64,000 bases of DNA. Origin: Actinophytocola xinjiangensis (GTDB lineage Bacteria > Actinomycetota > Actinomycetes > Mycobacteriales > Pseudonocardiaceae). Of the stretch, positions 1 to 64,000 are shown piece by piece. The translations under genes were made by a program, and so were the position numbers. Under the pieces are notes generated by a model, which saw only the letters and a list, made by a program, of their open reading frames with translations, had not been told where the DNA came from and made no database searches. The DNA is taken from NCBI RefSeq assembly GCF_001921215.1, contig NZ_MSIF01000020.1:1-64000 (forward strand), written 5' to 3'. The stretch's first letter is position 1; every line of letters begins with the position of its first letter.

Positions 1-4478
<4,478 letters not shown>

Positions 4479-4482
4479 GTCC

Positions 4483-9519
<5,037 letters not shown>

Positions 9520-9522
9520 CCG

Positions 9523-12500
9523 TCAGGAGATTCCGAGTTCGTTCTCGATGAAGTCGAAGACCTCGTCGGAGCTGGTCGCCGCCAGGACGTCCGCGTCGCC
9601 GTGCTGGCGGGCGGTGGTCCACTTCCGCAGGATGTCCTGGAGGCGTTCGGTGACGCCGGCCCCGGCGGTGGGCGCCAGAGCGGCGAGGGTCTGGTCGAGC
9701 CGGTCGAGTTCGTCCAGGACGGTGGGTTCGGCCGCACCGGCCGGGGCGAGCCGGGCGAGCAGCAGGTCGGTGACCGCCTCCGGGGTGGGGTGGTCGAAGA
9801 CCAGCGTGGCGGGCATCCGCACGGTGGTGGCGGCGCTGAGCCGGTTGCGCAGTTCCAGGGCGGTGATCGAGTCGAGGCCCAGGGCGGTGAACTCCTGGCG
9901 CGGGTCGACGGTGTCCGGGCCGGGGTGGCCGAGGACGGCGGCGACCTCGCGGCGGACGGCGTCCAGGACCAGCCGGCGGCGCTGGTCGGCCGGTTGGCCG
10001 GCGAGCCGGGCGGTCAGGGTGGCGCCGGCGGGCCGGGCGGGTGCCCTGACCAGGCCGCGCAGCAGGTCGGGGACGGTGCCGGCGGCGGCCATCGTCCGCA
10101 GGGCGGCCCGGTCGAACCGGGCGGCGACGACCGGCCGGCCCGCGCCGAGGGTGGCGTCGAACAGTCCGAGTCCCTCGTCGTGGCCCAGGGCCCGCACGCC
10201 GTGGCGGGCGACCCGGGAGCGGCCGGCGTCGCCGAGGTGCGCGGTCAGCCCGCTGTCCTGCTCCCACAGCCCCCAGGCGATCGATGTGACGCCCCGCTGA
10301 GCGGCGAACGCGTCGAGGAAGGCGTTGGCGGCGGCATAACTGGCCTGCCCCGGACTGCCCATGACCCCGGCCAGCGAGGAGAACAGCACGAACGCCGACA
10401 GATCGGGCAGCAACTCACGCAGGTTCACCACGGCGTCGACCTTGCTCGCCAGGACGGCCGAGAGCCGTTCGGGCGTCAGCGAGTCGACCGGCCCGTCGTC
10501 CAGGACCCCGGCGGCGTGGACGACCGCGTCAACGTCCACACCGGACAGTGCCTGGGCCAACGCGGACCGGTCGGCAGCGTCACAGGCCACGACGGACACC
10601 GACGCGCCCAGAGCCGTCAGCTCATCGCACAACGCGGGAGCTTCGCCGGTACGGCTCAACAGGACCAGGTCGCGGACACCGTGGACGGTGACGAGATGAC
10701 GGGCCACCAGCGAACCCAGGGTGCCGGTGCCGCCGGTGATCAGGACCGTCCAGTGCGGATCCAGGGTGGCCGGGGTGGCGGTGGCGCGGACCAGGCGGGG
10801 CACGTGGACCTGGCCGGCGCGTACGGCGAGGTGGGGTTCGTCGGCGGGGAGGGTCGGGGTGTCGGTGTCGGTGTCGAGCAGGACGAACTGGTTCGGGTGC
10901 TCGGCCTGGGCGGCGCGCACCAGTCCCCGGGCGGCGGCGACCGCCGGGTCGCCGGGGTCCCGGGCGACCAGGACGAGCCGGGCGGTGGGCGGGTGGTCCC
11001 CGGCGAGCCAGTCCTGGAGGGTGCGCAGGACGTGGGCGGTGACCTGGTGGGTGCGGGTGACGAGGTCGCCGTCGCCGGGTCCCAGGTGGACGAACGTGGG
11101 GTCGAGGTGGTGTGGGGTCGGGGTGTGGGGCACCCAGTCCAGGTGGAACAGTGCGTCGGCGCCGGTGACCAGGTCGTCGGGGGCGACCGGCCGGGAGGCC
11201 AGGGAGCCGACGGTGGCGACCGGGGCGCCGGTGTCGTCGGTGATGACGGCCGACGCGGCGCCCTCCCCGGTGCGGGTCAGCCGGACCCGCAGCGCGGCGG
11301 CGCCGGGCGAGTGCAGGCGCACCCCGGCGAAGGCGAACGGCAGGCGCACCGGGGCACGCTCGGCGAAGAACCCGTCGGCCCGGGTGGCGTGGAAGGCGGC
11401 GTCCAGCAGTGCCGGGTGCAGGCCGAACCGTCCCGGTGGGACGTCGTCGGGCAGGCTGACCTCGGCGAACAGTTCGTCGTCGCGCCGCCAGGCCGCGCGC
11501 AGACCCTGGAACAGCTGGCCGTAGTCCAGGCCGGCGTCCGCCGCGTCCGCGTACAGGGCGGCCACGTCGACGGGTTGCGCGCCGGCCGGCGGCCACGGGA
11601 ACGGTTCGGGCACGGGTGTGTCGGCTGTCGACAGGCGCCCGGTGGCGTGGCAGGTCCAGGTGTCGTCGGCGTCCCGGGTGTGGATCCGCAGGTCGCGGTG
11701 GCCGTGCTCGTCCGGCGCCCCAGCGATGGCCTGGACGGTCAGCGGGCCACGGACGACGACGGGGGCTTCGAGGGTGAGTTCGTCGAGCAGGTCGCAGCCG
11801 GTGTGCCGGCCGGCGTGCAGCGCCAGGTCGACCAGCGCGGTGCCGGGCAGCAGCGGCGTCGCGCCGAGGGTGTGGTCGGTCAGCCACGGGTGGGTGTCGA
11901 CGGCGATCCGTCCGGTGAGGACACAGCCGCCGTCGGCCAGCGTCACGACGGTGTCGACCAGTGGGTGGTCGCCGCCGGCGGATGGCCGGTGGTGCAGCCA
12001 GTACCGTTCCCGCTGGAACGGGTAGGTCGGCAGCGGAACCAGGCTCCCGCCGACGTCCCACCGGACGGGGACCCCGTTGGCGAACGCCTCCCCGAGCGCG
12101 GTCAGCATTCGCCGCGACCCGCCTTCGTCGCGTCGCAGGGTGCCGATGGCGGTGGCGTCGATGCCTGGAGCCAACACCGGGTGCGGACTGATCTCGATGA
12201 ACACCGAATGCCCGTCCGCCACCAACTTGTCCACCGTGGGTGCGAACTCGACGGTGTTGCGCAGGTTCCGGAACCAGTACTCGGCGTCCGGTCGCCCACC
12301 ACCGGGAACGGTGGAGTGGAACGGGATCCCACCTTCCAACGGCGTCACCGGAGCGAGCAGCCGCAGCACCTCGTCCCGGATCGCGTCCACCTGCGACGAA
12401 TGCGAGGCGTAGTCCACCGGGATCCGCTTCGCCCCCTCACAGGAGGCGAGCAGCGCCTCAAGCTCCGCGACATCACCCGACACCACGGTGGCCGCCGGCC

Positions 12501-15500
12501 CGTTCACCGCCGCGATCGACAAACCCTCGGTCAGAAGTTCCCGAACCTCGTTCTCGGGCAACGGAACCGACACCATCCCACCGCGACCGGCCAGCGCCCG
12601 GATCGCCTGTGACCGCAACGCCACCACCCGCGCGCCATCCTCAAGGGACAGTGCACCCGAGACACACGCGGCGGCGATCTCACCCTGGGAATGCCCGATC
12701 ACCCCAGCGGGTTCGACACCGTAGGACCGCCACACAGCGGCCAGCGAGACCATCACGGCCCACAACACCGGCTGAACAACGTCCACCCGGTCAAGGTCAT
12801 CGAGGACGTCGAGCAGTGACCAGTCGACGTGCGGGGCGAGCGCGGCGGAACAGTCCGCCATCCGGGCAGCGAACACCGGGGACGACTCCAACAACTCCGC
12901 CGCCATACCAACCCACTGCGAACCCTGACCCGGGAACACGAACACCGGAGACGTCACCGGACCAGAACCCGTGACGACCTCCGCCGACCGCAGCTCATCG
13001 AGCGTCGAACCCACCACGACCGCGCGGTGCTCCATCACCGACCGGGTCGCGAGCGTGAACGCCACATCCGCCGGATCCAGATCCACCGCACGAACCCGGG
13101 ACACCAACTCCCCCAACGCCTCCGGGGTCCGCGCCGACAGCACCCACGGCACAACACCCCCGGACGGGGGCGACGGCTCGGACTCGACCTGTTCGAGGAT
13201 GACGTGGGCATTCGTTCCGCTGACACCGAAGGACGACACGGCGGCGCGGCGCGGCCGGCCGGACGACGGCCAGGCGGTCGGTTCCGTCACCAGCCGCACC
13301 GCGCCCGACGACCACTCGACGTGCGGGGACGGCTCGTCGACGTGCAGGGTCGCCGGGACGAGCCCGCGACGCATCCCGTGCACCATCTTGATCACCCCGG
13401 CGACCCCGGCGGCGGCCTGGGTGTGGCCGATGTTCGACTTCACCGACCCCAGCAGCAGCGGCACCTCCCGGCCCTGACCGTAGGTCGCCAGCAGCGCCCC
13501 GGCCTCGATCGGGTCACCCAGCTTGGTTCCGGTGCCGTGCGCCTCCACCACGTCGACGTCCGCCGTGGACAGTCCGGCGACCGACAACGCCTGGTGGATC
13601 ACGCGTTCCTGGGACGGGCCGTTCGGGGCGGTCAGGCCGTTGGACGCGCCGTCGGAGTTCACCGCCGAACCGCGCACGACCGCCAGCACCTCGTGCCCGT
13701 GGCGGCGCGCGTCCGACAGGCGCTCCAGGACCAGGACGCCGACGCCCTCGGACCACGCGACCCCGTCGGCCGAGGCGGCGAACGAACGGCACCGGCCGTC
13801 CGGGGACAGGCCGCGCTGGCGGCTGAACTCGACGAACGTCTGCGGTGTCGACATCACCGTCGCCCCGCCGGCCAGCGCCAGCGCGCACTCCCCCTGCCGC
13901 AGGGCCTGGCTGGCCAGGTGCAGGGCCACCAGCGACGACGAGCACGCCGTGTCGACGGTGACCGCCGGGCCCTCGAACCCGAACACGTAGGACACCCGCC
14001 CGGAGGCGACGCTGCCGGCGCTGCCGTTGCCCAGGTAGCCCTCGAACGCCGCCACCGACTCGGGCGAGTGCAGGAACCGGGCGCCGTAGTCGTGGTACAT
14101 CACGCCGGTGAACACGCCCGTGCGGCTGCCGCGTACCGCGTCGGCGGGGATCCCGGCCGACTCCAGCGCCTCCCACGACACCTCCAGCAGCAGCCGCTGC
14201 TGCGGGTCCATGGCGGCGGCCTCACGCGGCGAGATCCCGAAGAACGCGGCGTCGAAGTCCCCGGCGCCGTCGAGGAAACCACCGTGGCGCACCGACGACT
14301 TCCCCGGCGCGTCCGGGTCCGGGTCGTACAGGTTCGCCAGGTCCCAGCCCCGGTCGGTGGGGAACTCGGTGATCGCGTCACCGCCGCCGGCGACCAGGTC
14401 CCACAGCAGCTCCGGGCTGGTCGCCCCGCCGGGGTAGCGGCAGGCCATGCCGACGATCACCACCGGGTCGTCGTCCACATCGTCCACCTCGGACCGGACG
14501 GGAGCGGCGGGCACGGCGGCGCGGGTGCCGGACACCAGGTACTCGGCGAGCGCCGCCGGGGTGGGGTGGTCGAACACGACGGTCGCCGGCAGGCGCAGGC
14601 CGGTGGCGGTGTTGAGCCGGTTGCGCAGTTCCACGGCGGTCAGCGAGTCGAACCCCAGCTCGCGGAACGCCCGCGCGTCCGGCACGGCCGAGGGGTTCGC
14701 GTGCCCGAGGACCCGCGCGGTCTCGGCCAGCACCAGGTCCAGCGCCGCGCGCGGCGAGGTCAGCTCAGCCGTGCGCGGCGAGGTCAGTGCCGCCGCGCCG
14801 GACGGGGACGGGCGCAGGGCCGGGGCGGCGAGGTCGAGCCGGGCGGGGACCAGCGCGGGCCGGTCTCCGTTGACGGCGGCGTCCATCATCGCCAGGGCCT
14901 CGCCGGCCGACAGCGGCAGGACGCCGGTGGTGCGGGCCAGCCGGGCGCGGGCGTCGGTGTCCAGGGCGCCGGCCATGCCGGTGTCGGTGTCCCACAGGCC
15001 CCACGCCAGCGACGTCGCCGGCAGGTCCCGGGCGCGCCGGTGGTGGGCGAGCGCGTCGAGGGCGGCGTTGGCGGCCGCGTAGGCGGCCTGGCCGGGGCCG
15101 CCGAGCACCCCGGACGCCGAGGAGAACAGCACGAACGCCGACAGGTCGCCGGCCAGCTCGTGCAGGTTCAGCGCGGCGGTCACCTTCGGTGCCAGCACCG
15201 CGTCGAGCTGCTCGGGGGTCACCGATTCCACCACCGCGTCGGCCAGCACCCCGGCGGCGTGCACGACCGCGCCGACCGGATGCCCGGCCAGCAACGCGGC
15301 CAGGGCCTCCCGGTCGGCGACGTCACAGGCCGCGGCCGTCACCGAGGCACCGAGCCCGGTCAGCTCGGCGCACAGGTCCTCGCCGGGGGCGCGCCGGCCC
15401 ACCAGCAGCAGCTCGCGCACCCCGTGCGCGGTGACCAGGTGCCGCGCCACGAGCCGGCCCAGGGCGCCGCCGGCACCGGTGACCAGCACGGTTCCGGACC

Positions 15501-18500
15501 CGAACGGGGAGGGCTCGCCGCCGCCGGGGACGCGGCGCAGCCGGGGCGCGAACAGCTGCCCCGCGCGGATCGCGACCTGCCGCTCACCAGCGGACACCGC
15601 GGCGGACACCGCGCCGGCCGACGCCGGGTCGTCGTCCAGGTCCAGCAACACGAACCGGTCCGGGTGCTCGGCCTGGGCGGAGCGCACCAGCCCCCACACG
15701 GCCGCGCCGGCCAGGTCGGGGACGTCCGTGTGGACCGCGCCCCTGGTCAGCACGACCAGCCGGGACGTGGGCGGCTCGTCCCGCAGCCACGCCTGGACCA
15801 GGGCCAGCGCGCGGTGGGTGGCCGCGCGCACCGAGGCCGCGTCCGGCGCGGCCGGCCCGAACTCGGCGAACTCCACCGGGCCGGCGCTGCCCGCCCCAGG
15901 GTCGATGCCGACCCAGTCGAGCGCGTACAGGGTCCGGGCGCCGGTGTGTGGCCGCAGGGTCACGGCGTCGACGGTCGCCACCGGCGCGCCGGTGTCGTCG
16001 GCGAGGGTGAGGGCGACGGTGTCCTGGCGGGTGCGGGTGAGCCGGACCCGCAGGGCGGTCGCGCCGGGGACCGGGGCGGTGACGCCGCGCCAGGTGAACG
16101 GCAGGCCGACGCTGCCGTCCAGGGCCAGTGGGTGCAGGGCGGCGTCCAGCAGCGCCGGGTGCGGGCCGAACCGGCCGGCCGGGACGCCGTCGGGCAGGCG
16201 TACCTCGGCGAACAGCTCGCCGTCGCGTTCCCAGACCGCGCGGACGCCCCGGAACGCCGGGCCGTACTCCAGGCCCTGGGTGGCGAGCCGGTCGTAGAGG
16301 CCGGTGACGTCCACCGGGGTCGCGCCCGTCGGCGGCCAGGCGAGCGTGGCCGGGGGCGCGGGCGCCTGGTCGGTCAGGGTGGCGGTGGCGTGTTCGGTCC
16401 ACCGGTCGCCGTCGGCCGGTCGCGAGTGGATGGTCGCGGTGTCGCCGGTGACGACCAGCTGGACGACGACGTCGGTGTCCACCCGCAGCGGCTCGTGCAG
16501 CACCAGTTCCTCAAGGTGGGAGCCGGTGGCGGTGAGCAGTTCGACGAACGCGGTGGCGGGCAGCAGCGCGGTGCCGGCGATGACGTGGTCGGCCAGCCAC
16601 GGGTGGGTGGCGGTGGACAGGCGGCCTGTGTACAGGGCGCCGTCGGGCAGGCTGGTCCAGCTGTCCAGCAGCGGGTGGCCGGACGGGGTGAGGGTGGCGC
16701 CGGCGGTGGTGGCCGGCAGCCAGTAGCGCTCGCGCTGGAACGGGTAGGTCGGCAGCGGGGCCCGGCGGGCGCCCAGGCCGTCGAAGGTCGCCGCCCAGTC
16801 GACGGGGACGCCGTCCGTCCACAGTGTACCGAGAGCGGCGAGCAGGGTTTCCGGCTCGTCGCGGTCGCGGCGCAGGGCCGGGACGGCCAGCACCGGGTCC
16901 GGAGCGCACTCGCCGACCATGGCGGTGAGCACCGCGTCCGGACCCAGTTCCAGGAACCGGGTGACCCCGGCGGCCAGCAGCGTACCGACGCCGTCGGCGA
17001 ACCGGACCGGGTCGCGCGCCTGGCGCACCCAGTGATCCGCCGTGTCCGATGTGGACAACTGGCCGGTGAGGGCGGAGACGACCGGCAGGGACGGTGGCGC
17101 GTAGGCCAGGTCGGCGGCGACGGCGGCGAACTCGTCGAGCATCGGGTCCATCAGCGGCGAGTGGAACGCGTGGCTGACGCGCAGCCAGGTGGTCTCGGTG
17201 AACGCCCCGGCGACCTCGGCCAGCGCCGCGCGGTCACCGGCGAGCACGACCGCGCGCGGCCCGTTGACCGCCGCGAGCGCGACCCGCGCGGACAGCAGCG
17301 GCGCCACCTCGTCCTCGGTGGCCCGCACGGCGAGCATCCCGCCGCCGGCCGGCAGGGCCTGCATCAACCGGCCGCGCGCGACCACCAGCCGGCACGCGTC
17401 GGCCAGCGACAGCACCCCGGCGACGTGCGCGGCGGCGATCTCACCGACCGAGTGCCCCAGCACGAGGTCGGGCCGCACGCCCCAGGACTCGACCAGCCGG
17501 AACAGCGCGACCTCCAGCGCGAACAGCGCCGGCTGGGCGTGCTCGGTACGGTCGAGGTCGCCGTCGGGGGCGGCGCCCAGGGCGGCCAGCACCTCGTCGT
17601 GGGCGTTCCGGAACACCGGGAACCGCGCGGCCAGCGCGCGGCCCATCCCGACGCGCTGCGAACCCTGGCCGGAGAACAGGACCGCCGTGCGTCCGGCGCC
17701 GGCCGCCACCCCGGACACCCGCTGCCCGGCGACCAGTACCGCCCGGTGCTCGTGCACGGCCCTGGTGGTGGCCAACGAGAACCCGACGTCCACCGGATGC
17801 TCCACAGTGGACTCGACGGCGGTGGTCAGTGCGTGCAGCGCCGCCGGTGACCTGGCCGACAGCGGCCACGCCACCACCGCGCCGGCCGGCTCCCCCGCCG
17901 GCTGGACCGGCGGCGGGGCCTGTTCGAGGATCGCGTGCGCGTTGGTGCCGCTGATCCCGAACGAGGACACCGCCGCGCGGCGCGGGCGGCCGGTGTCCGG
18001 CCACGGCCGCGCCTCGGTCAGCAGGGCGGCGGCGCCGGCCGACCAGTCGACGTGCGGGGTCGGCTCGTCGACGTGCAGGGTGCGCGGCGCGAGGCCGTGG
18101 CGCAGCGCCTGCACCAGCTTGATCACGCCACCGACCCCGGCCGCGGCCTGCGCGTGCCCCAGGTTGGACTTCAGCGAGCCGATCAGCAGCGGGACGTCCC
18201 GGTCCTGGCCGTAGGTCGCCAGCAGAGCCTGCGCCTCGATCGGGTCGCCGAGCGTGGTGCCGGTGCCGTGCGCCTCCACCACGTCGACGTCCTGTGTGGA
18301 CAGCCGGGCATTGGCCAGTGCCTGGCGGATGACCCGTTGCTGGGACGGGCCGTTGGGCGCGGTCAGGCCGTTGGACGCGCCGTCGGAGTTGATGGCGCTG
18401 CCGCGCACCACCGCCAGCACCTGGTGACCGTCGCGCAGCGCGTCGGACAGCCGGGCCAGCAGCAGGACACCGACGCCCTCGGCGAAGCCGGTGCCGTTCG

Positions 18501-19290
18501 CGCCGGCCGCGAACGCCTTGCATCGCCCGTCGGGCGCCAGCCCGCGCTGGCGGCTGAACTCGACGAACAGGCCGGGGGTCGGCATGACGGCCGCGCCGCC
18601 GGCCAGCGCCAGCGTGCTCTCCCCCTGCCGCAGCGACTGGCAGGCCAGGTGCAACGCCACCAGCGACGACGAGCACGCCGTGTCGACGGTGACCGCCGGG
18701 CCCTCCAGGCCGAGCACGTGCGCGACCCGGCCGGACACGACGCTGGTGGTGCGGCCGGTGACCAGGTAGCCGCCGGTGTGCTCGGTGCCCTCGTGCATGC
18801 GCTGGCCGTAGTCGTCGGCGACCGCGCCGACGAACACGCCGGTCGTGCTGCCGCGCAACGACTCCGGCCGGATCCCGGCGCGTTCCAACGCCTCCCAGGA
18901 CACCTCCAGCGACAGCCGCTGCTGCGGGTCCATGGCCAGCGCCTCCCTCGGCGAGATGCCGAAGAACGCGGCGTCGAAGTCGGCGACCCCGTCCAGGAAA
19001 CCGCCTTCCCTGGCGGTCGACGTGCCGGGGGCGTCCCGGTCGGTGCCGGCCAGGCCGGCGAGGTCCCAGCCCCGGTCGGTGGGGAACGGCCCGACCGCGT
19101 CGACCTCGCCGGCCACCAGGTCCCACAGCGCCTCGGGGGTGGCGACGCCGCCGGGGAAGCGGCAGGCCATGCCGATGATCGCGATCGGTTCGGCGGCGGC
19201 GTCGGTCAGCGCGCGGTTGTGCTGGCGCAGCCGCTCGTTCTCCTTGAGCGAGGTCCGCAGCGCGGCGACGACCTTGTCCCTGGCGGTCAT
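9523..19290 (-). CDS. Type I modular PKS, two KS-AT-DH-KR-ACP modules (modules 2 and 3)
   Basis: A bimodular PKS of 3255 residues whose ATG overlaps the PKS1 stop (ATGA). Module 2: docking helix (1-33), KS Cys206, AT Ser614 with HAFH at 707-710 (malonyl-CoA), DH with canonical H902xxxG906xxxxP911, KR (NADP loop about 1270, Leu-Ala-Asp in place of LDD, YAAAN about 1404), ACP Ser1549. Module 3: KS Cys1783, AT with YASH (methylmalonyl-CoA), DH whose motif reads [10 protein letters not shown] so the usual Gly position is Ala, KR with a clear LDD, and ACP. No ER in either. The C-terminal helices form the docking tail to PKS3. Predicted contribution: an unbranched alkene then a methyl-branched alkene. 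The module 2 KS-AT is clearly different from the others, while module 3 shares long near-identical tracts with modules 1, 4 and 5. Confidence 0.97.
12045..13150 (-). repeat. Near-identical AT repeat, copy in module 3
   Basis: Third copy of the methylmalonyl-AT segment. The neighbouring KS-coding stretch (about 13390-13580) is also nearly the same as 24210-24400 in module 1, which points to recent duplication or gene conversion over KS and AT. Confidence 0.8.
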
Positions 19291-22200
19291 CCCTGCGCTC
19301 CCATGACCGCGCGCACGAGGGCGTCCTCGTCCATGTCGTCGATCGACTCGCCCGGATCGGACCGGGCATCGCCACCGGCGGCCAGGTCGAGCAGGCCCGG
19401 CAGCAGACCGGACTCGCGCAGCCGGTCGAGCGGGATGGCCGCGATGGCCGCCCGCAGTTCGGCGTCGGCGTCGTGTTCGACGGGCGGGAACAGGTCTGCG
19501 CGCAGGTGTTCGGCCAGTCGCGCTGGCGTGGGGTGGTCGAAGATCAGCGTCGGCGCAAGCCGCAGACCGGTGGCCCGGCCGAGCCGGTTGCGCAGCTCCA
19601 CGGCGGTCAGCGAGTCGAACCCGAACTCCTTGAACGCCCGCGAGGCGTCCAGGTCGGCGGCCGAACCCCGACCGAGGATGGCCGCCGCGTGCCCGCGCAC
19701 CAGGTCCAGCAGGGCGGCGTCGCGCTCGGGCTCGGCCAGCCCGGCGAGCCGGTCGGCGAACGAGCCGGCGTCGGCGGCCGGCTGGGCGGCGGCCACCCGG
19801 CGCGCCGGCGCCCGCACCAGCCCCCGGAACAGCGGCGGCACGTCACCGGCCAGGCCGGCCAGGTCCAGGCGGGCCGGCACCAGCTCGGCGCGTCCGAGCA
19901 GCAGGGCGGTGTCGAACAGGGCCAGGCCCTCGCCGGTGGGCATCGGGGCGATGCCGGCGCGGCGCATCCGCAGCCGGTCGGTGTCGCCGAGGTGACCGGT
20001 GAGTCCGCTGCGCTGGTCCCACAGCCCCCACGCCAGTGAGGTCGCCGGCAGGCCGGCGGCGCGGCGGTGGCGGGCCAGGCCGTCGAGGTAGGCGTTGGCG
20101 GCGGCGTAGTTGGCCTGCCCGCCGGTGCCGATGGTGGCCGCGACCGAGCCGAACAGCACGAACGCGGCCAGGTCGTGGCCGGCGGTCAGCTCGTGCAGGT
20201 GCCAGGCCGCGTCGGCCTTGGGCGCGAGGACGCGGTCGAGGTGGTCGGGGGTGAGCGCGGTGAGCACCGCGTCGTCGAGCGTCCCGGCGGCGTGCACGAC
20301 GGCGGTCAGCGGGTGGTGCGCCGGGACGGCGGCGAGCAACGCGGCGAGCGCGTCGCGGTCGGCGACGTCGCAGGCCGGCAGGTCGACGGTGGCGCCGTGC
20401 GCGGCGAGTTCGGCCGCCAGCTCCGCCGCGCCGGGGGCTGCGGCACCGCGCCGGCCGGCCAGCACCAGGTGACGCACGCCGTGGGTGGTGACCAGGTGGC
20501 GGGCCAGTTCGGCGCCGAGGGTGCCGGTGCCGCCGGTGACCAGGACCGTGCCGTTCGGGTCGAGGCCGCCGGGGACGGTGAGCACGACCTTGCCGACGTG
20601 CCTGGCCTGGCTGACGAACCGGAACGCCTCCCTGGCCCGCCGCAGGTCGTAGGTGGTGACGGGGACGAACTCCAGCGCGTCCCGCTCGAACAGGTCGAGC
20701 AGCGCGCCGAGGATCTGGCCGACGCGCTCGGGGTCGACGACCGCCAGGTCGATCTCCCGGTAGTCCACGCCGGGGTGCGCGGCGGCGACCTCGGCCGGGT
20801 CCCGCAGGTCGGTCTTGCCCATCTCGACGAACCGGCCGCCCCGGGGCAGCAGCCGCAGCGACGCGTCGACGAACTCACCGGCCAGCGAGTTGAGCACGAC
20901 GTCGACGCCGGCGCCGCCGGTGGTGTCGCGGACCCGGCCCTCGAAGTCGAGGGTGCGTGAGGAGCCGAGGTGCGCGGTGTCCAGACCCAACCGCACCAGG
21001 GTGTCCCACTTGCCCTCGCTGGCCGTGCCGAACACCTCGGCGCCGAGGTGGCGGGCCAGGTGCACGGCGGCGATGCCCACGCCCCCGGCGGCGGCGTGCA
21101 CCAGCAGCGACTCGCCGGCGCGCAGCCCGGCCAGGTCGACCAGGGCGTGGTAGGCGGTGAGGTACACGGCCGGCACGGACGCGGCCTGGGTGAACGTCCA
21201 GTGCGCCGGCATCGGCGCGATCATCCGCCGGTCGGCGACCGCGACCGGCGCGAACGAGCCGGGCACGAGCCCGAAGACCCGATCGCCGGCCGCCAGCCCG
21301 GTCACGCCGGGCCCGACCTCCAGCACCACCCCGGCGCACTCCCGACCCAGCGGCCCGGCCTCGCCGGGGTAGAGGCCAAGGGCGTTGAGCACGTCGCGGA
21401 AGTTGAGTCCGGCGGCGCGGACGCCGACCCGGACCTGCCCGTCGGAAAGCGGCGCGCCCGCCTCGGGGCAGGGCAGCACGGCGAGGTTGTCGATGGAGCC
21501 CTTGGTGGTGATGCCGACGCGCCACGGGCCGGGGATCGGGGCGAGGTCGCCGTCGTCGCGGACCCGGGTGAGCCGGGGCGCGGTCAGCCGCCCGGCCCGC
21601 ACGGCGACCTGTGGTTCGCCGCAGGCCGCGGCGGCCGGCAGGGCGGGCGGGGAGTCGTCGTGGTCGTCGAGGTCGACCAGCACGAACCGGCCGGGGTTCT
21701 CCGACTGGGCGGAGCGCACCAGCCCCCACACGGCGGCGGCGCCCAGGTCGGGTCGTGGTGCGGTGGCGCCCTGGGTGAGCACGACCAGCGGCGGCCCGTC
21801 CCCGGCGAGGGTGTCCTGGAGCAGGGCGAGGGTGTCGACGGTGAGGGCGCGGATCGCGGCGGGGTCGCCGGGTCCGCGCAGGACGCGGGTGAACCGGTGG
21901 CCGGGGGTGGTGGGGGCGGGGGTGTCGACGGGGACCCAGGTCAGCTCGTGGAGCGCGTCGGTGGGGGTGGCGCGCAGCTGGCCGGGGTCGACCGGGCGGG
22001 TGGCCAGGGCGCTGACGGTGGCGACGGGCTGGCCGGTGGTGTCGGTCAGGTGCAGGGTGTCGCCGGTGACGTGGACGCGCAGCGCGGTGGCTCCGGTGGC
22101 GTACAGGGTGACGCCGCTCCACGCGAAGGGCAGGGCGAGCGGGTCGCCGGGGGTGATGGTGGCGTGCAGGGCGGCGTCGAGCAGGGCAGGGTGCAGGCCG

Positions 22201-25200
22201 AACCCGCCCGCCGGCAGGCCGTCGGGGAGGCGGACCTCGGCGTAGGTGGCGGTGTCGCCGGCCCACAGCGCGCGTAGGCCCTGGAAGGCGGGGCCGTACT
22301 CGTAGCCGGTGGCGGCCAGGTCGGCGTAGCGGTGCTCGACCGGAACGGGTCGGGCGCCGGGCGGTGGCCACGGTGTCAGGCCGGGCGGCGGGACGGCGGT
22401 GGCGGTGAGCGCGCCGGTGGCGTGCCGGGTCCAGGGCTGGTCGTCGCCGGTGCGGGAGTGGAGGCGCAGGAGGCGGCGGCCGGTGTCGTCGGGCGCCTCG
22501 ACGGTGACGGTGACGGTGGTGTCGGTGTTCTCGGGCAGGGTCAGCGGGGCTTCGAGGGTGAGTTCGTCGACGGTGGGGCAGCCGGCCTGGTCTCCGGCGT
22601 GCAGGGCGAGGTCGAGCAGCGCGGCGCCGGGCAGCAGGACGGTGCCGGTGACGGCGTGGTCGGCCAGCCACGGGTGGGTGCGCGGCGAGATGGTGCCGGT
22701 GAGCACGAGGCCGCCGGTGTCGGGCAGGGCGGCGACCCCGGTGAGGAACGGGTGTCCGGCGGTGGCGGTCTGGGGGGCCGGCCGCAGCCAGAAGTGCTCG
22801 CGCTGGAAGGGATACGTGGGCAGCGGGACCGTCCGGGCCCCGTCGAACGCCGTGTCCCACCGGACGGGGACGCCGTTGACGAACGCCTCCCCGAGGGAGG
22901 CCAGCAGTCGCCGCAGCCCGCCCTCGTCACGCCGCAGCGTACCGATACCGATGGCGTCGATCGCGGGCACGAGCACCGGGTGCGGGCTGATCTCGATGAA
23001 CACCGAATGCCCGTCCGCCACCAGTTTCTCGACCGTCGGCGCGAACTCGACGGTGTTACGCAGATTCCGGAACCAGTACTCGGCATCCTGCCGCCCACCC
23101 CCGGGAACCGTGGAGTGGAAAGGAATCTCGCCCTTCAACGGCGTCACCGGGGCGAGTAGCCGCAGCACCTCATCGCGGATCGCATCCACCTGAGACGAAT
23201 GAGAGGCGTAGTCCACCGGGATCTTCTTCGCCCGCTCACACCGGGACATCAACACGTCCAAGGCAGCCACGTCACCGGACACCACCGTCGCCGCCGGACC
23301 ATTCACCGCCGCGACCGACAAACCCTCGGTCAGCAGCCCCCGAACCTCACTCTCCGGCAACGGAACCGACACCATGCCACCGCGACCGGCCAACGCCCGG
23401 ATCGCCTGCGACCTCAGCGCCACCACCCGCGCACCATCCTCAAGAGACAAAGCACCAGCGACACACGCAGCGGCGATCTCACCCTGCGAATGCCCGACCA
23501 CACCAGCGGGTTCCACACCGTAGGACCGCCACACAGCGGCCAACGACACCATCACCGCCCACAACACCGGCTGAACCACATCGACCCGGTCCAGATCGTC
23601 CAGCACGTCGAACAGCCACCAGTCGACATGCGGCGCCAACGCCGCCGCACAGTCGGCCATCCGGGCCGCGAACACCGGGGACGACTCCAACAACTCCGCC
23701 GCCATACCAACCCACTGCGAACCCTGACCCGGGAACACGAACACCGGAGACGTCACCGGACCCGAACCCGTGACGACCTCCGCCGACCGCAGCTCGTCGA
23801 GCGTCGAACCCACCACGACCGCGCGGTGCTCGAACACCGAACGCGTGGTCGCCAGCGAGAAACCGACGTCGGCCGGATCCTCCACAGTGGACATGACGCG
23901 GTCGGTCAGTGCGCGCAGGGCGGGCTCCGAGCGGGCCGACAGCACCCACGGCACCACCGGTGCGCCCGTCGACCGTTCGGCCGGCTCGGCGGCCGGCGGC
24001 TGCTCCAGGATGACGTGCGCGTTCGTCCCGGAGACCCCGAAACCGGAGACGCCGGCCCGTCGGGGGCGGCCCAGCTCCGGCCACGGCACGGTCTCGGTCG
24101 CCACCCGGACCGCGCCGGCCGACCAGTCGACGTGCGGCGACGGCTCGTCCACGTGCAGGGTCATCGGCACCACGCCGTGACGCAGGCCGTACACCATCTT
24201 GATCACCCCGGCGACCCCGGCGGCGGCCTGCGCGTGCCCGATGTTCGACTTCACCGACCCCAGCAGCAGCGGCACCTCCCGGCCCTGGCCGTAGGTCGCC
24301 AGCAACGCGCCGGCCTCGATCGGGTCACCCAGCTTGGTTCCGGTGCCGTGCGCCTCCACCACGTCGACGTCCGCCGTGGACAGTCCGGCGACCGACAACG
24401 CCTGGCGGACGACCTTCTCCTGGGACGGGCCGTGCGGTGCGGTCAGCCAGGAGCTCGGGCCGTCCTGGTTCACCGCCGAGCCCCGCACCAGCGCCAGCAC
24501 CTCGTGCCCGTGGCGGCGCGCGTCCGACAGCCGCTCCAGGGTCAGCACGCCGACGCCCTCGCCGATGCCGAAACCGTTGGCGTCGGCCGAGAACGCCTTG
24601 CACCGGCCGTCCGGCGCGAGCCCGCGCAGCCGACTGAACTCGACGAACATGCCCAGGCTCGCCAGCACGGTCGCCCCGCCGGCCAGCGCCAGCGAGCACT
24701 CGCCCTGCCGCAGCGCCTGCACCGCCAGGTGCAGCGCCACCAGCGACGACGAGCACGCCGTGTCGACGGTGACCGCCGGCCCGTCGAACCCGAAGGTGAA
24801 CGACACCCGCCCGGCCGCGACGCTGCCGGTGCTGCCGGTGAACAGGTAGCCCTCGTACTCGGCCGGCCCGCCGTCGATCCCCGGGCCGTAGTCCTGGGTC
24901 ATCAGTCCCAGGTAGACACCGGTTTCGCTGCCGCGCACCGCGTCGGCCGGGATCCCGGCCGACTCCAGCGCCTCCCACGACACCTCCAGCAGCAGCCGCT
25001 GCTGCGGGTCCATGGCGGCGGCCTCACGCGGCGAGATCCCGAAGAACGCGGCGTCGAACGCGGTCGCGCCGGTCAGCAGCCCGGCCTCCCGCTGGTAGTA
25101 GTGGCCGGCCTGGTCGACGTCGGGGTGGTAGCGGCCCTCGACGTCCCAGCCCCGGTCGGTGGGGAACGCGCCGACCACGTCCCGCCCGGCCGCCACCACC

Positions 25201-26783
25201 TCCCACAGCTGGTCGGGGGTCTCCACCCCGCCGGGGAACCGGCAGGCCATGCCGACGATCGCCACCGGGTCCTGTTCCGCCGGGCGGGCGGTCACCTCGG
25301 CCCTGGCCACCCGCCGGCCGCCGGCGAGCGCGTCGAGCACGGCGGCCAGGTCGGCCGGGGACGGGGAGTCGAAGATCGCCGTGACCGGCACCCGCAGGCC
25401 GGTCGCCGCCGCCAGCCGCTCCCGCAGCTCGACCACCAGCAGCGAGGTGAGGCCCAGGTCGCGGAACAGTCCCTTCGGCGTGACCTGGCCGAGCGGGCGG
25501 CCGAGCACGGCGGCGACCTGCTCGCGCACCACCCCCAGCAGCGACTCGGCCGGCCGGCCGCCGAGGATCTCCGGCCAGCGCACCGGCACCCCGCGCACGT
25601 GCAGTTCGGCGGCCACGGTCACACACCGGTCGAGGCCGCCGTCGTCGCGGCGCAGGGTGCCGGTGACGAACACGTCCGCGCCGGCCGCCTCGGCGGTCTC
25701 CCCGATGCCCAGGGTGAGCACCGGGTTCAGGCTGACCTCCAGGAACGTGCCGTGGCCGGCGTCGAGCGCGGCCGCGACGGCGGCGTCGAACCGCATCGGG
25801 TCGCGCAGGGTCGACACCCAGAACGCCGGGTCGAGCCCGGTGGTGTCCAGCCGCCCGCCGGTGGCCGTCGAGTAGTAGGGCACGGTCGACGCGCGCGGGC
25901 GGACCGGCGCGAAGTCGGCGAGCATCCGCTCCCGCAGGGCGTCGATCCGGTGGGAGTGGGCGGGCAGCGGCACGGCGATCACCTGCGCCCAGCCGCCGCC
26001 GGCCCGCACCGAGGCGACCACCTCGGCCACCGCGCCCGGGTCGCCGGAGACCACGGTCTGGGCCGGCGCGAGCGTACCGGCGACCTCGACCCCGAACCGG
26101 CCGGCGACCTCCTCGGCGCGCGGGCCGGACAGGGCGAGCACCGCCATCGAGCCCGGGGCGAACACCGCGCACTCGGCCTGGCTCATCGTGGCCATCACCC
26201 TGGCGGCGTCGGACAGGGACAGCGCGCCGGCCACACAGGCGGCGGAGATCTCGCCGATGCTGTGCCCGACGACGGCCGCCGGGGTCACCCCCCAGGACTC
26301 CCACAGCGCCGCCAGCGACACCTGCAGGGCGAACATCACCGGCTGCACCACGTCCAGGCGGTCCAGCCAGGACTCGTCGTCGCCGGCGACGACCTCGGTC
26401 AGCGACCAGTCGGTGAACGGCGCCAGCGCGCTGGCGCACGCGTCCATCCTGGCGCGGAACACCGGCGAGGAGGCGAGCAGCTCGCGGCCCATGCCGGCCC
26501 ACTGCGTGCCGTGGCCGGCGAAGACGAACACCGGGCCGTGCTCCGGCGTGGCGGCCCCGGTCCGCACCTGCTGGCTGAACTCGCCGCCGGCCAGCGACGC
26601 GAGCCCGGCGGCCAGCCCGTCGCGGTCACCGGCCAGCACGGCCGCCCGGTGCGCGCCGCCGGCCCCGGCGACCAGGTCCGCCGGTGCCAGGTCGTCCACG
26701 ATGGACAGCAGGTGGGCGGCGCGGGCGCGTAGTTCGGCGTCCGTGCCGGCCGACAGCAACCAGGGCACGATCGACTCGGTCAT
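19287..26783 (-). CDS. Type I modular PKS, AT-ACP loading + KS-AT-DH-ER-KR-ACP (module 1)
   Basis: The starting PKS, 2498 residues. I placed the start at ATG 26783 ([11 protein letters not shown]), two bases after the A-PCP stop and behind GGAGAGGG; the frame stays open upstream but there only shadows the previous gene. Loading didomain: AT with Ser175 (GHSIGE) and ACP Ser447 (GLTSLL). This AT has Met200 where extender ATs have the carboxylate-binding Arg, and LPAH where they have YASH or HAFH, so it should load a monocarboxylic acyl starter. Module 1: KS (TACSSS), methylmalonyl AT (YASH), DH with canonical [12 protein letters not shown] with a HAAAGGVG cofactor loop and a Tyr in LGLYPG, KR with LDD, ACP (GFDSL). 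The C-terminus is a docking tail. Full reduction gives a saturated methyl-branched unit; the ER Tyr suggests 2S methyl by known correlation. Confidence 0.97.
22860..23835 (-). repeat. Near-identical AT repeat, copy in module 1
   Basis: Fourth copy of the methylmalonyl-AT segment found in modules 3, 4 and 5. The post-KS linker differs here, so the repeat is slightly shorter. Confidence 0.78.
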
Positions 26784-26785
26784 CT

Positions 26786-28537
26786 TCAACCCTCTCCACC
26801 GAGCAGCCCGGCGACGCCGGCGACGGTCGTGGTCTCGAACAGGGTCGTCACCGGGACGGTCACGCCGAACTCCTCGTCCAGGCGCACACACAGCCGGGCC
26901 ACGCCCAGCGAGTTGCCGCCGAGGGCGAAGAAGGACGCGGCGCGCGGCACCTCGGGCAGGCCGAGCAGCTCGGCGAAGATCCCGGCGACGCGTTTCTCGG
27001 TCACGGTGCGCGGCAGGTCGGCCCGCCCCGCCAGGTCCCCGGCGACCAGCGCCGCCAGCTCCCGCCGGTCGACCTTGCGGTCCTCGGCCACCGGCAGCCG
27101 GTCCAGGCGGCGGACGTGGTCGGGCACCAGGTGGCCGGGCAGCCGCCGCTCCAGCTCGGCGCGCAGCCCGTCGGGGTCGGCGCCGCCGGGCAGGCTCACG
27201 TAGAACAGGCACAGCGCCTCGCACGCGCCGTCGTCCTCGCCGACCGGGACCACGGCCGCGCTGCCGACCCCCGCGACCTCCTGGGCGGCGCGCTCGATCT
27301 CCTCCGGCTCGACGCGGTACCCGCGCACCTTCACCTGCCGGTCGAGCCGGCCGTCGAAGTGCAGCAGGCCGTCGGCCGACCAGTGGCCGGCGTCGCCGGT
27401 GCGGTAGACCACCGTCGGCTCACCGTCCACGGTGACCGTCACGAACCGGCGGGCGGTCAGCTCCGCGTCGCCGAGGTAGCCCAGCGCCAGGCCCGCGCCG
27501 GACAGGCAGATCTCCCCGGTCTCGGCCACCGCGCACGGCCGCTCGCCGTCGAGCACGTGCACCCCGGTGTCGGGCAGCGGCCGGCCGATCGGCACCCCCG
27601 CCCGGCCGGTGCTGTCGGCGGGGCGCACCACGTGGTCGGTGGCCGCGATCGTCGACTCCACCGGGCCGTACATGTTGACCAGCGGCAGCTCCGGGTGGCG
27701 GGCCAGGAACAGGTCGGCGTGCCGGGGTGAGAGCCGCTCACCGCCGGTGCCCACGACCCGCAGGCCGGCGAACGCGTCCAGGTCGGTCTCCACCACCAGT
27801 TGGAAAACCGCGGTGGGCAGGAACACCGTGTTCACGCCCTCGGCGACCAGCTCCCGCAGCCGCGAGGCCAGCTCCAGGGTGCCGCCGTCGAGCAGGACCA
27901 CGGTCCCGCCGCCGAGCAGCACACCCCACGAGTCCAGCCCGAACGCGTCCCAGCTGGCCGCCAGTGACTGCGGCATCACGGTGCCCGACCCGACCGGCGC
28001 GAACGCCCAGTCGTCGAACAGCCGCACGGTGCCCCGGTGCGCGCACACCACCGCCTTGGGCCGCCCGGAGGACCCCGAGGTGAAGAACACCGCGCTCGGG
28101 TCGTCGCCGCTGACCGGGACGTGGGTGGGGACGCGGCGGTCGCCCCGGGGGTTGGTCGGGCGCCACACCGGGCGCGGCGAGCCGGTGTCCGAGGTGGTGA
28201 CCACCACCGGGGCGGGCAGCGCGTCGACCATGTCGTGCAGCCGGGCCGCCGGCCAGCGCAGGTCCAGCGCGGCGTAGGCGGCGCCGCGCTTGAGCACGGC
28301 CAGCAGCACGGCCAGGAACTCCGGGGAGCGCGCCAGCAGCACCGGCACGACGTGCCCCGGGCCGACGCCCAGCGCCTCCAGCTCGGCGGCGTAGGCGTCG
28401 GACATCGCGTCCAGCTCGGCGTAGTCGACGTCGCGGCCGTTGTGCCGCACCGCGATCGCCGACGGCCAGCGGTCGACGCACCAGCGGAACAGGCCGTGCA
28501 CGGTGTTGGCCCGGCGGCCGGTCTGCCGGGGGGCCAT
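26786..28537 (-). CDS. Free-standing NRPS adenylation domain with carrier protein (A-PCP)
   Basis: 583 residues. It activates an amino acid as the adenylate and loads it on its own PCP. Start ATG 28537 overlaps the upstream C-PCP stop (TGATG). The A3 core is [11 protein letters not shown] (about 153-163), A5 is MYGPVEST, A8 is [10 protein letters not shown], and the A10 lysine lies in [10 protein letters not shown]. The A4 region reads [10 protein letters not shown], so the Asp that binds the alpha-amino group is present, which favours an alpha-amino acid; I cannot name the substrate. The C-terminal PCP has FFALGGNSL near residue 551. It sits directly before the loading PKS and directly after a C-PCP, so it may supply an aminoacyl starter or a capping amino acid. 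Confidence 0.93.
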
Positions 28538-30024
28538 CACGCGCCCCGCAGGTGGGCGGCCAGCGCACGCGGCGTCGGGTGGGCGAAGAACTCGGCGAGG
28601 GTGAGCGGCACGCCGGTGGCGCCCTCGGCGAGCTGGGCGAGTTTGGCGGCCAGCAGCGAGTGGCCGCCGCTGTCGAAGAAGTTGGCGTCCGGCCCGAGGT
28701 CGGTGCGGCCAAGCACCTCGTGCCACAGCCCGACGAGCCGCTCGACCAGCGCCTCGTCGACCGGGCCGCTCCCGGCGACGGCCACGGCCGGGGCCGCCGG
28801 GGCGACCGTCCCCCAGGACGGCAGGTCGCCGATCGGCAGGTCGGGGTCGGTGTCGACGGCCAGCAGCAGGTGCTCGTAGCGCTCCAGCAGGGCCACGACG
28901 TCGGCCTCGTCGTGCACCTCGGTGGCGTACACCGCGCGCAGCGCCAGCCGCTCGGGGGAGGCGAGCAGGAAGAACTCCAGGTCGAACTTGCTGTAGGCGG
29001 CGTCCAGCTGGACCACTTCGGCCGGGGCGCCGCCGAACTCGAACGTGGTCGCCGCGCCGACCGGGACGTAGTTGAACACGTGCCGGAACACCGGGTTGCG
29101 CCACACCGCCGGCCGATCGGCCGGGACCTCGACCTGCTCGGCGCGGTGCTCCAGCCCCGCCAGGAACACCTCCCGCACCCGGCGGGTCAGGTCGCGGAAG
29201 CTCGCCCGCTCGTCGACCGACACCCGCAGCGGCGCGACGTTGACGTGGAAGCCGACCGCCTTCGCCGTTGACTCGTCGCGGGTGGTGAACGGGGCGCCGA
29301 CGACCAGGTCAGGGCCGGCGCCGTGGCGGGCCAGCAGCAGGTAGTAGGCGGCGAGCAGCAGCACCCCGTCGGGGGCGCGCAGCGACTTGCGCAGCCGGGT
29401 GATGACGTTGGCGATCTCCGGGGTCAGCTCGTGGGTGACCTGCGCGCCGGCCAGCGTCCAGGTGGTGGCCTCGCGGGTCGCGATGCCCAGTGCCAGTCCG
29501 GCCGGGTCGAACCCGTCGAGGTGCCGGCGCCAGAACTCGCCACCCGAGGCGGCCGTCCTGGCCGGCGCCGGCGCGGGCGCGGGCAGCGGGGTGCCGGCGA
29601 GGACCGCGTCGTAGGCGGCGGCCAGGTCCGCGCCGAACAGGAACGCCGACAGGGCGTCGAACACCAGGTGGTGGGCCACCACGCACACCAGCTCGCCGGC
29701 GACACCGACCCGCAGCAACGACCCACCGTCCACGGTGAACGGGCGGGTGGCGAACTCGGTGACCTCGCCGGTGATGTCCTCCAGGTCGACCGTGTCCGGC
29801 TGGCCGGCCGAGATGACCAGCCGGGCGTCCTCGACCAGGAAACGCCTGCGCAGCACCGGATGCCGATCGAGGACGTGGCCCAGTGCCGTCGCCAGGACGT
29901 CACGGCGCAGGCCGCCGGCGACGCGGAACGCGAAGGGGACGTTGTTGACCCCCGTCCCGGGAACGCATCTTTCCAGCAGCCACAGGGATTGTTCGTTGTT
30001 CGTGGCCAGGTTGTCGTGTTCCAC
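28537..30024 (-). CDS. Free-standing NRPS condensation domain with carrier protein (C-PCP)
   Basis: 495 residues, GTG start behind AAGGAG. The condensation domain spans roughly 8-400 with the catalytic HHxxxD motif as H118-H119-LVF-D123; the usual Gly after Asp is Ala. The C-terminal PCP has FFDSGGHSLL near residue 463. C domains of this kind form amides or esters between two carrier-bound groups. Being separate from the A-PCP that it overlaps, it could couple the activated amino acid to another acyl chain, or act as an acyltransferase at the end of the line. Its PCP has no adenylation domain in the same protein, so it must be charged in trans. Confidence 0.92.
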   Translation of the reverse strand: MEHDNLATNNEQSLWLLERCVPGTGVNNVPFAFRVAGGLRRDVLATALGHVLDRHPVLRRRFLVEDARLVISAGQPDTVDLEDITGEVTEFATRPFTVDGGSLLRVGVAGELVCVVAHHLVFDALSAFLFGADLAAAYDAVLAGTPLPAPAPAPARTAASGGEFWRRHLDGFDPAGLALGIATREATTWTLAGAQVTHELTPEIANVITRLRKSLRAPDGVLLLAAYYLLLARHGAGPDLVVGAPFTTRDESTAKAVGFHVNVAPLRVSVDERASFRDLTRRVREVFLAGLEHRAEQVEVPADRPAVWRNPVFRHVFNYVPVGAATTFEFGGAPAEVVQLDAAYSKFDLEFFLLASPERLALRAVYATEVHDEADVVALLERYEHLLLAVDTDPDLPIGDLPSWGTVAPAAPAVAVAGSGPVDEALVERLVGLWHEVLGRTDLGPDANFFDSGGHSLLAAKLAQLAEGATGVPLTLAEFFAHPTPRALAAHLRGA

Positions 30025-30051
30025 GGCGGTCTCCTTCGCCGGACGGTGCCC

Positions 30052-30861
30052 TCAGCCGTTGGGCACCGGGCTGAGTAAGCCGGACAGGACGCCGGCCACG
30101 GCGTCGGCCCGCAACAGGTCGACGTGCTCGACGTCGACACGCAGCTCCCGGCCACCGAGGTCGGTGCCGCCCCTGGTCGCCGAGCCGACCACGGTCGCCC
30201 GCGCCCACGCCGGGGTGGGGTCGAGCTGGTCGGCCGCCACGACCCAGTTCACGAACGAGGTGAACGTGGCCGACAGCTCGGCGCGCCGCACCGGGTCGAG
30301 CCCGACCCGTTCGAACGCGGTGTCACCGGCCGACACGTACAGCTCGCTGAGCGCGGGCCCGAAGACCTGCACGTCGTCGTTGGCGTGCAACAGTTCCTGT
30401 CCCCGGCGCAACACGTCGGCGACCTCCTGCGGGGAGAGCACCGAGCCGAACAGCTCGGCGCCCCGGTGGTACTGGGCGTACAGCGCGCCGGCGGTCGGGC
30501 GTTCCGGGTCGAACAGCACCAGCTCGGGGGCGTCGGCCTGCCACCGGGCGACCCGGTCGGCGACGGCGGCCGCGAACACACTCCCGGCACAGAACCCGAG
30601 CACCGCGCTGATCCGTGCTCCCGTCGCCGGCAGCCCGTCCAGCCACCCGGCCAGGTAGTCCCGCGCGGACCAGCCGCGTTCGGCGCCGGCCGGGGGTGGC
30701 AGCGCCTCCCACACCGTACGGGCCGGACGCAGCCGCGAGGCGAGGTCGGCGAACGTGGCCTCGGGTCGGATGGGCGTGGGGAAGTCGCATGCCAGTACAA
30801 CCTCTTCCTGGTCTCCGGTGCTCAGAACCCGCCAGGACCCGGGCGCGGCCGGGGCGCTCAC
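30052..30861 (-). CDS. Thioesterase-like alpha/beta-hydrolase with Cys nucleophile
   Basis: 269 residues, GTG start overlapping the P450 stop (GTGA). The nucleophile elbow reads GFCAGS (89-94), so Cys91 stands where thioesterases have Ser in GxSxG. Overall spacing resembles type II thioesterases or NRPS-associated hydrolases, but I see no strong similarity elsewhere, and the Asp and His are not obvious. It lies between the P450 and the C-PCP inside the PKS operon, so it probably acts on carrier-bound intermediates by editing, transfer or cyclisation. Function is inferred from context. Confidence 0.7.
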   Translation of the reverse strand: MSAPAAPGSWRVLSTGDQEEVVLACDFPTPIRPEATFADLASRLRPARTVWEALPPPAGAERGWSARDYLAGWLDGLPATGARISAVLGFCAGSVFAAAVADRVARWQADAPELVLFDPERPTAGALYAQYHRGAELFGSVLSPQEVADVLRRGQELLHANDDVQVFGPALSELYVSAGDTAFERVGLDPVRRAELSATFTSFVNWVVAADQLDPTPAWARATVVGSATRGGTDLGGRELRVDVEHVDLLRADAVAGVLSGLLSPVPNG

Positions 30862-32183
30862 CTCGGCCGCCGGGGGGTCACGACGATCAGGCTGCCCTTG
30901 GCCGGGATCTGGGTGACGTGCCGCGAGGTCGGCCGCTCCGGGGCCGGCCGGGTGACGTGGATGTCGTAGCGGCGCAACGCCTCGCCGAGCACCACCGCCG
31001 ACTCCTGCAACGAGAACCCCGCGCCGATGCAGCGGTGCACCCCGCCGCCGAACGGGATCCAGGTACTGGCCGCCGGGTTGCGTCCGACGAACCGCTCCGG
31101 GCGGAACTCCTCCGGGTCGTCGTGCACGCCGGGATTGCGGTGCACCTCGGAGATGATCGGCGCGACGATCGTGCCGGCGGGCAGCTGGTAGCCGGCGACG
31201 TCGGCGTCGCGCTGCAACCGGCGGCCCACGTTCTGCACCACCGGCCGCAGCCGCATGACCTCCTTGTGCACGCCCAGCAGGTACTCCTCGTCGCCGCTGT
31301 CGGCGGCGTGCTGGGCGGCGCGCTGGACGTCGGGGCGGCGCGCCAGCTCGTGGAAGGTCCAGGCCAGCGCGGTGGAGGTGGTGTCGTGGCCGGCGATCAA
31401 CAGGGTGATCATGTGGTCGCGCAGCTCAACGTCGGACACCTCGGTCTCGTCCGAGTCGATCAGCCGGGACAGCACGTCACCCCGGCCGGACAGGTCCGTG
31501 GCCGCCCGCCGCTCGGCGATCTCGGCGTAGAGCAGCCGGTCGGCGGCCAGCAGGTTCTCCCGGTTGCGCTTCCACGGCCAGTAGCGCTCCAGGTTCGGGT
31601 AGGCCCAGCCGAGGAAGGTCAGCGGGCCGACGTTGGAGATCTTGGCGATCAGGTCCCGCAGCTGGGTCAGCCGGGCGCCGTCGACCATGCCGAACACGAC
31701 CTTGAGGATGACCTCCAGGGTCACCGCCGCCAGCCGGCGGTGCACCGGGAACGTCGTGCCGATCGGCCAGCTCGCCACCTCGGCGACGGCCAATTCGGTC
31801 ATCATGTCGCCGTAGCCGCGCAGCGCGGCGCCGTTGAACGCCGGCATGAGCTGCTTGCGGGCCCTCAGGTGCGGGTCGCCGTCGAGCAGCAGCAGCGAGT
31901 TCTCGCCGGCCACCGAGAGCAGGATCTTGTTGGCGTCGCTGGCGTGGAACACGTCCGACGGCCCGGTGAACACCTCCCGGATGTGCTCGGGCCTGGTGAC
32001 CGCGACGACGTTGCGCCCGCCGGTGATCCGCATGGTGAAGGTGTCGCCGTAGCGGCGCTGGAGGTTGGCGTAGAAGGTGCTGCGGGCCACCGTGTACAGG
32101 AACGTCTGGACGACTCTCGACGTCGTCGGCCCCGGGGGGAGGGAGCCGGCCGTGGCGGCCGGGTTCACGTCAAGCGTTGCCAT
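30858..32183 (-). CDS. Cytochrome P450
   Basis: 441 residues, ATG behind GGAGG. The I-helix oxygen-activation motif is AGHDTT (264-269), the K-helix ExxR is Glu308-Arg311 and the haem loop is FGGGVHRCIG with Cys385 as thiolate ligand. All the hallmarks of an active soluble P450 are there, and the sequence style (VHRCIGAGFSLQE) is closer to CYP110-like enzymes than to the short macrolide hydroxylases. It is embedded in the PKS operon and overlaps the next gene, so it most likely oxidises the polyketide. No dedicated ferredoxin is visible nearby. Confidence 0.95.
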   Translation of the reverse strand: MATLDVNPAATAGSLPPGPTTSRVVQTFLYTVARSTFYANLQRRYGDTFTMRITGGRNVVAVTRPEHIREVFTGPSDVFHASDANKILLSVAGENSLLLLDGDPHLRARKQLMPAFNGAALRGYGDMMTELAVAEVASWPIGTTFPVHRRLAAVTLEVILKVVFGMVDGARLTQLRDLIAKISNVGPLTFLGWAYPNLERYWPWKRNRENLLAADRLLYAEIAERRAATDLSGRGDVLSRLIDSDETEVSDVELRDHMITLLIAGHDTTSTALAWTFHELARRPDVQRAAQHAADSGDEEYLLGVHKEVMRLRPVVQNVGRRLQRDADVAGYQLPAGTIVAPIISEVHRNPGVHDDPEEFRPERFVGRNPAASTWIPFGGGVHRCIGAGFSLQESAVVLGEALRRYDIHVTRPAPERPTSRHVTQIPAKGSLIVVTPRRPR

Positions 32184-32196
32184 GATGCACTGCCTC

Positions 32197-33081
32197 CTAC
32201 CAGGCGGGGAACCAGTCCACCGCGGGCTCGGTGCGCTTGGGCTGCCAGCCGGTCAGGTCGCTGAACCTGGCCGAGCTCAGCCGCTGGGACCTGGCCAGGA
32301 TCGCCAGGAAGCCCCTGGTGAGCACGCCGGGCAGGGTCCGGGCCTTGGCGGCCCCGGCGACCTCGGCGATCACCGCGCCGAACTCGCGCTTGCGGATCGG
32401 GGTGGCGCCGAGGTTGTAGACGCCGCTGGGCGCGGTGAGCGCGGCGACGATCCCGGACGCGGCGTCGGCGGGGTGGATGGCGGTGAGCCAGCCGTCCGGG
32501 TCGCCGAAGTAGGCGGGGCCACGGCCCTTGGCGCCGTTGATCATCCAGCGGCTGATCGGGTCGTCGCCGTGCACGGTGGCGATCCGCAGCCGGACGGCGG
32601 ATCGGCCCTCGCCGGCGAAGGTCTCGGCGTTGACGTGCGCGGCGACCGACGCGCGGGTCGGGCCGACCGGGTCCAGCGGCGCGCGCTCGTCGAGCACGGT
32701 GTCCCCGCCCTCGGCGTAGGCCAGCGACACGCCCTCCTGGACGAGCACGCCGACGCCGGCGGCCAGCGCGGCGCGGGCGAGCGCGCGGCTGCCCTCGGCG
32801 CGGAGCCGGTCGTTGTCGGCCCAGTTGCGGTTGCGCATCAGCCGCCGGCCGACCGGGACCCTGGTCGCCACGTTGACGACCGCGTCGTACTCGCGCAACA
32901 CCGGCACCAGCGAGTCGGCGTCGAACACGTCGGCGGCCACCGGGTCGATGCCCAGGGCACCGATCGCCGGTAGCCGGTGACGGCCGCTGGCCATTCCGCC
33001 CACGTGGTGGCCGTCGGCCAGCAGCGCGGGTACCACCTCGCGGCCGAGTACCCCGGTCGCTCCGATCACCAGCACACGCAC
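32197..33081 (-). CDS. NAD(P)-dependent epimerase/reductase (extended SDR)
   Basis: 294 residues from GTG 33081 (MRVLVIGATG), chosen because AAAGG lies nine bases upstream; a GTG at 33090 is in frame but has no spacing to its SD. The N-terminal Rossmann motif is GATGVLG. An SDR-type substrate region follows (NVATRVPVG, WADNDRLRAEG), and the C-terminal half is typical of the NAD-dependent epimerase/dehydratase family. The canonical YxxxK is not clear: the expected region reads VQEGVSLAYAEGG. It could reduce or epimerise a polyketide or sugar-like intermediate; no other sugar genes are present, so a tailoring reductase is more likely. Confidence 0.8.
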   Translation of the reverse strand: MRVLVIGATGVLGREVVPALLADGHHVGGMASGRHRLPAIGALGIDPVAADVFDADSLVPVLREYDAVVNVATRVPVGRRLMRNRNWADNDRLRAEGSRALARAALAAGVGVLVQEGVSLAYAEGGDTVLDERAPLDPVGPTRASVAAHVNAETFAGEGRSAVRLRIATVHGDDPISRWMINGAKGRGPAYFGDPDGWLTAIHPADAASGIVAALTAPSGVYNLGATPIRKREFGAVIAEVAGAAKARTLPGVLTRGFLAILARSQRLSSARFSDLTGWQPKRTEPAVDWFPAW

Positions 33082-33115
33082 GGACCTCACCCTTTCTCGT
33101 CTACAGTGGACGGCC

Positions 33116-33838
33116 TCAGGCCGCGGGGCGGCGAGCACCGCCGGCGGCCAGGCGGCCGTGGTCGAGCACGCCGACCCGGTCGCACACCGCCCGCACGTCC
33201 TCGGCGGCGCGGCCGGCGTAGAGCACCGACCGGCCCTGGGCGCCGATCCGGCGCACGATGCCCAGCAGCCGCTCGGCGTCGGGCCGGTCGACCCCGGCGG
33301 TCAGCTCGTCGACCACCAGCAGCCGGGGGTCGGCCAGCAGTGCGACGGCCAGGCCCAGCGCGCGGCGCACGCCCAGCGGGGCGCGGTCGACCGGCGCGTC
33401 GGCGTTGTCGATCAGCCCGGTGACCGCCAGGGCCTCACCGGCCAGCTCGCTGCCGTGGATCCTGGCCCAGAACTCCAGGTTCTCCAGTACGGTCGCGCAG
33501 GGCAGCACGGCCGCCTCCTGCAACGTGTGTCCCACCAGGCCGGTGCGCACCGGCGACATCACCGAGTCGAGCCGGTGCCCGTCGAGCAGCACCATGCCGG
33601 CGTCAGTGGGCAGCAACCCGCACACGGCGTGCAGCACAGTGCTCTTGCCGCTGCCCTCGGCACCGGTCAGACCGAAGATCTCCCCCGCCCGCACCTCGAA
33701 CCAGACGTCGTCGACCAGAACCGTGCCGTCGACCGACACCCGCATTCCCTGGCAGGAGAGCAGGACGGCCGTCTCGCGGGGGTCCGGTCGGGACCTCGCC
33801 GCCGTCGCGGCCACATCGACCACCGCGTGTGGTGTCAT
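33116..33838 (-). CDS. Solitary ABC transporter ATP-binding protein
   Basis: 240 residues, ATG behind GGAGG. Walker A is GAEGSGKST (59-67) and Walker B is LLVVDELTAGVD. The signature LSGGQ is not recognisable: the region reads APLGVRRALG. No permease partner lies in the window; it is followed 34 bp downstream by the epimerase and preceded by the PPTase. It may energise self-resistance or export with a permease elsewhere, or act as a soluble ribosome-type factor, although a single nucleotide-binding domain makes the latter less likely. Confidence 0.85.
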   Translation of the reverse strand: MTPHAVVDVAATAARSRPDPRETAVLLSCQGMRVSVDGTVLVDDVWFEVRAGEIFGLTGAEGSGKSTVLHAVCGLLPTDAGMVLLDGHRLDSVMSPVRTGLVGHTLQEAAVLPCATVLENLEFWARIHGSELAGEALAVTGLIDNADAPVDRAPLGVRRALGLAVALLADPRLLVVDELTAGVDRPDAERLLGIVRRIGAQGRSVLYAGRAAEDVRAVCDRVGVLDHGRLAAGGARRPAA

Positions 33839-33961
33839 CCGGACACCTCCCGTGTTCCGCGCTGTCAGTGTCTGTGCTGTCGAAACCCTTTGCTGCGCAC
33901 AGAATCACAGGTCGGCGAAGGCCAAACCAGGGAACAGGACACGGTCGGCGATGTGAAATCC

Positions 33962-34591
33962 TCATGCGGTGACGGCGGCCAGCAGCAACCCGTCGCCGGC
34001 CAGCCAGCGACCGGTGAAACCACCCGGTCCGCCGGGCGCGCGCACCACCGCGCGGAAAGCGCCGGTGGAGTCGAACTCCACCGTGGCGTCACGGAAACCC
34101 AACCAGGTTCCGGTAATCGGGAACCATGCCTTGTAGACAGCTTCCTTGGCACAGAACAACAACCGGTCCCAGTGCACGCCCGGGGCGAGCGCGGCCAGCG
34201 CCGCGCGCTCACCGGGCGAGGTCACCAACCCGAGAACGCCGTCGGGCAACGGAATCGCCGGCTCGGCGTCGATCCCGAGCACGCGCACCCGCTCGCACCG
34301 CGCGACGACAGCGGCACGATAGCCGGCGCAGTGAGTGAGGCTGCCCAGCACCCCCGGCGGCCAGGCCGGCGCGCCACCCGGCCCGCGCAACAGCGGTGCC
34401 GGCGCGATTCCCAGCTCCCCCAACGCATCGCGCGCACAGCGGCGCGCGGTCGCGAACTCCCCCCGGCGTTTGGCCTTCGCCCCGGTCAGCAGCCGCTCCT
34501 CCGCCGGGAACAACGGCGCCGGCACCGCGTCGTCGAACGCCTCGGCGTACCGCACCCCGACCGGCAGGATGCTGGCGATCAGTGCGGTCAC
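33962..34591 (-). CDS. 4'-phosphopantetheinyl transferase (Sfp/EntD type)
   Basis: 209 residues, GTG start. It converts apo carrier proteins to holo form with CoA. The magnesium-binding GIDAE (106-110) and FCAKEAVYKAW (147-157, Glu150 and Lys154) motifs of the Sfp/EntD family are clear, and the N-terminal SLTHCAG stretch matches the CoA-binding part. It probably primes the ACPs and PCPs of this cluster. It ends about 120 bp upstream of the ABC gene and starts 10 bp after the DUF1772 gene. Confidence 0.93.
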   Translation of the reverse strand: MTALIASILPVGVRYAEAFDDAVPAPLFPAEERLLTGAKAKRRGEFATARRCARDALGELGIAPAPLLRGPGGAPAWPPGVLGSLTHCAGYRAAVVARCERVRVLGIDAEPAIPLPDGVLGLVTSPGERAALAALAPGVHWDRLLFCAKEAVYKAWFPITGTWLGFRDATVEFDSTGAFRAVVRAPGGPGGFTGRWLAGDGLLLAAVTA

Positions 34592-34601
34592 CGTGGCCCT
34601 C

Positions 34602-35087
34602 CTACACCGCGCCGTAGGCGATCAGCGCCCAGCACAGGGCACCGAACGCGCCGACGTGCAACCAGCCGCGGACGTTGTTCAGCCGCGTCCACGGGCGTTC
34701 GTACCGCTGACGCGCCACCGCCGGGTCGGTGGCCGCGCCGGCCTCGTCGAGCTGCCGGTTGAGCGGCACGTTGCCGCCGCCGGTGACCATGAACGCCACC
34801 AGGTTGAGCCCGAAACCGATCGCGGCCGGCAGCAGCACCGAACCCCGGTCGCCGCCGAACATCAGCACCATCGCCGCCGCGCTGAACACCACCGAGCCCA
34901 GGAACGACAGGAAGAACTTCGGGTTCTGGATCACCCGGTTGATCCGCTGGTTGACGTCCACATAGGTCCGGTCGTCGACCTCGCGCAGCGCGATCAGTAC
35001 CGATACCTGAAACCCGTAGAACACTCCTGTCACCAGTCCTGTGGTGACAGTCGCCGCGACCAGCGCGGCGATCCGCACGATGTCCAT
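34602..35087 (-). CDS. DUF1772-type membrane protein
   Basis: 161 residues from ATG 35087 behind GGGAGTGGG; the longer frame upstream has no good start. Four hydrophobic segments are visible (about 5-30, 55-75, 85-105 and 140-158), with a NQRINRVIQNP loop. The pattern fits the DUF1772 family, which includes anthrone-oxygenase-like proteins of polyketide clusters and many uncharacterised membrane proteins. It lies ten bases before the PPTase, downstream of a strong hairpin, so it may be the first gene of the unit reading into the assembly line. Function unknown. Confidence 0.75.
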   Translation of the reverse strand: MDIVRIAALVAATVTTGLVTGVFYGFQVSVLIALREVDDRTYVDVNQRINRVIQNPKFFLSFLGSVVFSAAAMVLMFGGDRGSVLLPAAIGFGLNLVAFMVTGGGNVPLNRQLDEAGAATDPAVARQRYERPWTRLNNVRGWLHVGAFGALCWALIAYGAV

Positions 35088-35124
35088 TCCCACTCCCCTG
35101 ACCGATGCGTTGACCATCCCAAGT

Positions 35125-35157
35125 GGAGACCTCCGCCGAGGATCGGCGGAGGTCTCC
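35125..35157. terminator. Perfect 15-bp hairpin, probable terminator
   Basis: GGAGACCTCCGCCGA, a 3-base GGA loop, then the exact complement TCGGCGGAGGTCTCC. It lies between the stop of the SRPBCC-hydrolase gene (35222) and the start of the DUF1772 gene (35087), both on the minus strand. No long U tract follows in either direction, as is common in high-GC actinomycetes. It probably ends the 40505-35222 transcript and separates it from the 35087-1 unit. Confidence 0.75.
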
Positions 35158-35221
35158 TTACCCACTGGGTGCCTGACAGCCTGCCATGAGGCGGCATCGG
35201 TGACCGGGCGTGCCGTGGCGG

Positions 35222-36526
35222 CTACCCGGTGACGAGGCTGGCGATGGCCTTGGCGACGGCGTCGGGGGCCTCCAGCGGGAGCATGTGGCCCTTGTCGGCC
35301 AGCTGCTCGTACCGGGCGTTGGGCAGCTCGGCGGCCACCACCCTGCCCAGCTCGGGGTCGATCACGGTGTCGGCGGTACCGGCCAGCACGACCGCCGGCA
35401 CCTCGACCGAACGCAGACCCTCCCGCAGGTCCATCCCGCGCGAGGACCGGAAGCAGTCCGCGCGCACCTGGCGGGGGGTGGCCGCGAACAGCCGGCGGTT
35501 GGCCTCCAGCGCGGCGGGCTCCGGCTTGGGGCCCATCGTCTGGCCCAGCATCCGGCGCCCGAGCGGGCCCCGGGCCACCGCCCAGCTGAAGACCGGGTTG
35601 CCCATCAGGCGGACCTCGCCGTCCGGGGTGTCCTGGTCGTGCGCGGCCGTGGCGACCAGGGCCAGCGCGCCGAGCCGCGTCGCCGCGTCCGCCGCGTGGT
35701 TGATCGCGTAGGACATCGCCGCGAAGCCCCCGCCGGAGTGCCCGGCGACGACCGCGTCCCGTGCGTCCACCGCGGCCAGCACGGTGGCCAGGTCGTCACC
35801 GAGCCGCTCGATGGAGATCGGCTCGCTGCCCAGGGTGGAGTCGCCGTGGCCGCGCTGGTCGTAGGCGTAGACGGTGACGCCCTGGCCGGCCAGCCGCCCG
35901 GCGACCCCCAGCCACGCCTTGCGCCCGGCCGCCCAGCCGTGCGACAGCACGACCGTCCCGGTGCCCTCGCCGGCCGGCGGACCGAACACCGACACCGCGA
36001 GCTGGGCTCCGTCGCTGGTCCGCACGGTGCGCACGGCACCGTCCTCGCCGACCGGGTCACCGGCGCCGACGAGCTGGTTGAGCCGGATGAACGCCGCCCT
36101 GGTGGCCTGCGAGTGCTCCAGGCCGACGTCGGCGACCTTGCCCAGGACCTTCGCTATGCCCTTGGGCTCGGCCTTGAAGTGCATGGACAGCCGGGTGCGG
36201 CGGCCACCGGCGGCGGGTTCCAGCAGGAACTCGCAGGTGCCGAGGAACGCGCCGGACACGTAGTCCGCCTTGAGCCGCCGGCCCGGCTCGACCTCGGTGG
36301 TGCGGGCCAGGAAGCGCAGCTTCGGGCCGCCCGTTCCCACACCCCGGGGGTGCACCGTGACCAGCGTCTCCCCGCCGACCTCGTCGGGGGAGACCGGTCC
36401 GGGTTCGAAGGTGTTCTTCGGGACCCACCAGCCGGCGCCGCCGCTCAGCTCGGCGACCAGTTCCTTCCACACGACGTCCGGCGAGGTGTCGACGAACGCG
36501 GTGTCGATGATGTCGAAGCCACTCAA
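35222..36526 (-). CDS. SRPBCC (polyketide cyclase-like) domain fused to alpha/beta-hydrolase
   Basis: 434 residues if translation starts at TTG 36526, which has AGGAG eight bases upstream; GTG 36535 is in frame but its SD would touch the start codon. The N-terminal 155 or so residues (FDIIDTAFVDTSPDVVW) look like a START/SRPBCC polyketide-cyclase or dehydratase domain. The C-terminal part is an alpha/beta-hydrolase with the GHSGGG nucleophile elbow, YDQRGHGDST, the Asp in GTADTVID and the His in DKGHMLP. The fusion places a hydrophobic-ligand pocket next to a hydrolase, as expected for hydrolysis or lactone opening of a lipid or polyketide. It is downstream of the FAD oxidase by 25 bp. Confidence 0.85.
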   Translation of the reverse strand: MSGFDIIDTAFVDTSPDVVWKELVAELSGGAGWWVPKNTFEPGPVSPDEVGGETLVTVHPRGVGTGGPKLRFLARTTEVEPGRRLKADYVSGAFLGTCEFLLEPAAGGRRTRLSMHFKAEPKGIAKVLGKVADVGLEHSQATRAAFIRLNQLVGAGDPVGEDGAVRTVRTSDGAQLAVSVFGPPAGEGTGTVVLSHGWAAGRKAWLGVAGRLAGQGVTVYAYDQRGHGDSTLGSEPISIERLGDDLATVLAAVDARDAVVAGHSGGGFAAMSYAINHAADAATRLGALALVATAAHDQDTPDGEVRLMGNPVFSWAVARGPLGRRMLGQTMGPKPEPAALEANRRLFAATPRQVRADCFRSSRGMDLREGLRSVEVPAVVLAGTADTVIDPELGRVVAAELPNARYEQLADKGHMLPLEAPDAVAKAIASLVTG

Positions 36527-36551
36527 TCTGGCCACTCCTCTCAAGGTCGAG

Positions 36552-38042
36552 CTAGCCGAAGAAACCCTGGCCGGGGGTGAGCACGTGGTCGGGGTCGTAG
36601 GCGCGCTTGGCGGCGACCAGCCGGAACCAGTCACCTCCGAAGTGCCCGCGCCACTCGCGGGGTGTCATGTCGGGGATGGCCCCGATCAGGTACCGCGTGC
36701 CGCCCAGGGAGACCGCCAGGTCGTAGAACCGGCGGTTCTGGGCGAGCATGCCGGCCACTCCCGGGTCGTCCGGGAAGGGCAGCCGCAGCAGGTCGAACAG
36801 GTAGACCACCGGCTCGTCGGGCACCTTGAACAGCGGCTTGGTCAGCTTCGAGGTCAGGAACGGGTACAGGAACGAGAACCCGACCCCCAGGTCGGCCGAG
36901 GTCAGCTCGGCCATCACCTGCCGGGTGAACTCGGCGACCGTCGAGCGGGGCAGCACCAGCGACAGCCACGGGTGCGGCTGGTCCCAGAACCCGCCCTCCT
37001 TGGCGGCCTGCTCGATGGCGTCCAGGCGGAACACCCAGTCGCGGAAGGGCAGGTCGTCGAAGGTCGCCGAGGCGCGGTCGTCACGCAGCCCGGCGAGCAG
37101 CGCGGCCCGGTCGGGCGGCGTGCCGTCGTGGTAGGCCACCACGTCGATCAGGTACCGCCACGCGGTGTCCTCGGCGTTGCGCACCGGGCCACCGGCCTGG
37201 TAGTCGAACCGGCCGTCGCGCAGCAGCTTCTCCTGGTCGGCGAAGTACACCGCCGGGTCGTCGTAGTACAGGCTGAACAGCGCGGCCCGCGCCGGCGCCG
37301 CCACCAGCCGAACCCTGGCCTTGGTGATGATGCCGACCTGGCCGCCGCCGGCGAGCGCGGCGTTGAACAGGTCGGCGTTCTCCCTGGCCGAGGCGCGCAC
37401 GACGTAGCCCCGGCCGGTGACGATCTCGATCTCGCTGACCGTGTCGACCTGCAGGCCGTACTTCTGCACCTGGCCGCCGACCCCGCCGACACTGAGCGTG
37501 CCGCCGATCGACAGGTGCTGGTAGTCGGTGTGCGACGGGGGCATCAGACCGCGGGGCAGCGTGGCGTCGATCAGCTGCGCCCAGGTCACCCCGGTGTCCA
37601 CCCACGCGGAGTTCGCGCCGATGCTGTGGATCGTGGACAGGCTCTTGGCGTCGATCGAGATCCCGCCGGGCACCGCGGCCTGACCGTAGTTGGAGTGCGA
37701 CTCCAGGTCGTCGGCGCCGTTGCCGCCCTGCCCGTTCACCGCGATGGTGAGCCCGTTGATCCGCGCGTAGCGGACCATCTCGACGATGTCGCCGACCGAG
37801 CCGGGCCGCAGGACCGCCCAGGGGCTCTCGGTGACCAGGTGGCCGAAGTCGTGGCTGAACCGGGTCAGCACGGCCGGGTCGGTGACCAGGGTGCCGTCCA
37901 GCCTCGGCAGGCGCGCCACACCGGTGGTGTCGGCGCCGGCCACGGCCCATTCGCCGCTGGCGGTGCTCCAGCCGACCACCGCCGCGCCGACGGTGATCCG
38001 CTTGAGGACGTTGCGTCTGGTGAACGTGACGTTCTTGTTCAT
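36552..38042 (-). CDS. Tat-exported FAD-binding oxidoreductase (cytokinin-oxidase/BBE-like)
   Basis: 496 residues from ATG 38042. The N-terminus carries a twin-arginine signal (TRRNVLK, Arg9-Arg10, then a hydrophobic stretch), so the enzyme should be exported folded with its flavin. The FAD_binding_4 fold is shown by the IGGTLSVGGVGGQVQKYG segment and by a cytokinin-oxidase-like C-terminus ending in YDPDHVLTPGQG. The loop that in cytokinin oxidases and BBE enzymes holds the FAD-linking His (GHGHS type) reads NGQGGNGADD here, so covalent attachment through that His is not expected. It lies 14 bp after the flavin monooxygenase gene and probably oxidises a late intermediate outside the cell. Confidence 0.88.
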   Translation of the reverse strand: MNKNVTFTRRNVLKRITVGAAVVGWSTASGEWAVAGADTTGVARLPRLDGTLVTDPAVLTRFSHDFGHLVTESPWAVLRPGSVGDIVEMVRYARINGLTIAVNGQGGNGADDLESHSNYGQAAVPGGISIDAKSLSTIHSIGANSAWVDTGVTWAQLIDATLPRGLMPPSHTDYQHLSIGGTLSVGGVGGQVQKYGLQVDTVSEIEIVTGRGYVVRASARENADLFNAALAGGGQVGIITKARVRLVAAPARAALFSLYYDDPAVYFADQEKLLRDGRFDYQAGGPVRNAEDTAWRYLIDVVAYHDGTPPDRAALLAGLRDDRASATFDDLPFRDWVFRLDAIEQAAKEGGFWDQPHPWLSLVLPRSTVAEFTRQVMAELTSADLGVGFSFLYPFLTSKLTKPLFKVPDEPVVYLFDLLRLPFPDDPGVAGMLAQNRRFYDLAVSLGGTRYLIGAIPDMTPREWRGHFGGDWFRLVAAKRAYDPDHVLTPGQGFFG

Positions 38043-38056
38043 GTCGCGTGCCCCGT

Positions 38057-39610
38057 TCAGCGCTGCGCGGCGGTGACGTACTCGGCGCCGGACAGCGTCG
38101 TCACCTGGTAGGCGGACAGGTCGAACTTCTTGAGCTGCTTGCGGAACTTCCAGGTGAACGACGGCCAGATCGACGGGTTGTTGCCGTTGTCGTCGAGGTA
38201 CCAGCTGGCGCACTGGCCGGAGTTCCAGACCGTGGTCTTGAGCTGCTCCTGGACCGACTCGTTGTAGGCGATCTGCGCGTCCTGGTGGACCGACACACTG
38301 GACAGTCCACGCTTGCCCATGCTCGCCAGGGCGTCGGCGACGTAACGCACCTGCGCCTCGATCATCACCGTCTGCGACGAGTGGCCCAGGGTCGTGTTCG
38401 GACCGAGCAGCATGAACAGGTTGGGGAACCCGGCGACCGTGGTGCCCCGGTAGGCGGCCATCCCGCCGGCCTCCCAGGTCTGGGCCAGCGACACGCCCCG
38501 GTCGTTGATCACCCGGCGGGCGATCGGCCGCTCGGTGGCCGCGAAGCCGGTGCCCAGGATGATCGCGTCGATCTCCCGCTCCTGGCCGTCGGCGGTCACG
38601 ATGGAGTTGGCCCGCACCTCGCTGATCCCGTCGGTGACCAGCTCCACGTTGGGCTGCTGGATCGCCGGGTAGTAGGTGTTGGAGAACAGCATCCGCTTGC
38701 AGCCGATGGTGAAGTCCGGGGTGAGCTTCGCGCGCAGCTCCGGGTCGGGCACGCTCTTGTTGAGGTGTTTGACGAACATGCCCTGCACGGTCTTGGCCGC
38801 GATCTGCGGCTTGCCGAGCAGGAACGCGAGCACCTCACGGCCCCACTGGTTGAACCCGCGGCGGAAGCCCTGCACGCCCGGCACGTTGCGGAACAGCCAC
38901 TGCCGGAACTTCCCGTTGGGCTTGTCGCTCTTGGGGCCGATCCACGCGGCCGTGCGCTGGTAGATGTCCAGCTGACCGACCTTCGGCTGGATCTTGGGCA
39001 CGAACTGCAGCGCCGAGGCACCGGTGCCGATGACCGCGACCCGCTTGCCGTCGAGGTCGTAGTCGTGGTCCCAGGTGGACGAGTGGAAGATCTTGCCCTG
39101 GAAACCGCTGATGCCCTTGATGTCGGGCACGACCGGGTCGGACAGGTAGCCGCTGCCGGTGACCAGGACCTGGGCGGTGTAGGAGCCCTGGCTGGTCTCG
39201 ATCTCCCAGCGCCGGACGTTCTCGTCCCAGCGCGCGGAGACCAACTCGTGGTTGAACCGGATGTAGGGCCGCACCCCGAACCTGTCGGCGCAGTCGTTGA
39301 GGTAGGCGTAGAGCTCGGGCTGCTTGCCGTAGGTGCTCTGCCAGTCGGTGCGCTGGGCGTAGCTGTAGGAGTAGAGCAGGGCGGCCACGTCGCACTCGGC
39401 GCCGGGGTAGGTGTTGTCCCGCCAGGTTCCGCCGACCTGGCCGGCCCGCTCGAAGATCAGGAAGTCGTCCTCTTCGGACTTGAGGAGGCGGATGGCCATC
39501 CCGAGGCCGGAGAACCCGGCGCCGATGATGGCCACCCGGACGTGCGGGACACGGTTCCCGCCACCGCCGGCCTGGCGCACGTCGCCCAGTGTTGGATCGG
39601 TGATCGTCAT
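38057..39610 (-). CDS. Flavin-dependent monooxygenase, Baeyer-Villiger type
   Basis: 517 residues. It has two Rossmann motifs, GAGFSG (30-35, FAD) and GTGASA (195-200, NADPH), and between them the fingerprint F170-Q-G-K-I-F-H176-S-S-T-W180-D, matching FxGxxxHxxxW of type I Baeyer-Villiger monooxygenases. GGTWRDNTYPG and a DAIILGTGF stretch are also typical. It would insert oxygen next to a ketone using NADPH and O2, or oxidise a heteroatom. It sits in a tight operon with the methyltransferase, FAD oxidase and hydrolase fusion; a BVMO followed by a hydrolase is a common way to cleave a carbon skeleton. Confidence 0.93.
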   Translation of the reverse strand: MTITDPTLGDVRQAGGGGNRVPHVRVAIIGAGFSGLGMAIRLLKSEEDDFLIFERAGQVGGTWRDNTYPGAECDVAALLYSYSYAQRTDWQSTYGKQPELYAYLNDCADRFGVRPYIRFNHELVSARWDENVRRWEIETSQGSYTAQVLVTGSGYLSDPVVPDIKGISGFQGKIFHSSTWDHDYDLDGKRVAVIGTGASALQFVPKIQPKVGQLDIYQRTAAWIGPKSDKPNGKFRQWLFRNVPGVQGFRRGFNQWGREVLAFLLGKPQIAAKTVQGMFVKHLNKSVPDPELRAKLTPDFTIGCKRMLFSNTYYPAIQQPNVELVTDGISEVRANSIVTADGQEREIDAIILGTGFAATERPIARRVINDRGVSLAQTWEAGGMAAYRGTTVAGFPNLFMLLGPNTTLGHSSQTVMIEAQVRYVADALASMGKRGLSSVSVHQDAQIAYNESVQEQLKTTVWNSGQCASWYLDDNGNNPSIWPSFTWKFRKQLKKFDLSAYQVTTLSGAEYVTAAQR

Positions 39611-39620
39611 GGGAGCCTCC

Positions 39621-40505
39621 TCAGGCGTTGCGCGACAGCACGATGCGGAAGTTGTTGAAGATCTTGTCCTCGAGGGTGTACGCGAAGATGTCCAGGTAGC
39701 GCTCGAACCGCTGCACGACCTCCTCGCCCTGCATGGCGACGGCCTCGTCCCGGCGGTCGGCCAGGTTGGCCAGCCACGCCCGGCAGGCCCGGCTGAAGGT
39801 CTCCCGCTCGTTGCGGATCTCGATGATCTCGAACAGGCTCTCGGCGGCCTGGACGAGCTCGTTGGTGTGCGGGATGTAGCAGCCCTGGAACTCCTCGCGC
39901 TGCAGGAACTTCAGGTCGTCGATGAGCCGGCGGCTGAGCTTGGGCTGCTCGATGGTCATCATGTGCAGCACCAGGCGGCCGTCGACCTTGATCAGCGAGT
40001 GGCACTGCTTGAAGAAGGCGCGGAACCGGCCGACGCGCTCCTTGGGCGGCAGCGACGCGAGCACGAAGTGCTCCAGCGCGTTGACGCAGAAGGCGGCGTC
40101 GTAGGGCTCGTCGGTGCGGTGGTCCTCCCAGCTCTCCACCTTGATCTCGATCTTGTCGTTGCCCAGGGAGTCGACGAACTCCTTCTGGGTGCGGCTGAGC
40201 GTGACACCGACGGCCTTCTTGACGCCGTGCGTGGTGGTGGCGCGGTCGAGCATCGTGCCCCAGCCGCTGCCGATGTCGAGGACCTTGTCGGCGCCGACGG
40301 CGTTGGCGTTGGTGATGAACGCGTCCAGCTTGCGGTACTGGGCCTCGTCGTGGGCGGCCCGCAGGTCCTCGCCCTCGTTCCAGTAGCCGCCGGAGTACAT
40401 CATGGCCGGCCCCAGCAGGAGGCGGTAGAAGTCGTTGCCCACCTCGTAGTGGTGACGGATGGCGTCGACCTCGGGGTTCACCGGCTTGTGATCGAGCGTG
40501 GTCAT
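39621..40505 (-). CDS. SAM-dependent methyltransferase, cyclopropane-fatty-acid-synthase family
   Basis: 294 residues from ATG 40505. The N-terminus (HYEVGNDFYRLLLGP, YSGGYW) is characteristic of the CFA-synthase/mycolic-acid methyltransferase family, and the SAM-binding motif is DIGSGWG (77-83). Members add a methylene or methyl to alkenes or act as C- or N-methyltransferases in natural product clusters. With a predicted polyene chain from the PKS, methylation or cyclopropanation of a double bond is possible but not shown. It is the first gene of the minus-strand tailoring operon and diverges from the ACP/KAS III set. Confidence 0.9.
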   Translation of the reverse strand: MTTLDHKPVNPEVDAIRHHYEVGNDFYRLLLGPAMMYSGGYWNEGEDLRAAHDEAQYRKLDAFITNANAVGADKVLDIGSGWGTMLDRATTTHGVKKAVGVTLSRTQKEFVDSLGNDKIEIKVESWEDHRTDEPYDAAFCVNALEHFVLASLPPKERVGRFRAFFKQCHSLIKVDGRLVLHMMTIEQPKLSRRLIDDLKFLQREEFQGCYIPHTNELVQAAESLFEIIEIRNERETFSRACRAWLANLADRRDEAVAMQGEEVVQRFERYLDIFAYTLEDKIFNNFRIVLSRNA

Positions 40506-40698
40506 TCTCGCCTCATTTCTCCTCATGCTCCGCGGGGCCTGCAAAACACCTCACCTGTCGCGGACGAGGTAATCGTGTCGACCGCAACAGTCCCGCAAGA
40601 ACGAGCGCGGGCCGCCGGCGATTGCGCTCCCGTTGCGCTGGTGGCGATTACCTGTCAACCACGACATGCGGACCCCACAGTCGAGAGGAGCCACGCTC
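40506..40698. promoter_or_regulatory. Divergent intergenic region
   Basis: 193 bp separating the minus-strand tailoring operon from the plus-strand ACP/KAS III/ketoreductase genes; it must hold promoters for both. A clear RBS (AGAGGAG) precedes the ACP ATG. I could not identify certain -35/-10 boxes. Confidence 0.5.
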
Positions 40699-40962
40699 AT
40701 GGAACTGCCCACCGTCGAGGAACTGGCGACCCAGTTGCAGGATGTATCGGGGGCGGAGTCGATCGATGTCGACGCGGCGCTGCAGAAGATCTCCGACGTC
40801 GATTCGCTCGACCTGATGGAGTGGCTGTACAGCTTCCAGTCCAACTACCCGCACATCCCCGCGGACGAGTCGCTGTTCAGTGACATGGACGACACCACGA
40901 CCCTGCGGGTCGTGCACGGTCGGATCCAGGCGCTGGTCTCCCAGACCTCGGCTCAGAACTAG
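40699..40962 (+). CDS. Discrete acyl carrier protein
   Basis: 87 residues, ATG behind AGAGGAG. The phosphopantetheine attachment site is DVDSLDLMEW with Ser36. Length and acidic helix pattern fit a stand-alone type II ACP. It is followed nine bases later by a KAS III and then an SDR ketoreductase, so the three probably build or hand over a short acyl unit, for example the monocarboxylic starter or an ester side chain. Confidence 0.92.
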   Translation: MELPTVEELATQLQDVSGAESIDVDAALQKISDVDSLDLMEWLYSFQSNYPHIPADESLFSDMDDTTTLRVVHGRIQALVSQTSAQN

Positions 40963-40971
40963 AGAACGGCC

Positions 40972-41958
40972 GTGACTGGCTTCCAGATCACCGGTTGGGG
41001 CAAGGCACTGCCCGAGCGCGTGGTGACCAGTATCGAGATCGCCGAGCGGTTCGGCGTGGACGAGGACTGGATCGTCAGCAGGTGCGGGATCCGTGAGCGG
41101 CGGTTCGTCTCCCCGGGGGAGACGACCGCCAGCCTCGCGGTGGAAGCCGGCCGCCGCGCGCTCGAGAAGGCCGGGCTGACCGGTGAGGACATCGCTCACC
41201 TGATCGTCGCGTCGGCCACTCCCGAGCAGCTCTCCCCGGCGACGTCGGCGTTCGTGCAACACGACCTCGGCGTCGCCGGGAGCGCGCACGACGTCAACGC
41301 GGAGTGCTCGGGTTTCGTGTACGGGCTCATCACGGCCGCCGGCCTGATGACCCTGGACCCGAGGCCGATCCTGCTGATCGGCTCGGACACCCACTCGCTG
41401 ACGATCAATCCGCAGGACAGGGATCTCGGGATCCTGGCCGGTGACGGGGCGGGCGCGGTCGTGCTCACCCCGACACCGGACAAGTGGTTGCAGGCCTGGA
41501 ACCTGGGTGCCGACGGCAAGTGCACCGGCAGCCTCAAGATCCAGGCCGGCGGCAGCCGGATGCCCACGACCGAGGAGACGGTCCGCCAGGGCCTGCACTA
41601 CTCGGAGATCAAGGGCAACGAGATCTACCTGAACGCGGTGCGGTTCACCGTGCGTTCGGTGCGGGCGACGCTCGAGCAGGCCAAGATCGACCCTGACGAG
41701 ATCGACCACATCCTGCCGCACCAGGCGAACATCCGAATCATCAACTCGATCCTCAACCACACCGGTCTCGACCCGGACAAGCTGATCACCAACCTCGAGA
41801 AGTACGGCAACACCGCGTCGGCGTCGATGCCGATCGCACTGACCGAGGCGTTGGAGGCCGACCGGATCAACGACGGTGACCTGCTGCTGCTCGCGGGCTT
41901 CGGCGCGGGCATGACCTGGGGGTCCGTACTCCTGAAATGGGGAGGCGAACAGTCGTGA
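40972..41958 (+). CDS. Beta-ketoacyl-ACP synthase III-like protein (FabH family)
   Basis: 328 residues, GTG start. The KAS III triad is complete: Cys112 in NAECSGF, His250 in HQANIRI and Asn280 in the GNTASAS motif. FabH enzymes condense an acyl-CoA with malonyl-ACP; relatives in natural product clusters also act as acyltransferases. The neighbouring ACP and ketoreductase favour real chain initiation: acyl-CoA plus malonyl-ACP to 3-oxoacyl-ACP, then reduction. The normal TSA(A/S)S part of GNTSAAS is rearranged to TASAS, which leaves the alternative of an acyl transferase open. Confidence 0.92.
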   Translation: MTGFQITGWGKALPERVVTSIEIAERFGVDEDWIVSRCGIRERRFVSPGETTASLAVEAGRRALEKAGLTGEDIAHLIVASATPEQLSPATSAFVQHDLGVAGSAHDVNAECSGFVYGLITAAGLMTLDPRPILLIGSDTHSLTINPQDRDLGILAGDGAGAVVLTPTPDKWLQAWNLGADGKCTGSLKIQAGGSRMPTTEETVRQGLHYSEIKGNEIYLNAVRFTVRSVRATLEQAKIDPDEIDHILPHQANIRIINSILNHTGLDPDKLITNLEKYGNTASASMPIALTEALEADRINDGDLLLLAGFGAGMTWGSVLLKWGGEQS

Positions 41959-42031
41959 GCGGAGCTTGCGGAGCGAACCATCGAACACAGGGCGACCGCG
42001 AGCGGCGCCACCGAGCCTGCGAGGGGGCGTC

Positions 42032-42784
42032 GTGAGTAAAAAGGCGGCTGGTGTTCGGCCCGATCAGCCGGTCGCGCTCGTCACGGGCGCGTCCGGCGGG
42101 TTGGGCCAGGCGCTGGCGATGGAGCTGGACGGGCTGGGTTGCCGGGTGGCGGTGCACTACAACCGCTCGAAGGACGCGGCGCTGGCCGTGGCGGACAAGC
42201 TGGAGAACGAGTCCGTCGTGGTCACCGGCGACGTCGGTGACTGGGAGGCCGTTGTCGCCCTCAACGCCGAGATCGCGGAGAAACTGGGCCCGATCGACGT
42301 CCTGGTGAACAACGGTGGTATCCGCAAGGACGCCCTGATGGCCATGCAGTCCCCCGAGGACTGGCACGAGGTCATCCGGACGAACCTGCTCGGCACGTTC
42401 CACACGTCGAGGGCCGCGGTCGGGGGCATGCTGCGCAAGCGGTGGGGCCGCATCATCAACATCGTGTCCCCGTCCGGTCTGATCGCCTCGTCCGGCCAGA
42501 CCGCGTACTCGGCGTCCAAGGCGGGCATCATCGGCTTCACCAGGTCACTGGCGGCGGAGGTCGGCCGCCGGGGTGTCACGGTCAACGCGCTGTCGCCGGG
42601 TTTCATGGAAACGGCCATGACCAGCGGCCTGTCCGACGCGGTGACCGCGAACATCCTGGAGAAGTCCCCGATTCCCCGGTTCCCGACGACCGAGGAAGTG
42701 GCCGCCAGCCTGCGTCTGTTCCTGGACGGCGACTGCATCACCGGCCAGGTGGTAAGCGTCGACGGCGGCGTGGCCATAACCTGA
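42032..42784 (+). CDS. 3-oxoacyl-ACP reductase-like SDR (FabG type)
   Basis: 250 residues from GTG 42032 behind GAGGGGG; the frame extends upstream through a spacer without good starts. Cofactor motif TGASGGLG (18-25), NNGG (93-96, NNAG in most), and catalytic Ser146, Tyr159 and Lys163. VTGDVGD and VSVDGG complete the FabG pattern. It would reduce the 3-oxoacyl group made by the preceding KAS III on the discrete ACP. A strong terminator follows 17 bp after the stop. The 73-bp spacer before it is GAGC-rich and repeat-like. Confidence 0.92.
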   Translation: MSKKAAGVRPDQPVALVTGASGGLGQALAMELDGLGCRVAVHYNRSKDAALAVADKLENESVVVTGDVGDWEAVVALNAEIAEKLGPIDVLVNNGGIRKDALMAMQSPEDWHEVIRTNLLGTFHTSRAAVGGMLRKRWGRIINIVSPSGLIASSGQTAYSASKAGIIGFTRSLAAEVGRRGVTVNALSPGFMETAMTSGLSDAVTANILEKSPIPRFPTTEEVAASLRLFLDGDCITGQVVSVDGGVAIT

Positions 42785-42800
42785 GCCGCAGTCGAACCCC

Positions 42801-42838
42801 AGGGCGGGCCCGCGTGCACCGGCATGCGAGCCCGCCCT
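42801..42838 (+). terminator. Rho-independent-type terminator hairpin
   Basis: AGGGCGGGC pairs perfectly with GCCCGCCCT; inside, CGCGTGC pairs with GCATGCG (one G-U) around an ACCG loop. It lies just after the ketoreductase stop and is followed by GTTCGTTT. It ends the ACP/KAS III/KR transcript. Confidence 0.85.
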
Positions 42839-42970
42839 GTTCGTTTCCCCAGGAAACAGCGACACGACCATGAAAAATTCATACCGGACGACGTGAACAA
42901 TTCCCTGGGGCCAGACAAATCCGACTGCGACCCTGGACAAGCCGCCCAGCCACCGCCAGAGGAGCCGATC

Positions 42971-43681
42971 GTGTCGAACACCCTGGACCACCGGCAGACA
43001 CCGGTGACCGCGCCTCGGCCACAACGCCGCCCCAAACGCCCCAAGGGCCTCATCGCCCTGGTCGTCCTGGTGGTGGCGTTCCTCGCCGCCTCCCTGCCGC
43101 CGTACGTGACCCTCGACCCGAGCACCTCGATCATCCCGATCAACGCCCAGATCGCGCTGCACTACCCGATCCTGCTGGGCCACATCCTGTTCGGCACGAT
43201 CACGCTGTTCACGGTCTGTCTGCAGCTGTGGCCGAGGATCCGCCGGAACCGCCCGAAGATCCACCGCATCAGCGGCCGGACCTACGTGTTCGCCGGCATG
43301 ATCCCGACCTGTGTGCTGGCCCTGGTCGTCGTCCCGATGGGTGAGCTGAACCTGATCGGCGCTTCCGGTGCCACGGTCTGGGCCTCGCTCGGCCTGTTCT
43401 TCACGATCCGCGGCTATCTGGCCGGCCGGGCGCGCGACACCCGGGAGCACCGCCGCTGGATGATCTACAGCTTCGCGACCGCCATGGGTCTGGCCACCGG
43501 CCGCGTCATCGCGGTGGGTGTGCCGGCGATCCCTGGCGTGCCGGACTCGCCGGACGTGTTCTTCCCGCTGGGTGGTTTCTGGCTCGGCTGGATGGTGAAC
43601 CTGGCGATCGCCTACTGGTGGCTGAACATCAAGCCGGCACGCGCCAGGGCCAAGGCGAAGGCGAGTCGCGTACCGGCCTGA
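42971..43681 (+). CDS. DUF2306-type integral membrane protein
   Basis: 236 residues from GTG 42971 behind GAGGAG. A basic N-terminal tail of about 30 residues leads into five or six hydrophobic segments (first one about 33-50). A HRISGRTYVFAG stretch and a late REHRRWM segment fit the DUF2306 family (predicted membrane proteins with conserved His). No known reaction. It follows a terminator, so it starts a new transcript with the next two genes or alone. Confidence 0.78.
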   Translation: MSNTLDHRQTPVTAPRPQRRPKRPKGLIALVVLVVAFLAASLPPYVTLDPSTSIIPINAQIALHYPILLGHILFGTITLFTVCLQLWPRIRRNRPKIHRISGRTYVFAGMIPTCVLALVVVPMGELNLIGASGATVWASLGLFFTIRGYLAGRARDTREHRRWMIYSFATAMGLATGRVIAVGVPAIPGVPDSPDVFFPLGGFWLGWMVNLAIAYWWLNIKPARARAKAKASRVPA

Positions 43682-43723
43682 ACCTACAGTCCACATCGGA
43701 CTTCAGCCTGGGGAAGGATCGAC

Positions 43724-44002
43724 ATGTTCACTGGAGCCAGGTCGAAACCGGCGCTCGTCGCCGTGTTCGCCAGCTTCGACCGGCGCGGCAATCGCTACGT
43801 CCGGGAGATCTCCCACGCCGGCCTGTTCACCGGAGATCTCACCGGCGCGCTGATCAAGGTCGGCCGCGACGGGAAACACCAGATCGTTACCACCGATCTC
43901 ACCGGGCCGGCCGGCCTGCTGATCAGCGGCGACAACGCCTATGTCAGCGACTGCGGCGTCTGCCCGGGAACCGGACGTGTTCTGCGTATCCCCCTTCGCT
44001 GA
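43724..44002 (+). CDS. Short ScyD/ScyE-like C-terminal fragment
   Basis: 92 residues, ATG behind GGAAGG. The sequence (ALIKVGRDGKHQIV, then LTGPAGLLISGDNAYVSDCGVCPGTGRVLRIP) looks like the last beta-propeller blades of ScyD/ScyE-family or gluconolactonase-like proteins, which are usually above 300 residues. No signal peptide and no upstream continuation were seen, so it is likely a remnant of a truncated gene that may still be translated. Confidence 0.55.
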   Translation: MFTGARSKPALVAVFASFDRRGNRYVREISHAGLFTGDLTGALIKVGRDGKHQIVTTDLTGPAGLLISGDNAYVSDCGVCPGTGRVLRIPLR

Positions 44003-44014
44003 CAGGGTGGGAAC

Positions 44015-44839
44015 ATGACACGGGAAATCCTGGTACTCCAGCCGAACGGCAGAACCGGACGGCGAATTGTCCCGCGCCTGCTCGCCCACGACGTCGCCGT
44101 GCGCGGCGCCTCCCGCACCACCACCCCGCCGTTCGACTGGCGGGAACCGCGCACCTGGCACGCGGCTCTGGCCGGCGCGGACGCCGCCTACGTCGTCTAC
44201 TCCCCCGACATCGCCTTCCCCGGGGCCGCCGACGCCATCGGCGCGTTCACCGAACTGGCGGTGCGCTGCGGGGTCGGGCGGCTGGTCCTGCTCTCCGGCC
44301 GCGGTGAGCACGAGGCCGAACGCGCCGAGGACCTGCTGCGCGACAGCGGCGCGGACTGGACCATCGTCCGGGCGGCCTGGTTCACGCAGAACTTCAGTGA
44401 GGGTTTCCTGCTCGACGCGGTCCGGTCGGGGGTGATCGCCCTGCCTGCCGGCGACATCCCCGAGCCGTTCGTCGACGTCGACGACATCGCCGACGTGGTG
44501 GTCGCCGCGCTCACCGACGACCGGCACACCGGCCAGCTCTACGAGGTGACCGGACCGCGGCTGCTCACCTTCGCCGACACCGCGCTGGAGATCGCGCGGG
44601 CCACCGGGCGCGATGTCCGGTACCTGCCGGTCACCATGGACGCCTACCGCGAGGGGGCGGTGGCCGCCGGGGTGCCGCCGGCCTCGGCCGACCTGCTGAT
44701 CGGGCTGTTCACCGAAACCCTCGACGGGCACAACGCCCGGCTCACCGACGGAATCGAACGGGCGCTCGGGCGGGCGCCCCGGGATTTCTCCGACTACGTG
44801 AAGGCGACCGCCCAGACCGACGTCTGGACCCCCGCCTGA
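44015..44839 (+). CDS. NmrA-like NAD(P)-binding protein
   Basis: 274 residues, ATG start behind GGTGGG, 12 bp after the fragment upstream. The N-terminal strand-loop is VLQPNGRTGRRIV, a GxxGxxG variant (N-G-R-T-G) seen in NmrA-like/atypical SDRs; LVLLSGRGEHEAE and FVDVDDIADVVVAAL follow the same family. There is no SDR YxxxK pair. Members act as NADPH sensors or quinone reductases. Its role here is unclear and it may not belong to the pathway. Confidence 0.8.
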   Translation: MTREILVLQPNGRTGRRIVPRLLAHDVAVRGASRTTTPPFDWREPRTWHAALAGADAAYVVYSPDIAFPGAADAIGAFTELAVRCGVGRLVLLSGRGEHEAERAEDLLRDSGADWTIVRAAWFTQNFSEGFLLDAVRSGVIALPAGDIPEPFVDVDDIADVVVAALTDDRHTGQLYEVTGPRLLTFADTALEIARATGRDVRYLPVTMDAYREGAVAAGVPPASADLLIGLFTETLDGHNARLTDGIERALGRAPRDFSDYVKATAQTDVWTPA

Positions 44840-44843
44840 GAAA

Positions 44844-44880
44844 CCGGCCGGGCGGCGAAACGCACAACCCGCCCGGCCGG
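44844..44880. terminator. Bidirectional terminator between convergent genes
   Basis: CCGGCCGGGCGG and its perfect complement CCGCCCGGCCGG form a 12-bp stem with a 13-base loop. It fills the gap between the plus-strand NmrA-like stop (44839) and the minus-strand DUF6875-like stop (44884). Confidence 0.88.
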
Positions 44881-44883
44881 AAC

Positions 44884-45549
44884 TCAGGCGACGTCCAGAT
44901 GGTTGTTGTTGGTCATTCTGGCGACGATCTGGTTGCGCATTCTCGCCGGAATGGTGTCGGCGAACCGCGTCAGATAGCGCTCCAGGTGCGGCTCGGACTC
45001 CAGGAAAGGCAGGTCGAACACCAGCAGCTGACGCACGGCCAGCAACGGGATCGGCGAACGCAACGGCCGGAACGTCCTGCTCCACAGGCCCGGTTCCGGG
45101 CACACCGGGTGGAACTGGCCGATCATCAGGCCCTCGGCGACGAACTCGTCCTTGGCCTTGCGCTGCAACTCGTCCAGCTCGGTGGAGTCCGTGTGGTCCA
45201 GGTGCGGCAGCACCACCAGCAACGCCACCAGCTCGCGGTCGGCCTCGCTCAGCTCGGCGGTGAGCCGCGCGTGCCAGGTCCGCAGCTGGGCGATCACGGC
45301 GGGCATGTCCAGTCCGCCGCCGTCGTCGACCGCCACGCCCAGGTAGTACAGGTCCTTGCGCAGCGACGGCGCGGTGTACGGGCAGACCGGGCCGGTGCGG
45401 CCCAGTGCCGGGTTGGAGGTGACCAGGAACTCCTCGCTCCAGTCCAGGATCTCGTTCAGCGGGCCACGATGCTCCGCCGGCACGGCACCGCTCCTGACCT
45501 GGCTCGCCGGCCAGAGCAGGAGCTGGTCGTCGCCAAGCGCGGCACTCAT
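44884..45549 (-). CDS. DUF6875-like protein of unknown function
   Basis: 221 residues; ATG 45549 overlaps the stop of the decarboxylase fusion (ATGA), so the two are translationally coupled. It has no signal peptide or membrane segment. Conserved-looking stretches are GRTGPVCPYTAPSLRKDLYY (Cys-Pro-Tyr) and HPVCPEPGLW, and a hydrophobic PLLAVRQLLVFDLPFL. The pattern resembles the DUF6875 family; I know no reaction for it. Coupling suggests that it works with the decarboxylase-acetyltransferase. Confidence 0.7.
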   Translation of the reverse strand: MSAALGDDQLLLWPASQVRSGAVPAEHRGPLNEILDWSEEFLVTSNPALGRTGPVCPYTAPSLRKDLYYLGVAVDDGGGLDMPAVIAQLRTWHARLTAELSEADRELVALLVVLPHLDHTDSTELDELQRKAKDEFVAEGLMIGQFHPVCPEPGLWSRTFRPLRSPIPLLAVRQLLVFDLPFLESEPHLERYLTRFADTIPARMRNQIVARMTNNNHLDVA

Positions 45550-47579
45550 CGTGGCTCCCTCCACAGGGGACGAAGGGAGGGGCCGCCCGGCAGCACGATC
45601 TCGGTCCCGACCGGCGTGAACCCCTGACGCAGGCACAGCGCGGCGCCGGCCACCGAGCTGGCCTCGGTGTACACGCCGACGTGCTCGCGGTCCGCGCGCG
45701 CCAGCAGCTCACCGCTGAGCGTGACCATGGTGCCGGCGCGACGCGCGTCGGGCAGCACGGCGCCGAAGGACGGGTAGTAGTGCTCGCCGGCCGGGTGGTG
45801 GTGGGCCTGGAGACCCATGATCGTCAGCAGCGCCTGCCGGTACTCGCCGGCCAGCTCACCGAAGCGTTCGGTCAGCTCCTCGTCGCGCGCCTCCAGCTTG
45901 TCCCACGCGCCCGGTGGCAGGAACAGCAGCGCGGCCTGGCGTCGCTCGTCGGTGAGCACGCCGTCGTAGTCGAGCGAGATCTCCAGCTGCGCCAGGAAGA
46001 ACTGGGGCAGGATCTGCGCGCGCCGGGTCTCGTCGGGGAACGCCCAGAGCATGAGCGGGTCCGTGAAGAACGAGTTGACGAGTACGTCGACGAGCCGGTC
46101 GGTGTCGGCCTCGGTCCCCCGCACGATTCCGGTCGGGGTCGCCCGGTGAATACCCTCGGATCGCAATGCCTCTCCATCCGCCGTGTGTTCGCTGCGGTGT
46201 CCCGCCGGCAGGTCGGCTCCGGCGGCGAGTTCGTGCACCCGGTCGTGCAGGTGATCCAGGTAGGCCTCCGCCTCGGGCTTGATCAGCACGCTGCGCAGGA
46301 CGTGCGCCGTGGGCGCGTCGGGCACCAGGTCGGGGTGGCGGTGGCCGAAGGCCTCGGCGTCGGCGCGCACGACGCTGAGGAACACCGGTTCCTCGGCAGC
46401 GCCCATCCCGTCGCGCAGCAGCCGGTTCGACGCGGCGTCCACGGCGCTCAGGGCCGGGTTCGCGGTGGCGGGGAAGTAGGTCACGATGTCCAGCTCGGGG
46501 CGCTGGTAGAGCCGCAGGGCCGGGGAGGCGTCGATCAGGTCGGCCCAGCGCAGCGCGGCCCGGCGGCTGGCCGACAGGGTCGCGCCGAAGCCCTGGGCGG
46601 TCAGCGGGACCAGTTGCAGCGTCAGCCACAGCGCGGCGGCCGAGGCACCGGGGCGCGAGCACTCCAGGCTGATCTCGCCCAGGTGCAGCTCGGCGTCGGT
46701 GAAGTAGGTGTAGGGCGAGTCGTGGGCGAAGTGCCGCCCGTCGCTGGGGTCGTTGAACAGCACCGCACCGCAGCCGTAGGGCTGGAGGCCGTGCTTGTGC
46801 GGGTCCACGACCACCGAGTCGCAGCCGGCGATCGCCTGCCAGGGCCGGGGGTCGATCGGCTCCGGCGCGTCTGGCCGGGCCAGCAGGGTGAAGAACCCGC
46901 CGTAGGCGGCGTCCACGTGCACCCGCGCGCCGTACCGGCGGGCCAGCGGCAGCACCTCGTGCACCGGGTCGACCGCGCCGAGACCGGTGGTGCCGGCGGT
47001 CACCACGACCGTGCCGACCCGCCCGGTCGCCAGCTCCCGCTCCAGGGCGTCGACGTCGAGCCGGCCGGCGGCGTCGACCGGCACCGGGTGGCCGTCGACG
47101 CCCAGTACGTCACACATCCGCTGGTGGGTGTAGTGCGCCTCGGTGCTGAACGCGACGCCCCGCCCCGGATGGGTCTGGCGGGCGACGTAGAGGGCCTCCA
47201 GGTTGGCCATGGTGCCGCTGGTGGTCAGGTGTCCCAGCGCCGAGCGCAGGCCGAACATGCCGGCCAGGGCGTCCACGCACTCGCGTTCCATCTCGGTGGT
47301 CGCCGGGCCGCCCTCGGCCGCGTGGTTGTTGGGGTTGTACAACATCGCGGTGAGGTAGCCGACCACGGCCGCGGGGTGCGGCGGCTTGACCATCTGGCCG
47401 GCGTAGCGCGGGTGGAAGAACGGGTAGTTGTTCGTCATCCGCGCGGCGAACAGGTCGAACACCGGCGCGAACTCGGCGTCGGGCAGCAGTTGGGACGGGT
47501 GGCGTGGGTAGGGACCGAACCGCTCGCCCCATCGTTCGACGACGTCGACCGCGCGGGCGAGCCAGTGCCGCAGGTCCAT
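45546..47579 (-). CDS. PLP-dependent group II decarboxylase fused to a GNAT-like domain
   Basis: 677 residues, ATG behind AAAGGGGG. Residues about 1-470 are a group II (aromatic amino acid/glutamate-type) decarboxylase: HVDAAYGG with Asp223 for the PLP ring nitrogen and DPHKHGL with Lys262 as Schiff base. NNYPFFHPRYAGQMVKPPHP is the usual substrate-cofactor region. Residues about 485-677 resemble a GNAT N-acetyltransferase (IVRGTEADTDRLVDVLVNSF start, a VGVYTEASSVAGAALCLRQGF core and a G-F-x-P-V-G end). One polypeptide could decarboxylate an amino acid and acylate the resulting amine. The substrate is unknown. Confidence 0.88.
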   Translation of the reverse strand: MDLRHWLARAVDVVERWGERFGPYPRHPSQLLPDAEFAPVFDLFAARMTNNYPFFHPRYAGQMVKPPHPAAVVGYLTAMLYNPNNHAAEGGPATTEMERECVDALAGMFGLRSALGHLTTSGTMANLEALYVARQTHPGRGVAFSTEAHYTHQRMCDVLGVDGHPVPVDAAGRLDVDALERELATGRVGTVVVTAGTTGLGAVDPVHEVLPLARRYGARVHVDAAYGGFFTLLARPDAPEPIDPRPWQAIAGCDSVVVDPHKHGLQPYGCGAVLFNDPSDGRHFAHDSPYTYFTDAELHLGEISLECSRPGASAAALWLTLQLVPLTAQGFGATLSASRRAALRWADLIDASPALRLYQRPELDIVTYFPATANPALSAVDAASNRLLRDGMGAAEEPVFLSVVRADAEAFGHRHPDLVPDAPTAHVLRSVLIKPEAEAYLDHLHDRVHELAAGADLPAGHRSEHTADGEALRSEGIHRATPTGIVRGTEADTDRLVDVLVNSFFTDPLMLWAFPDETRRAQILPQFFLAQLEISLDYDGVLTDERRQAALLFLPPGAWDKLEARDEELTERFGELAGEYRQALLTIMGLQAHHHPAGEHYYPSFGAVLPDARRAGTMVTLSGELLARADREHVGVYTEASSVAGAALCLRQGFTPVGTEIVLPGGPSLRPLWREPR

Positions 47580-47621
47580 CGCGTGCCCCCTTTGTCTGGT
47601 TCACCTCAGGTATACGGCCGG

Positions 47622-50600
47622 CTACGCAACAACCGCGCAAACCCGGTGCGCCAGCCCCGCCTCCACCAGGGCCGTGTTCGCCTCGGTGAGCAGCGTCCGC
47701 GCGCTGCCCCGGTCCCCCGCCCGCGCCCGGCCGGCCAGCGCCCGCGCCAGCGACTGCTTGGCCAACGCCACCCACGGCCGCGCCCCCCGCACGGTCAGCC
47801 AGGCCACCGCGTCGGTCAGCTGGCTCTCCGCCTCGTCCCAGTCGCCGGTCACCACGGCGAGCTGGCCCAGGTGGAAGGACACCTGACCGGCGAAGGTGCG
47901 GTAGCCGACCCCGCAGACCAGGCCGCCGTAGGGGGCGAGCCGGGCGCGCAGCGCCTCGGCGGTGGTCGGGTCCCCCAACTCCACCGCGCCCAGCGCCAGC
48001 ACGCCCATCAGGTGCGCCCACTCGTCGCCCGAGGGCAGCGGCTCGGCGCCGGTGGCGAACGCCCGCACGGTCAGGTGCGGCCGGCCGCGCACCCCGCCGG
48101 CCAGCTCCCGCAGCGACCGCTCGGCGGCCTCCGGCCCGGTCCTCGGCGCCGCTCCCGGCTCGGGCCACAGCCCGGTGCGCAGCAGCCCGGCGACCAGGAG
48201 TTGGCGCTGGGCAAGGGTTCCCGGCGGCGGGGACACCGCGGCCCAGCCGGGACCGGAGCCGGTGACGTTACCGGCAAGGCGGGCGACGACGGCGGCGTCG
48301 GTGAACCGGCCCCGGGTGACCGCCTCGGCCACGGCGTGTTCGAGCAGCAGCGCGTCACCCAGCGGGTTGGCGTGCGCGGCGGCGGCCAGCGTGGTCAGCG
48401 CGGCCTGCCGGCCGGCGAGGTCACCGCGCAGCTCGGCGGCCATCGCCTGGTGGTGCGCGGCGACGATCCGCCCGTCGGCGTCGTCGACCGCGGTGGCCAC
48501 GGTGAGCAGCTCCCCGGCCAGGGTGTGCCGGCGGGCGACCATCCCCGGGCCCTCCAGCAGGCCCAGCTCCCTGGTCAGCTCGGCCAGCGCGGTGTCGGTC
48601 ACCGGGCCGGCCCCCAGCGGCGAGCCCAGCCGGACCTGCCGGGCCAGCATCCGGCCGAGGGTCACCCCGTCGATCCGGTCGTTGCCGCCGCGCTGGCCCC
48701 AGCGCGCGGAGTCCTCGGCCACCAGCAGCTCGATCAGCGCGGCGGCCTCGGCCCGCAGCTCCGGGCGGCTGCCGACCGCGTCGGCCAGTCCCAGCGCCGC
48801 CCGCGCGGCGACCGGCAGCCGTTCGCTGTGCATGGCGTGCAGCGCGCCGTCGAGCAGGGTCTGCCCGCACTCGCGGTGCCCGGCGGCCAGTTGGGCCAGG
48901 CCAAGGTTGGTGACGGCCTCGGCGCGCAGCCCGTCGTCCTCGCCTGGCACGTGCCGCAGCGCCTCGCGGTGCAGCCGCACCGCCTCCTCCAGCGCGCCGT
49001 CCCCGCCCGCCTGCGCGGCCGCCCGCCACACCCAGCGCACCGCGTGCTGGTCGCCGCCCTCGGTGGCGCCGGCGGTGCGGTGGTGGGCCAGTGCCCTGGT
49101 GTAGCGGCCGAGGTCCCCGGCCCGGCGGCGCTCGACGACCTCGGCGTACCGGGCGTGCAGGCCTCGGCGGCGGGCGGCGGAGAGCTGGGTGTAGGTCGCC
49201 CGGCGCAGCACGTCGTGGGTGAACCGGTAGCGGCCCCGGCCGGCCTCGGACACGATCCCGGCCGCCAGCAACAGGTCCAGCGCGTCCATCGCCCGGTCCA
49301 GGTCGAGCCCGGCGGCCTCGGCGACCAGGTCCAGCTCGAAGATCCGGCCGGCGACCACCGCGCCGCGCAGCAGCCGCCGGGGGACGGCGTCCAGGCTGGT
49401 GAGCTGGACGGTGGCGTACTCGTGGATGGCCGGCGACAGCTCGGCCCGGGAGCCGACGCTGCCACGCTCACAGGGCCACTGGAGCATCTCCAGCAGCAGG
49501 TAGACGTTGCCGCCGGTGTCGGCGACCAGCCGACGCGGCGCGGGCACCTCGTCCAGGAACGGCTCCGGCACGACCTCGTCGGCCAGCTCCCGAACGTCCT
49601 GTTCGGACAGTCCGGGCAGGGTCAGCCGGTAGAGCCAGCCGTCCTGGTCGAGCTGCTGGACCAGCGTGGTCAGCCGCTCCTCGCGGCGGGCCGGTAACCC
49701 GGCGGTGGCCACCACCAGCAGCGCGCTGTCGGCGCGGCGGCGGAACACCTGGCGCAGCACGGCGAGCGTGTCGTCGGCGGCCTGGTCGAGGTCGTCGAGG
49801 ATCAGCAGCAGCGGGTGCTCGCGGGAGATCCTGGCGAACAGGTCGGCCGCCTGCTCGACCGCGCGGGTGTGGTCCGGCTGGTCGGTGCCCAGCGTGTCGC
49901 GCAGCGCGGTCGCCCGGCGGGCCAGCCGCTCGTCGAGCCCGGCGGCCAGCAGCGCGCCGACGGCCTCCACCACCGGCTGGAACGGCGCGGCCGGGGCCAG
50001 GTCGCAGCGCGCGTGCGCCACCACCCCGCCGGCCAGGCTGATCTGGTGGGCGGCCTCGGTCACCAGCCGGGTCTTGCCGACCCCCGGCTCGCCGGTGACC
50101 AGGACCATGTGGCTGGTGCCGCGCTCGGCCCGCGACCACGCCTGGGCCAGGGCACCGCGCTCGCCACGCCGGCCGACGAACGGCGCCGGGGCGCGCGGGC
50201 CGGAGCGGGACGCCTCCTGGGGCTGCGGGACCTGCTCGGCCGGGGCGCCCAGCAGCTCGACGTAGGCGGCCTGGCTCTCCGGTGACGGGTCGATGCCCAG
50301 CTCGTCGGCCAGCGTCGCGCGCAGTTCGTGGTAGCAGCGCATCGCCTCGGCGCGGTTGCCGGCGGCCACGTGGGCGGTCATCCGCGCGCGGTGGGTGCTC
50401 TCCCGCAGCGGCGCGCGGCGCACGGCCTCGTCGGCGAAGCGCAGCGCGCCCGGCCCGTCGCCCAGCGCGGACGCGGCCAGGCTCGCCGTCTCCAAACCGG
50501 TCACCAGCGTCTCGGCCAGCCGTGCGCGCACCTCCCCCACCCACTCACCGTCGTGGTTGGGCAGCAGCGGTCGGCGCAGGCAGGCCACCGCCGACTCGGC

Positions 50601-51044
50601 CAGCCGCAGCGCGTCGTCGAACTCGCGGGCGGCGTGCGCGGCGACCGCGTCGACCACCTCCGCCTCGGCGCGTTCCAGGTCGATCACGGCGCCGGCCGGC
50701 AGTCGCAGCAGGTAGCGCCCGCCCCGGGAGACCACCGCGTCCTCGGTGCCGGCCACGAACGACCGCACGCGGCTCACCACGCTGCGCAGCGCCGAGGCCC
50801 AGGTGTCGGGCAGCCCGTCCGGCCAGACCGTGTCAGCCAGCTGGTCACGGCTGGTGCCGCCGGCACGTTCCATGGCCAGCCGCGCGAACGCGACCTGGGC
50901 CTGGGCGCTCGACAGATAGCGGGCCGCCTCGCCGTTCCCCTCGCCGGCGTCCTCGATCGAGACGAGGCCCGCCAGCCGGATCAGCACGCCGGCAGCCGCC
51001 TGGGGGTCGGTAATCCGGACAGCATCTTCCCCTCCTCTCGACAT
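47622..51044 (-). CDS. Large SARP-type regulator with AAA/NTPase and TPR-like domains
   Basis: 1140 residues if ATG 51044 is used; the winged-helix domain really begins at VLIRLAG, and a GTG at 50987 is a serious alternative (see the leader ORF). Order: winged-helix DNA-binding region, bacterial transcriptional activation (BTAD) domain to about residue 270, NTPase with Walker A GEPGVGKT and Walker B LLLILDD, then a long helical repeat region. There is no LuxR-type HTH at the C-terminus. Large SARPs of this layout activate antibiotic clusters. It is divergent from the oxoamine synthase operon and upstream of the decarboxylase gene, so it may control one or both. Confidence 0.9.
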   Translation of the reverse strand: MSRGGEDAVRITDPQAAAGVLIRLAGLVSIEDAGEGNGEAARYLSSAQAQVAFARLAMERAGGTSRDQLADTVWPDGLPDTWASALRSVVSRVRSFVAGTEDAVVSRGGRYLLRLPAGAVIDLERAEAEVVDAVAAHAAREFDDALRLAESAVACLRRPLLPNHDGEWVGEVRARLAETLVTGLETASLAASALGDGPGALRFADEAVRRAPLRESTHRARMTAHVAAGNRAEAMRCYHELRATLADELGIDPSPESQAAYVELLGAPAEQVPQPQEASRSGPRAPAPFVGRRGERGALAQAWSRAERGTSHMVLVTGEPGVGKTRLVTEAAHQISLAGGVVAHARCDLAPAAPFQPVVEAVGALLAAGLDERLARRATALRDTLGTDQPDHTRAVEQAADLFARISREHPLLLILDDLDQAADDTLAVLRQVFRRRADSALLVVATAGLPARREERLTTLVQQLDQDGWLYRLTLPGLSEQDVRELADEVVPEPFLDEVPAPRRLVADTGGNVYLLLEMLQWPCERGSVGSRAELSPAIHEYATVQLTSLDAVPRRLLRGAVVAGRIFELDLVAEAAGLDLDRAMDALDLLLAAGIVSEAGRGRYRFTHDVLRRATYTQLSAARRRGLHARYAEVVERRRAGDLGRYTRALAHHRTAGATEGGDQHAVRWVWRAAAQAGGDGALEEAVRLHREALRHVPGEDDGLRAEAVTNLGLAQLAAGHRECGQTLLDGALHAMHSERLPVAARAALGLADAVGSRPELRAEAAALIELLVAEDSARWGQRGGNDRIDGVTLGRMLARQVRLGSPLGAGPVTDTALAELTRELGLLEGPGMVARRHTLAGELLTVATAVDDADGRIVAAHHQAMAAELRGDLAGRQAALTTLAAAAHANPLGDALLLEHAVAEAVTRGRFTDAAVVARLAGNVTGSGPGWAAVSPPPGTLAQRQLLVAGLLRTGLWPEPGAAPRTGPEAAERSLRELAGGVRGRPHLTVRAFATGAEPLPSGDEWAHLMGVLALGAVELGDPTTAEALRARLAPYGGLVCGVGYRTFAGQVSFHLGQLAVVTGDWDEAESQLTDAVAWLTVRGARPWVALAKQSLARALAGRARAGDRGSARTLLTEANTALVEAGLAHRVCAVVA
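50981..51025 (-). CDS. Possible 14-residue leader ORF overlapping the regulator start
   Basis: ATG 51025 has the best ribosome binding site of this region (AGAGGAGGGGAAG, five-base spacing) but reads out of frame with the regulator: MLSGLPTPRRLPAC then TGA. The stop lies in GTGCTGA, seven bases overlapping an in-frame GTG (50987) of the regulator, the layout of translational coupling. Alternatively it is a sign of a sequence error at the regulator's start. Confidence 0.45.
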   Translation of the reverse strand: MLSGLPTPRRLPAC

Positions 51045-51194
51045 AAACCCTGCGAGCAGCCGTTTGTGCTGTGGTCGCGTATGGCTTGAGCAACCGGTGG
51101 CGGAGTTGACGCCGATGATGTTGCGCCCCGCTTGCGCGCGCCCCCGTAGAAATCGGAACTGCCGTGACCGTGGTACTTGGGTGAGGAGACGCAT
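51045..51194. promoter_or_regulatory. Divergent intergenic region between regulator and operon
   Basis: 150 bp between the large SARP (minus) and the 12-gene operon (plus). It must contain both promoters. The operon's first gene has a strong GAGGAG six bases before its GTG. I could not assign -35/-10 boxes or SARP direct repeats with confidence. Confidence 0.5.
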
Positions 51195-52412
51195 GTGAAC
51201 GCTTCAGCTGCCTGGCAACACCTTGAGCCGAAGGTTGTGGCGATCAACCGGCGAATCGCGGAACTCGAATGGGAACCCAGTCGCCGCAACAACTTCGTCG
51301 CCTACAAACCCGAGCGGGACAGTTCCTATGTGGAGGTCGACGGCGACCGTCTCCTGATGATGTCCGGCTACGGCTACATCGGCCTCAACGGAGACCAGCG
51401 CGTGGTCGAGGCCGCCAAGGCCGCGGTCGACGAGTACGGCACCGGGACCCCCGGCGTGCGGGCCCTGGCCGGCACCATCCCGCTGCACGAGGAGCTGGAG
51501 GCCGAGGTCGCGAAGTTCACCGGGCGGGAGAGCTCGCTGGTGTTCAGCTCCGGCTACGCCGCCAACGTCGGCACGGTCGGCGCGCTGTGCGGGGCCGGGG
51601 ACACGATCCTGCTCGACAAGCTCGACCACGCCAGCATCGTCGACGGCGCGCAGCTGTCCGGCGCGACGGTGACCCGCTTCCGCCACAACGATCCCCGCCA
51701 CCTCGACCGGCGGCTGGCCGGCACCGACCCGGACACCACCCGGCTGGTCGTCGTGGACAGCGTGTACTCGATGGACGGCGACATCGCGCCGCTGCCGGAG
51801 CTGCGTGAGGTGTGCGACAGGCACGGCGCGCTGCTGATGGTCGACGAGGCGCACTCGCTCGGCGTCATCGGCGCCACCGGCCGGGGCATCGAGGAGCACT
51901 TCAACAACGAGGTCAGGGCCGACATCAAGGTCGGCACGCTGTCCAAGGCGGTGCCGTCCAACGGCGGCTGGATCGTGGGCAACGAGCAGTTCCTGCAGTG
52001 GCTCAAGCGCCTGGCCCGCCCGTTCCTGTTCTCCGCGGCGCTGGCCCCGGCGCAGGTCGGCGCGGCCCTGGAGTCGCTGCGGATCCTCGACCGCGAGCCG
52101 GAGCGGGTGACCCGCGCGCAGGCGGAGTCCGCGCGGTTCCGCCAGATCATGTCCGAGGCCGGGATGAACACCGGCGACTCGCAGACCGCGGTCGTGCCGC
52201 TGATCGTCGGCTCGGACGAGAACGCCTGGGACTACGCGACGGCCTGCCGCAAGGCCGGCGTGATCGGCCTGCCGGTGATGACCCCGGCCGTGCCGCCTGG
52301 CCTGGCCAGGCTGCGGATCGCGATCACCGCCAAGCACACCCGCGAGGAGATCGACTTCGCGATCGACGCCTTCCTCACCGCCGCCCGCCAGTGCCGGCTG
52401 ATCGGGGAGTGA
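51195..52412 (+). CDS. Alpha-oxoamine synthase (KBL/AONS family)
   Basis: 405 residues from GTG 51195 (GAGGAG six bases upstream). PLP-dependent decarboxylative condensation of an amino acid with an acyl thioester. Family motifs are intact: GTPGVRALAGT, HASIVDGAQLS, VDEAHS (Asp217, His220) and the Schiff-base lysine in GTLSKA (Lys251). Length fits 8-amino-7-oxononanoate synthase and the catalytic domain of PigH/RedN. No other biotin genes are present, so biotin synthesis is unlikely. First gene of the operon with KAS II, MaoC, ligase and PCP, it probably joins an acyl-PCP to Ser, Ala or Gly to give an alpha-amino ketone, the precursor of a second pyrrole or pyrroline ring. Confidence 0.9.
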   Translation: MNASAAWQHLEPKVVAINRRIAELEWEPSRRNNFVAYKPERDSSYVEVDGDRLLMMSGYGYIGLNGDQRVVEAAKAAVDEYGTGTPGVRALAGTIPLHEELEAEVAKFTGRESSLVFSSGYAANVGTVGALCGAGDTILLDKLDHASIVDGAQLSGATVTRFRHNDPRHLDRRLAGTDPDTTRLVVVDSVYSMDGDIAPLPELREVCDRHGALLMVDEAHSLGVIGATGRGIEEHFNNEVRADIKVGTLSKAVPSNGGWIVGNEQFLQWLKRLARPFLFSAALAPAQVGAALESLRILDREPERVTRAQAESARFRQIMSEAGMNTGDSQTAVVPLIVGSDENAWDYATACRKAGVIGLPVMTPAVPPGLARLRIAITAKHTREEIDFAIDAFLTAARQCRLIGE

Positions 52413-52416
52413 CGAC

Positions 52417-53646
52417 ATGGCAGGGAAAACCGAGATCGCGATCACCGGTGCCGGGGTCGTCACCCCGGCCGGGTCGACGATAACCGACTTCTGGTCGACG
52501 CTGCTGGCCGGCAAGTCCATGGCCGCCACCCTCGACACCGATGTGGACATGAGCAACCACGGGACCCGGTTCGGCTGTGCGGTGCGTGGCCTGGAGGACG
52601 TCGGTCTGCTCACGCCCAAGGAGTCCCGGCGAATGGACCCGTTCGCCAGGTTCGGCGTCACCGCGGCGCTGAGCGCGTTCCGCGACGCCGGTGAGCCGGT
52701 CGCCGACCCGCACCGCACGGCGATCGTCGTCGGCAACGCGGTGGGCGGGCGGCAGACCACCGACGCCGAGGTCGGCAACTACTTCCTGCACGGGCCGCAC
52801 CGGGTGAACCCGCTGCTGCCGCTGGTGAGCATGCCCAACGCGGCCGCCGCGCTGCTGGCGATGCGCCTTGGCTGGCACGGGCCGGCGCTGACCATCGCCA
52901 CCACCTGCGCCAGCGGCGTTGACGCCATCGGGCACGCGCTGCTGATGCTGCGCGACCACCGCGCGGACATCGTGATCGCCGGTGGCGCGGAGTCGACGCT
53001 GAGCCCGGTGACCCTGGCGGCGTTCAACAACCTCAACGCGGTGTCCTCGCGCAACGACGCGCCGGAGCTGGCGAGCCGGCCCTTCGACGTGGACCGGGAC
53101 GGCTTCGTGATGGGCGAGGGCGCCGGGTTCGTCGTGCTGGAGCGCAAGGCCGACGCCGACGCGCGCGGTGCCCGCACCTACGGCCTGGTCGCCGGCTACG
53201 GCAGCACGGCCGACGCCTACCACCTGGCGATGCCGCTGCCCGACGGGTCGGCGGCGGTCAACGCCATGGAGGCGGCGATCGCCGACGCCGGGCTCGGACC
53301 GTCGGACATCGCGCACATCAACGCGCACGGCACGTCGACCCAGCAGAACGACCGGGCCGAGGCCAACGGGCTGGCCAAGGTGTTCGGGCCGGGCGGGCCG
53401 CCGGTCACCTCGACCAAGAGCGTGATCGGTCACCTGATCGGCGCGGCCGGCGCGGTGGAGGCCATCGCGACCGTGCTGTCCAACCAGCACGCGGTGATCC
53501 CGCCGACGGCCAACCACGAGCGGCTGGAGCCCGGGATGGAGATCGACGTCGTGGCCGGCGCGCCGCGCACCATCACGCCCGGTCCCGCGCTGTCGAACTC
53601 CTTCGGGTTCGGCGGCCACAACGCCTGTCTGGTGGTGACCCCATGA
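52417..53646 (+). CDS. Beta-ketoacyl-ACP synthase II-like protein (FabF family)
   Basis: 409 residues, ATG. Active-site Cys164 in TTCASG, His304 in NAHGTS and His339 in GHLIGAAG, so a complete Cys-His-His condensing enzyme. Four bases after the oxoamine synthase and overlapping the MaoC gene (ATGA). It should elongate a carrier-bound acyl group (possibly pyrrolyl-PCP) with malonyl units. No chain-length-factor partner is present, so it is unlike aromatic type II PKSs. Confidence 0.93.
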   Translation: MAGKTEIAITGAGVVTPAGSTITDFWSTLLAGKSMAATLDTDVDMSNHGTRFGCAVRGLEDVGLLTPKESRRMDPFARFGVTAALSAFRDAGEPVADPHRTAIVVGNAVGGRQTTDAEVGNYFLHGPHRVNPLLPLVSMPNAAAALLAMRLGWHGPALTIATTCASGVDAIGHALLMLRDHRADIVIAGGAESTLSPVTLAAFNNLNAVSSRNDAPELASRPFDVDRDGFVMGEGAGFVVLERKADADARGARTYGLVAGYGSTADAYHLAMPLPDGSAAVNAMEAAIADAGLGPSDIAHINAHGTSTQQNDRAEANGLAKVFGPGGPPVTSTKSVIGHLIGAAGAVEAIATVLSNQHAVIPPTANHERLEPGMEIDVVAGAPRTITPGPALSNSFGFGGHNACLVVTP

Positions 53647-54503
53647 CCCCGGTCGCGACGCTGGTCCGCACGATCACCGTCGGCGAACTGGCCGCCTACC
53701 GCGACGCCGTGCGGTCGGTGGTCGGCTCGCCGGCGCCGGACGGGGCCAGCCCCAAGGCCTCGCCGGTGCACACCTTCGTCCTCGCCCACCAGGCGTTCGA
53801 CCTGGCGTTCGGCAAGATCGACGCCGCCGGCCCGAACGGCGAGGAGCCGACGCGGGTCCACCTCAGCCAGGAGATCCGCGCCGACCGGCTGCTCACGCCG
53901 GGCGAGACGGTGACCATCGAGGTCGACCTGCTCGGTGCCCGCAAGGAGGCCGGCGGGGTGCGGGTGGCCATGCGTGCGGTGCTGGTCGGCGCCGACGGCG
54001 CGACCTTCGCCGAGCTGGTCACCGGGGCCCTGTTGGGCGGCGCGGTCACGCCGGAGCCCTTCGGTGAGCTGCCGCCCTTCCCGGCCCACCGCACGAAGAA
54101 CCCGCCAACCGTCCACAACCGACAGATCGCGGTCGAGGACGTGCGGCGCTACGCGGCGGCCTCCGGGGACACCAACCCCATCCACCTGGAGGACGCCGCC
54201 GCGCGGGCCGCCGGGTTCGACGGGGTCATCGCGCACGGGATGAGCCTGCTGGCGGTGGTGTGTGAGGAGGTCGTCGACCACCACGCCGGCGGGGACGCGT
54301 CGCTGGTGCGTGAGGTCGGTGTCCGGTTCTCCTCACCGGTGCGTCCCGGCGAGCCGATCGACATCACGCTGGCGCCCGACGGCGGCGACACCGTCTGCTT
54401 CAGCTGCCGGACCCCGCAGGGCCTGGCCTTGAAGGGCGGCTGGGTGACCCTTGGTCAGGCGCCCGCATTACCCGTGACCGAAGGCACGATTGCGAGTATG
54501 TGA
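53643..54503 (+). CDS. MaoC-type double hot-dog dehydratase
   Basis: 286 residues. Two hot-dog halves: a degenerate N-terminal one (about 5-135) and a C-terminal MaoC domain with the hydratase-2 motif YAAASGDTNPIH, giving the catalytic pair Asp176 and His181, then AHGMSLL. The arrangement resembles FAS1-type dehydratases and (R)-specific enoyl hydratases. It overlaps both neighbours and would dehydrate a 3-hydroxyacyl-PCP produced after KAS II. No dedicated ketoreductase lies in this operon; the FabG-like gene at 42032 could serve. Confidence 0.9.
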   Translation: MTPVATLVRTITVGELAAYRDAVRSVVGSPAPDGASPKASPVHTFVLAHQAFDLAFGKIDAAGPNGEEPTRVHLSQEIRADRLLTPGETVTIEVDLLGARKEAGGVRVAMRAVLVGADGATFAELVTGALLGGAVTPEPFGELPPFPAHRTKNPPTVHNRQIAVEDVRRYAAASGDTNPIHLEDAAARAAGFDGVIAHGMSLLAVVCEEVVDHHAGGDASLVREVGVRFSSPVRPGEPIDITLAPDGGDTVCFSCRTPQGLALKGGWVTLGQAPALPVTEGTIASM

Positions 54504-56008
54504 TGGCAGAGGTCCCCGGTTTCCAGGAAGCGTTTCTCGCTCAGGTCGACACCCAGCCCAACGCCCCGGCGCTGCTCTGGCACGGCGAGCAGACCTCCTA
54601 CCGCGAGCTGTACGAGATGGCCAGCAAGGCCGGAGCACAGTTGGTGGGGCTCGACCTCGGGCCGGACGAACCCGTTGGCGTGCTGGCCAAGAAGTCCCCG
54701 TCGGCGGTCGCCCTGGTGCTGGCCTGTGTGCTGGCCGGCCGGCGGTTCCTGCTGCCCTCCCCCGCGTTCGCCGAGCGGACGCTGACCGCCCTGTTCGCCA
54801 GGGGCGGCTGCCGGTACGCGCTGGTGCCCGACGCCGACCCGCTCTCGATCCCCCCGGCCGACGGTCCGCCGGCGCTGCGGGTGGTCGACCAGACCGACGT
54901 CTCGTTCATGCTCACCACCTCCGGTTCCACCGGCCTGCCCAAGGTCGTGCCGCTCCCCCAGTCCGGTGTGGACCGTTTCTCCGGCTGGGCGGCGGACTCG
55001 TTCGGCATCGGGCCGGGGCGATCGGTGCTCAACTACGCACCGCTGAACTTCGACCTGTGCCTGCTGGACATCTGGACGACGCTGGCCAGGGGCGGGCGGG
55101 TGGTGCTGGTCGACCCTGCGTTGGCGGCCAACGGTTTCCACCTGCTGAACCTGCTGGCCCGCGAGGAGGTGCACGTTCTCCAGGCGGTGCCGATGTTCTA
55201 CGGCCTGCTGCTGTACGCGGTGATGGCCAAGGAGCCGGAGCGCACGTTCAACTCGGTGGAGCACGTGATGTTCACCGGCGACGCCATGCCGGACTGCACC
55301 CTGGAGCAGCTGCCGGCGGTGTTCCCGTCGGCGCGGCTGTACAACATCTACGGCTGTACCGAGACCAACGACAGCTTCATCCACGAGGTCGAGCGGGAGA
55401 CGGCCGGCACGACCGGCCCGCTGCCGATCGGCACCCCGCTGCCGGGGGTGAGCTCGGCGATCGTCGGCGCGGACGGTGAGGCGCTGACCGGGTCGGGGCT
55501 GGGTGAGCTGTACGTGTCGACCCCGTTCCAGACCGGCGGCTACCTCAACCGGGCCGACCAGGACCACCGGTTCACCGGCCACCCCAACGGCTGGGACGAG
55601 CGGCGGTACTTCCGCACCGGCGACCTGGTCCGCCGCGACGAGTCCGGTCAGGTGTTCCTGGTGGGGCGCAGCGACTTCCAGGTGAAGGTGCGCGGCGTGG
55701 CGATCAACACGGCCGAGGTGGAGCGGGTGCTGATCGAGCACCAGGACGTGCTGGAGGTCGCGGTGGTCACCCGGCACGACGACCTGACGGGCAGCGAACT
55801 GCTGTGCGCGGTGCGGCGGGCACCGGACAGCGGTCTGAACAACCTCGGGCTGCGCAAGCACTGTGCGCGGCGGCTGCCCCGGGCCGCGATCCCCACGGTG
55901 ATCCGGATCGTCGACGAGCCACTGCCGAAGACCTCCACCGGCAAGGTCGACCGCAACGCCATCAGTTTTCCGGATGTATCGCCGAACGCTCGAGGAAGGG
56001 TGTCATGA
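54503..56008 (+). CDS. Amino-acid:carrier-protein AMP ligase, prolyl type (PltF/RedM-like)
   Basis: 501 residues; ATG 54503 shares one base with the MaoC stop (TGATG). A3 core TTSGSTGLPK (138-147), A4 NFDLCLLDIW (182-191), A5 YGCTETND, A8 VKVRGVAINTAEVE, A10 lysine in STGKVDR. No fused PCP; a discrete PCP follows immediately. The stand-alone layout, the D-L-L at the first specificity positions and the YGCTETND variant are what I recall for proline ligases of pyrrole pathways (PltF, RedM, PigI). With the PCP and the dehydrogenase it predicts L-prolyl-S-PCP. Proline specificity is inferred, not proven. Confidence 0.88.
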   Translation: MAEVPGFQEAFLAQVDTQPNAPALLWHGEQTSYRELYEMASKAGAQLVGLDLGPDEPVGVLAKKSPSAVALVLACVLAGRRFLLPSPAFAERTLTALFARGGCRYALVPDADPLSIPPADGPPALRVVDQTDVSFMLTTSGSTGLPKVVPLPQSGVDRFSGWAADSFGIGPGRSVLNYAPLNFDLCLLDIWTTLARGGRVVLVDPALAANGFHLLNLLAREEVHVLQAVPMFYGLLLYAVMAKEPERTFNSVEHVMFTGDAMPDCTLEQLPAVFPSARLYNIYGCTETNDSFIHEVERETAGTTGPLPIGTPLPGVSSAIVGADGEALTGSGLGELYVSTPFQTGGYLNRADQDHRFTGHPNGWDERRYFRTGDLVRRDESGQVFLVGRSDFQVKVRGVAINTAEVERVLIEHQDVLEVAVVTRHDDLTGSELLCAVRRAPDSGLNNLGLRKHCARRLPRAAIPTVIRIVDEPLPKTSTGKVDRNAISFPDVSPNARGRVS

Positions 56009-56265
56009 GCAATATTGAGGCAATCAAGAGGTTTCTGATCGAGGAGTTCCTGCCGGACGTGAACTCCAGCGAGCTGGACGTGGACCACGACCTGCTCGGT
56101 GACGGGCTCATCGACAGCCTCGGCGTGCTGAAGCTGATCACCTGGCTGGAGGAGAAGTTCAGCCTCACGATCGGCGACGCCGAGCTGGACCCGGACAACT
56201 TCCGCAGTGTCGCGGCGATCGAGCAGTTCATCGCGGTCTCCGGAGCGACGACAACCAGGAGCTGA
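56005..56265 (+). CDS. Discrete peptidyl/acyl carrier protein
   Basis: 86 residues, overlapping the ligase stop (ATGA). The phosphopantetheine site is LIDSLGVLKL with Ser38. It is translationally coupled to the ligase and so is its likely partner; the acyl dehydrogenase further down would oxidise the prolyl group while bound here, like PltL or PigG. Confidence 0.92.
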   Translation: MSNIEAIKRFLIEEFLPDVNSSELDVDHDLLGDGLIDSLGVLKLITWLEEKFSLTIGDAELDPDNFRSVAAIEQFIAVSGATTTRS

Positions 56266-56269
56266 GGTC

Positions 56270-57301
56270 ATGGGCGCGGTACTCGAAGGACTGGTGAACC
56301 AGCGCGCCGGGGTCGGTCTCGACGACTGGCGGTCCTTCTGGGACCGGTTGGAGTCCGGTGAGGTCGAGCGCGGCGAGGCGGTCGCCGTGCTCTCCTCGCT
56401 GGCCACCCGGCTCCCGGACCACGACACGCTGTGCGGCCTGCTGGCCTCGTTCGACGAACGGCGCGAGCAGGCGCCGTCACACTGGGCGGGAGCGGTCAAC
56501 ATCGTCGGCACCGGCGGGGGTCCACGCACGTTCAACATCTCCACCGCGTCGGCGTTCGTGGCCGCCGCGATGGGGGTGCCGGTGGTGAAGACCGGGTCGC
56601 GCGCCTACACCAGCAAGCTGGGGTCGATAGACCTGTTGGAACGACTGGGGATCGGACTCACCAAGTCCCACATGGACACCGAGGACTCGTTGGACCGCTT
56701 CGGTCTGGCCTTCGCCGGGCAGTTCGTCTACCCCCGGGTGCTGACCAGGCTGGCCAGGGTGATCGTGCCGACCAGCATGCGCTGGTTCGGCCGGTTCCTG
56801 AACACCGTCGGGCCGTTCATCGCGGGGCTGCCGGTGGCCGCCCAGCTGACCGGGGTGTCGGCGGCCGCGCCGCTGCCCCGGCTGCGCCAGCTCGCCGGCG
56901 CGGTGTCCGACCGGACGATCTGGCTGTGCACCAACGACGCCGGCGCCGACGAGCTGCTCGGCTTCGCCGAGAACATCATCTACACGCCCGGTGGCGAGCA
57001 GGCGTTGCCGCGCGGGAAGTACACCTCCGGCGCGGGGACGCTGGACTCGGTGGCGCCGGCCGATGACCTGGAGTCCACGCTGACCCAGTTCCTCGACGTG
57101 CTCTCGGGGTTGGCCGGGGACATCCCCACCGAGACGATCAGCATCAACGCCGCGGCGATGGCGGTGGCCAGTGGCCGGTTCGAGGACTGGCCGCCGGCGG
57201 TCGCCGCGGCACGGCTGGCCATCCGCGACGGTCTGGCCCGCGACCTGGCCGAACGCATGCGCTCGACCGCCAGCGGCCGCCGGGCGGTGGCGAATGGCTG
57301 A
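56270..57301 (+). CDS. Anthranilate phosphoribosyltransferase-like protein (TrpD family)
   Basis: 343 residues from ATG 56270. TrpD transfers phosphoribose from PRPP to the amine of anthranilate. The PRPP loop GTGGGPRTFNIS (80-91), Asn89 and STASAFVAAA are intact, and the magnesium-binding Asp-Glu appears in GADELLGF. But the KHGNR motif of classical TrpD is KTGSR here (107-111) and the GxRTxxNxxGPLxNP region is GRFLNTVGPFIAG, so the acceptor pocket differs. It is the first of four Trp homologues in the operon, with no TrpE or TrpG; the amine acceptor may not be plain anthranilate. Confidence 0.88.
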   Translation: MGAVLEGLVNQRAGVGLDDWRSFWDRLESGEVERGEAVAVLSSLATRLPDHDTLCGLLASFDERREQAPSHWAGAVNIVGTGGGPRTFNISTASAFVAAAMGVPVVKTGSRAYTSKLGSIDLLERLGIGLTKSHMDTEDSLDRFGLAFAGQFVYPRVLTRLARVIVPTSMRWFGRFLNTVGPFIAGLPVAAQLTGVSAAAPLPRLRQLAGAVSDRTIWLCTNDAGADELLGFAENIIYTPGGEQALPRGKYTSGAGTLDSVAPADDLESTLTQFLDVLSGLAGDIPTETISINAAAMAVASGRFEDWPPAVAAARLAIRDGLARDLAERMRSTASGRRAVANG

Positions 57302-58121
57302 GTTCTTCCCGAACCGGGGTGGCGACGGGTACGGCCTGGCGTTGTTCCTCAACGCCGGCGACCCGCCGCTGCCCGTGCTGGCCGATCTGGTCCAGATGCT
57401 CGACGAGTCCGGGGTGGACTGTCTGGAGCTGGCGGTGCCGTTCCCCAACTCGGTCACCGACGGCCCGACGATCCGCCGCTCGGCCGACCGGGCGCTGGCC
57501 CAGGGTGTCGGTCTGGCCGAGGTGCTGGCGTTCGTGGCCAGGGTCCGGCCGACGCTGCGCCGGTTGCGGATCGCGCTGCTGGCCGACTGGGCGTACTCGA
57601 TCCGGGGACGTTCGCTGGCCTCGGCCACCGGCGAGATCCTGGAGTCCGGTGTGGACGGACTGCTGCTGCACGCGCTGCCACCGAAGCTGCGCGCGGAGTA
57701 CCACGAGGTCACCGCCGAGGCCGGACTGCCGATCGTCACCACCTGCTACCACGGCAAGTCCTCGCCGCAGGTGCTGGCCACCGCCGCGGCCAACGCCTCG
57801 GCCTACCTCTACCTCGTCGCGCACTACGGCAAGAGCGGCACCACCGCGGCCACCGATCACCCGGCGCTGGCCGCCACCATCACCGGCCTGCGCGCCCACA
57901 CCAGTGCCCCGATCGCCGTCGGTTTCGGCGTGCGGGACCGGCGGGGCGCCCAGGCGGTGGCCGCGTGCGGGGCGGACGCGGTGATCATCGGCTCGGCCGG
58001 CGTCGCCCGGGTCGAGAGCGCACTCGCCGACGACCGCGACGTCGTCGACGAGTTCAGGAACTTCGTTCGGTCCATCGGTGCACCTGACGAGGAAATCTCA
58101 ACAATCACGACCGGAGGTTGA
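57294..58121 (+). CDS. Tryptophan synthase alpha-like protein (TrpA family)
   Basis: 275 residues, overlapping the TrpD-like stop by eight bases. TrpA cleaves indole-3-glycerol phosphate to indole and glyceraldehyde 3-phosphate. Both catalytic acids are present: Glu45 (LELAVPF) and Asp56 (TDGPTI); the phosphate site (GFGVRDRRGA, IIGSAGV) is recognisable. The VPDLP loop is LHALP and the YYVSRxGVTG segment is LYLVAHYGKSG, so substrate contacts differ. No TrpB is in the window, so it should release a free fused pyrrole product, as the lone alpha-type lyase BX1 does in maize. Confidence 0.87.
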   Translation: MAEFFPNRGGDGYGLALFLNAGDPPLPVLADLVQMLDESGVDCLELAVPFPNSVTDGPTIRRSADRALAQGVGLAEVLAFVARVRPTLRRLRIALLADWAYSIRGRSLASATGEILESGVDGLLLHALPPKLRAEYHEVTAEAGLPIVTTCYHGKSSPQVLATAAANASAYLYLVAHYGKSGTTAATDHPALAATITGLRAHTSAPIAVGFGVRDRRGAQAVAACGADAVIIGSAGVARVESALADDRDVVDEFRNFVRSIGAPDEEISTITTGG

Positions 58122-58123
58122 TC

Positions 58124-58498
58124 ATGATCGTTCGCCAGAGCGACAGCGTGCCGACCGTGGAGTGGGGCAACGGCACGAGCCAGCGCTTCCTCGTCGCGGC
58201 CGACGGCGTCGGCTACACCGTGACCAACACCCTCGTCCGCGCCGGCACCAAATCGAGGCTGGAGTATCGCAACCACCTGGAGGCCTGCTACTGCTACGCG
58301 GGTTCCGGCGAGGTCATCGAGTTGGACGGCACCTCCCACCCGATCGTGCCGGGCACCCTGTACGCGCTCAACGAACACGACGCGCACTTCCTGATCGCCA
58401 GCCCGCACGAGGACATGCACCTGGTGTGCGTGTTCACCCCCGCGCTCCGCGGAGACGAGGTGCACAGCCTCGACGAGCACGTCTCCTCGGCGTACTAG
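58124..58498 (+). CDS. Ectoine-synthase-like cupin (EctC family)
   Basis: 124 residues; ATG 58124 six bases after GGAGG was preferred to TTG 58118. The sequence follows EctC closely in pattern: a MIVR start, DGVGYTVTNT, AGTKSRLEYRNHLEACYC, PGTLYALNEHDAHFL and LVCVFTP. The iron ligands of EctC (Glu57, Tyr85, His93) correspond to Glu53, Tyr80 and His88. EctC closes a ring by intramolecular condensation of an amine with an amide carbonyl. No EctA, EctB or EctD is nearby, so here it probably catalyses an analogous dehydrative cyclisation of a pathway intermediate. Confidence 0.88.
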   Translation: MIVRQSDSVPTVEWGNGTSQRFLVAADGVGYTVTNTLVRAGTKSRLEYRNHLEACYCYAGSGEVIELDGTSHPIVPGTLYALNEHDAHFLIASPHEDMHLVCVFTPALRGDEVHSLDEHVSSAY

Positions 58499-58510
58499 AA
58501 GGCGGTTCAT

Positions 58511-59656
58511 GTGACCCGATGGAACGCGGACCAGCGCGCGCTGCGCGAGGGGCTGGCCCGGTGGTACGACGACCTCAGCGACGGGCACGTCGAACGGGAC
58601 GAGGAAGGAGGGTTCGCCTGGGACAAGTGGAAACTGATCCGGGAGACCGGCATTCTCTCGCTCCCGTTCGAGGAGCGCTGGGGTGGGCTCGGCCAGGACG
58701 TGCTCACGATGATGTACGTCCTGGAGGGCCTGGGCGAGGGCTGCCGCGACAGCGGTCTGAGCTTCTCGCTGACCACCACCATCTGCAGTACCGGCGTTCC
58801 ACTGGAGAAGTTCGGTACCGACGAGCAGAAACAGCGGTACCTGCCGCGGATCTGCTCGGGTGAGGCGATCGGCGCGCACGCGATCACCGAGGCGAGCGGC
58901 GGGTCGGATGCCATGCGCATGCTGACCAAGGCCGACCGCGACGGCGACGAGTTCGTGCTCAACGGCAGCAAGACCTTCGTCAGCAACGCGCCGGTGGCCG
59001 ACGTGATCGTGGTCTACGCCAGGACCCGTCCGGACGCCGGGGCGTTGGGCATCACGGCGTTCCTGGTCGACGCGGACACGCCGGGGCTGTCGGTCGGCAA
59101 GCCCATGAAGAAGATGGGCCTGCGGACCTCACCACTGTCGGAGCTGTTCTTCGACGACGTCCGGGTGCCGAAGTCCCAGGTGCTCGGTCGGGTCGGTGGC
59201 GGGTTCATGGTGCTGGACCACGTGATGAAACGGGAGATCCTGTACTCGTTCATCGTCAACGTGGGCGAGATGCAGCACCGGCTGGACCGCTGCATCGAGT
59301 ACGCCAAGTCCCGCGTGCAGTTCGGCAAGCCGATCGGCGCGCACCAGTCGGTGGCCAACCGGATCGTGGAGATGAAGATCAAGCTGGAGACGGCCCGCAA
59401 GTGGCTCTACGACACCGGTCAGCGGCTGATGGACGGCGAGAACGTGACCGTCGATCTCGCCATCGCCAAGCTGCTGACCAGTGAGAGCAACCTGGAGTCG
59501 AGCCTGTCGGCGGTGCAGATCTTCGGTGGGCACGGCTACATGTCCGAGCACGGCCTGGAGAAGGACGTGCGCAACTCGGTCGCCGGCACGATCTACTCGG
59601 GCACCACGGAGATCCAGTACAACCGGATCGCCTCGATGCTGGGACTGGGCAAGTGA
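58511..59656 (+). CDS. Acyl-CoA dehydrogenase-like prolyl-PCP oxidase
   Basis: 381 residues, GTG start after GGCGG. Acyl-CoA dehydrogenase fold: ITEASGGSD (125-133), FGGHGYM, and a C-terminal IYSGTTEIQ. The usual catalytic Glu of YEGT is Ser363, but Glu242 (MKREILYSF) stands at the alternative helix-G base position used by isovaleryl-CoA dehydrogenase and by the prolyl-PCP dehydrogenase PigA (Glu244 as I recall). With the ligase and PCP it predicts two-step oxidation of prolyl-S-PCP to pyrrolyl-2-carboxyl-S-PCP with FAD. Other carrier-bound amino acids remain possible. Confidence 0.88.
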   Translation: MTRWNADQRALREGLARWYDDLSDGHVERDEEGGFAWDKWKLIRETGILSLPFEERWGGLGQDVLTMMYVLEGLGEGCRDSGLSFSLTTTICSTGVPLEKFGTDEQKQRYLPRICSGEAIGAHAITEASGGSDAMRMLTKADRDGDEFVLNGSKTFVSNAPVADVIVVYARTRPDAGALGITAFLVDADTPGLSVGKPMKKMGLRTSPLSELFFDDVRVPKSQVLGRVGGGFMVLDHVMKREILYSFIVNVGEMQHRLDRCIEYAKSRVQFGKPIGAHQSVANRIVEMKIKLETARKWLYDTGQRLMDGENVTVDLAIAKLLTSESNLESSLSAVQIFGGHGYMSEHGLEKDVRNSVAGTIYSGTTEIQYNRIASMLGLGK

Positions 59657-60345
59657 GCGCGCTGCTCAAGGTGTGCGGGGCGACGTCCACGGCGGACGTC
59701 GCCCTGCTCACCGGCCACGGGGCCGACCTGGTCGGGCTCTGGCACGGGATCCCCGGCGGCCGGGCGGAACTGTCGCTGCCGGCGGCGGTCGAGCTGGCCG
59801 CGGCGACCAGGGCGGCCGGTGCCGAGCCGATCCTGGTCACCTTCAGCAAGGACGTGGCCGTGCTGCGCGCGGTGCTGGCCGAGACCGGGATCCGCTGGGT
59901 GCAGCTGCACGCCTACCAGCTGCCGGCGACGGTCGCTGGCCTGCACGCGGCGCTGCCCGGGGCGCTGACCGTGGTGAAGGTGCTGCACCTGCGTGGCGGC
60001 ACCTTCCTGGAACGCCCGCTGGTGGCCGCCTACGAGCGGGCGGGCACCGACCTGTTCCTGCTGGACACGCTGACCGACGACGGCCAGGTCGGCAGTACCG
60101 GCCAGGCGCTGGACGCCGGCGACGCGCTGGCCGTCGCCGACCGGCTCGACCGCCCGTTCCTGCTGGCCGGCGGCCTGTCGGCGACCAACCGGGGCGACTA
60201 CGACGCGGTGGTCGCCCACCGGCACTACGCCGGCATCGACGTGGACACCTCGGCCAGGGACGACGCCGGCCGGTTCGCCGCCGGCGCGGTGGGCGCGATC
60301 GCCGCCGCCTGGCACACCGCCCGGTACCGCAAGGAGGTCGCGTGA
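59653..60345 (+). CDS. Phosphoribosylanthranilate isomerase-like protein (TrpF family)
   Basis: 230 residues, GTGA overlap with the dehydrogenase. TrpF performs the Amadori rearrangement of the N-phosphoribosyl amine. The general base Cys8 (KVCGATS for KICGLT) and the general acid Asp138 (FLLDT) are both there, as is the GSTGQALD loop (canonical GGTG...FDW) and LAGGLSATN for the second phosphate site. The end, AGIDVDTSARD, matches GVDVSSGVE. Likely functional as an isomerase acting on the TrpD-like product. Confidence 0.9.
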   Translation: MSALLKVCGATSTADVALLTGHGADLVGLWHGIPGGRAELSLPAAVELAAATRAAGAEPILVTFSKDVAVLRAVLAETGIRWVQLHAYQLPATVAGLHAALPGALTVVKVLHLRGGTFLERPLVAAYERAGTDLFLLDTLTDDGQVGSTGQALDAGDALAVADRLDRPFLLAGGLSATNRGDYDAVVAHRHYAGIDVDTSARDDAGRFAAGAVGAIAAAWHTARYRKEVA

Positions 60346-61100
60346 GCCAGCCCGACAACGCGCTGCGGGACGCCTTCGTCGCCCGCAACGCGCGCAAGGC
60401 GTCCTTCACCGGTTCGCTGCTGGAGGCGCGCCGGCCGCTGATCATGGAGGTCAAGCGGCACGACGGCGACGGCACCGACCTGCTCGGCGGCCGCACGCTC
60501 GCGCAGGTCGTCGCCGGCTACGAGGCGGCGGGGGCGCCGTGCGTGTCGGTGGTGACCGGCCGCTGGTTCGGCGGCACCGAGTCGATGCTGACCGAGGTGG
60601 CCGAGCTGACCGACCTGCCGATCCTGCAGAAGGACTTCATCACCCGTCGGGCGCAGGTCAGCCGGGCCAAGGCGCTGGGTGCGTCGGCGGTGCTGCTCAC
60701 CGCCGGGCTGCTGGCGAGGTCGAGCCTCGCGACGCTGGTCGACGCCTGTCTGTCGGTGGGCCTCACACCGTTCGTCGAGGTGACCACCGAGGCCGAGATC
60801 ACCTCGGTGCCGCACCCGGAGCACTGCGTGATCGCGGTGAACAACAAGGACATCAAGACCCGGGAACGGGAGCCAGGCGATCTGGGGCGCAGCCAGCGGC
60901 TGCTGCCGGCCGTGCTGGACACCGGCACCCCGTGCCCGGTCAGCGCCAGCGGCATCGGCGCCCCGGAGGTCGCCGCCGGTCTGCTGCGCGCGGGCTACGC
61001 CGGCCTGCTGGTCGGCACGACCCTGCTGCGCACCGGGAATCTCGACGACTATTTGTCCACATTGGACGCCGAGTTGGCTCGGCAGGGGGACGCGAGATGA
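60342..61100 (+). CDS. Indole-3-glycerol-phosphate synthase-like protein (TrpC family)
   Basis: 252 residues, GTGA overlap with the TrpF-like gene. TrpC closes the pyrrole ring with loss of CO2 and water. Catalytic Glu36 and Lys38 (IMEVKR), Lys97 (LQKDFI), Glu146 (FVEVTTE) and the Asn pair in AVNNKDI (167-168) are retained. Two changes stand out: the VSESGI motif is VSASGI, so the conserved Glu is Ala202, and the SPS stretch after the first lysine is HDGDG. Both affect substrate or phosphate binding, which supports an altered substrate. Confidence 0.88.
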   Translation: MSQPDNALRDAFVARNARKASFTGSLLEARRPLIMEVKRHDGDGTDLLGGRTLAQVVAGYEAAGAPCVSVVTGRWFGGTESMLTEVAELTDLPILQKDFITRRAQVSRAKALGASAVLLTAGLLARSSLATLVDACLSVGLTPFVEVTTEAEITSVPHPEHCVIAVNNKDIKTREREPGDLGRSQRLLPAVLDTGTPCPVSASGIGAPEVAAGLLRAGYAGLLVGTTLLRTGNLDDYLSTLDAELARQGDAR

Positions 61101-61828
61101 GCGACTGGGTCCGCCGGCTGGGACCGGGACAGGACGGCCACCGGCTGGTGTGCTTCCCGTACGCGGGCGGCACGGCCAAGTACTTCCGGCCCTACGCCCG
61201 CGCGCTGGCGGCCGGCGCCGAGGTGCTCGCCGTGCAGTACCCGGGACGCCAGGAGCGGCGCGACGAGCCGCCGATCGACGACCTGGGCGAGCTGACCAGG
61301 CTGGTGGTGGACGCGGTGCTGCCGCTGGCCGACCGGCCGGTGACCTTCTTCGGCCACAGCATGGGCGCCGCGCTGGCCTTCGAGGTCGCCCGCCAGCTGG
61401 AGGACAAGGGCGTGGTACTGGCCGGCCTGTTCGTCTCCGGGCGCCGCGCGCCCTCACGTCACCGGATCGAACGCACCCACCTGCTCGGCGACCACATGCT
61501 GCTCGGCTCGGTACGTGCCCTGGCCGGCCCGAGCGCGAAACTCCCCGGCTTCGACACCTTCGCCCGCAACGCGTTGCCGCTGATCCGCGTGGACTACCGG
61601 GCCGCGGAGACCTACGAGTACGTGCCGGGCCCGCCGCTGTCCTGCCCGCTCACCGCGCTCACCGGCGACGCCGACCCGCTGGCCGCCGTGGACGAGGTCG
61701 CCTCCTGGGGCGAGCACACCACCGGCGAGTTCCGGCTGCGGGTCTTCGGCGGCGGCCACTTCTACCTCGACGAGCACCGCGCGCCGATCGTGGAACTGCT
61801 CGCCGAACACCTCGCGGCCGGAACCTGA
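61097..61828 (+). CDS. Type II thioesterase
   Basis: 243 residues, ATGA overlap with the TrpC-like gene; last gene of the operon. Nucleophile Ser88 in GHSMG, Asp in TGDADPL and His in GGHFYL. FPYAGGTAKYF and YPGRQER are typical of type II (RifR/GrsT) thioesterases that remove wrong acyl groups from carrier proteins or release small intermediates. Its place here suggests hydrolytic editing or release from the discrete PCP or the PKS. Confidence 0.94.
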   Translation: MSDWVRRLGPGQDGHRLVCFPYAGGTAKYFRPYARALAAGAEVLAVQYPGRQERRDEPPIDDLGELTRLVVDAVLPLADRPVTFFGHSMGAALAFEVARQLEDKGVVLAGLFVSGRRAPSRHRIERTHLLGDHMLLGSVRALAGPSAKLPGFDTFARNALPLIRVDYRAAETYEYVPGPPLSCPLTALTGDADPLAAVDEVASWGEHTTGEFRLRVFGGGHFYLDEHRAPIVELLAEHLAAGT

Positions 61829-61832
61829 CTCC

Positions 61833-62648
61833 CTACGCGGACGCGGTGGTCAGCAGCTGACCGCTGGTGTGCTGGCGGTGCAGCACCGGGTCGGAGTTGA
61901 GGATGGCGCGCTGGATGCGCTGGATCCACACCGACGGCTCAAGGCCCAGCTCGTCGACCATCGTGGTGCGCAGCTTGCGGAAGATCTCCAGCGCCCGCCA
62001 CTGCCGGCCCGAGCGGTACTGGGCGATCATGTACTGCGCGCACAGCCGCTCGTTCATCGGGTAGCGCGCGGTCAGCTCCGCCAGCTCGCTGAGCAGGTGG
62101 TGGTGGCGCCCCAGCCACAGGTCGGCGTCGACACAGTCCTCCACGACGCCCAACCGGCTCTCCTCCAGGCGGTTGACGTGCACGCTCAGCGGGTGCCCGG
62201 CCGCCACGTCGACCAGCGCCGGCCCGCGCCACATCGCCAGGGCGCGGCGCATCGAGTCCGACGCCGCCTGGTAGTCGTCGCGGGCCATCTCCTGCAGTCC
62301 CTTGCGGGCCAACACCTCGTAGTGGCCGGCGTCGAGGTCCCGGCGGTTGATCCGCAGCGAGTACCCGGTGTGCCGGGTGACCAGCAGCGTCTTGCCGACG
62401 TCGGACTTGCTCATGCCCATCGCGTCGCCGATGCGTTGGCGCAGGTGCAGGATGTAGGTCTGTAACGTCTGTTGCGAGGTCTCCGGGGGTTCGTTGCCCC
62501 ACAGCTCCTCCAGCAGTACCCGCACCGAGACGATCTCCCCGGCGTGCAACGCCAGCAGGGCGAGCACCTGCCGGTGCTTGGCCGCGCTTGGCGTGATCGC
62601 GTCGCCGTTCACGTAGGTCTCCAACGGACCCAGCACATTGATCTGCAT
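61833..62648 (-). CDS. SARP-family transcriptional activator (small)
   Basis: 271 residues from ATG 62648, with GGAGG eight bases upstream; ATG 62654 is in frame but too near the SD. The N-terminal winged helix (MQINVLGPLE, HRQVLALLALHAGEIV, LLEELWGNEPPE, LQTYILHLRQ) is followed by the BTAD helices ending in SVWIQRIQRAIL. Length and layout match ActII-ORF4/RedD-type pathway activators. It is convergent with the thioesterase (4-bp gap) and likely activates cluster promoters. Confidence 0.95.
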   Translation of the reverse strand: MQINVLGPLETYVNGDAITPSAAKHRQVLALLALHAGEIVSVRVLLEELWGNEPPETSQQTLQTYILHLRQRIGDAMGMSKSDVGKTLLVTRHTGYSLRINRRDLDAGHYEVLARKGLQEMARDDYQAASDSMRRALAMWRGPALVDVAAGHPLSVHVNRLEESRLGVVEDCVDADLWLGRHHHLLSELAELTARYPMNERLCAQYMIAQYRSGRQWRALEIFRKLRTTMVDELGLEPSVWIQRIQRAILNSDPVLHRQHTSGQLLTTASA

Positions 62649-62900
62649 GGCCATGACCTCCCAAGCTCGGCCGGGTTGGCGTGTCTGGCGACTGGCCGAA
62701 GCACTGGGGCAACGCTCGCAGATCGATCGAGCCACCGGCAGTGACCACGGCACGAACGACGATGTGAAAACTCTGGGGACAAGACATGAGAAACGCATAC
62801 CCCACTCATGATCCGGGCACTGGTCGCGTACGCGCGTGGTACCGACACTTTCCTTCAGGGCCGTTGAGGTCGTACCACTCGAGTCCAGAGGGAGCCACCC
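62649..62900. promoter_or_regulatory. Divergent intergenic region with palindromes
   Basis: 252 bp between the SARP and the cyclodehydratase unit. It contains a CGCGTACGCG palindrome (62825-62834) and an inverted pair GTGGTACCGAC (62836-62846) and GTCGTACCAC (62869-62878), 22 bases apart, just upstream of the short ORF. The pair could be an operator. No convincing -35/-10 was identified. Confidence 0.5.
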
Positions 62901-62948
62901 ATGATCAACTGGAACGAACCCTTCACCCTCGTGGGGCGTGCGGCATGA
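62901..62948 (+). CDS. 15-residue ORF coupled to the cyclodehydratase
   Basis: ATG 62901 with AGAGGGAG nearby encodes MINWNEPFTLVGRAA, and its TGA overlaps the next start (ATGA). It has a single Thr and no Ser or Cys, so it is a poor azole precursor by composition. It may be a leader peptide for translational coupling, a scaffold peptide, or the precursor of an unusual modification. Confidence 0.45.
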   Translation: MINWNEPFTLVGRAA

Positions 62949-64000
62949 CCGGCATCGAGGTGGGTTCGGAGCGGGTCGGCTTCAAACGCCACCTACGGGC
63001 CGAGGTCGGCAACGGCATCACCTACCTGTTCTCCGAGCGCGGCATGACGACCCTGCGCGGCGCGGACATCTCCTCGATCACCCCGCTGCTCGACGGCACC
63101 CGCAGCCTGGAGGAGCTGCTCGACGACACCCCGCAGGACATGCCGAGGGAGAAGGTCGAGGCGGTCGTCAACCAGCTCAACGAGGCCGGCCTGATCTCGG
63201 TCCGCCGCTCGGACACCGAGCTGAACGCCGACGAGCCCACCCTCGCGTACTGGGACACCGCCGGCCTCGACGCCGACGAGGCGGTCGCCAGCACGGTGAC
63301 CAAGTCCATCGCGGTGTTCACCGTCGGCGAGGTCGACACCGTCGCCGCCTGGTCGGCCTTCCGCGCCGCCGGGCTCGCGGTCACCGCCGGCATGCCGCTG
63401 GACCCCGCCCACCTCGACGTCGACCTCCCGGTCGTGATCTGCGACGACTACCTCAACCCGTGCCTTGGCGAGATGGCCGACGCGATGCAGGTCGTCGGCA
63501 TCCCGTGGCTGCTGGCCAAACCGGCCGGCGCGCAGCTGTGGATCGGCCCGTTCTTCGAGCCCAAGGGCAGGAACGCCTCCTGCTGGTACTGCCTGGCCGA
63601 GCGGCTGCGCAGCCACCGCCTGGCCGAGACCTGCGCGGTCGACGAGCTGGGCCGCCCCGGCCCGATCAGTCCGCCGATGGCGTCGGTGACCCCGCTGTCC
63701 AGCGCCGCCATGGACCTGGTCGCGTTGGAGGCCACCAAGTGGCTGGCCGGCCAGCGCTACGCCGGCCAGCGCGCGGTGTGGGTGATGGACAGCCTCGACC
63801 TGACCTCCCGCCACCACGAGATGCGGGGCCGCCCGCAGTGCGGGCTCTGCGGTGACCCGGACCTGATGCGCGAGCAGGTGTCCCGCCCGGTGGTGCTCTC
63901 CTCCCGGACCAAGGCCGCCGGCGGCTGGCACCGCGCGCTCACCCCCGAGGAGACCCTGGCCCGCTACCAGCACCTGGTCAGCCCGGTCACCGGCGTGATC
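62945..64000 (+). CDS. TOMM-type cyclodehydratase, E1-like part (partial, runs off window)
   Basis: 352 codons visible. The N-terminal segment (about 15-90) fits a winged-helix peptide-recognition element: TTLRGADISSITPLLDG and a VVNQLNEAGLI helix. An E1/ThiF-like part follows, carrying two CxxC zinc pairs, Cys213/Cys216 (SCWYC) and Cys299/Cys302 (QCGLC). This is the pattern of cyclodehydratase proteins in azole-forming RiPP clusters; in the fused type a YcaO domain follows, which would lie beyond the window edge. The start overlaps the stop of a 15-residue ORF. Either the beginning of a second cluster or an amide-activating enzyme recruited to this one. Confidence 0.85.
   Translation, partial: MTGIEVGSERVGFKRHLRAEVGNGITYLFSERGMTTLRGADISSITPLLDGTRSLEELLDDTPQDMPREKVEAVVNQLNEAGLISVRRSDTELNADEPTLAYWDTAGLDADEAVASTVTKSIAVFTVGEVDTVAAWSAFRAAGLAVTAGMPLDPAHLDVDLPVVICDDYLNPCLGEMADAMQVVGIPWLLAKPAGAQLWIGPFFEPKGRNASCWYCLAERLRSHRLAETCAVDELGRPGPISPPMASVTPLSSAAMDLVALEATKWLAGQRYAGQRAVWVMDSLDLTSRHHEMRGRPQCGLCGDPDLMREQVSRPVVLSSRTKAAGGWHRALTPEETLARYQHLVSPVTGVI

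Follow-up and report, generated by a model that had tools for sequence, protein, structure and literature searches.

We identify in Actinophytocola xinjiangensis a gene cassette that is probably, at a likelihood we put near 60%, a kosinostatin-type module that assembles a pyrrolopyrrole, a bicyclic amidine, on a carrier protein, with glutamine as the likely precursor. The case is made from sequence: the enzyme set, its conserved order, the separate clades formed by its Trp-like enzymes, the catalytic residues that these keep and the synteny shared with the producer of kosinostatin; the chemical steps proposed below are predicted from these. The cassette type is already known in principle, from kosinostatin: here it occurs in another, widespread kind of cluster. 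Throughout, the window denotes the whole 64,000-nucleotide stretch analysed.

Organization of the cassette

The first-pass annotation of the window reported TrpD-, TrpA-, TrpF- and TrpC-like genes at 56270–61100 in a single overlapping operon with carrier-protein genes. HMM matches confirm all four, and the operon is borne out: all cassette genes are on the + strand, with overlaps or gaps of only a few bases between neighbours. The whole unit, at 51177–61828, is larger than that annotation had it. It begins with a BioF/alpha-oxoamine-synthase-like PLP enzyme (AONS; 51177–52412; TIGR00858, 387.6 bits, below the cut-off of 426), a FabF-like ketosynthase (52417–53646; TIGR03150, 432.6 bits, below the cut-off of 494) and a MaoC-like dehydratase (53643–54503; PF01575, 78 bits). 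There follow a free-standing amino-acid adenylation enzyme (54500–56008; PF00501), a peptidyl/acyl carrier protein (PCP; 56005–56265; PF00550, 27.9 bits), a TrpD-like phosphoribosyltransferase with a KTGSR motif (56270–57301; TIGR01245, 123.9 bits, below the cut-off of 199), a TrpA-like lyase (57294–58121; TIGR00262, 137.1 bits, above the cut-off of 102), an ectoine-synthase-like cupin (58124–58498; PRK13290, 138 bits, above the cut-off of 128; PDB 5onn, E 6e-28), an acyl-CoA-dehydrogenase-like flavoenzyme nearest the prolyl-PCP dehydrogenases RedW/PigA (58511–59656), a very divergent TrpF-like isomerase with Cys8 and Asp138 (59653–60345; PF00697, 34.5 bits) and a TrpC-like synthase with an altered KRxSPS motif and Ala at the Glu210-equivalent (60342–61100; NF001376, 131.3 bits, below the cut-off of 284). 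A type II thioesterase (61097–61828; PF00975, 168 bits) completes the unit; it has a strong homologue (80%) in Actinophytocola gossypii and weak matches (30–40%) in loci L080, L081, L101, L151 and L177. The cupin and the dehydrogenase were absent from the first-pass annotation. Start codons were improved for TrpA (57294), the cupin (58124), TrpC (60342) and the PCP (56005); ORFs outside the cassette came from a simple GC-frame ORF picker and their starts are approximate.

Regulators on the − strand lie on both sides. An AfsR/SARP-type regulator (47622–51194; at most 1190 aa, given its uncertain start, with the family judged by eye) is 69% identical to its A. gossypii counterpart, is conserved beside the cassette in loci of the window's kind (type I) and has homologues in 9 loci compared. 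A SARP-like regulator (61833–62798; family read by eye) shows 80% identity in A. gossypii. Accessory genes at 32197–47579, defined by synteny and family matches, are largely common to A. gossypii; a CMAS methyltransferase (39621) and a DUF6875 gene (44884) lie outside the set so far matched there. The others comprise SDR, ABC-like, PPTase-like, anthrone-oxygenase-like, alpha/beta hydrolase, FAD oxidase, FMO-like, KASIII, a further SDR (41966), DUF2306, NmrA-like SDR and a PLP decarboxylase with a GNAT-like part; the names SDR (32197), ABC, PPTase, NmrA and GNAT were given by eye. A search for repeats in the region returned only low-identity GC-rich matches.

Membership in a polyketide synthase (PKS) cluster, also proposed at first pass, comes down to adjacency: comparison with A. 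gossypii and with related loci places the modular PKS outside the conserved unit. Genes on the cassette side are 51–88% identical between A. gossypii and the window. In A. gossypii, the PKS genes in the ~100 kb upstream of the cassette begin ~40 kb from it and form an unrelated NRPS/PKS, which at only 35–45% identity is not an orthologue of the window PKS. One window PKS ketosynthase, used as query at most 10 kb either side of the best 80 of 83 related loci, scored at best 133 bits, as against 520–850 bits for the window's own modules. On both grounds the modular PKS was rejected as a conserved pathway partner.

Trp-like enzymes

The first-pass observation that catalytic residues are kept and pocket residues changed holds, and holds family-wide. 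Counts are of sequences passing bit-score and length filters, the window included (adenylation enzyme 70 of 72, TrpF 79 of 81, TrpC 77 of 78, TrpA 72 of 73, TrpD 75 of 75, cupin 72 of 72). At the position of the canonical His, 75/75 TrpD-like proteins carry Thr or Ser, and at that of the canonical Asn, 73/75 carry Ser. Ala replaces Glu in 76/77 TrpC-like proteins, all 77 of which keep the catalytic Glu/Lys/Lys/Glu; the TrpA-like proteins keep Glu and Asp (72/72) and have His for Pro (72/72), and Cys8 and Asp138 are present in 79/79 TrpF-like proteins. We do not claim loss of the TrpD anthranilate-carboxylate arginine: the alignment is ambiguous, with Lys or Arg in 75/75 sequences in the aligned column.

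Each of the four proteins groups separately from the canonical Trp enzymes sampled, in clades with supports of 1.0, 0.993, 0.981 and 0.999 (1.0 for TrpD-like). These FastTree trees were built on untrimmed alignments of 25 hand-picked loci from the best 80 of 83; the outgroup for TrpF consisted of the TrpF of this genome and 7 sequences that it retrieved. TrpD-, TrpF- and TrpC-like proteins fall below the NCBIfam equivalog cut-offs, and the TrpA-like protein lies above its own (137 vs 102) yet in a separate clade. An AlphaFold model (pLDDT 94.4) predicts a PRA-isomerase fold for the TrpF-like protein: its top 12 PDB fold matches are all PRA isomerases or TrpCF enzymes.

With the genome's own TrpE and TrpB and one TrpB2 as queries, the window gave no credible match (best E 0.04 with TrpE; no match with TrpB or TrpB2), as the first-pass annotation had it for TrpE and TrpB. 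Canonical TrpD, TrpC and TrpA were found elsewhere in the genome. Given the separate clades and these canonical copies, the first-pass view that the genes serve a pathway of their own to an indole-like fused ring, and are not a spare trp set, looks right. The cassette resembles canonical tryptophan biosynthesis (TrpD, TrpF/PriA, TrpC, TrpA) in its homologous enzymes and kept catalytic residues, but differs in its separate clades, altered substrate pockets, lack of a TrpE or TrpB match in the window and carrier-protein context.

Correspondence with kosinostatin genes

Eight adjacent genes (adenylation enzyme, PCP, TrpD-, TrpA-, EctC-, ACAD-, TrpF- and TrpC-like) occur in the same order in the window and in the kosinostatin producer Micromonospora okii TP-A0468 (L161), with 49–62% protein identity, which argues that the window cassette is a kosinostatin-type pyrrolopyrrole module. 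In M. okii they are followed by nucleotide-sugar, aromatase/cyclase-like and ketosynthase genes (read by eye). Table 5 of PMC7918784 assigns the kosinostatin pyrrolopyrrole to such genes, kstB/kstC, and PMC13099267 states that knockout of the PRA-isomerase-like ksnC3 abolishes kosinostatin. Published work on subrubines proved unrelated.

The likeness to the kosinostatin/quinocycline genes (kstB-kstC of M. okii; ksn in S. albidoflavus) covers the eight core genes, their order and the invariant adenylation residues. The contexts differ: in kosinostatin a type II PKS and an octose accompany the unit, whereas the window module is joined to BioF-like, FabF-like and MaoC enzymes. Among the annotated window genes there is no type II KS-alpha/KS-beta pair and no octose gene, the discrete ketosynthases being the FabF-like enzyme and KASIII. 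The two also differ in precursor, published as nicotinate for kosinostatin and proposed here to be glutamine.

Precursor and alternative explanations

The cupin keeps the metal and amide-cyclisation residues of ectoine synthase: equivalents of EctC Trp21, Arg25, Thr40, Tyr52, Glu57, Tyr84 and His92 are present in 72/72 sequences, so that the Fe ligands (Glu57/Tyr84/His92) and substrate residues, position 38 excepted, are all accounted for (residue roles from PMC6344544). It differs from EctC in a 3-residue insertion after Trp21, in the absence of any ectA/ectB-type gene from the cassette and at position 38, the carboxylate contact. There, Thr is found in 69/72 cupins as against His in 4/4 authentic EctCs checked; this control weakens the change from EctC Asn38 as proof of a thioester substrate and leaves it as weak evidence for a masked carboxylate. 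EctC itself forms the cyclic amidine ADPC from glutamine in a side reaction, worded as condensation of two glutamine molecules in PMC4795551 and of glutamine in PMC6344544. The carbon count of ADPC is that of one glutamine.

The adenylation specificity code, mapped by motif, is D-L-L-Q-M-T-I-D-S-K and is not known to match any glutamine code. Pocket residues Asp235, Gln278, Asp330, Ser331 and Lys517 are invariant (70/70); the window and M. okii enzymes are identical at these and differ only at the variable positions 299 and 322. The code recurs in 14/14 further sequences (13 places) at loci without adjacent TrpD/A/F/C genes. Asp235 in adenylation enzymes generally marks alpha-amino acids, not aryl acids. 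Together, this code and the conserved ectoine-synthase active site suggest glutamine as the precursor. For contrast, an aryl-acid code given in PMC8400222 is PLPAQGVVNK.

Two other precursors have to be weighed. One is proline, which would be loaded and, as happens in prodigiosin, oxidised to pyrrole-2-carboxyl-PCP, some later amine serving as substrate of the Trp-like enzymes; this would explain why the dehydrogenase is nearest RedW/PigA and why the adenylation enzyme has the prolyl-PCP ligase 6o6e (E 1e-43) among its PDB relatives. The dehydrogenase scores 368 bits to each of NF045652 and NF053553, its best matches, against cut-offs of 650 and 500, short of the prolyl-PCP dehydrogenase equivalog. 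Known proline codes differ from that of the window, in which Gln278 with Asp330 would not suit proline; pyrrole carboxylate lacks the exocyclic amine needed for TrpD chemistry; and the cupin would be roleless although present in 71 of the best 80 of 83 loci. We regard proline as improbable. Nicotinic acid, loaded and then remodelled to a pyrrole by the cupin and dehydrogenase, sits poorly with the invariant Asp235; moreover, contraction of a pyridine ring is an obvious role for none of the conserved core genes, and the ectoine-synthase and prolyl-dehydrogenase folds would be left without an obvious role. It is nevertheless the published origin, with which glutamine conflicts: the secondary sources PMC5321127, PMC8400222 and PMC7918784 (Table 5), each of which refers to Ma 2013, trace the kosinostatin unit to nicotinic acid and ribose and give nicotinic acid as what kstB loads. 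We consider it unlikely, though a real contender.

It is also conceivable that TrpD/F/C/A turn anthranilate into indole for the cluster product, for which the reaction order would suffice and the canonical catalytic residues are kept. The family-wide alteration of KHGNR, SPS and Glu210, the close linkage to adenylation enzyme, PCP, cupin and dehydrogenase, and the synteny with genes for kosinostatin, which bears a pyrrolopyrrole (PMC7918784), make such indole supply very improbable. We found no point in favour of redundant or decaying tryptophan genes, and the separate clades, together with relatives in the best 80 of 83 loci that keep their catalytic residues, leave that idea next to no credence.

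Proposed pathway

Under the preferred reading, a carrier-bound amidine made from glutamine, the adenylation enzyme would load the PCP with an L-amino acid, for which glutamine (or its cyclic amidine ADPC) is the likeliest candidate. The cupin would join the alpha-amine and side-chain amide with loss of water, giving 5-amino-3,4-dihydropyrrole-2-carboxyl-PCP, and the RedW-like dehydrogenase would remove two hydrogens to give 5-aminopyrrole-2-carboxyl-PCP. The TrpD-like enzyme would then place phosphoribose on the exocyclic amine, the TrpF-like enzyme carry out an Amadori rearrangement and the TrpC-like enzyme effect closure of the second ring at the adjacent C-H, with loss of water and not of CO2: glutamine cyclised to an amidine would have no ortho carboxylate to lose. 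Release of glyceraldehyde 3-phosphate by the TrpA-like enzyme would leave 1,6-dihydropyrrolo[2,3-b]pyrrole-2-carboxyl-PCP. The first-pass proposal of a pyrrole annulated onto an amino-carboxylate stands as regards an indole-like fused ring, but PCP-loaded glutamine, and probably not a free amino-carboxylate, is the substrate suggested by the residues conserved in adenylation enzyme and cupin.

In type I loci such as the window, the FabF-like ketosynthase and BioF-like enzyme may extend the acyl group, much as the prodigiosin MBC branch (PigI/G/A/J/H; RedM/O/W/X/N) extends pyrrole-2-carboxyl-PCP. Adenylation enzyme, PCP and dehydrogenase lead in that branch, and would lead here, to a pyrrole-carboxyl-PCP for extension by ketosynthase and alpha-oxoamine synthase; the window differs in adding the cupin and TrpD/A/F/C enzymes, in an adenylation code unlike known proline codes and in having ketosynthase and BioF-like enzyme as separate proteins.

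Distribution among related loci

A scan of genome contigs gave 83 relatives, the best 80 of which were analysed as a pattern-selected set. All eight core genes are present in 64 of these 80 (48/57 of those with at least 20 kb of sequence). BioF-like genes occur in 34 of the best 80, FabF-like genes in 39, and both are joined to the module, as in the window, in 33; TrpB2 occurs in 7. BioF-like and transglutaminase-like genes (34 vs 18 loci of the best 80) are never found together, which fits direct transfer versus release. In a same-family sample the cassette is present in 27/390 genomes, its own included; a 14-genome subset was picked from the other 26. In a phylum-wide sample searched with the TrpF-like protein, matches outside its own genome did not exceed 36% identity.

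The A-PCP-cupin-dehydrogenase set also occurs without Trp-like genes (neighbours of cupin matches were read at 30 loci), as expected if that set makes the first ring before annulation. A wider view, to which we give roughly even odds, is of a family of carrier-bound amidine pathways starting from glutamine, with the TrpD/F/C/A second-ring module optional and working without decarboxylation, and with the nicotinic-acid origin of kosinostatin revised. Here an ectoine-synthase fold that otherwise serves osmolyte production would have been recruited to cyclise glutaminyl-PCP to an amidine, and a prolyl-dehydrogenase fold to produce 5-aminopyrrole-2-carboxyl-PCP. Three outlets would follow: extension by ketosynthase and alpha-oxoamine synthase, as in the window; release plus UbiD decarboxylation, with TrpB2 joining the product to serine in a tryptophan-like amino acid that has a 5-5 ring; and clusters with the aminopyrrole only. 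Loci that add TrpB2 and UbiD suggest such tryptophan-like amino acids. No description of the BioF-like and TrpB2 variants was found in the open-access literature, to which the search was confined.

If true, one glutamine molecule would supply, from its amide and its amine, both nitrogens borne by a single carbon of the bicyclic amidine, and the published kosinostatin pathway would need correction. Many loci (34 BioF-like and 7 TrpB2, among the best 80 of 83) would then be likely to lead to undescribed pyrrolopyrroles or tryptophan-like amino acids.

A dedicated set of tryptophan-pathway homologues

The window is the first 64 kb of a 159-kb contig in the 9.5-Mb genome. At 51177-61828 on its forward strand stand twelve genes arranged head to tail, most neighbors overlapping or separated by a few bases. 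In order they encode a BioF-like PLP enzyme (AONS), a FabF-like ketosynthase (KS), MaoC, an adenylation protein (A), a PCP, a TrpD-like protein, a TrpA-like protein, an ectoine-synthase (EctC)-like cupin, a RedW/PigA-like dehydrogenase, TrpF- and TrpC-like proteins, and a type II thioesterase. This confirms an earlier observation that four Trp homologues share one run with carrier-protein genes; queries with the genome's own TrpE and TrpB returned no credible match within the 64-kb window.

The first-pass annotation proposed a dedicated route to an indole analogue or modified indole rather than a spare copy of tryptophan synthesis. Dedication is borne out by phylogeny together with canonical TrpC (252.7 bits), TrpA (219.5) and TrpD (363.6) elsewhere in the genome. 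All four cassette proteins fall in clades apart: splits from sampled canonical copies have supports of 1.0 (TrpD), 0.993 (TrpC) and 0.981 (TrpA), and the TrpF-like proteins separate from eight outgroup sequences at 0.999. By eye, trpB-like and hisA/PriA-like genes lie near the canonical trpC/trpA. PriA supplies the TrpF step in actinomycetes; the genome's other TrpF-family protein (G000:C3:231184-231807, locus L007) has Ala at the catalytic Cys position. High-scoring canonical TrpD, TrpC and TrpA were also present in all 14 genomes searched, which were picked from 26 cassette genomes. A sequence search of the PDB at E 0.001 gave no match for the cassette's TrpF-like protein; the 12 best fold matches to its predicted model (pLDDT 94.4) are all PRA isomerases or TrpCF enzymes.

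The genome holds further copies. An extra TrpC/TrpA pair (145 and 80 bits; G000:C12:474077-475479, L006, 7084-7794 and following) has DAHP-synthase-, chorismate-mutase- and FAD-oxidoreductase-like neighbours (by eye), possibly another indole-related cluster. A TrpA-family gene (204 bits; G000:C71:179386-180048, L013) lies apart from both the trp locus and the cassette, and a second high-scoring TrpA occurs in G401, G402, G403, G405 and G408.

The cassette matches the kosinostatin module

A profile scan of genome contigs with the TrpF-like alignment gave 83 relatives, of which the best 80 loci were analyzed. Among these is the kosinostatin producer Micromonospora okii TP-A0468, whose order A-PCP-TrpD-TrpA-cupin-dehydrogenase-TrpF-TrpC is that of the window, with identities of 55, 49, 54, 55, 62, 62, 56 and 61%, respectively; past the cassette follow nucleotide-sugar, aromatase-like and ketosynthase genes (by eye). 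Ma et al. (2013) reportedly described the bicyclic amidine of kosinostatin as arising by a tryptophan-biosynthesis-like process that uses a free-standing A enzyme and PCP. Table 5 of PMC7918784 assigns kstB to nicotinic acid loading and conversion to pyrrole, and kstC to conversion of pyrrole plus PRPP to pyrrolopyrrole; a passage of PMC13099267 states that ksnC3, a putative PRA isomerase, is required for kosinostatin. Given the same-order cassette and these agreeing passages, the window's module is of a known kind, and its product is very probably a kosinostatin-like pyrrolopyrrole.

Substrate and proposed mechanism

The adenylation pocket, mapped by motif, reads D(235) L L Q(278) x T/S x D(330) S K. 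All of 70/70 adenylation sequences carry Asp235, Gln278, Asp330, Ser331 and Lys517, as do 14/14 A sequences, at 13 places, whose loci have no TrpD/A/F/C alongside. Asp235 is the usual sign of an alpha-amino acid substrate. For contrast, part of PMC8400222 gives PLPAQGVVNK as an aryl-acid code. The cupins (72/72) keep the equivalents of EctC Trp21, Arg25, Thr40, Tyr52, Glu57, Tyr84 and His92, residues named in a section of PMC6344544. Formation of ADPC, a cyclic amidine, is a reported EctC side reaction, from two glutamine molecules in a passage of PMC4795551 and from glutamine in one of PMC6344544. Position 38, Asn in solved EctC, is Thr in 69/72 cassette cupins; we gave it no weight as substrate evidence since authentic actinobacterial EctCs have His there (4/4 checked). 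Glutamine is slightly more likely than not to be the precursor.

Gln-PCP would lose water to give a cyclic amidine, one glutamine thereby providing both nitrogens on the amidine carbon, and loss of 2 H would yield 5-aminopyrrole-2-carboxyl-PCP. TrpD-, TrpF- and TrpC-like steps would add the second ring and close it on a C-H position, and the TrpA-like step would remove glyceraldehyde 3-phosphate. As annotated earlier, pocket residues are altered and core acids and lysines retained. Across the family the TrpD motif KHGNR has become K-T/S-G-S-R, and TrpC-like proteins have lost SPS and carry Ala at the Glu210 equivalent (76/77). Judged from sequence, these changes are compatible with a smaller substrate that lacks an ortho carboxylate. 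We put this explanation as a whole at about 0.6.

The neighboring polyketide synthase

A modular type I PKS region occupies 3-30024 on the reverse strand, with a loading AT-ACP; it runs off the contig start and includes free-standing A-PCP (26786-28537) and C-PCP (28537-30024) genes. Sequence identity among its ketosynthases is 62-76%. The region from 32.2 to 61.8 kb is largely common to A. gossypii (51-88% identity, some rearrangement; an NmrA-like SDR lies further upstream there), whereas the PKS, A-PCP and C-PCP of 3-30 kb have no orthologue within 100 kb upstream of the A. gossypii cassette. An NRPS/PKS starting ~40 kb upstream in that genome is only 35-45% (PKS genes) and 28-36% (A-PCP, C-PCP) identical, and across the best 80 of 83 loci (up to 10 kb either side) one window ketosynthase had no match above 133 bits. 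The PKS may have been recruited to the cassette pathway in the A. xinjiangensis strain; on this comparison we treat it as a neighbor. The first-pass reading is supported in part: a dedicated route looks right, and membership of the cassette in a PKS cluster is not supported.

Directly after the cassette's flanking regulator is a YcaO gene (62786-64000, continuing in L004 787-3240; 350 bits), syntenic in A. gossypii at 79% identity; a second modification cluster may start at this point of the window. A PLP decarboxylase and a GNAT-like part appear fused at 45546-47579 (by eye); in Kibdelosporangium-group loci they are two separate adjoining genes.

Architecture across relatives

All eight core genes are present in 64 of the best 80 loci (of 83), and in 48 of the 57 among them with at least 20 kb of sequence; the remaining nine are L109, L134, L141, L153, L154, L173, L175, L180 and L184. 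At L141 and L153 the last visible core gene, TrpA, lies ~1 kb from the locus end. Records from Proteobacteria (L119 Rhodospira MAG, L141 Roseomonas, L153 Azospirillum, L171 Acetobacteraceae MAG) may reflect horizontal transfer.

The window's form (type I, BioF-like plus KS) accounts for 33 of the 80, in Streptomyces, Kitasatospora, Arthrobacter, Nocardiopsis, Actinocrispum, Spirilliplanes and others; Kibdelosporangium loci L113, L114 and L145 have KS and MaoC without a BioF-like gene within the stretch examined. In prodigiosin biosynthesis a KS and an alpha-oxoamine synthase extend a PCP-bound acid, and type I loci would do likewise. Type II markers in the same 80 are a transglutaminase-like gene (18), UbiD (14) and TrpB2 (7, all with UbiD); here the acid would be released, decarboxylated and, where TrpB2 is present, coupled to serine. 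In counts that ignore kinship, BioF-like genes (34) co-occur with neither the transglutaminase-like gene nor UbiD at any of the 80 loci. Some loci, including that of kosinostatin, have none of these three. LanM-like (DUF4135) genes adjoin four TrpB2-bearing type II cassettes (L082, L094, L097, L099), raising the question of an unusual amino acid linked to a lanthipeptide.

A third form, A-PCP-cupin-dehydrogenase-transglutaminase-like without adjoining TrpD/TrpA/TrpF/TrpC, was found at nine loci from genomes without a TrpF-like match and at L278 (the same place as L287), and further at L288, L289 and L293. At L287, L288 and L293 TrpB2 follows and TrpD/A/F/C genes are absent from the 20 kb; these clusters may be aminopyrrolyl-alanine pathways. 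Of 390 genomes of the family, the window's own included, 55 have a close cupin relative (E 1e-30), 27 a TrpF-like protein (E 1e-15) and 23 both. In genomes G403, G405 and G408 the genes stand at two places: PCP-TrpD-TrpB2-TrpF-TrpC-UbiD forms one group, A-PCP-cupin-dehydrogenase-transglutaminase-like-TrpB2 the other. From the third-form loci and these two-place genomes, the pathway seems to consist of two separable units, one that makes the first ring and one that annulates the second.
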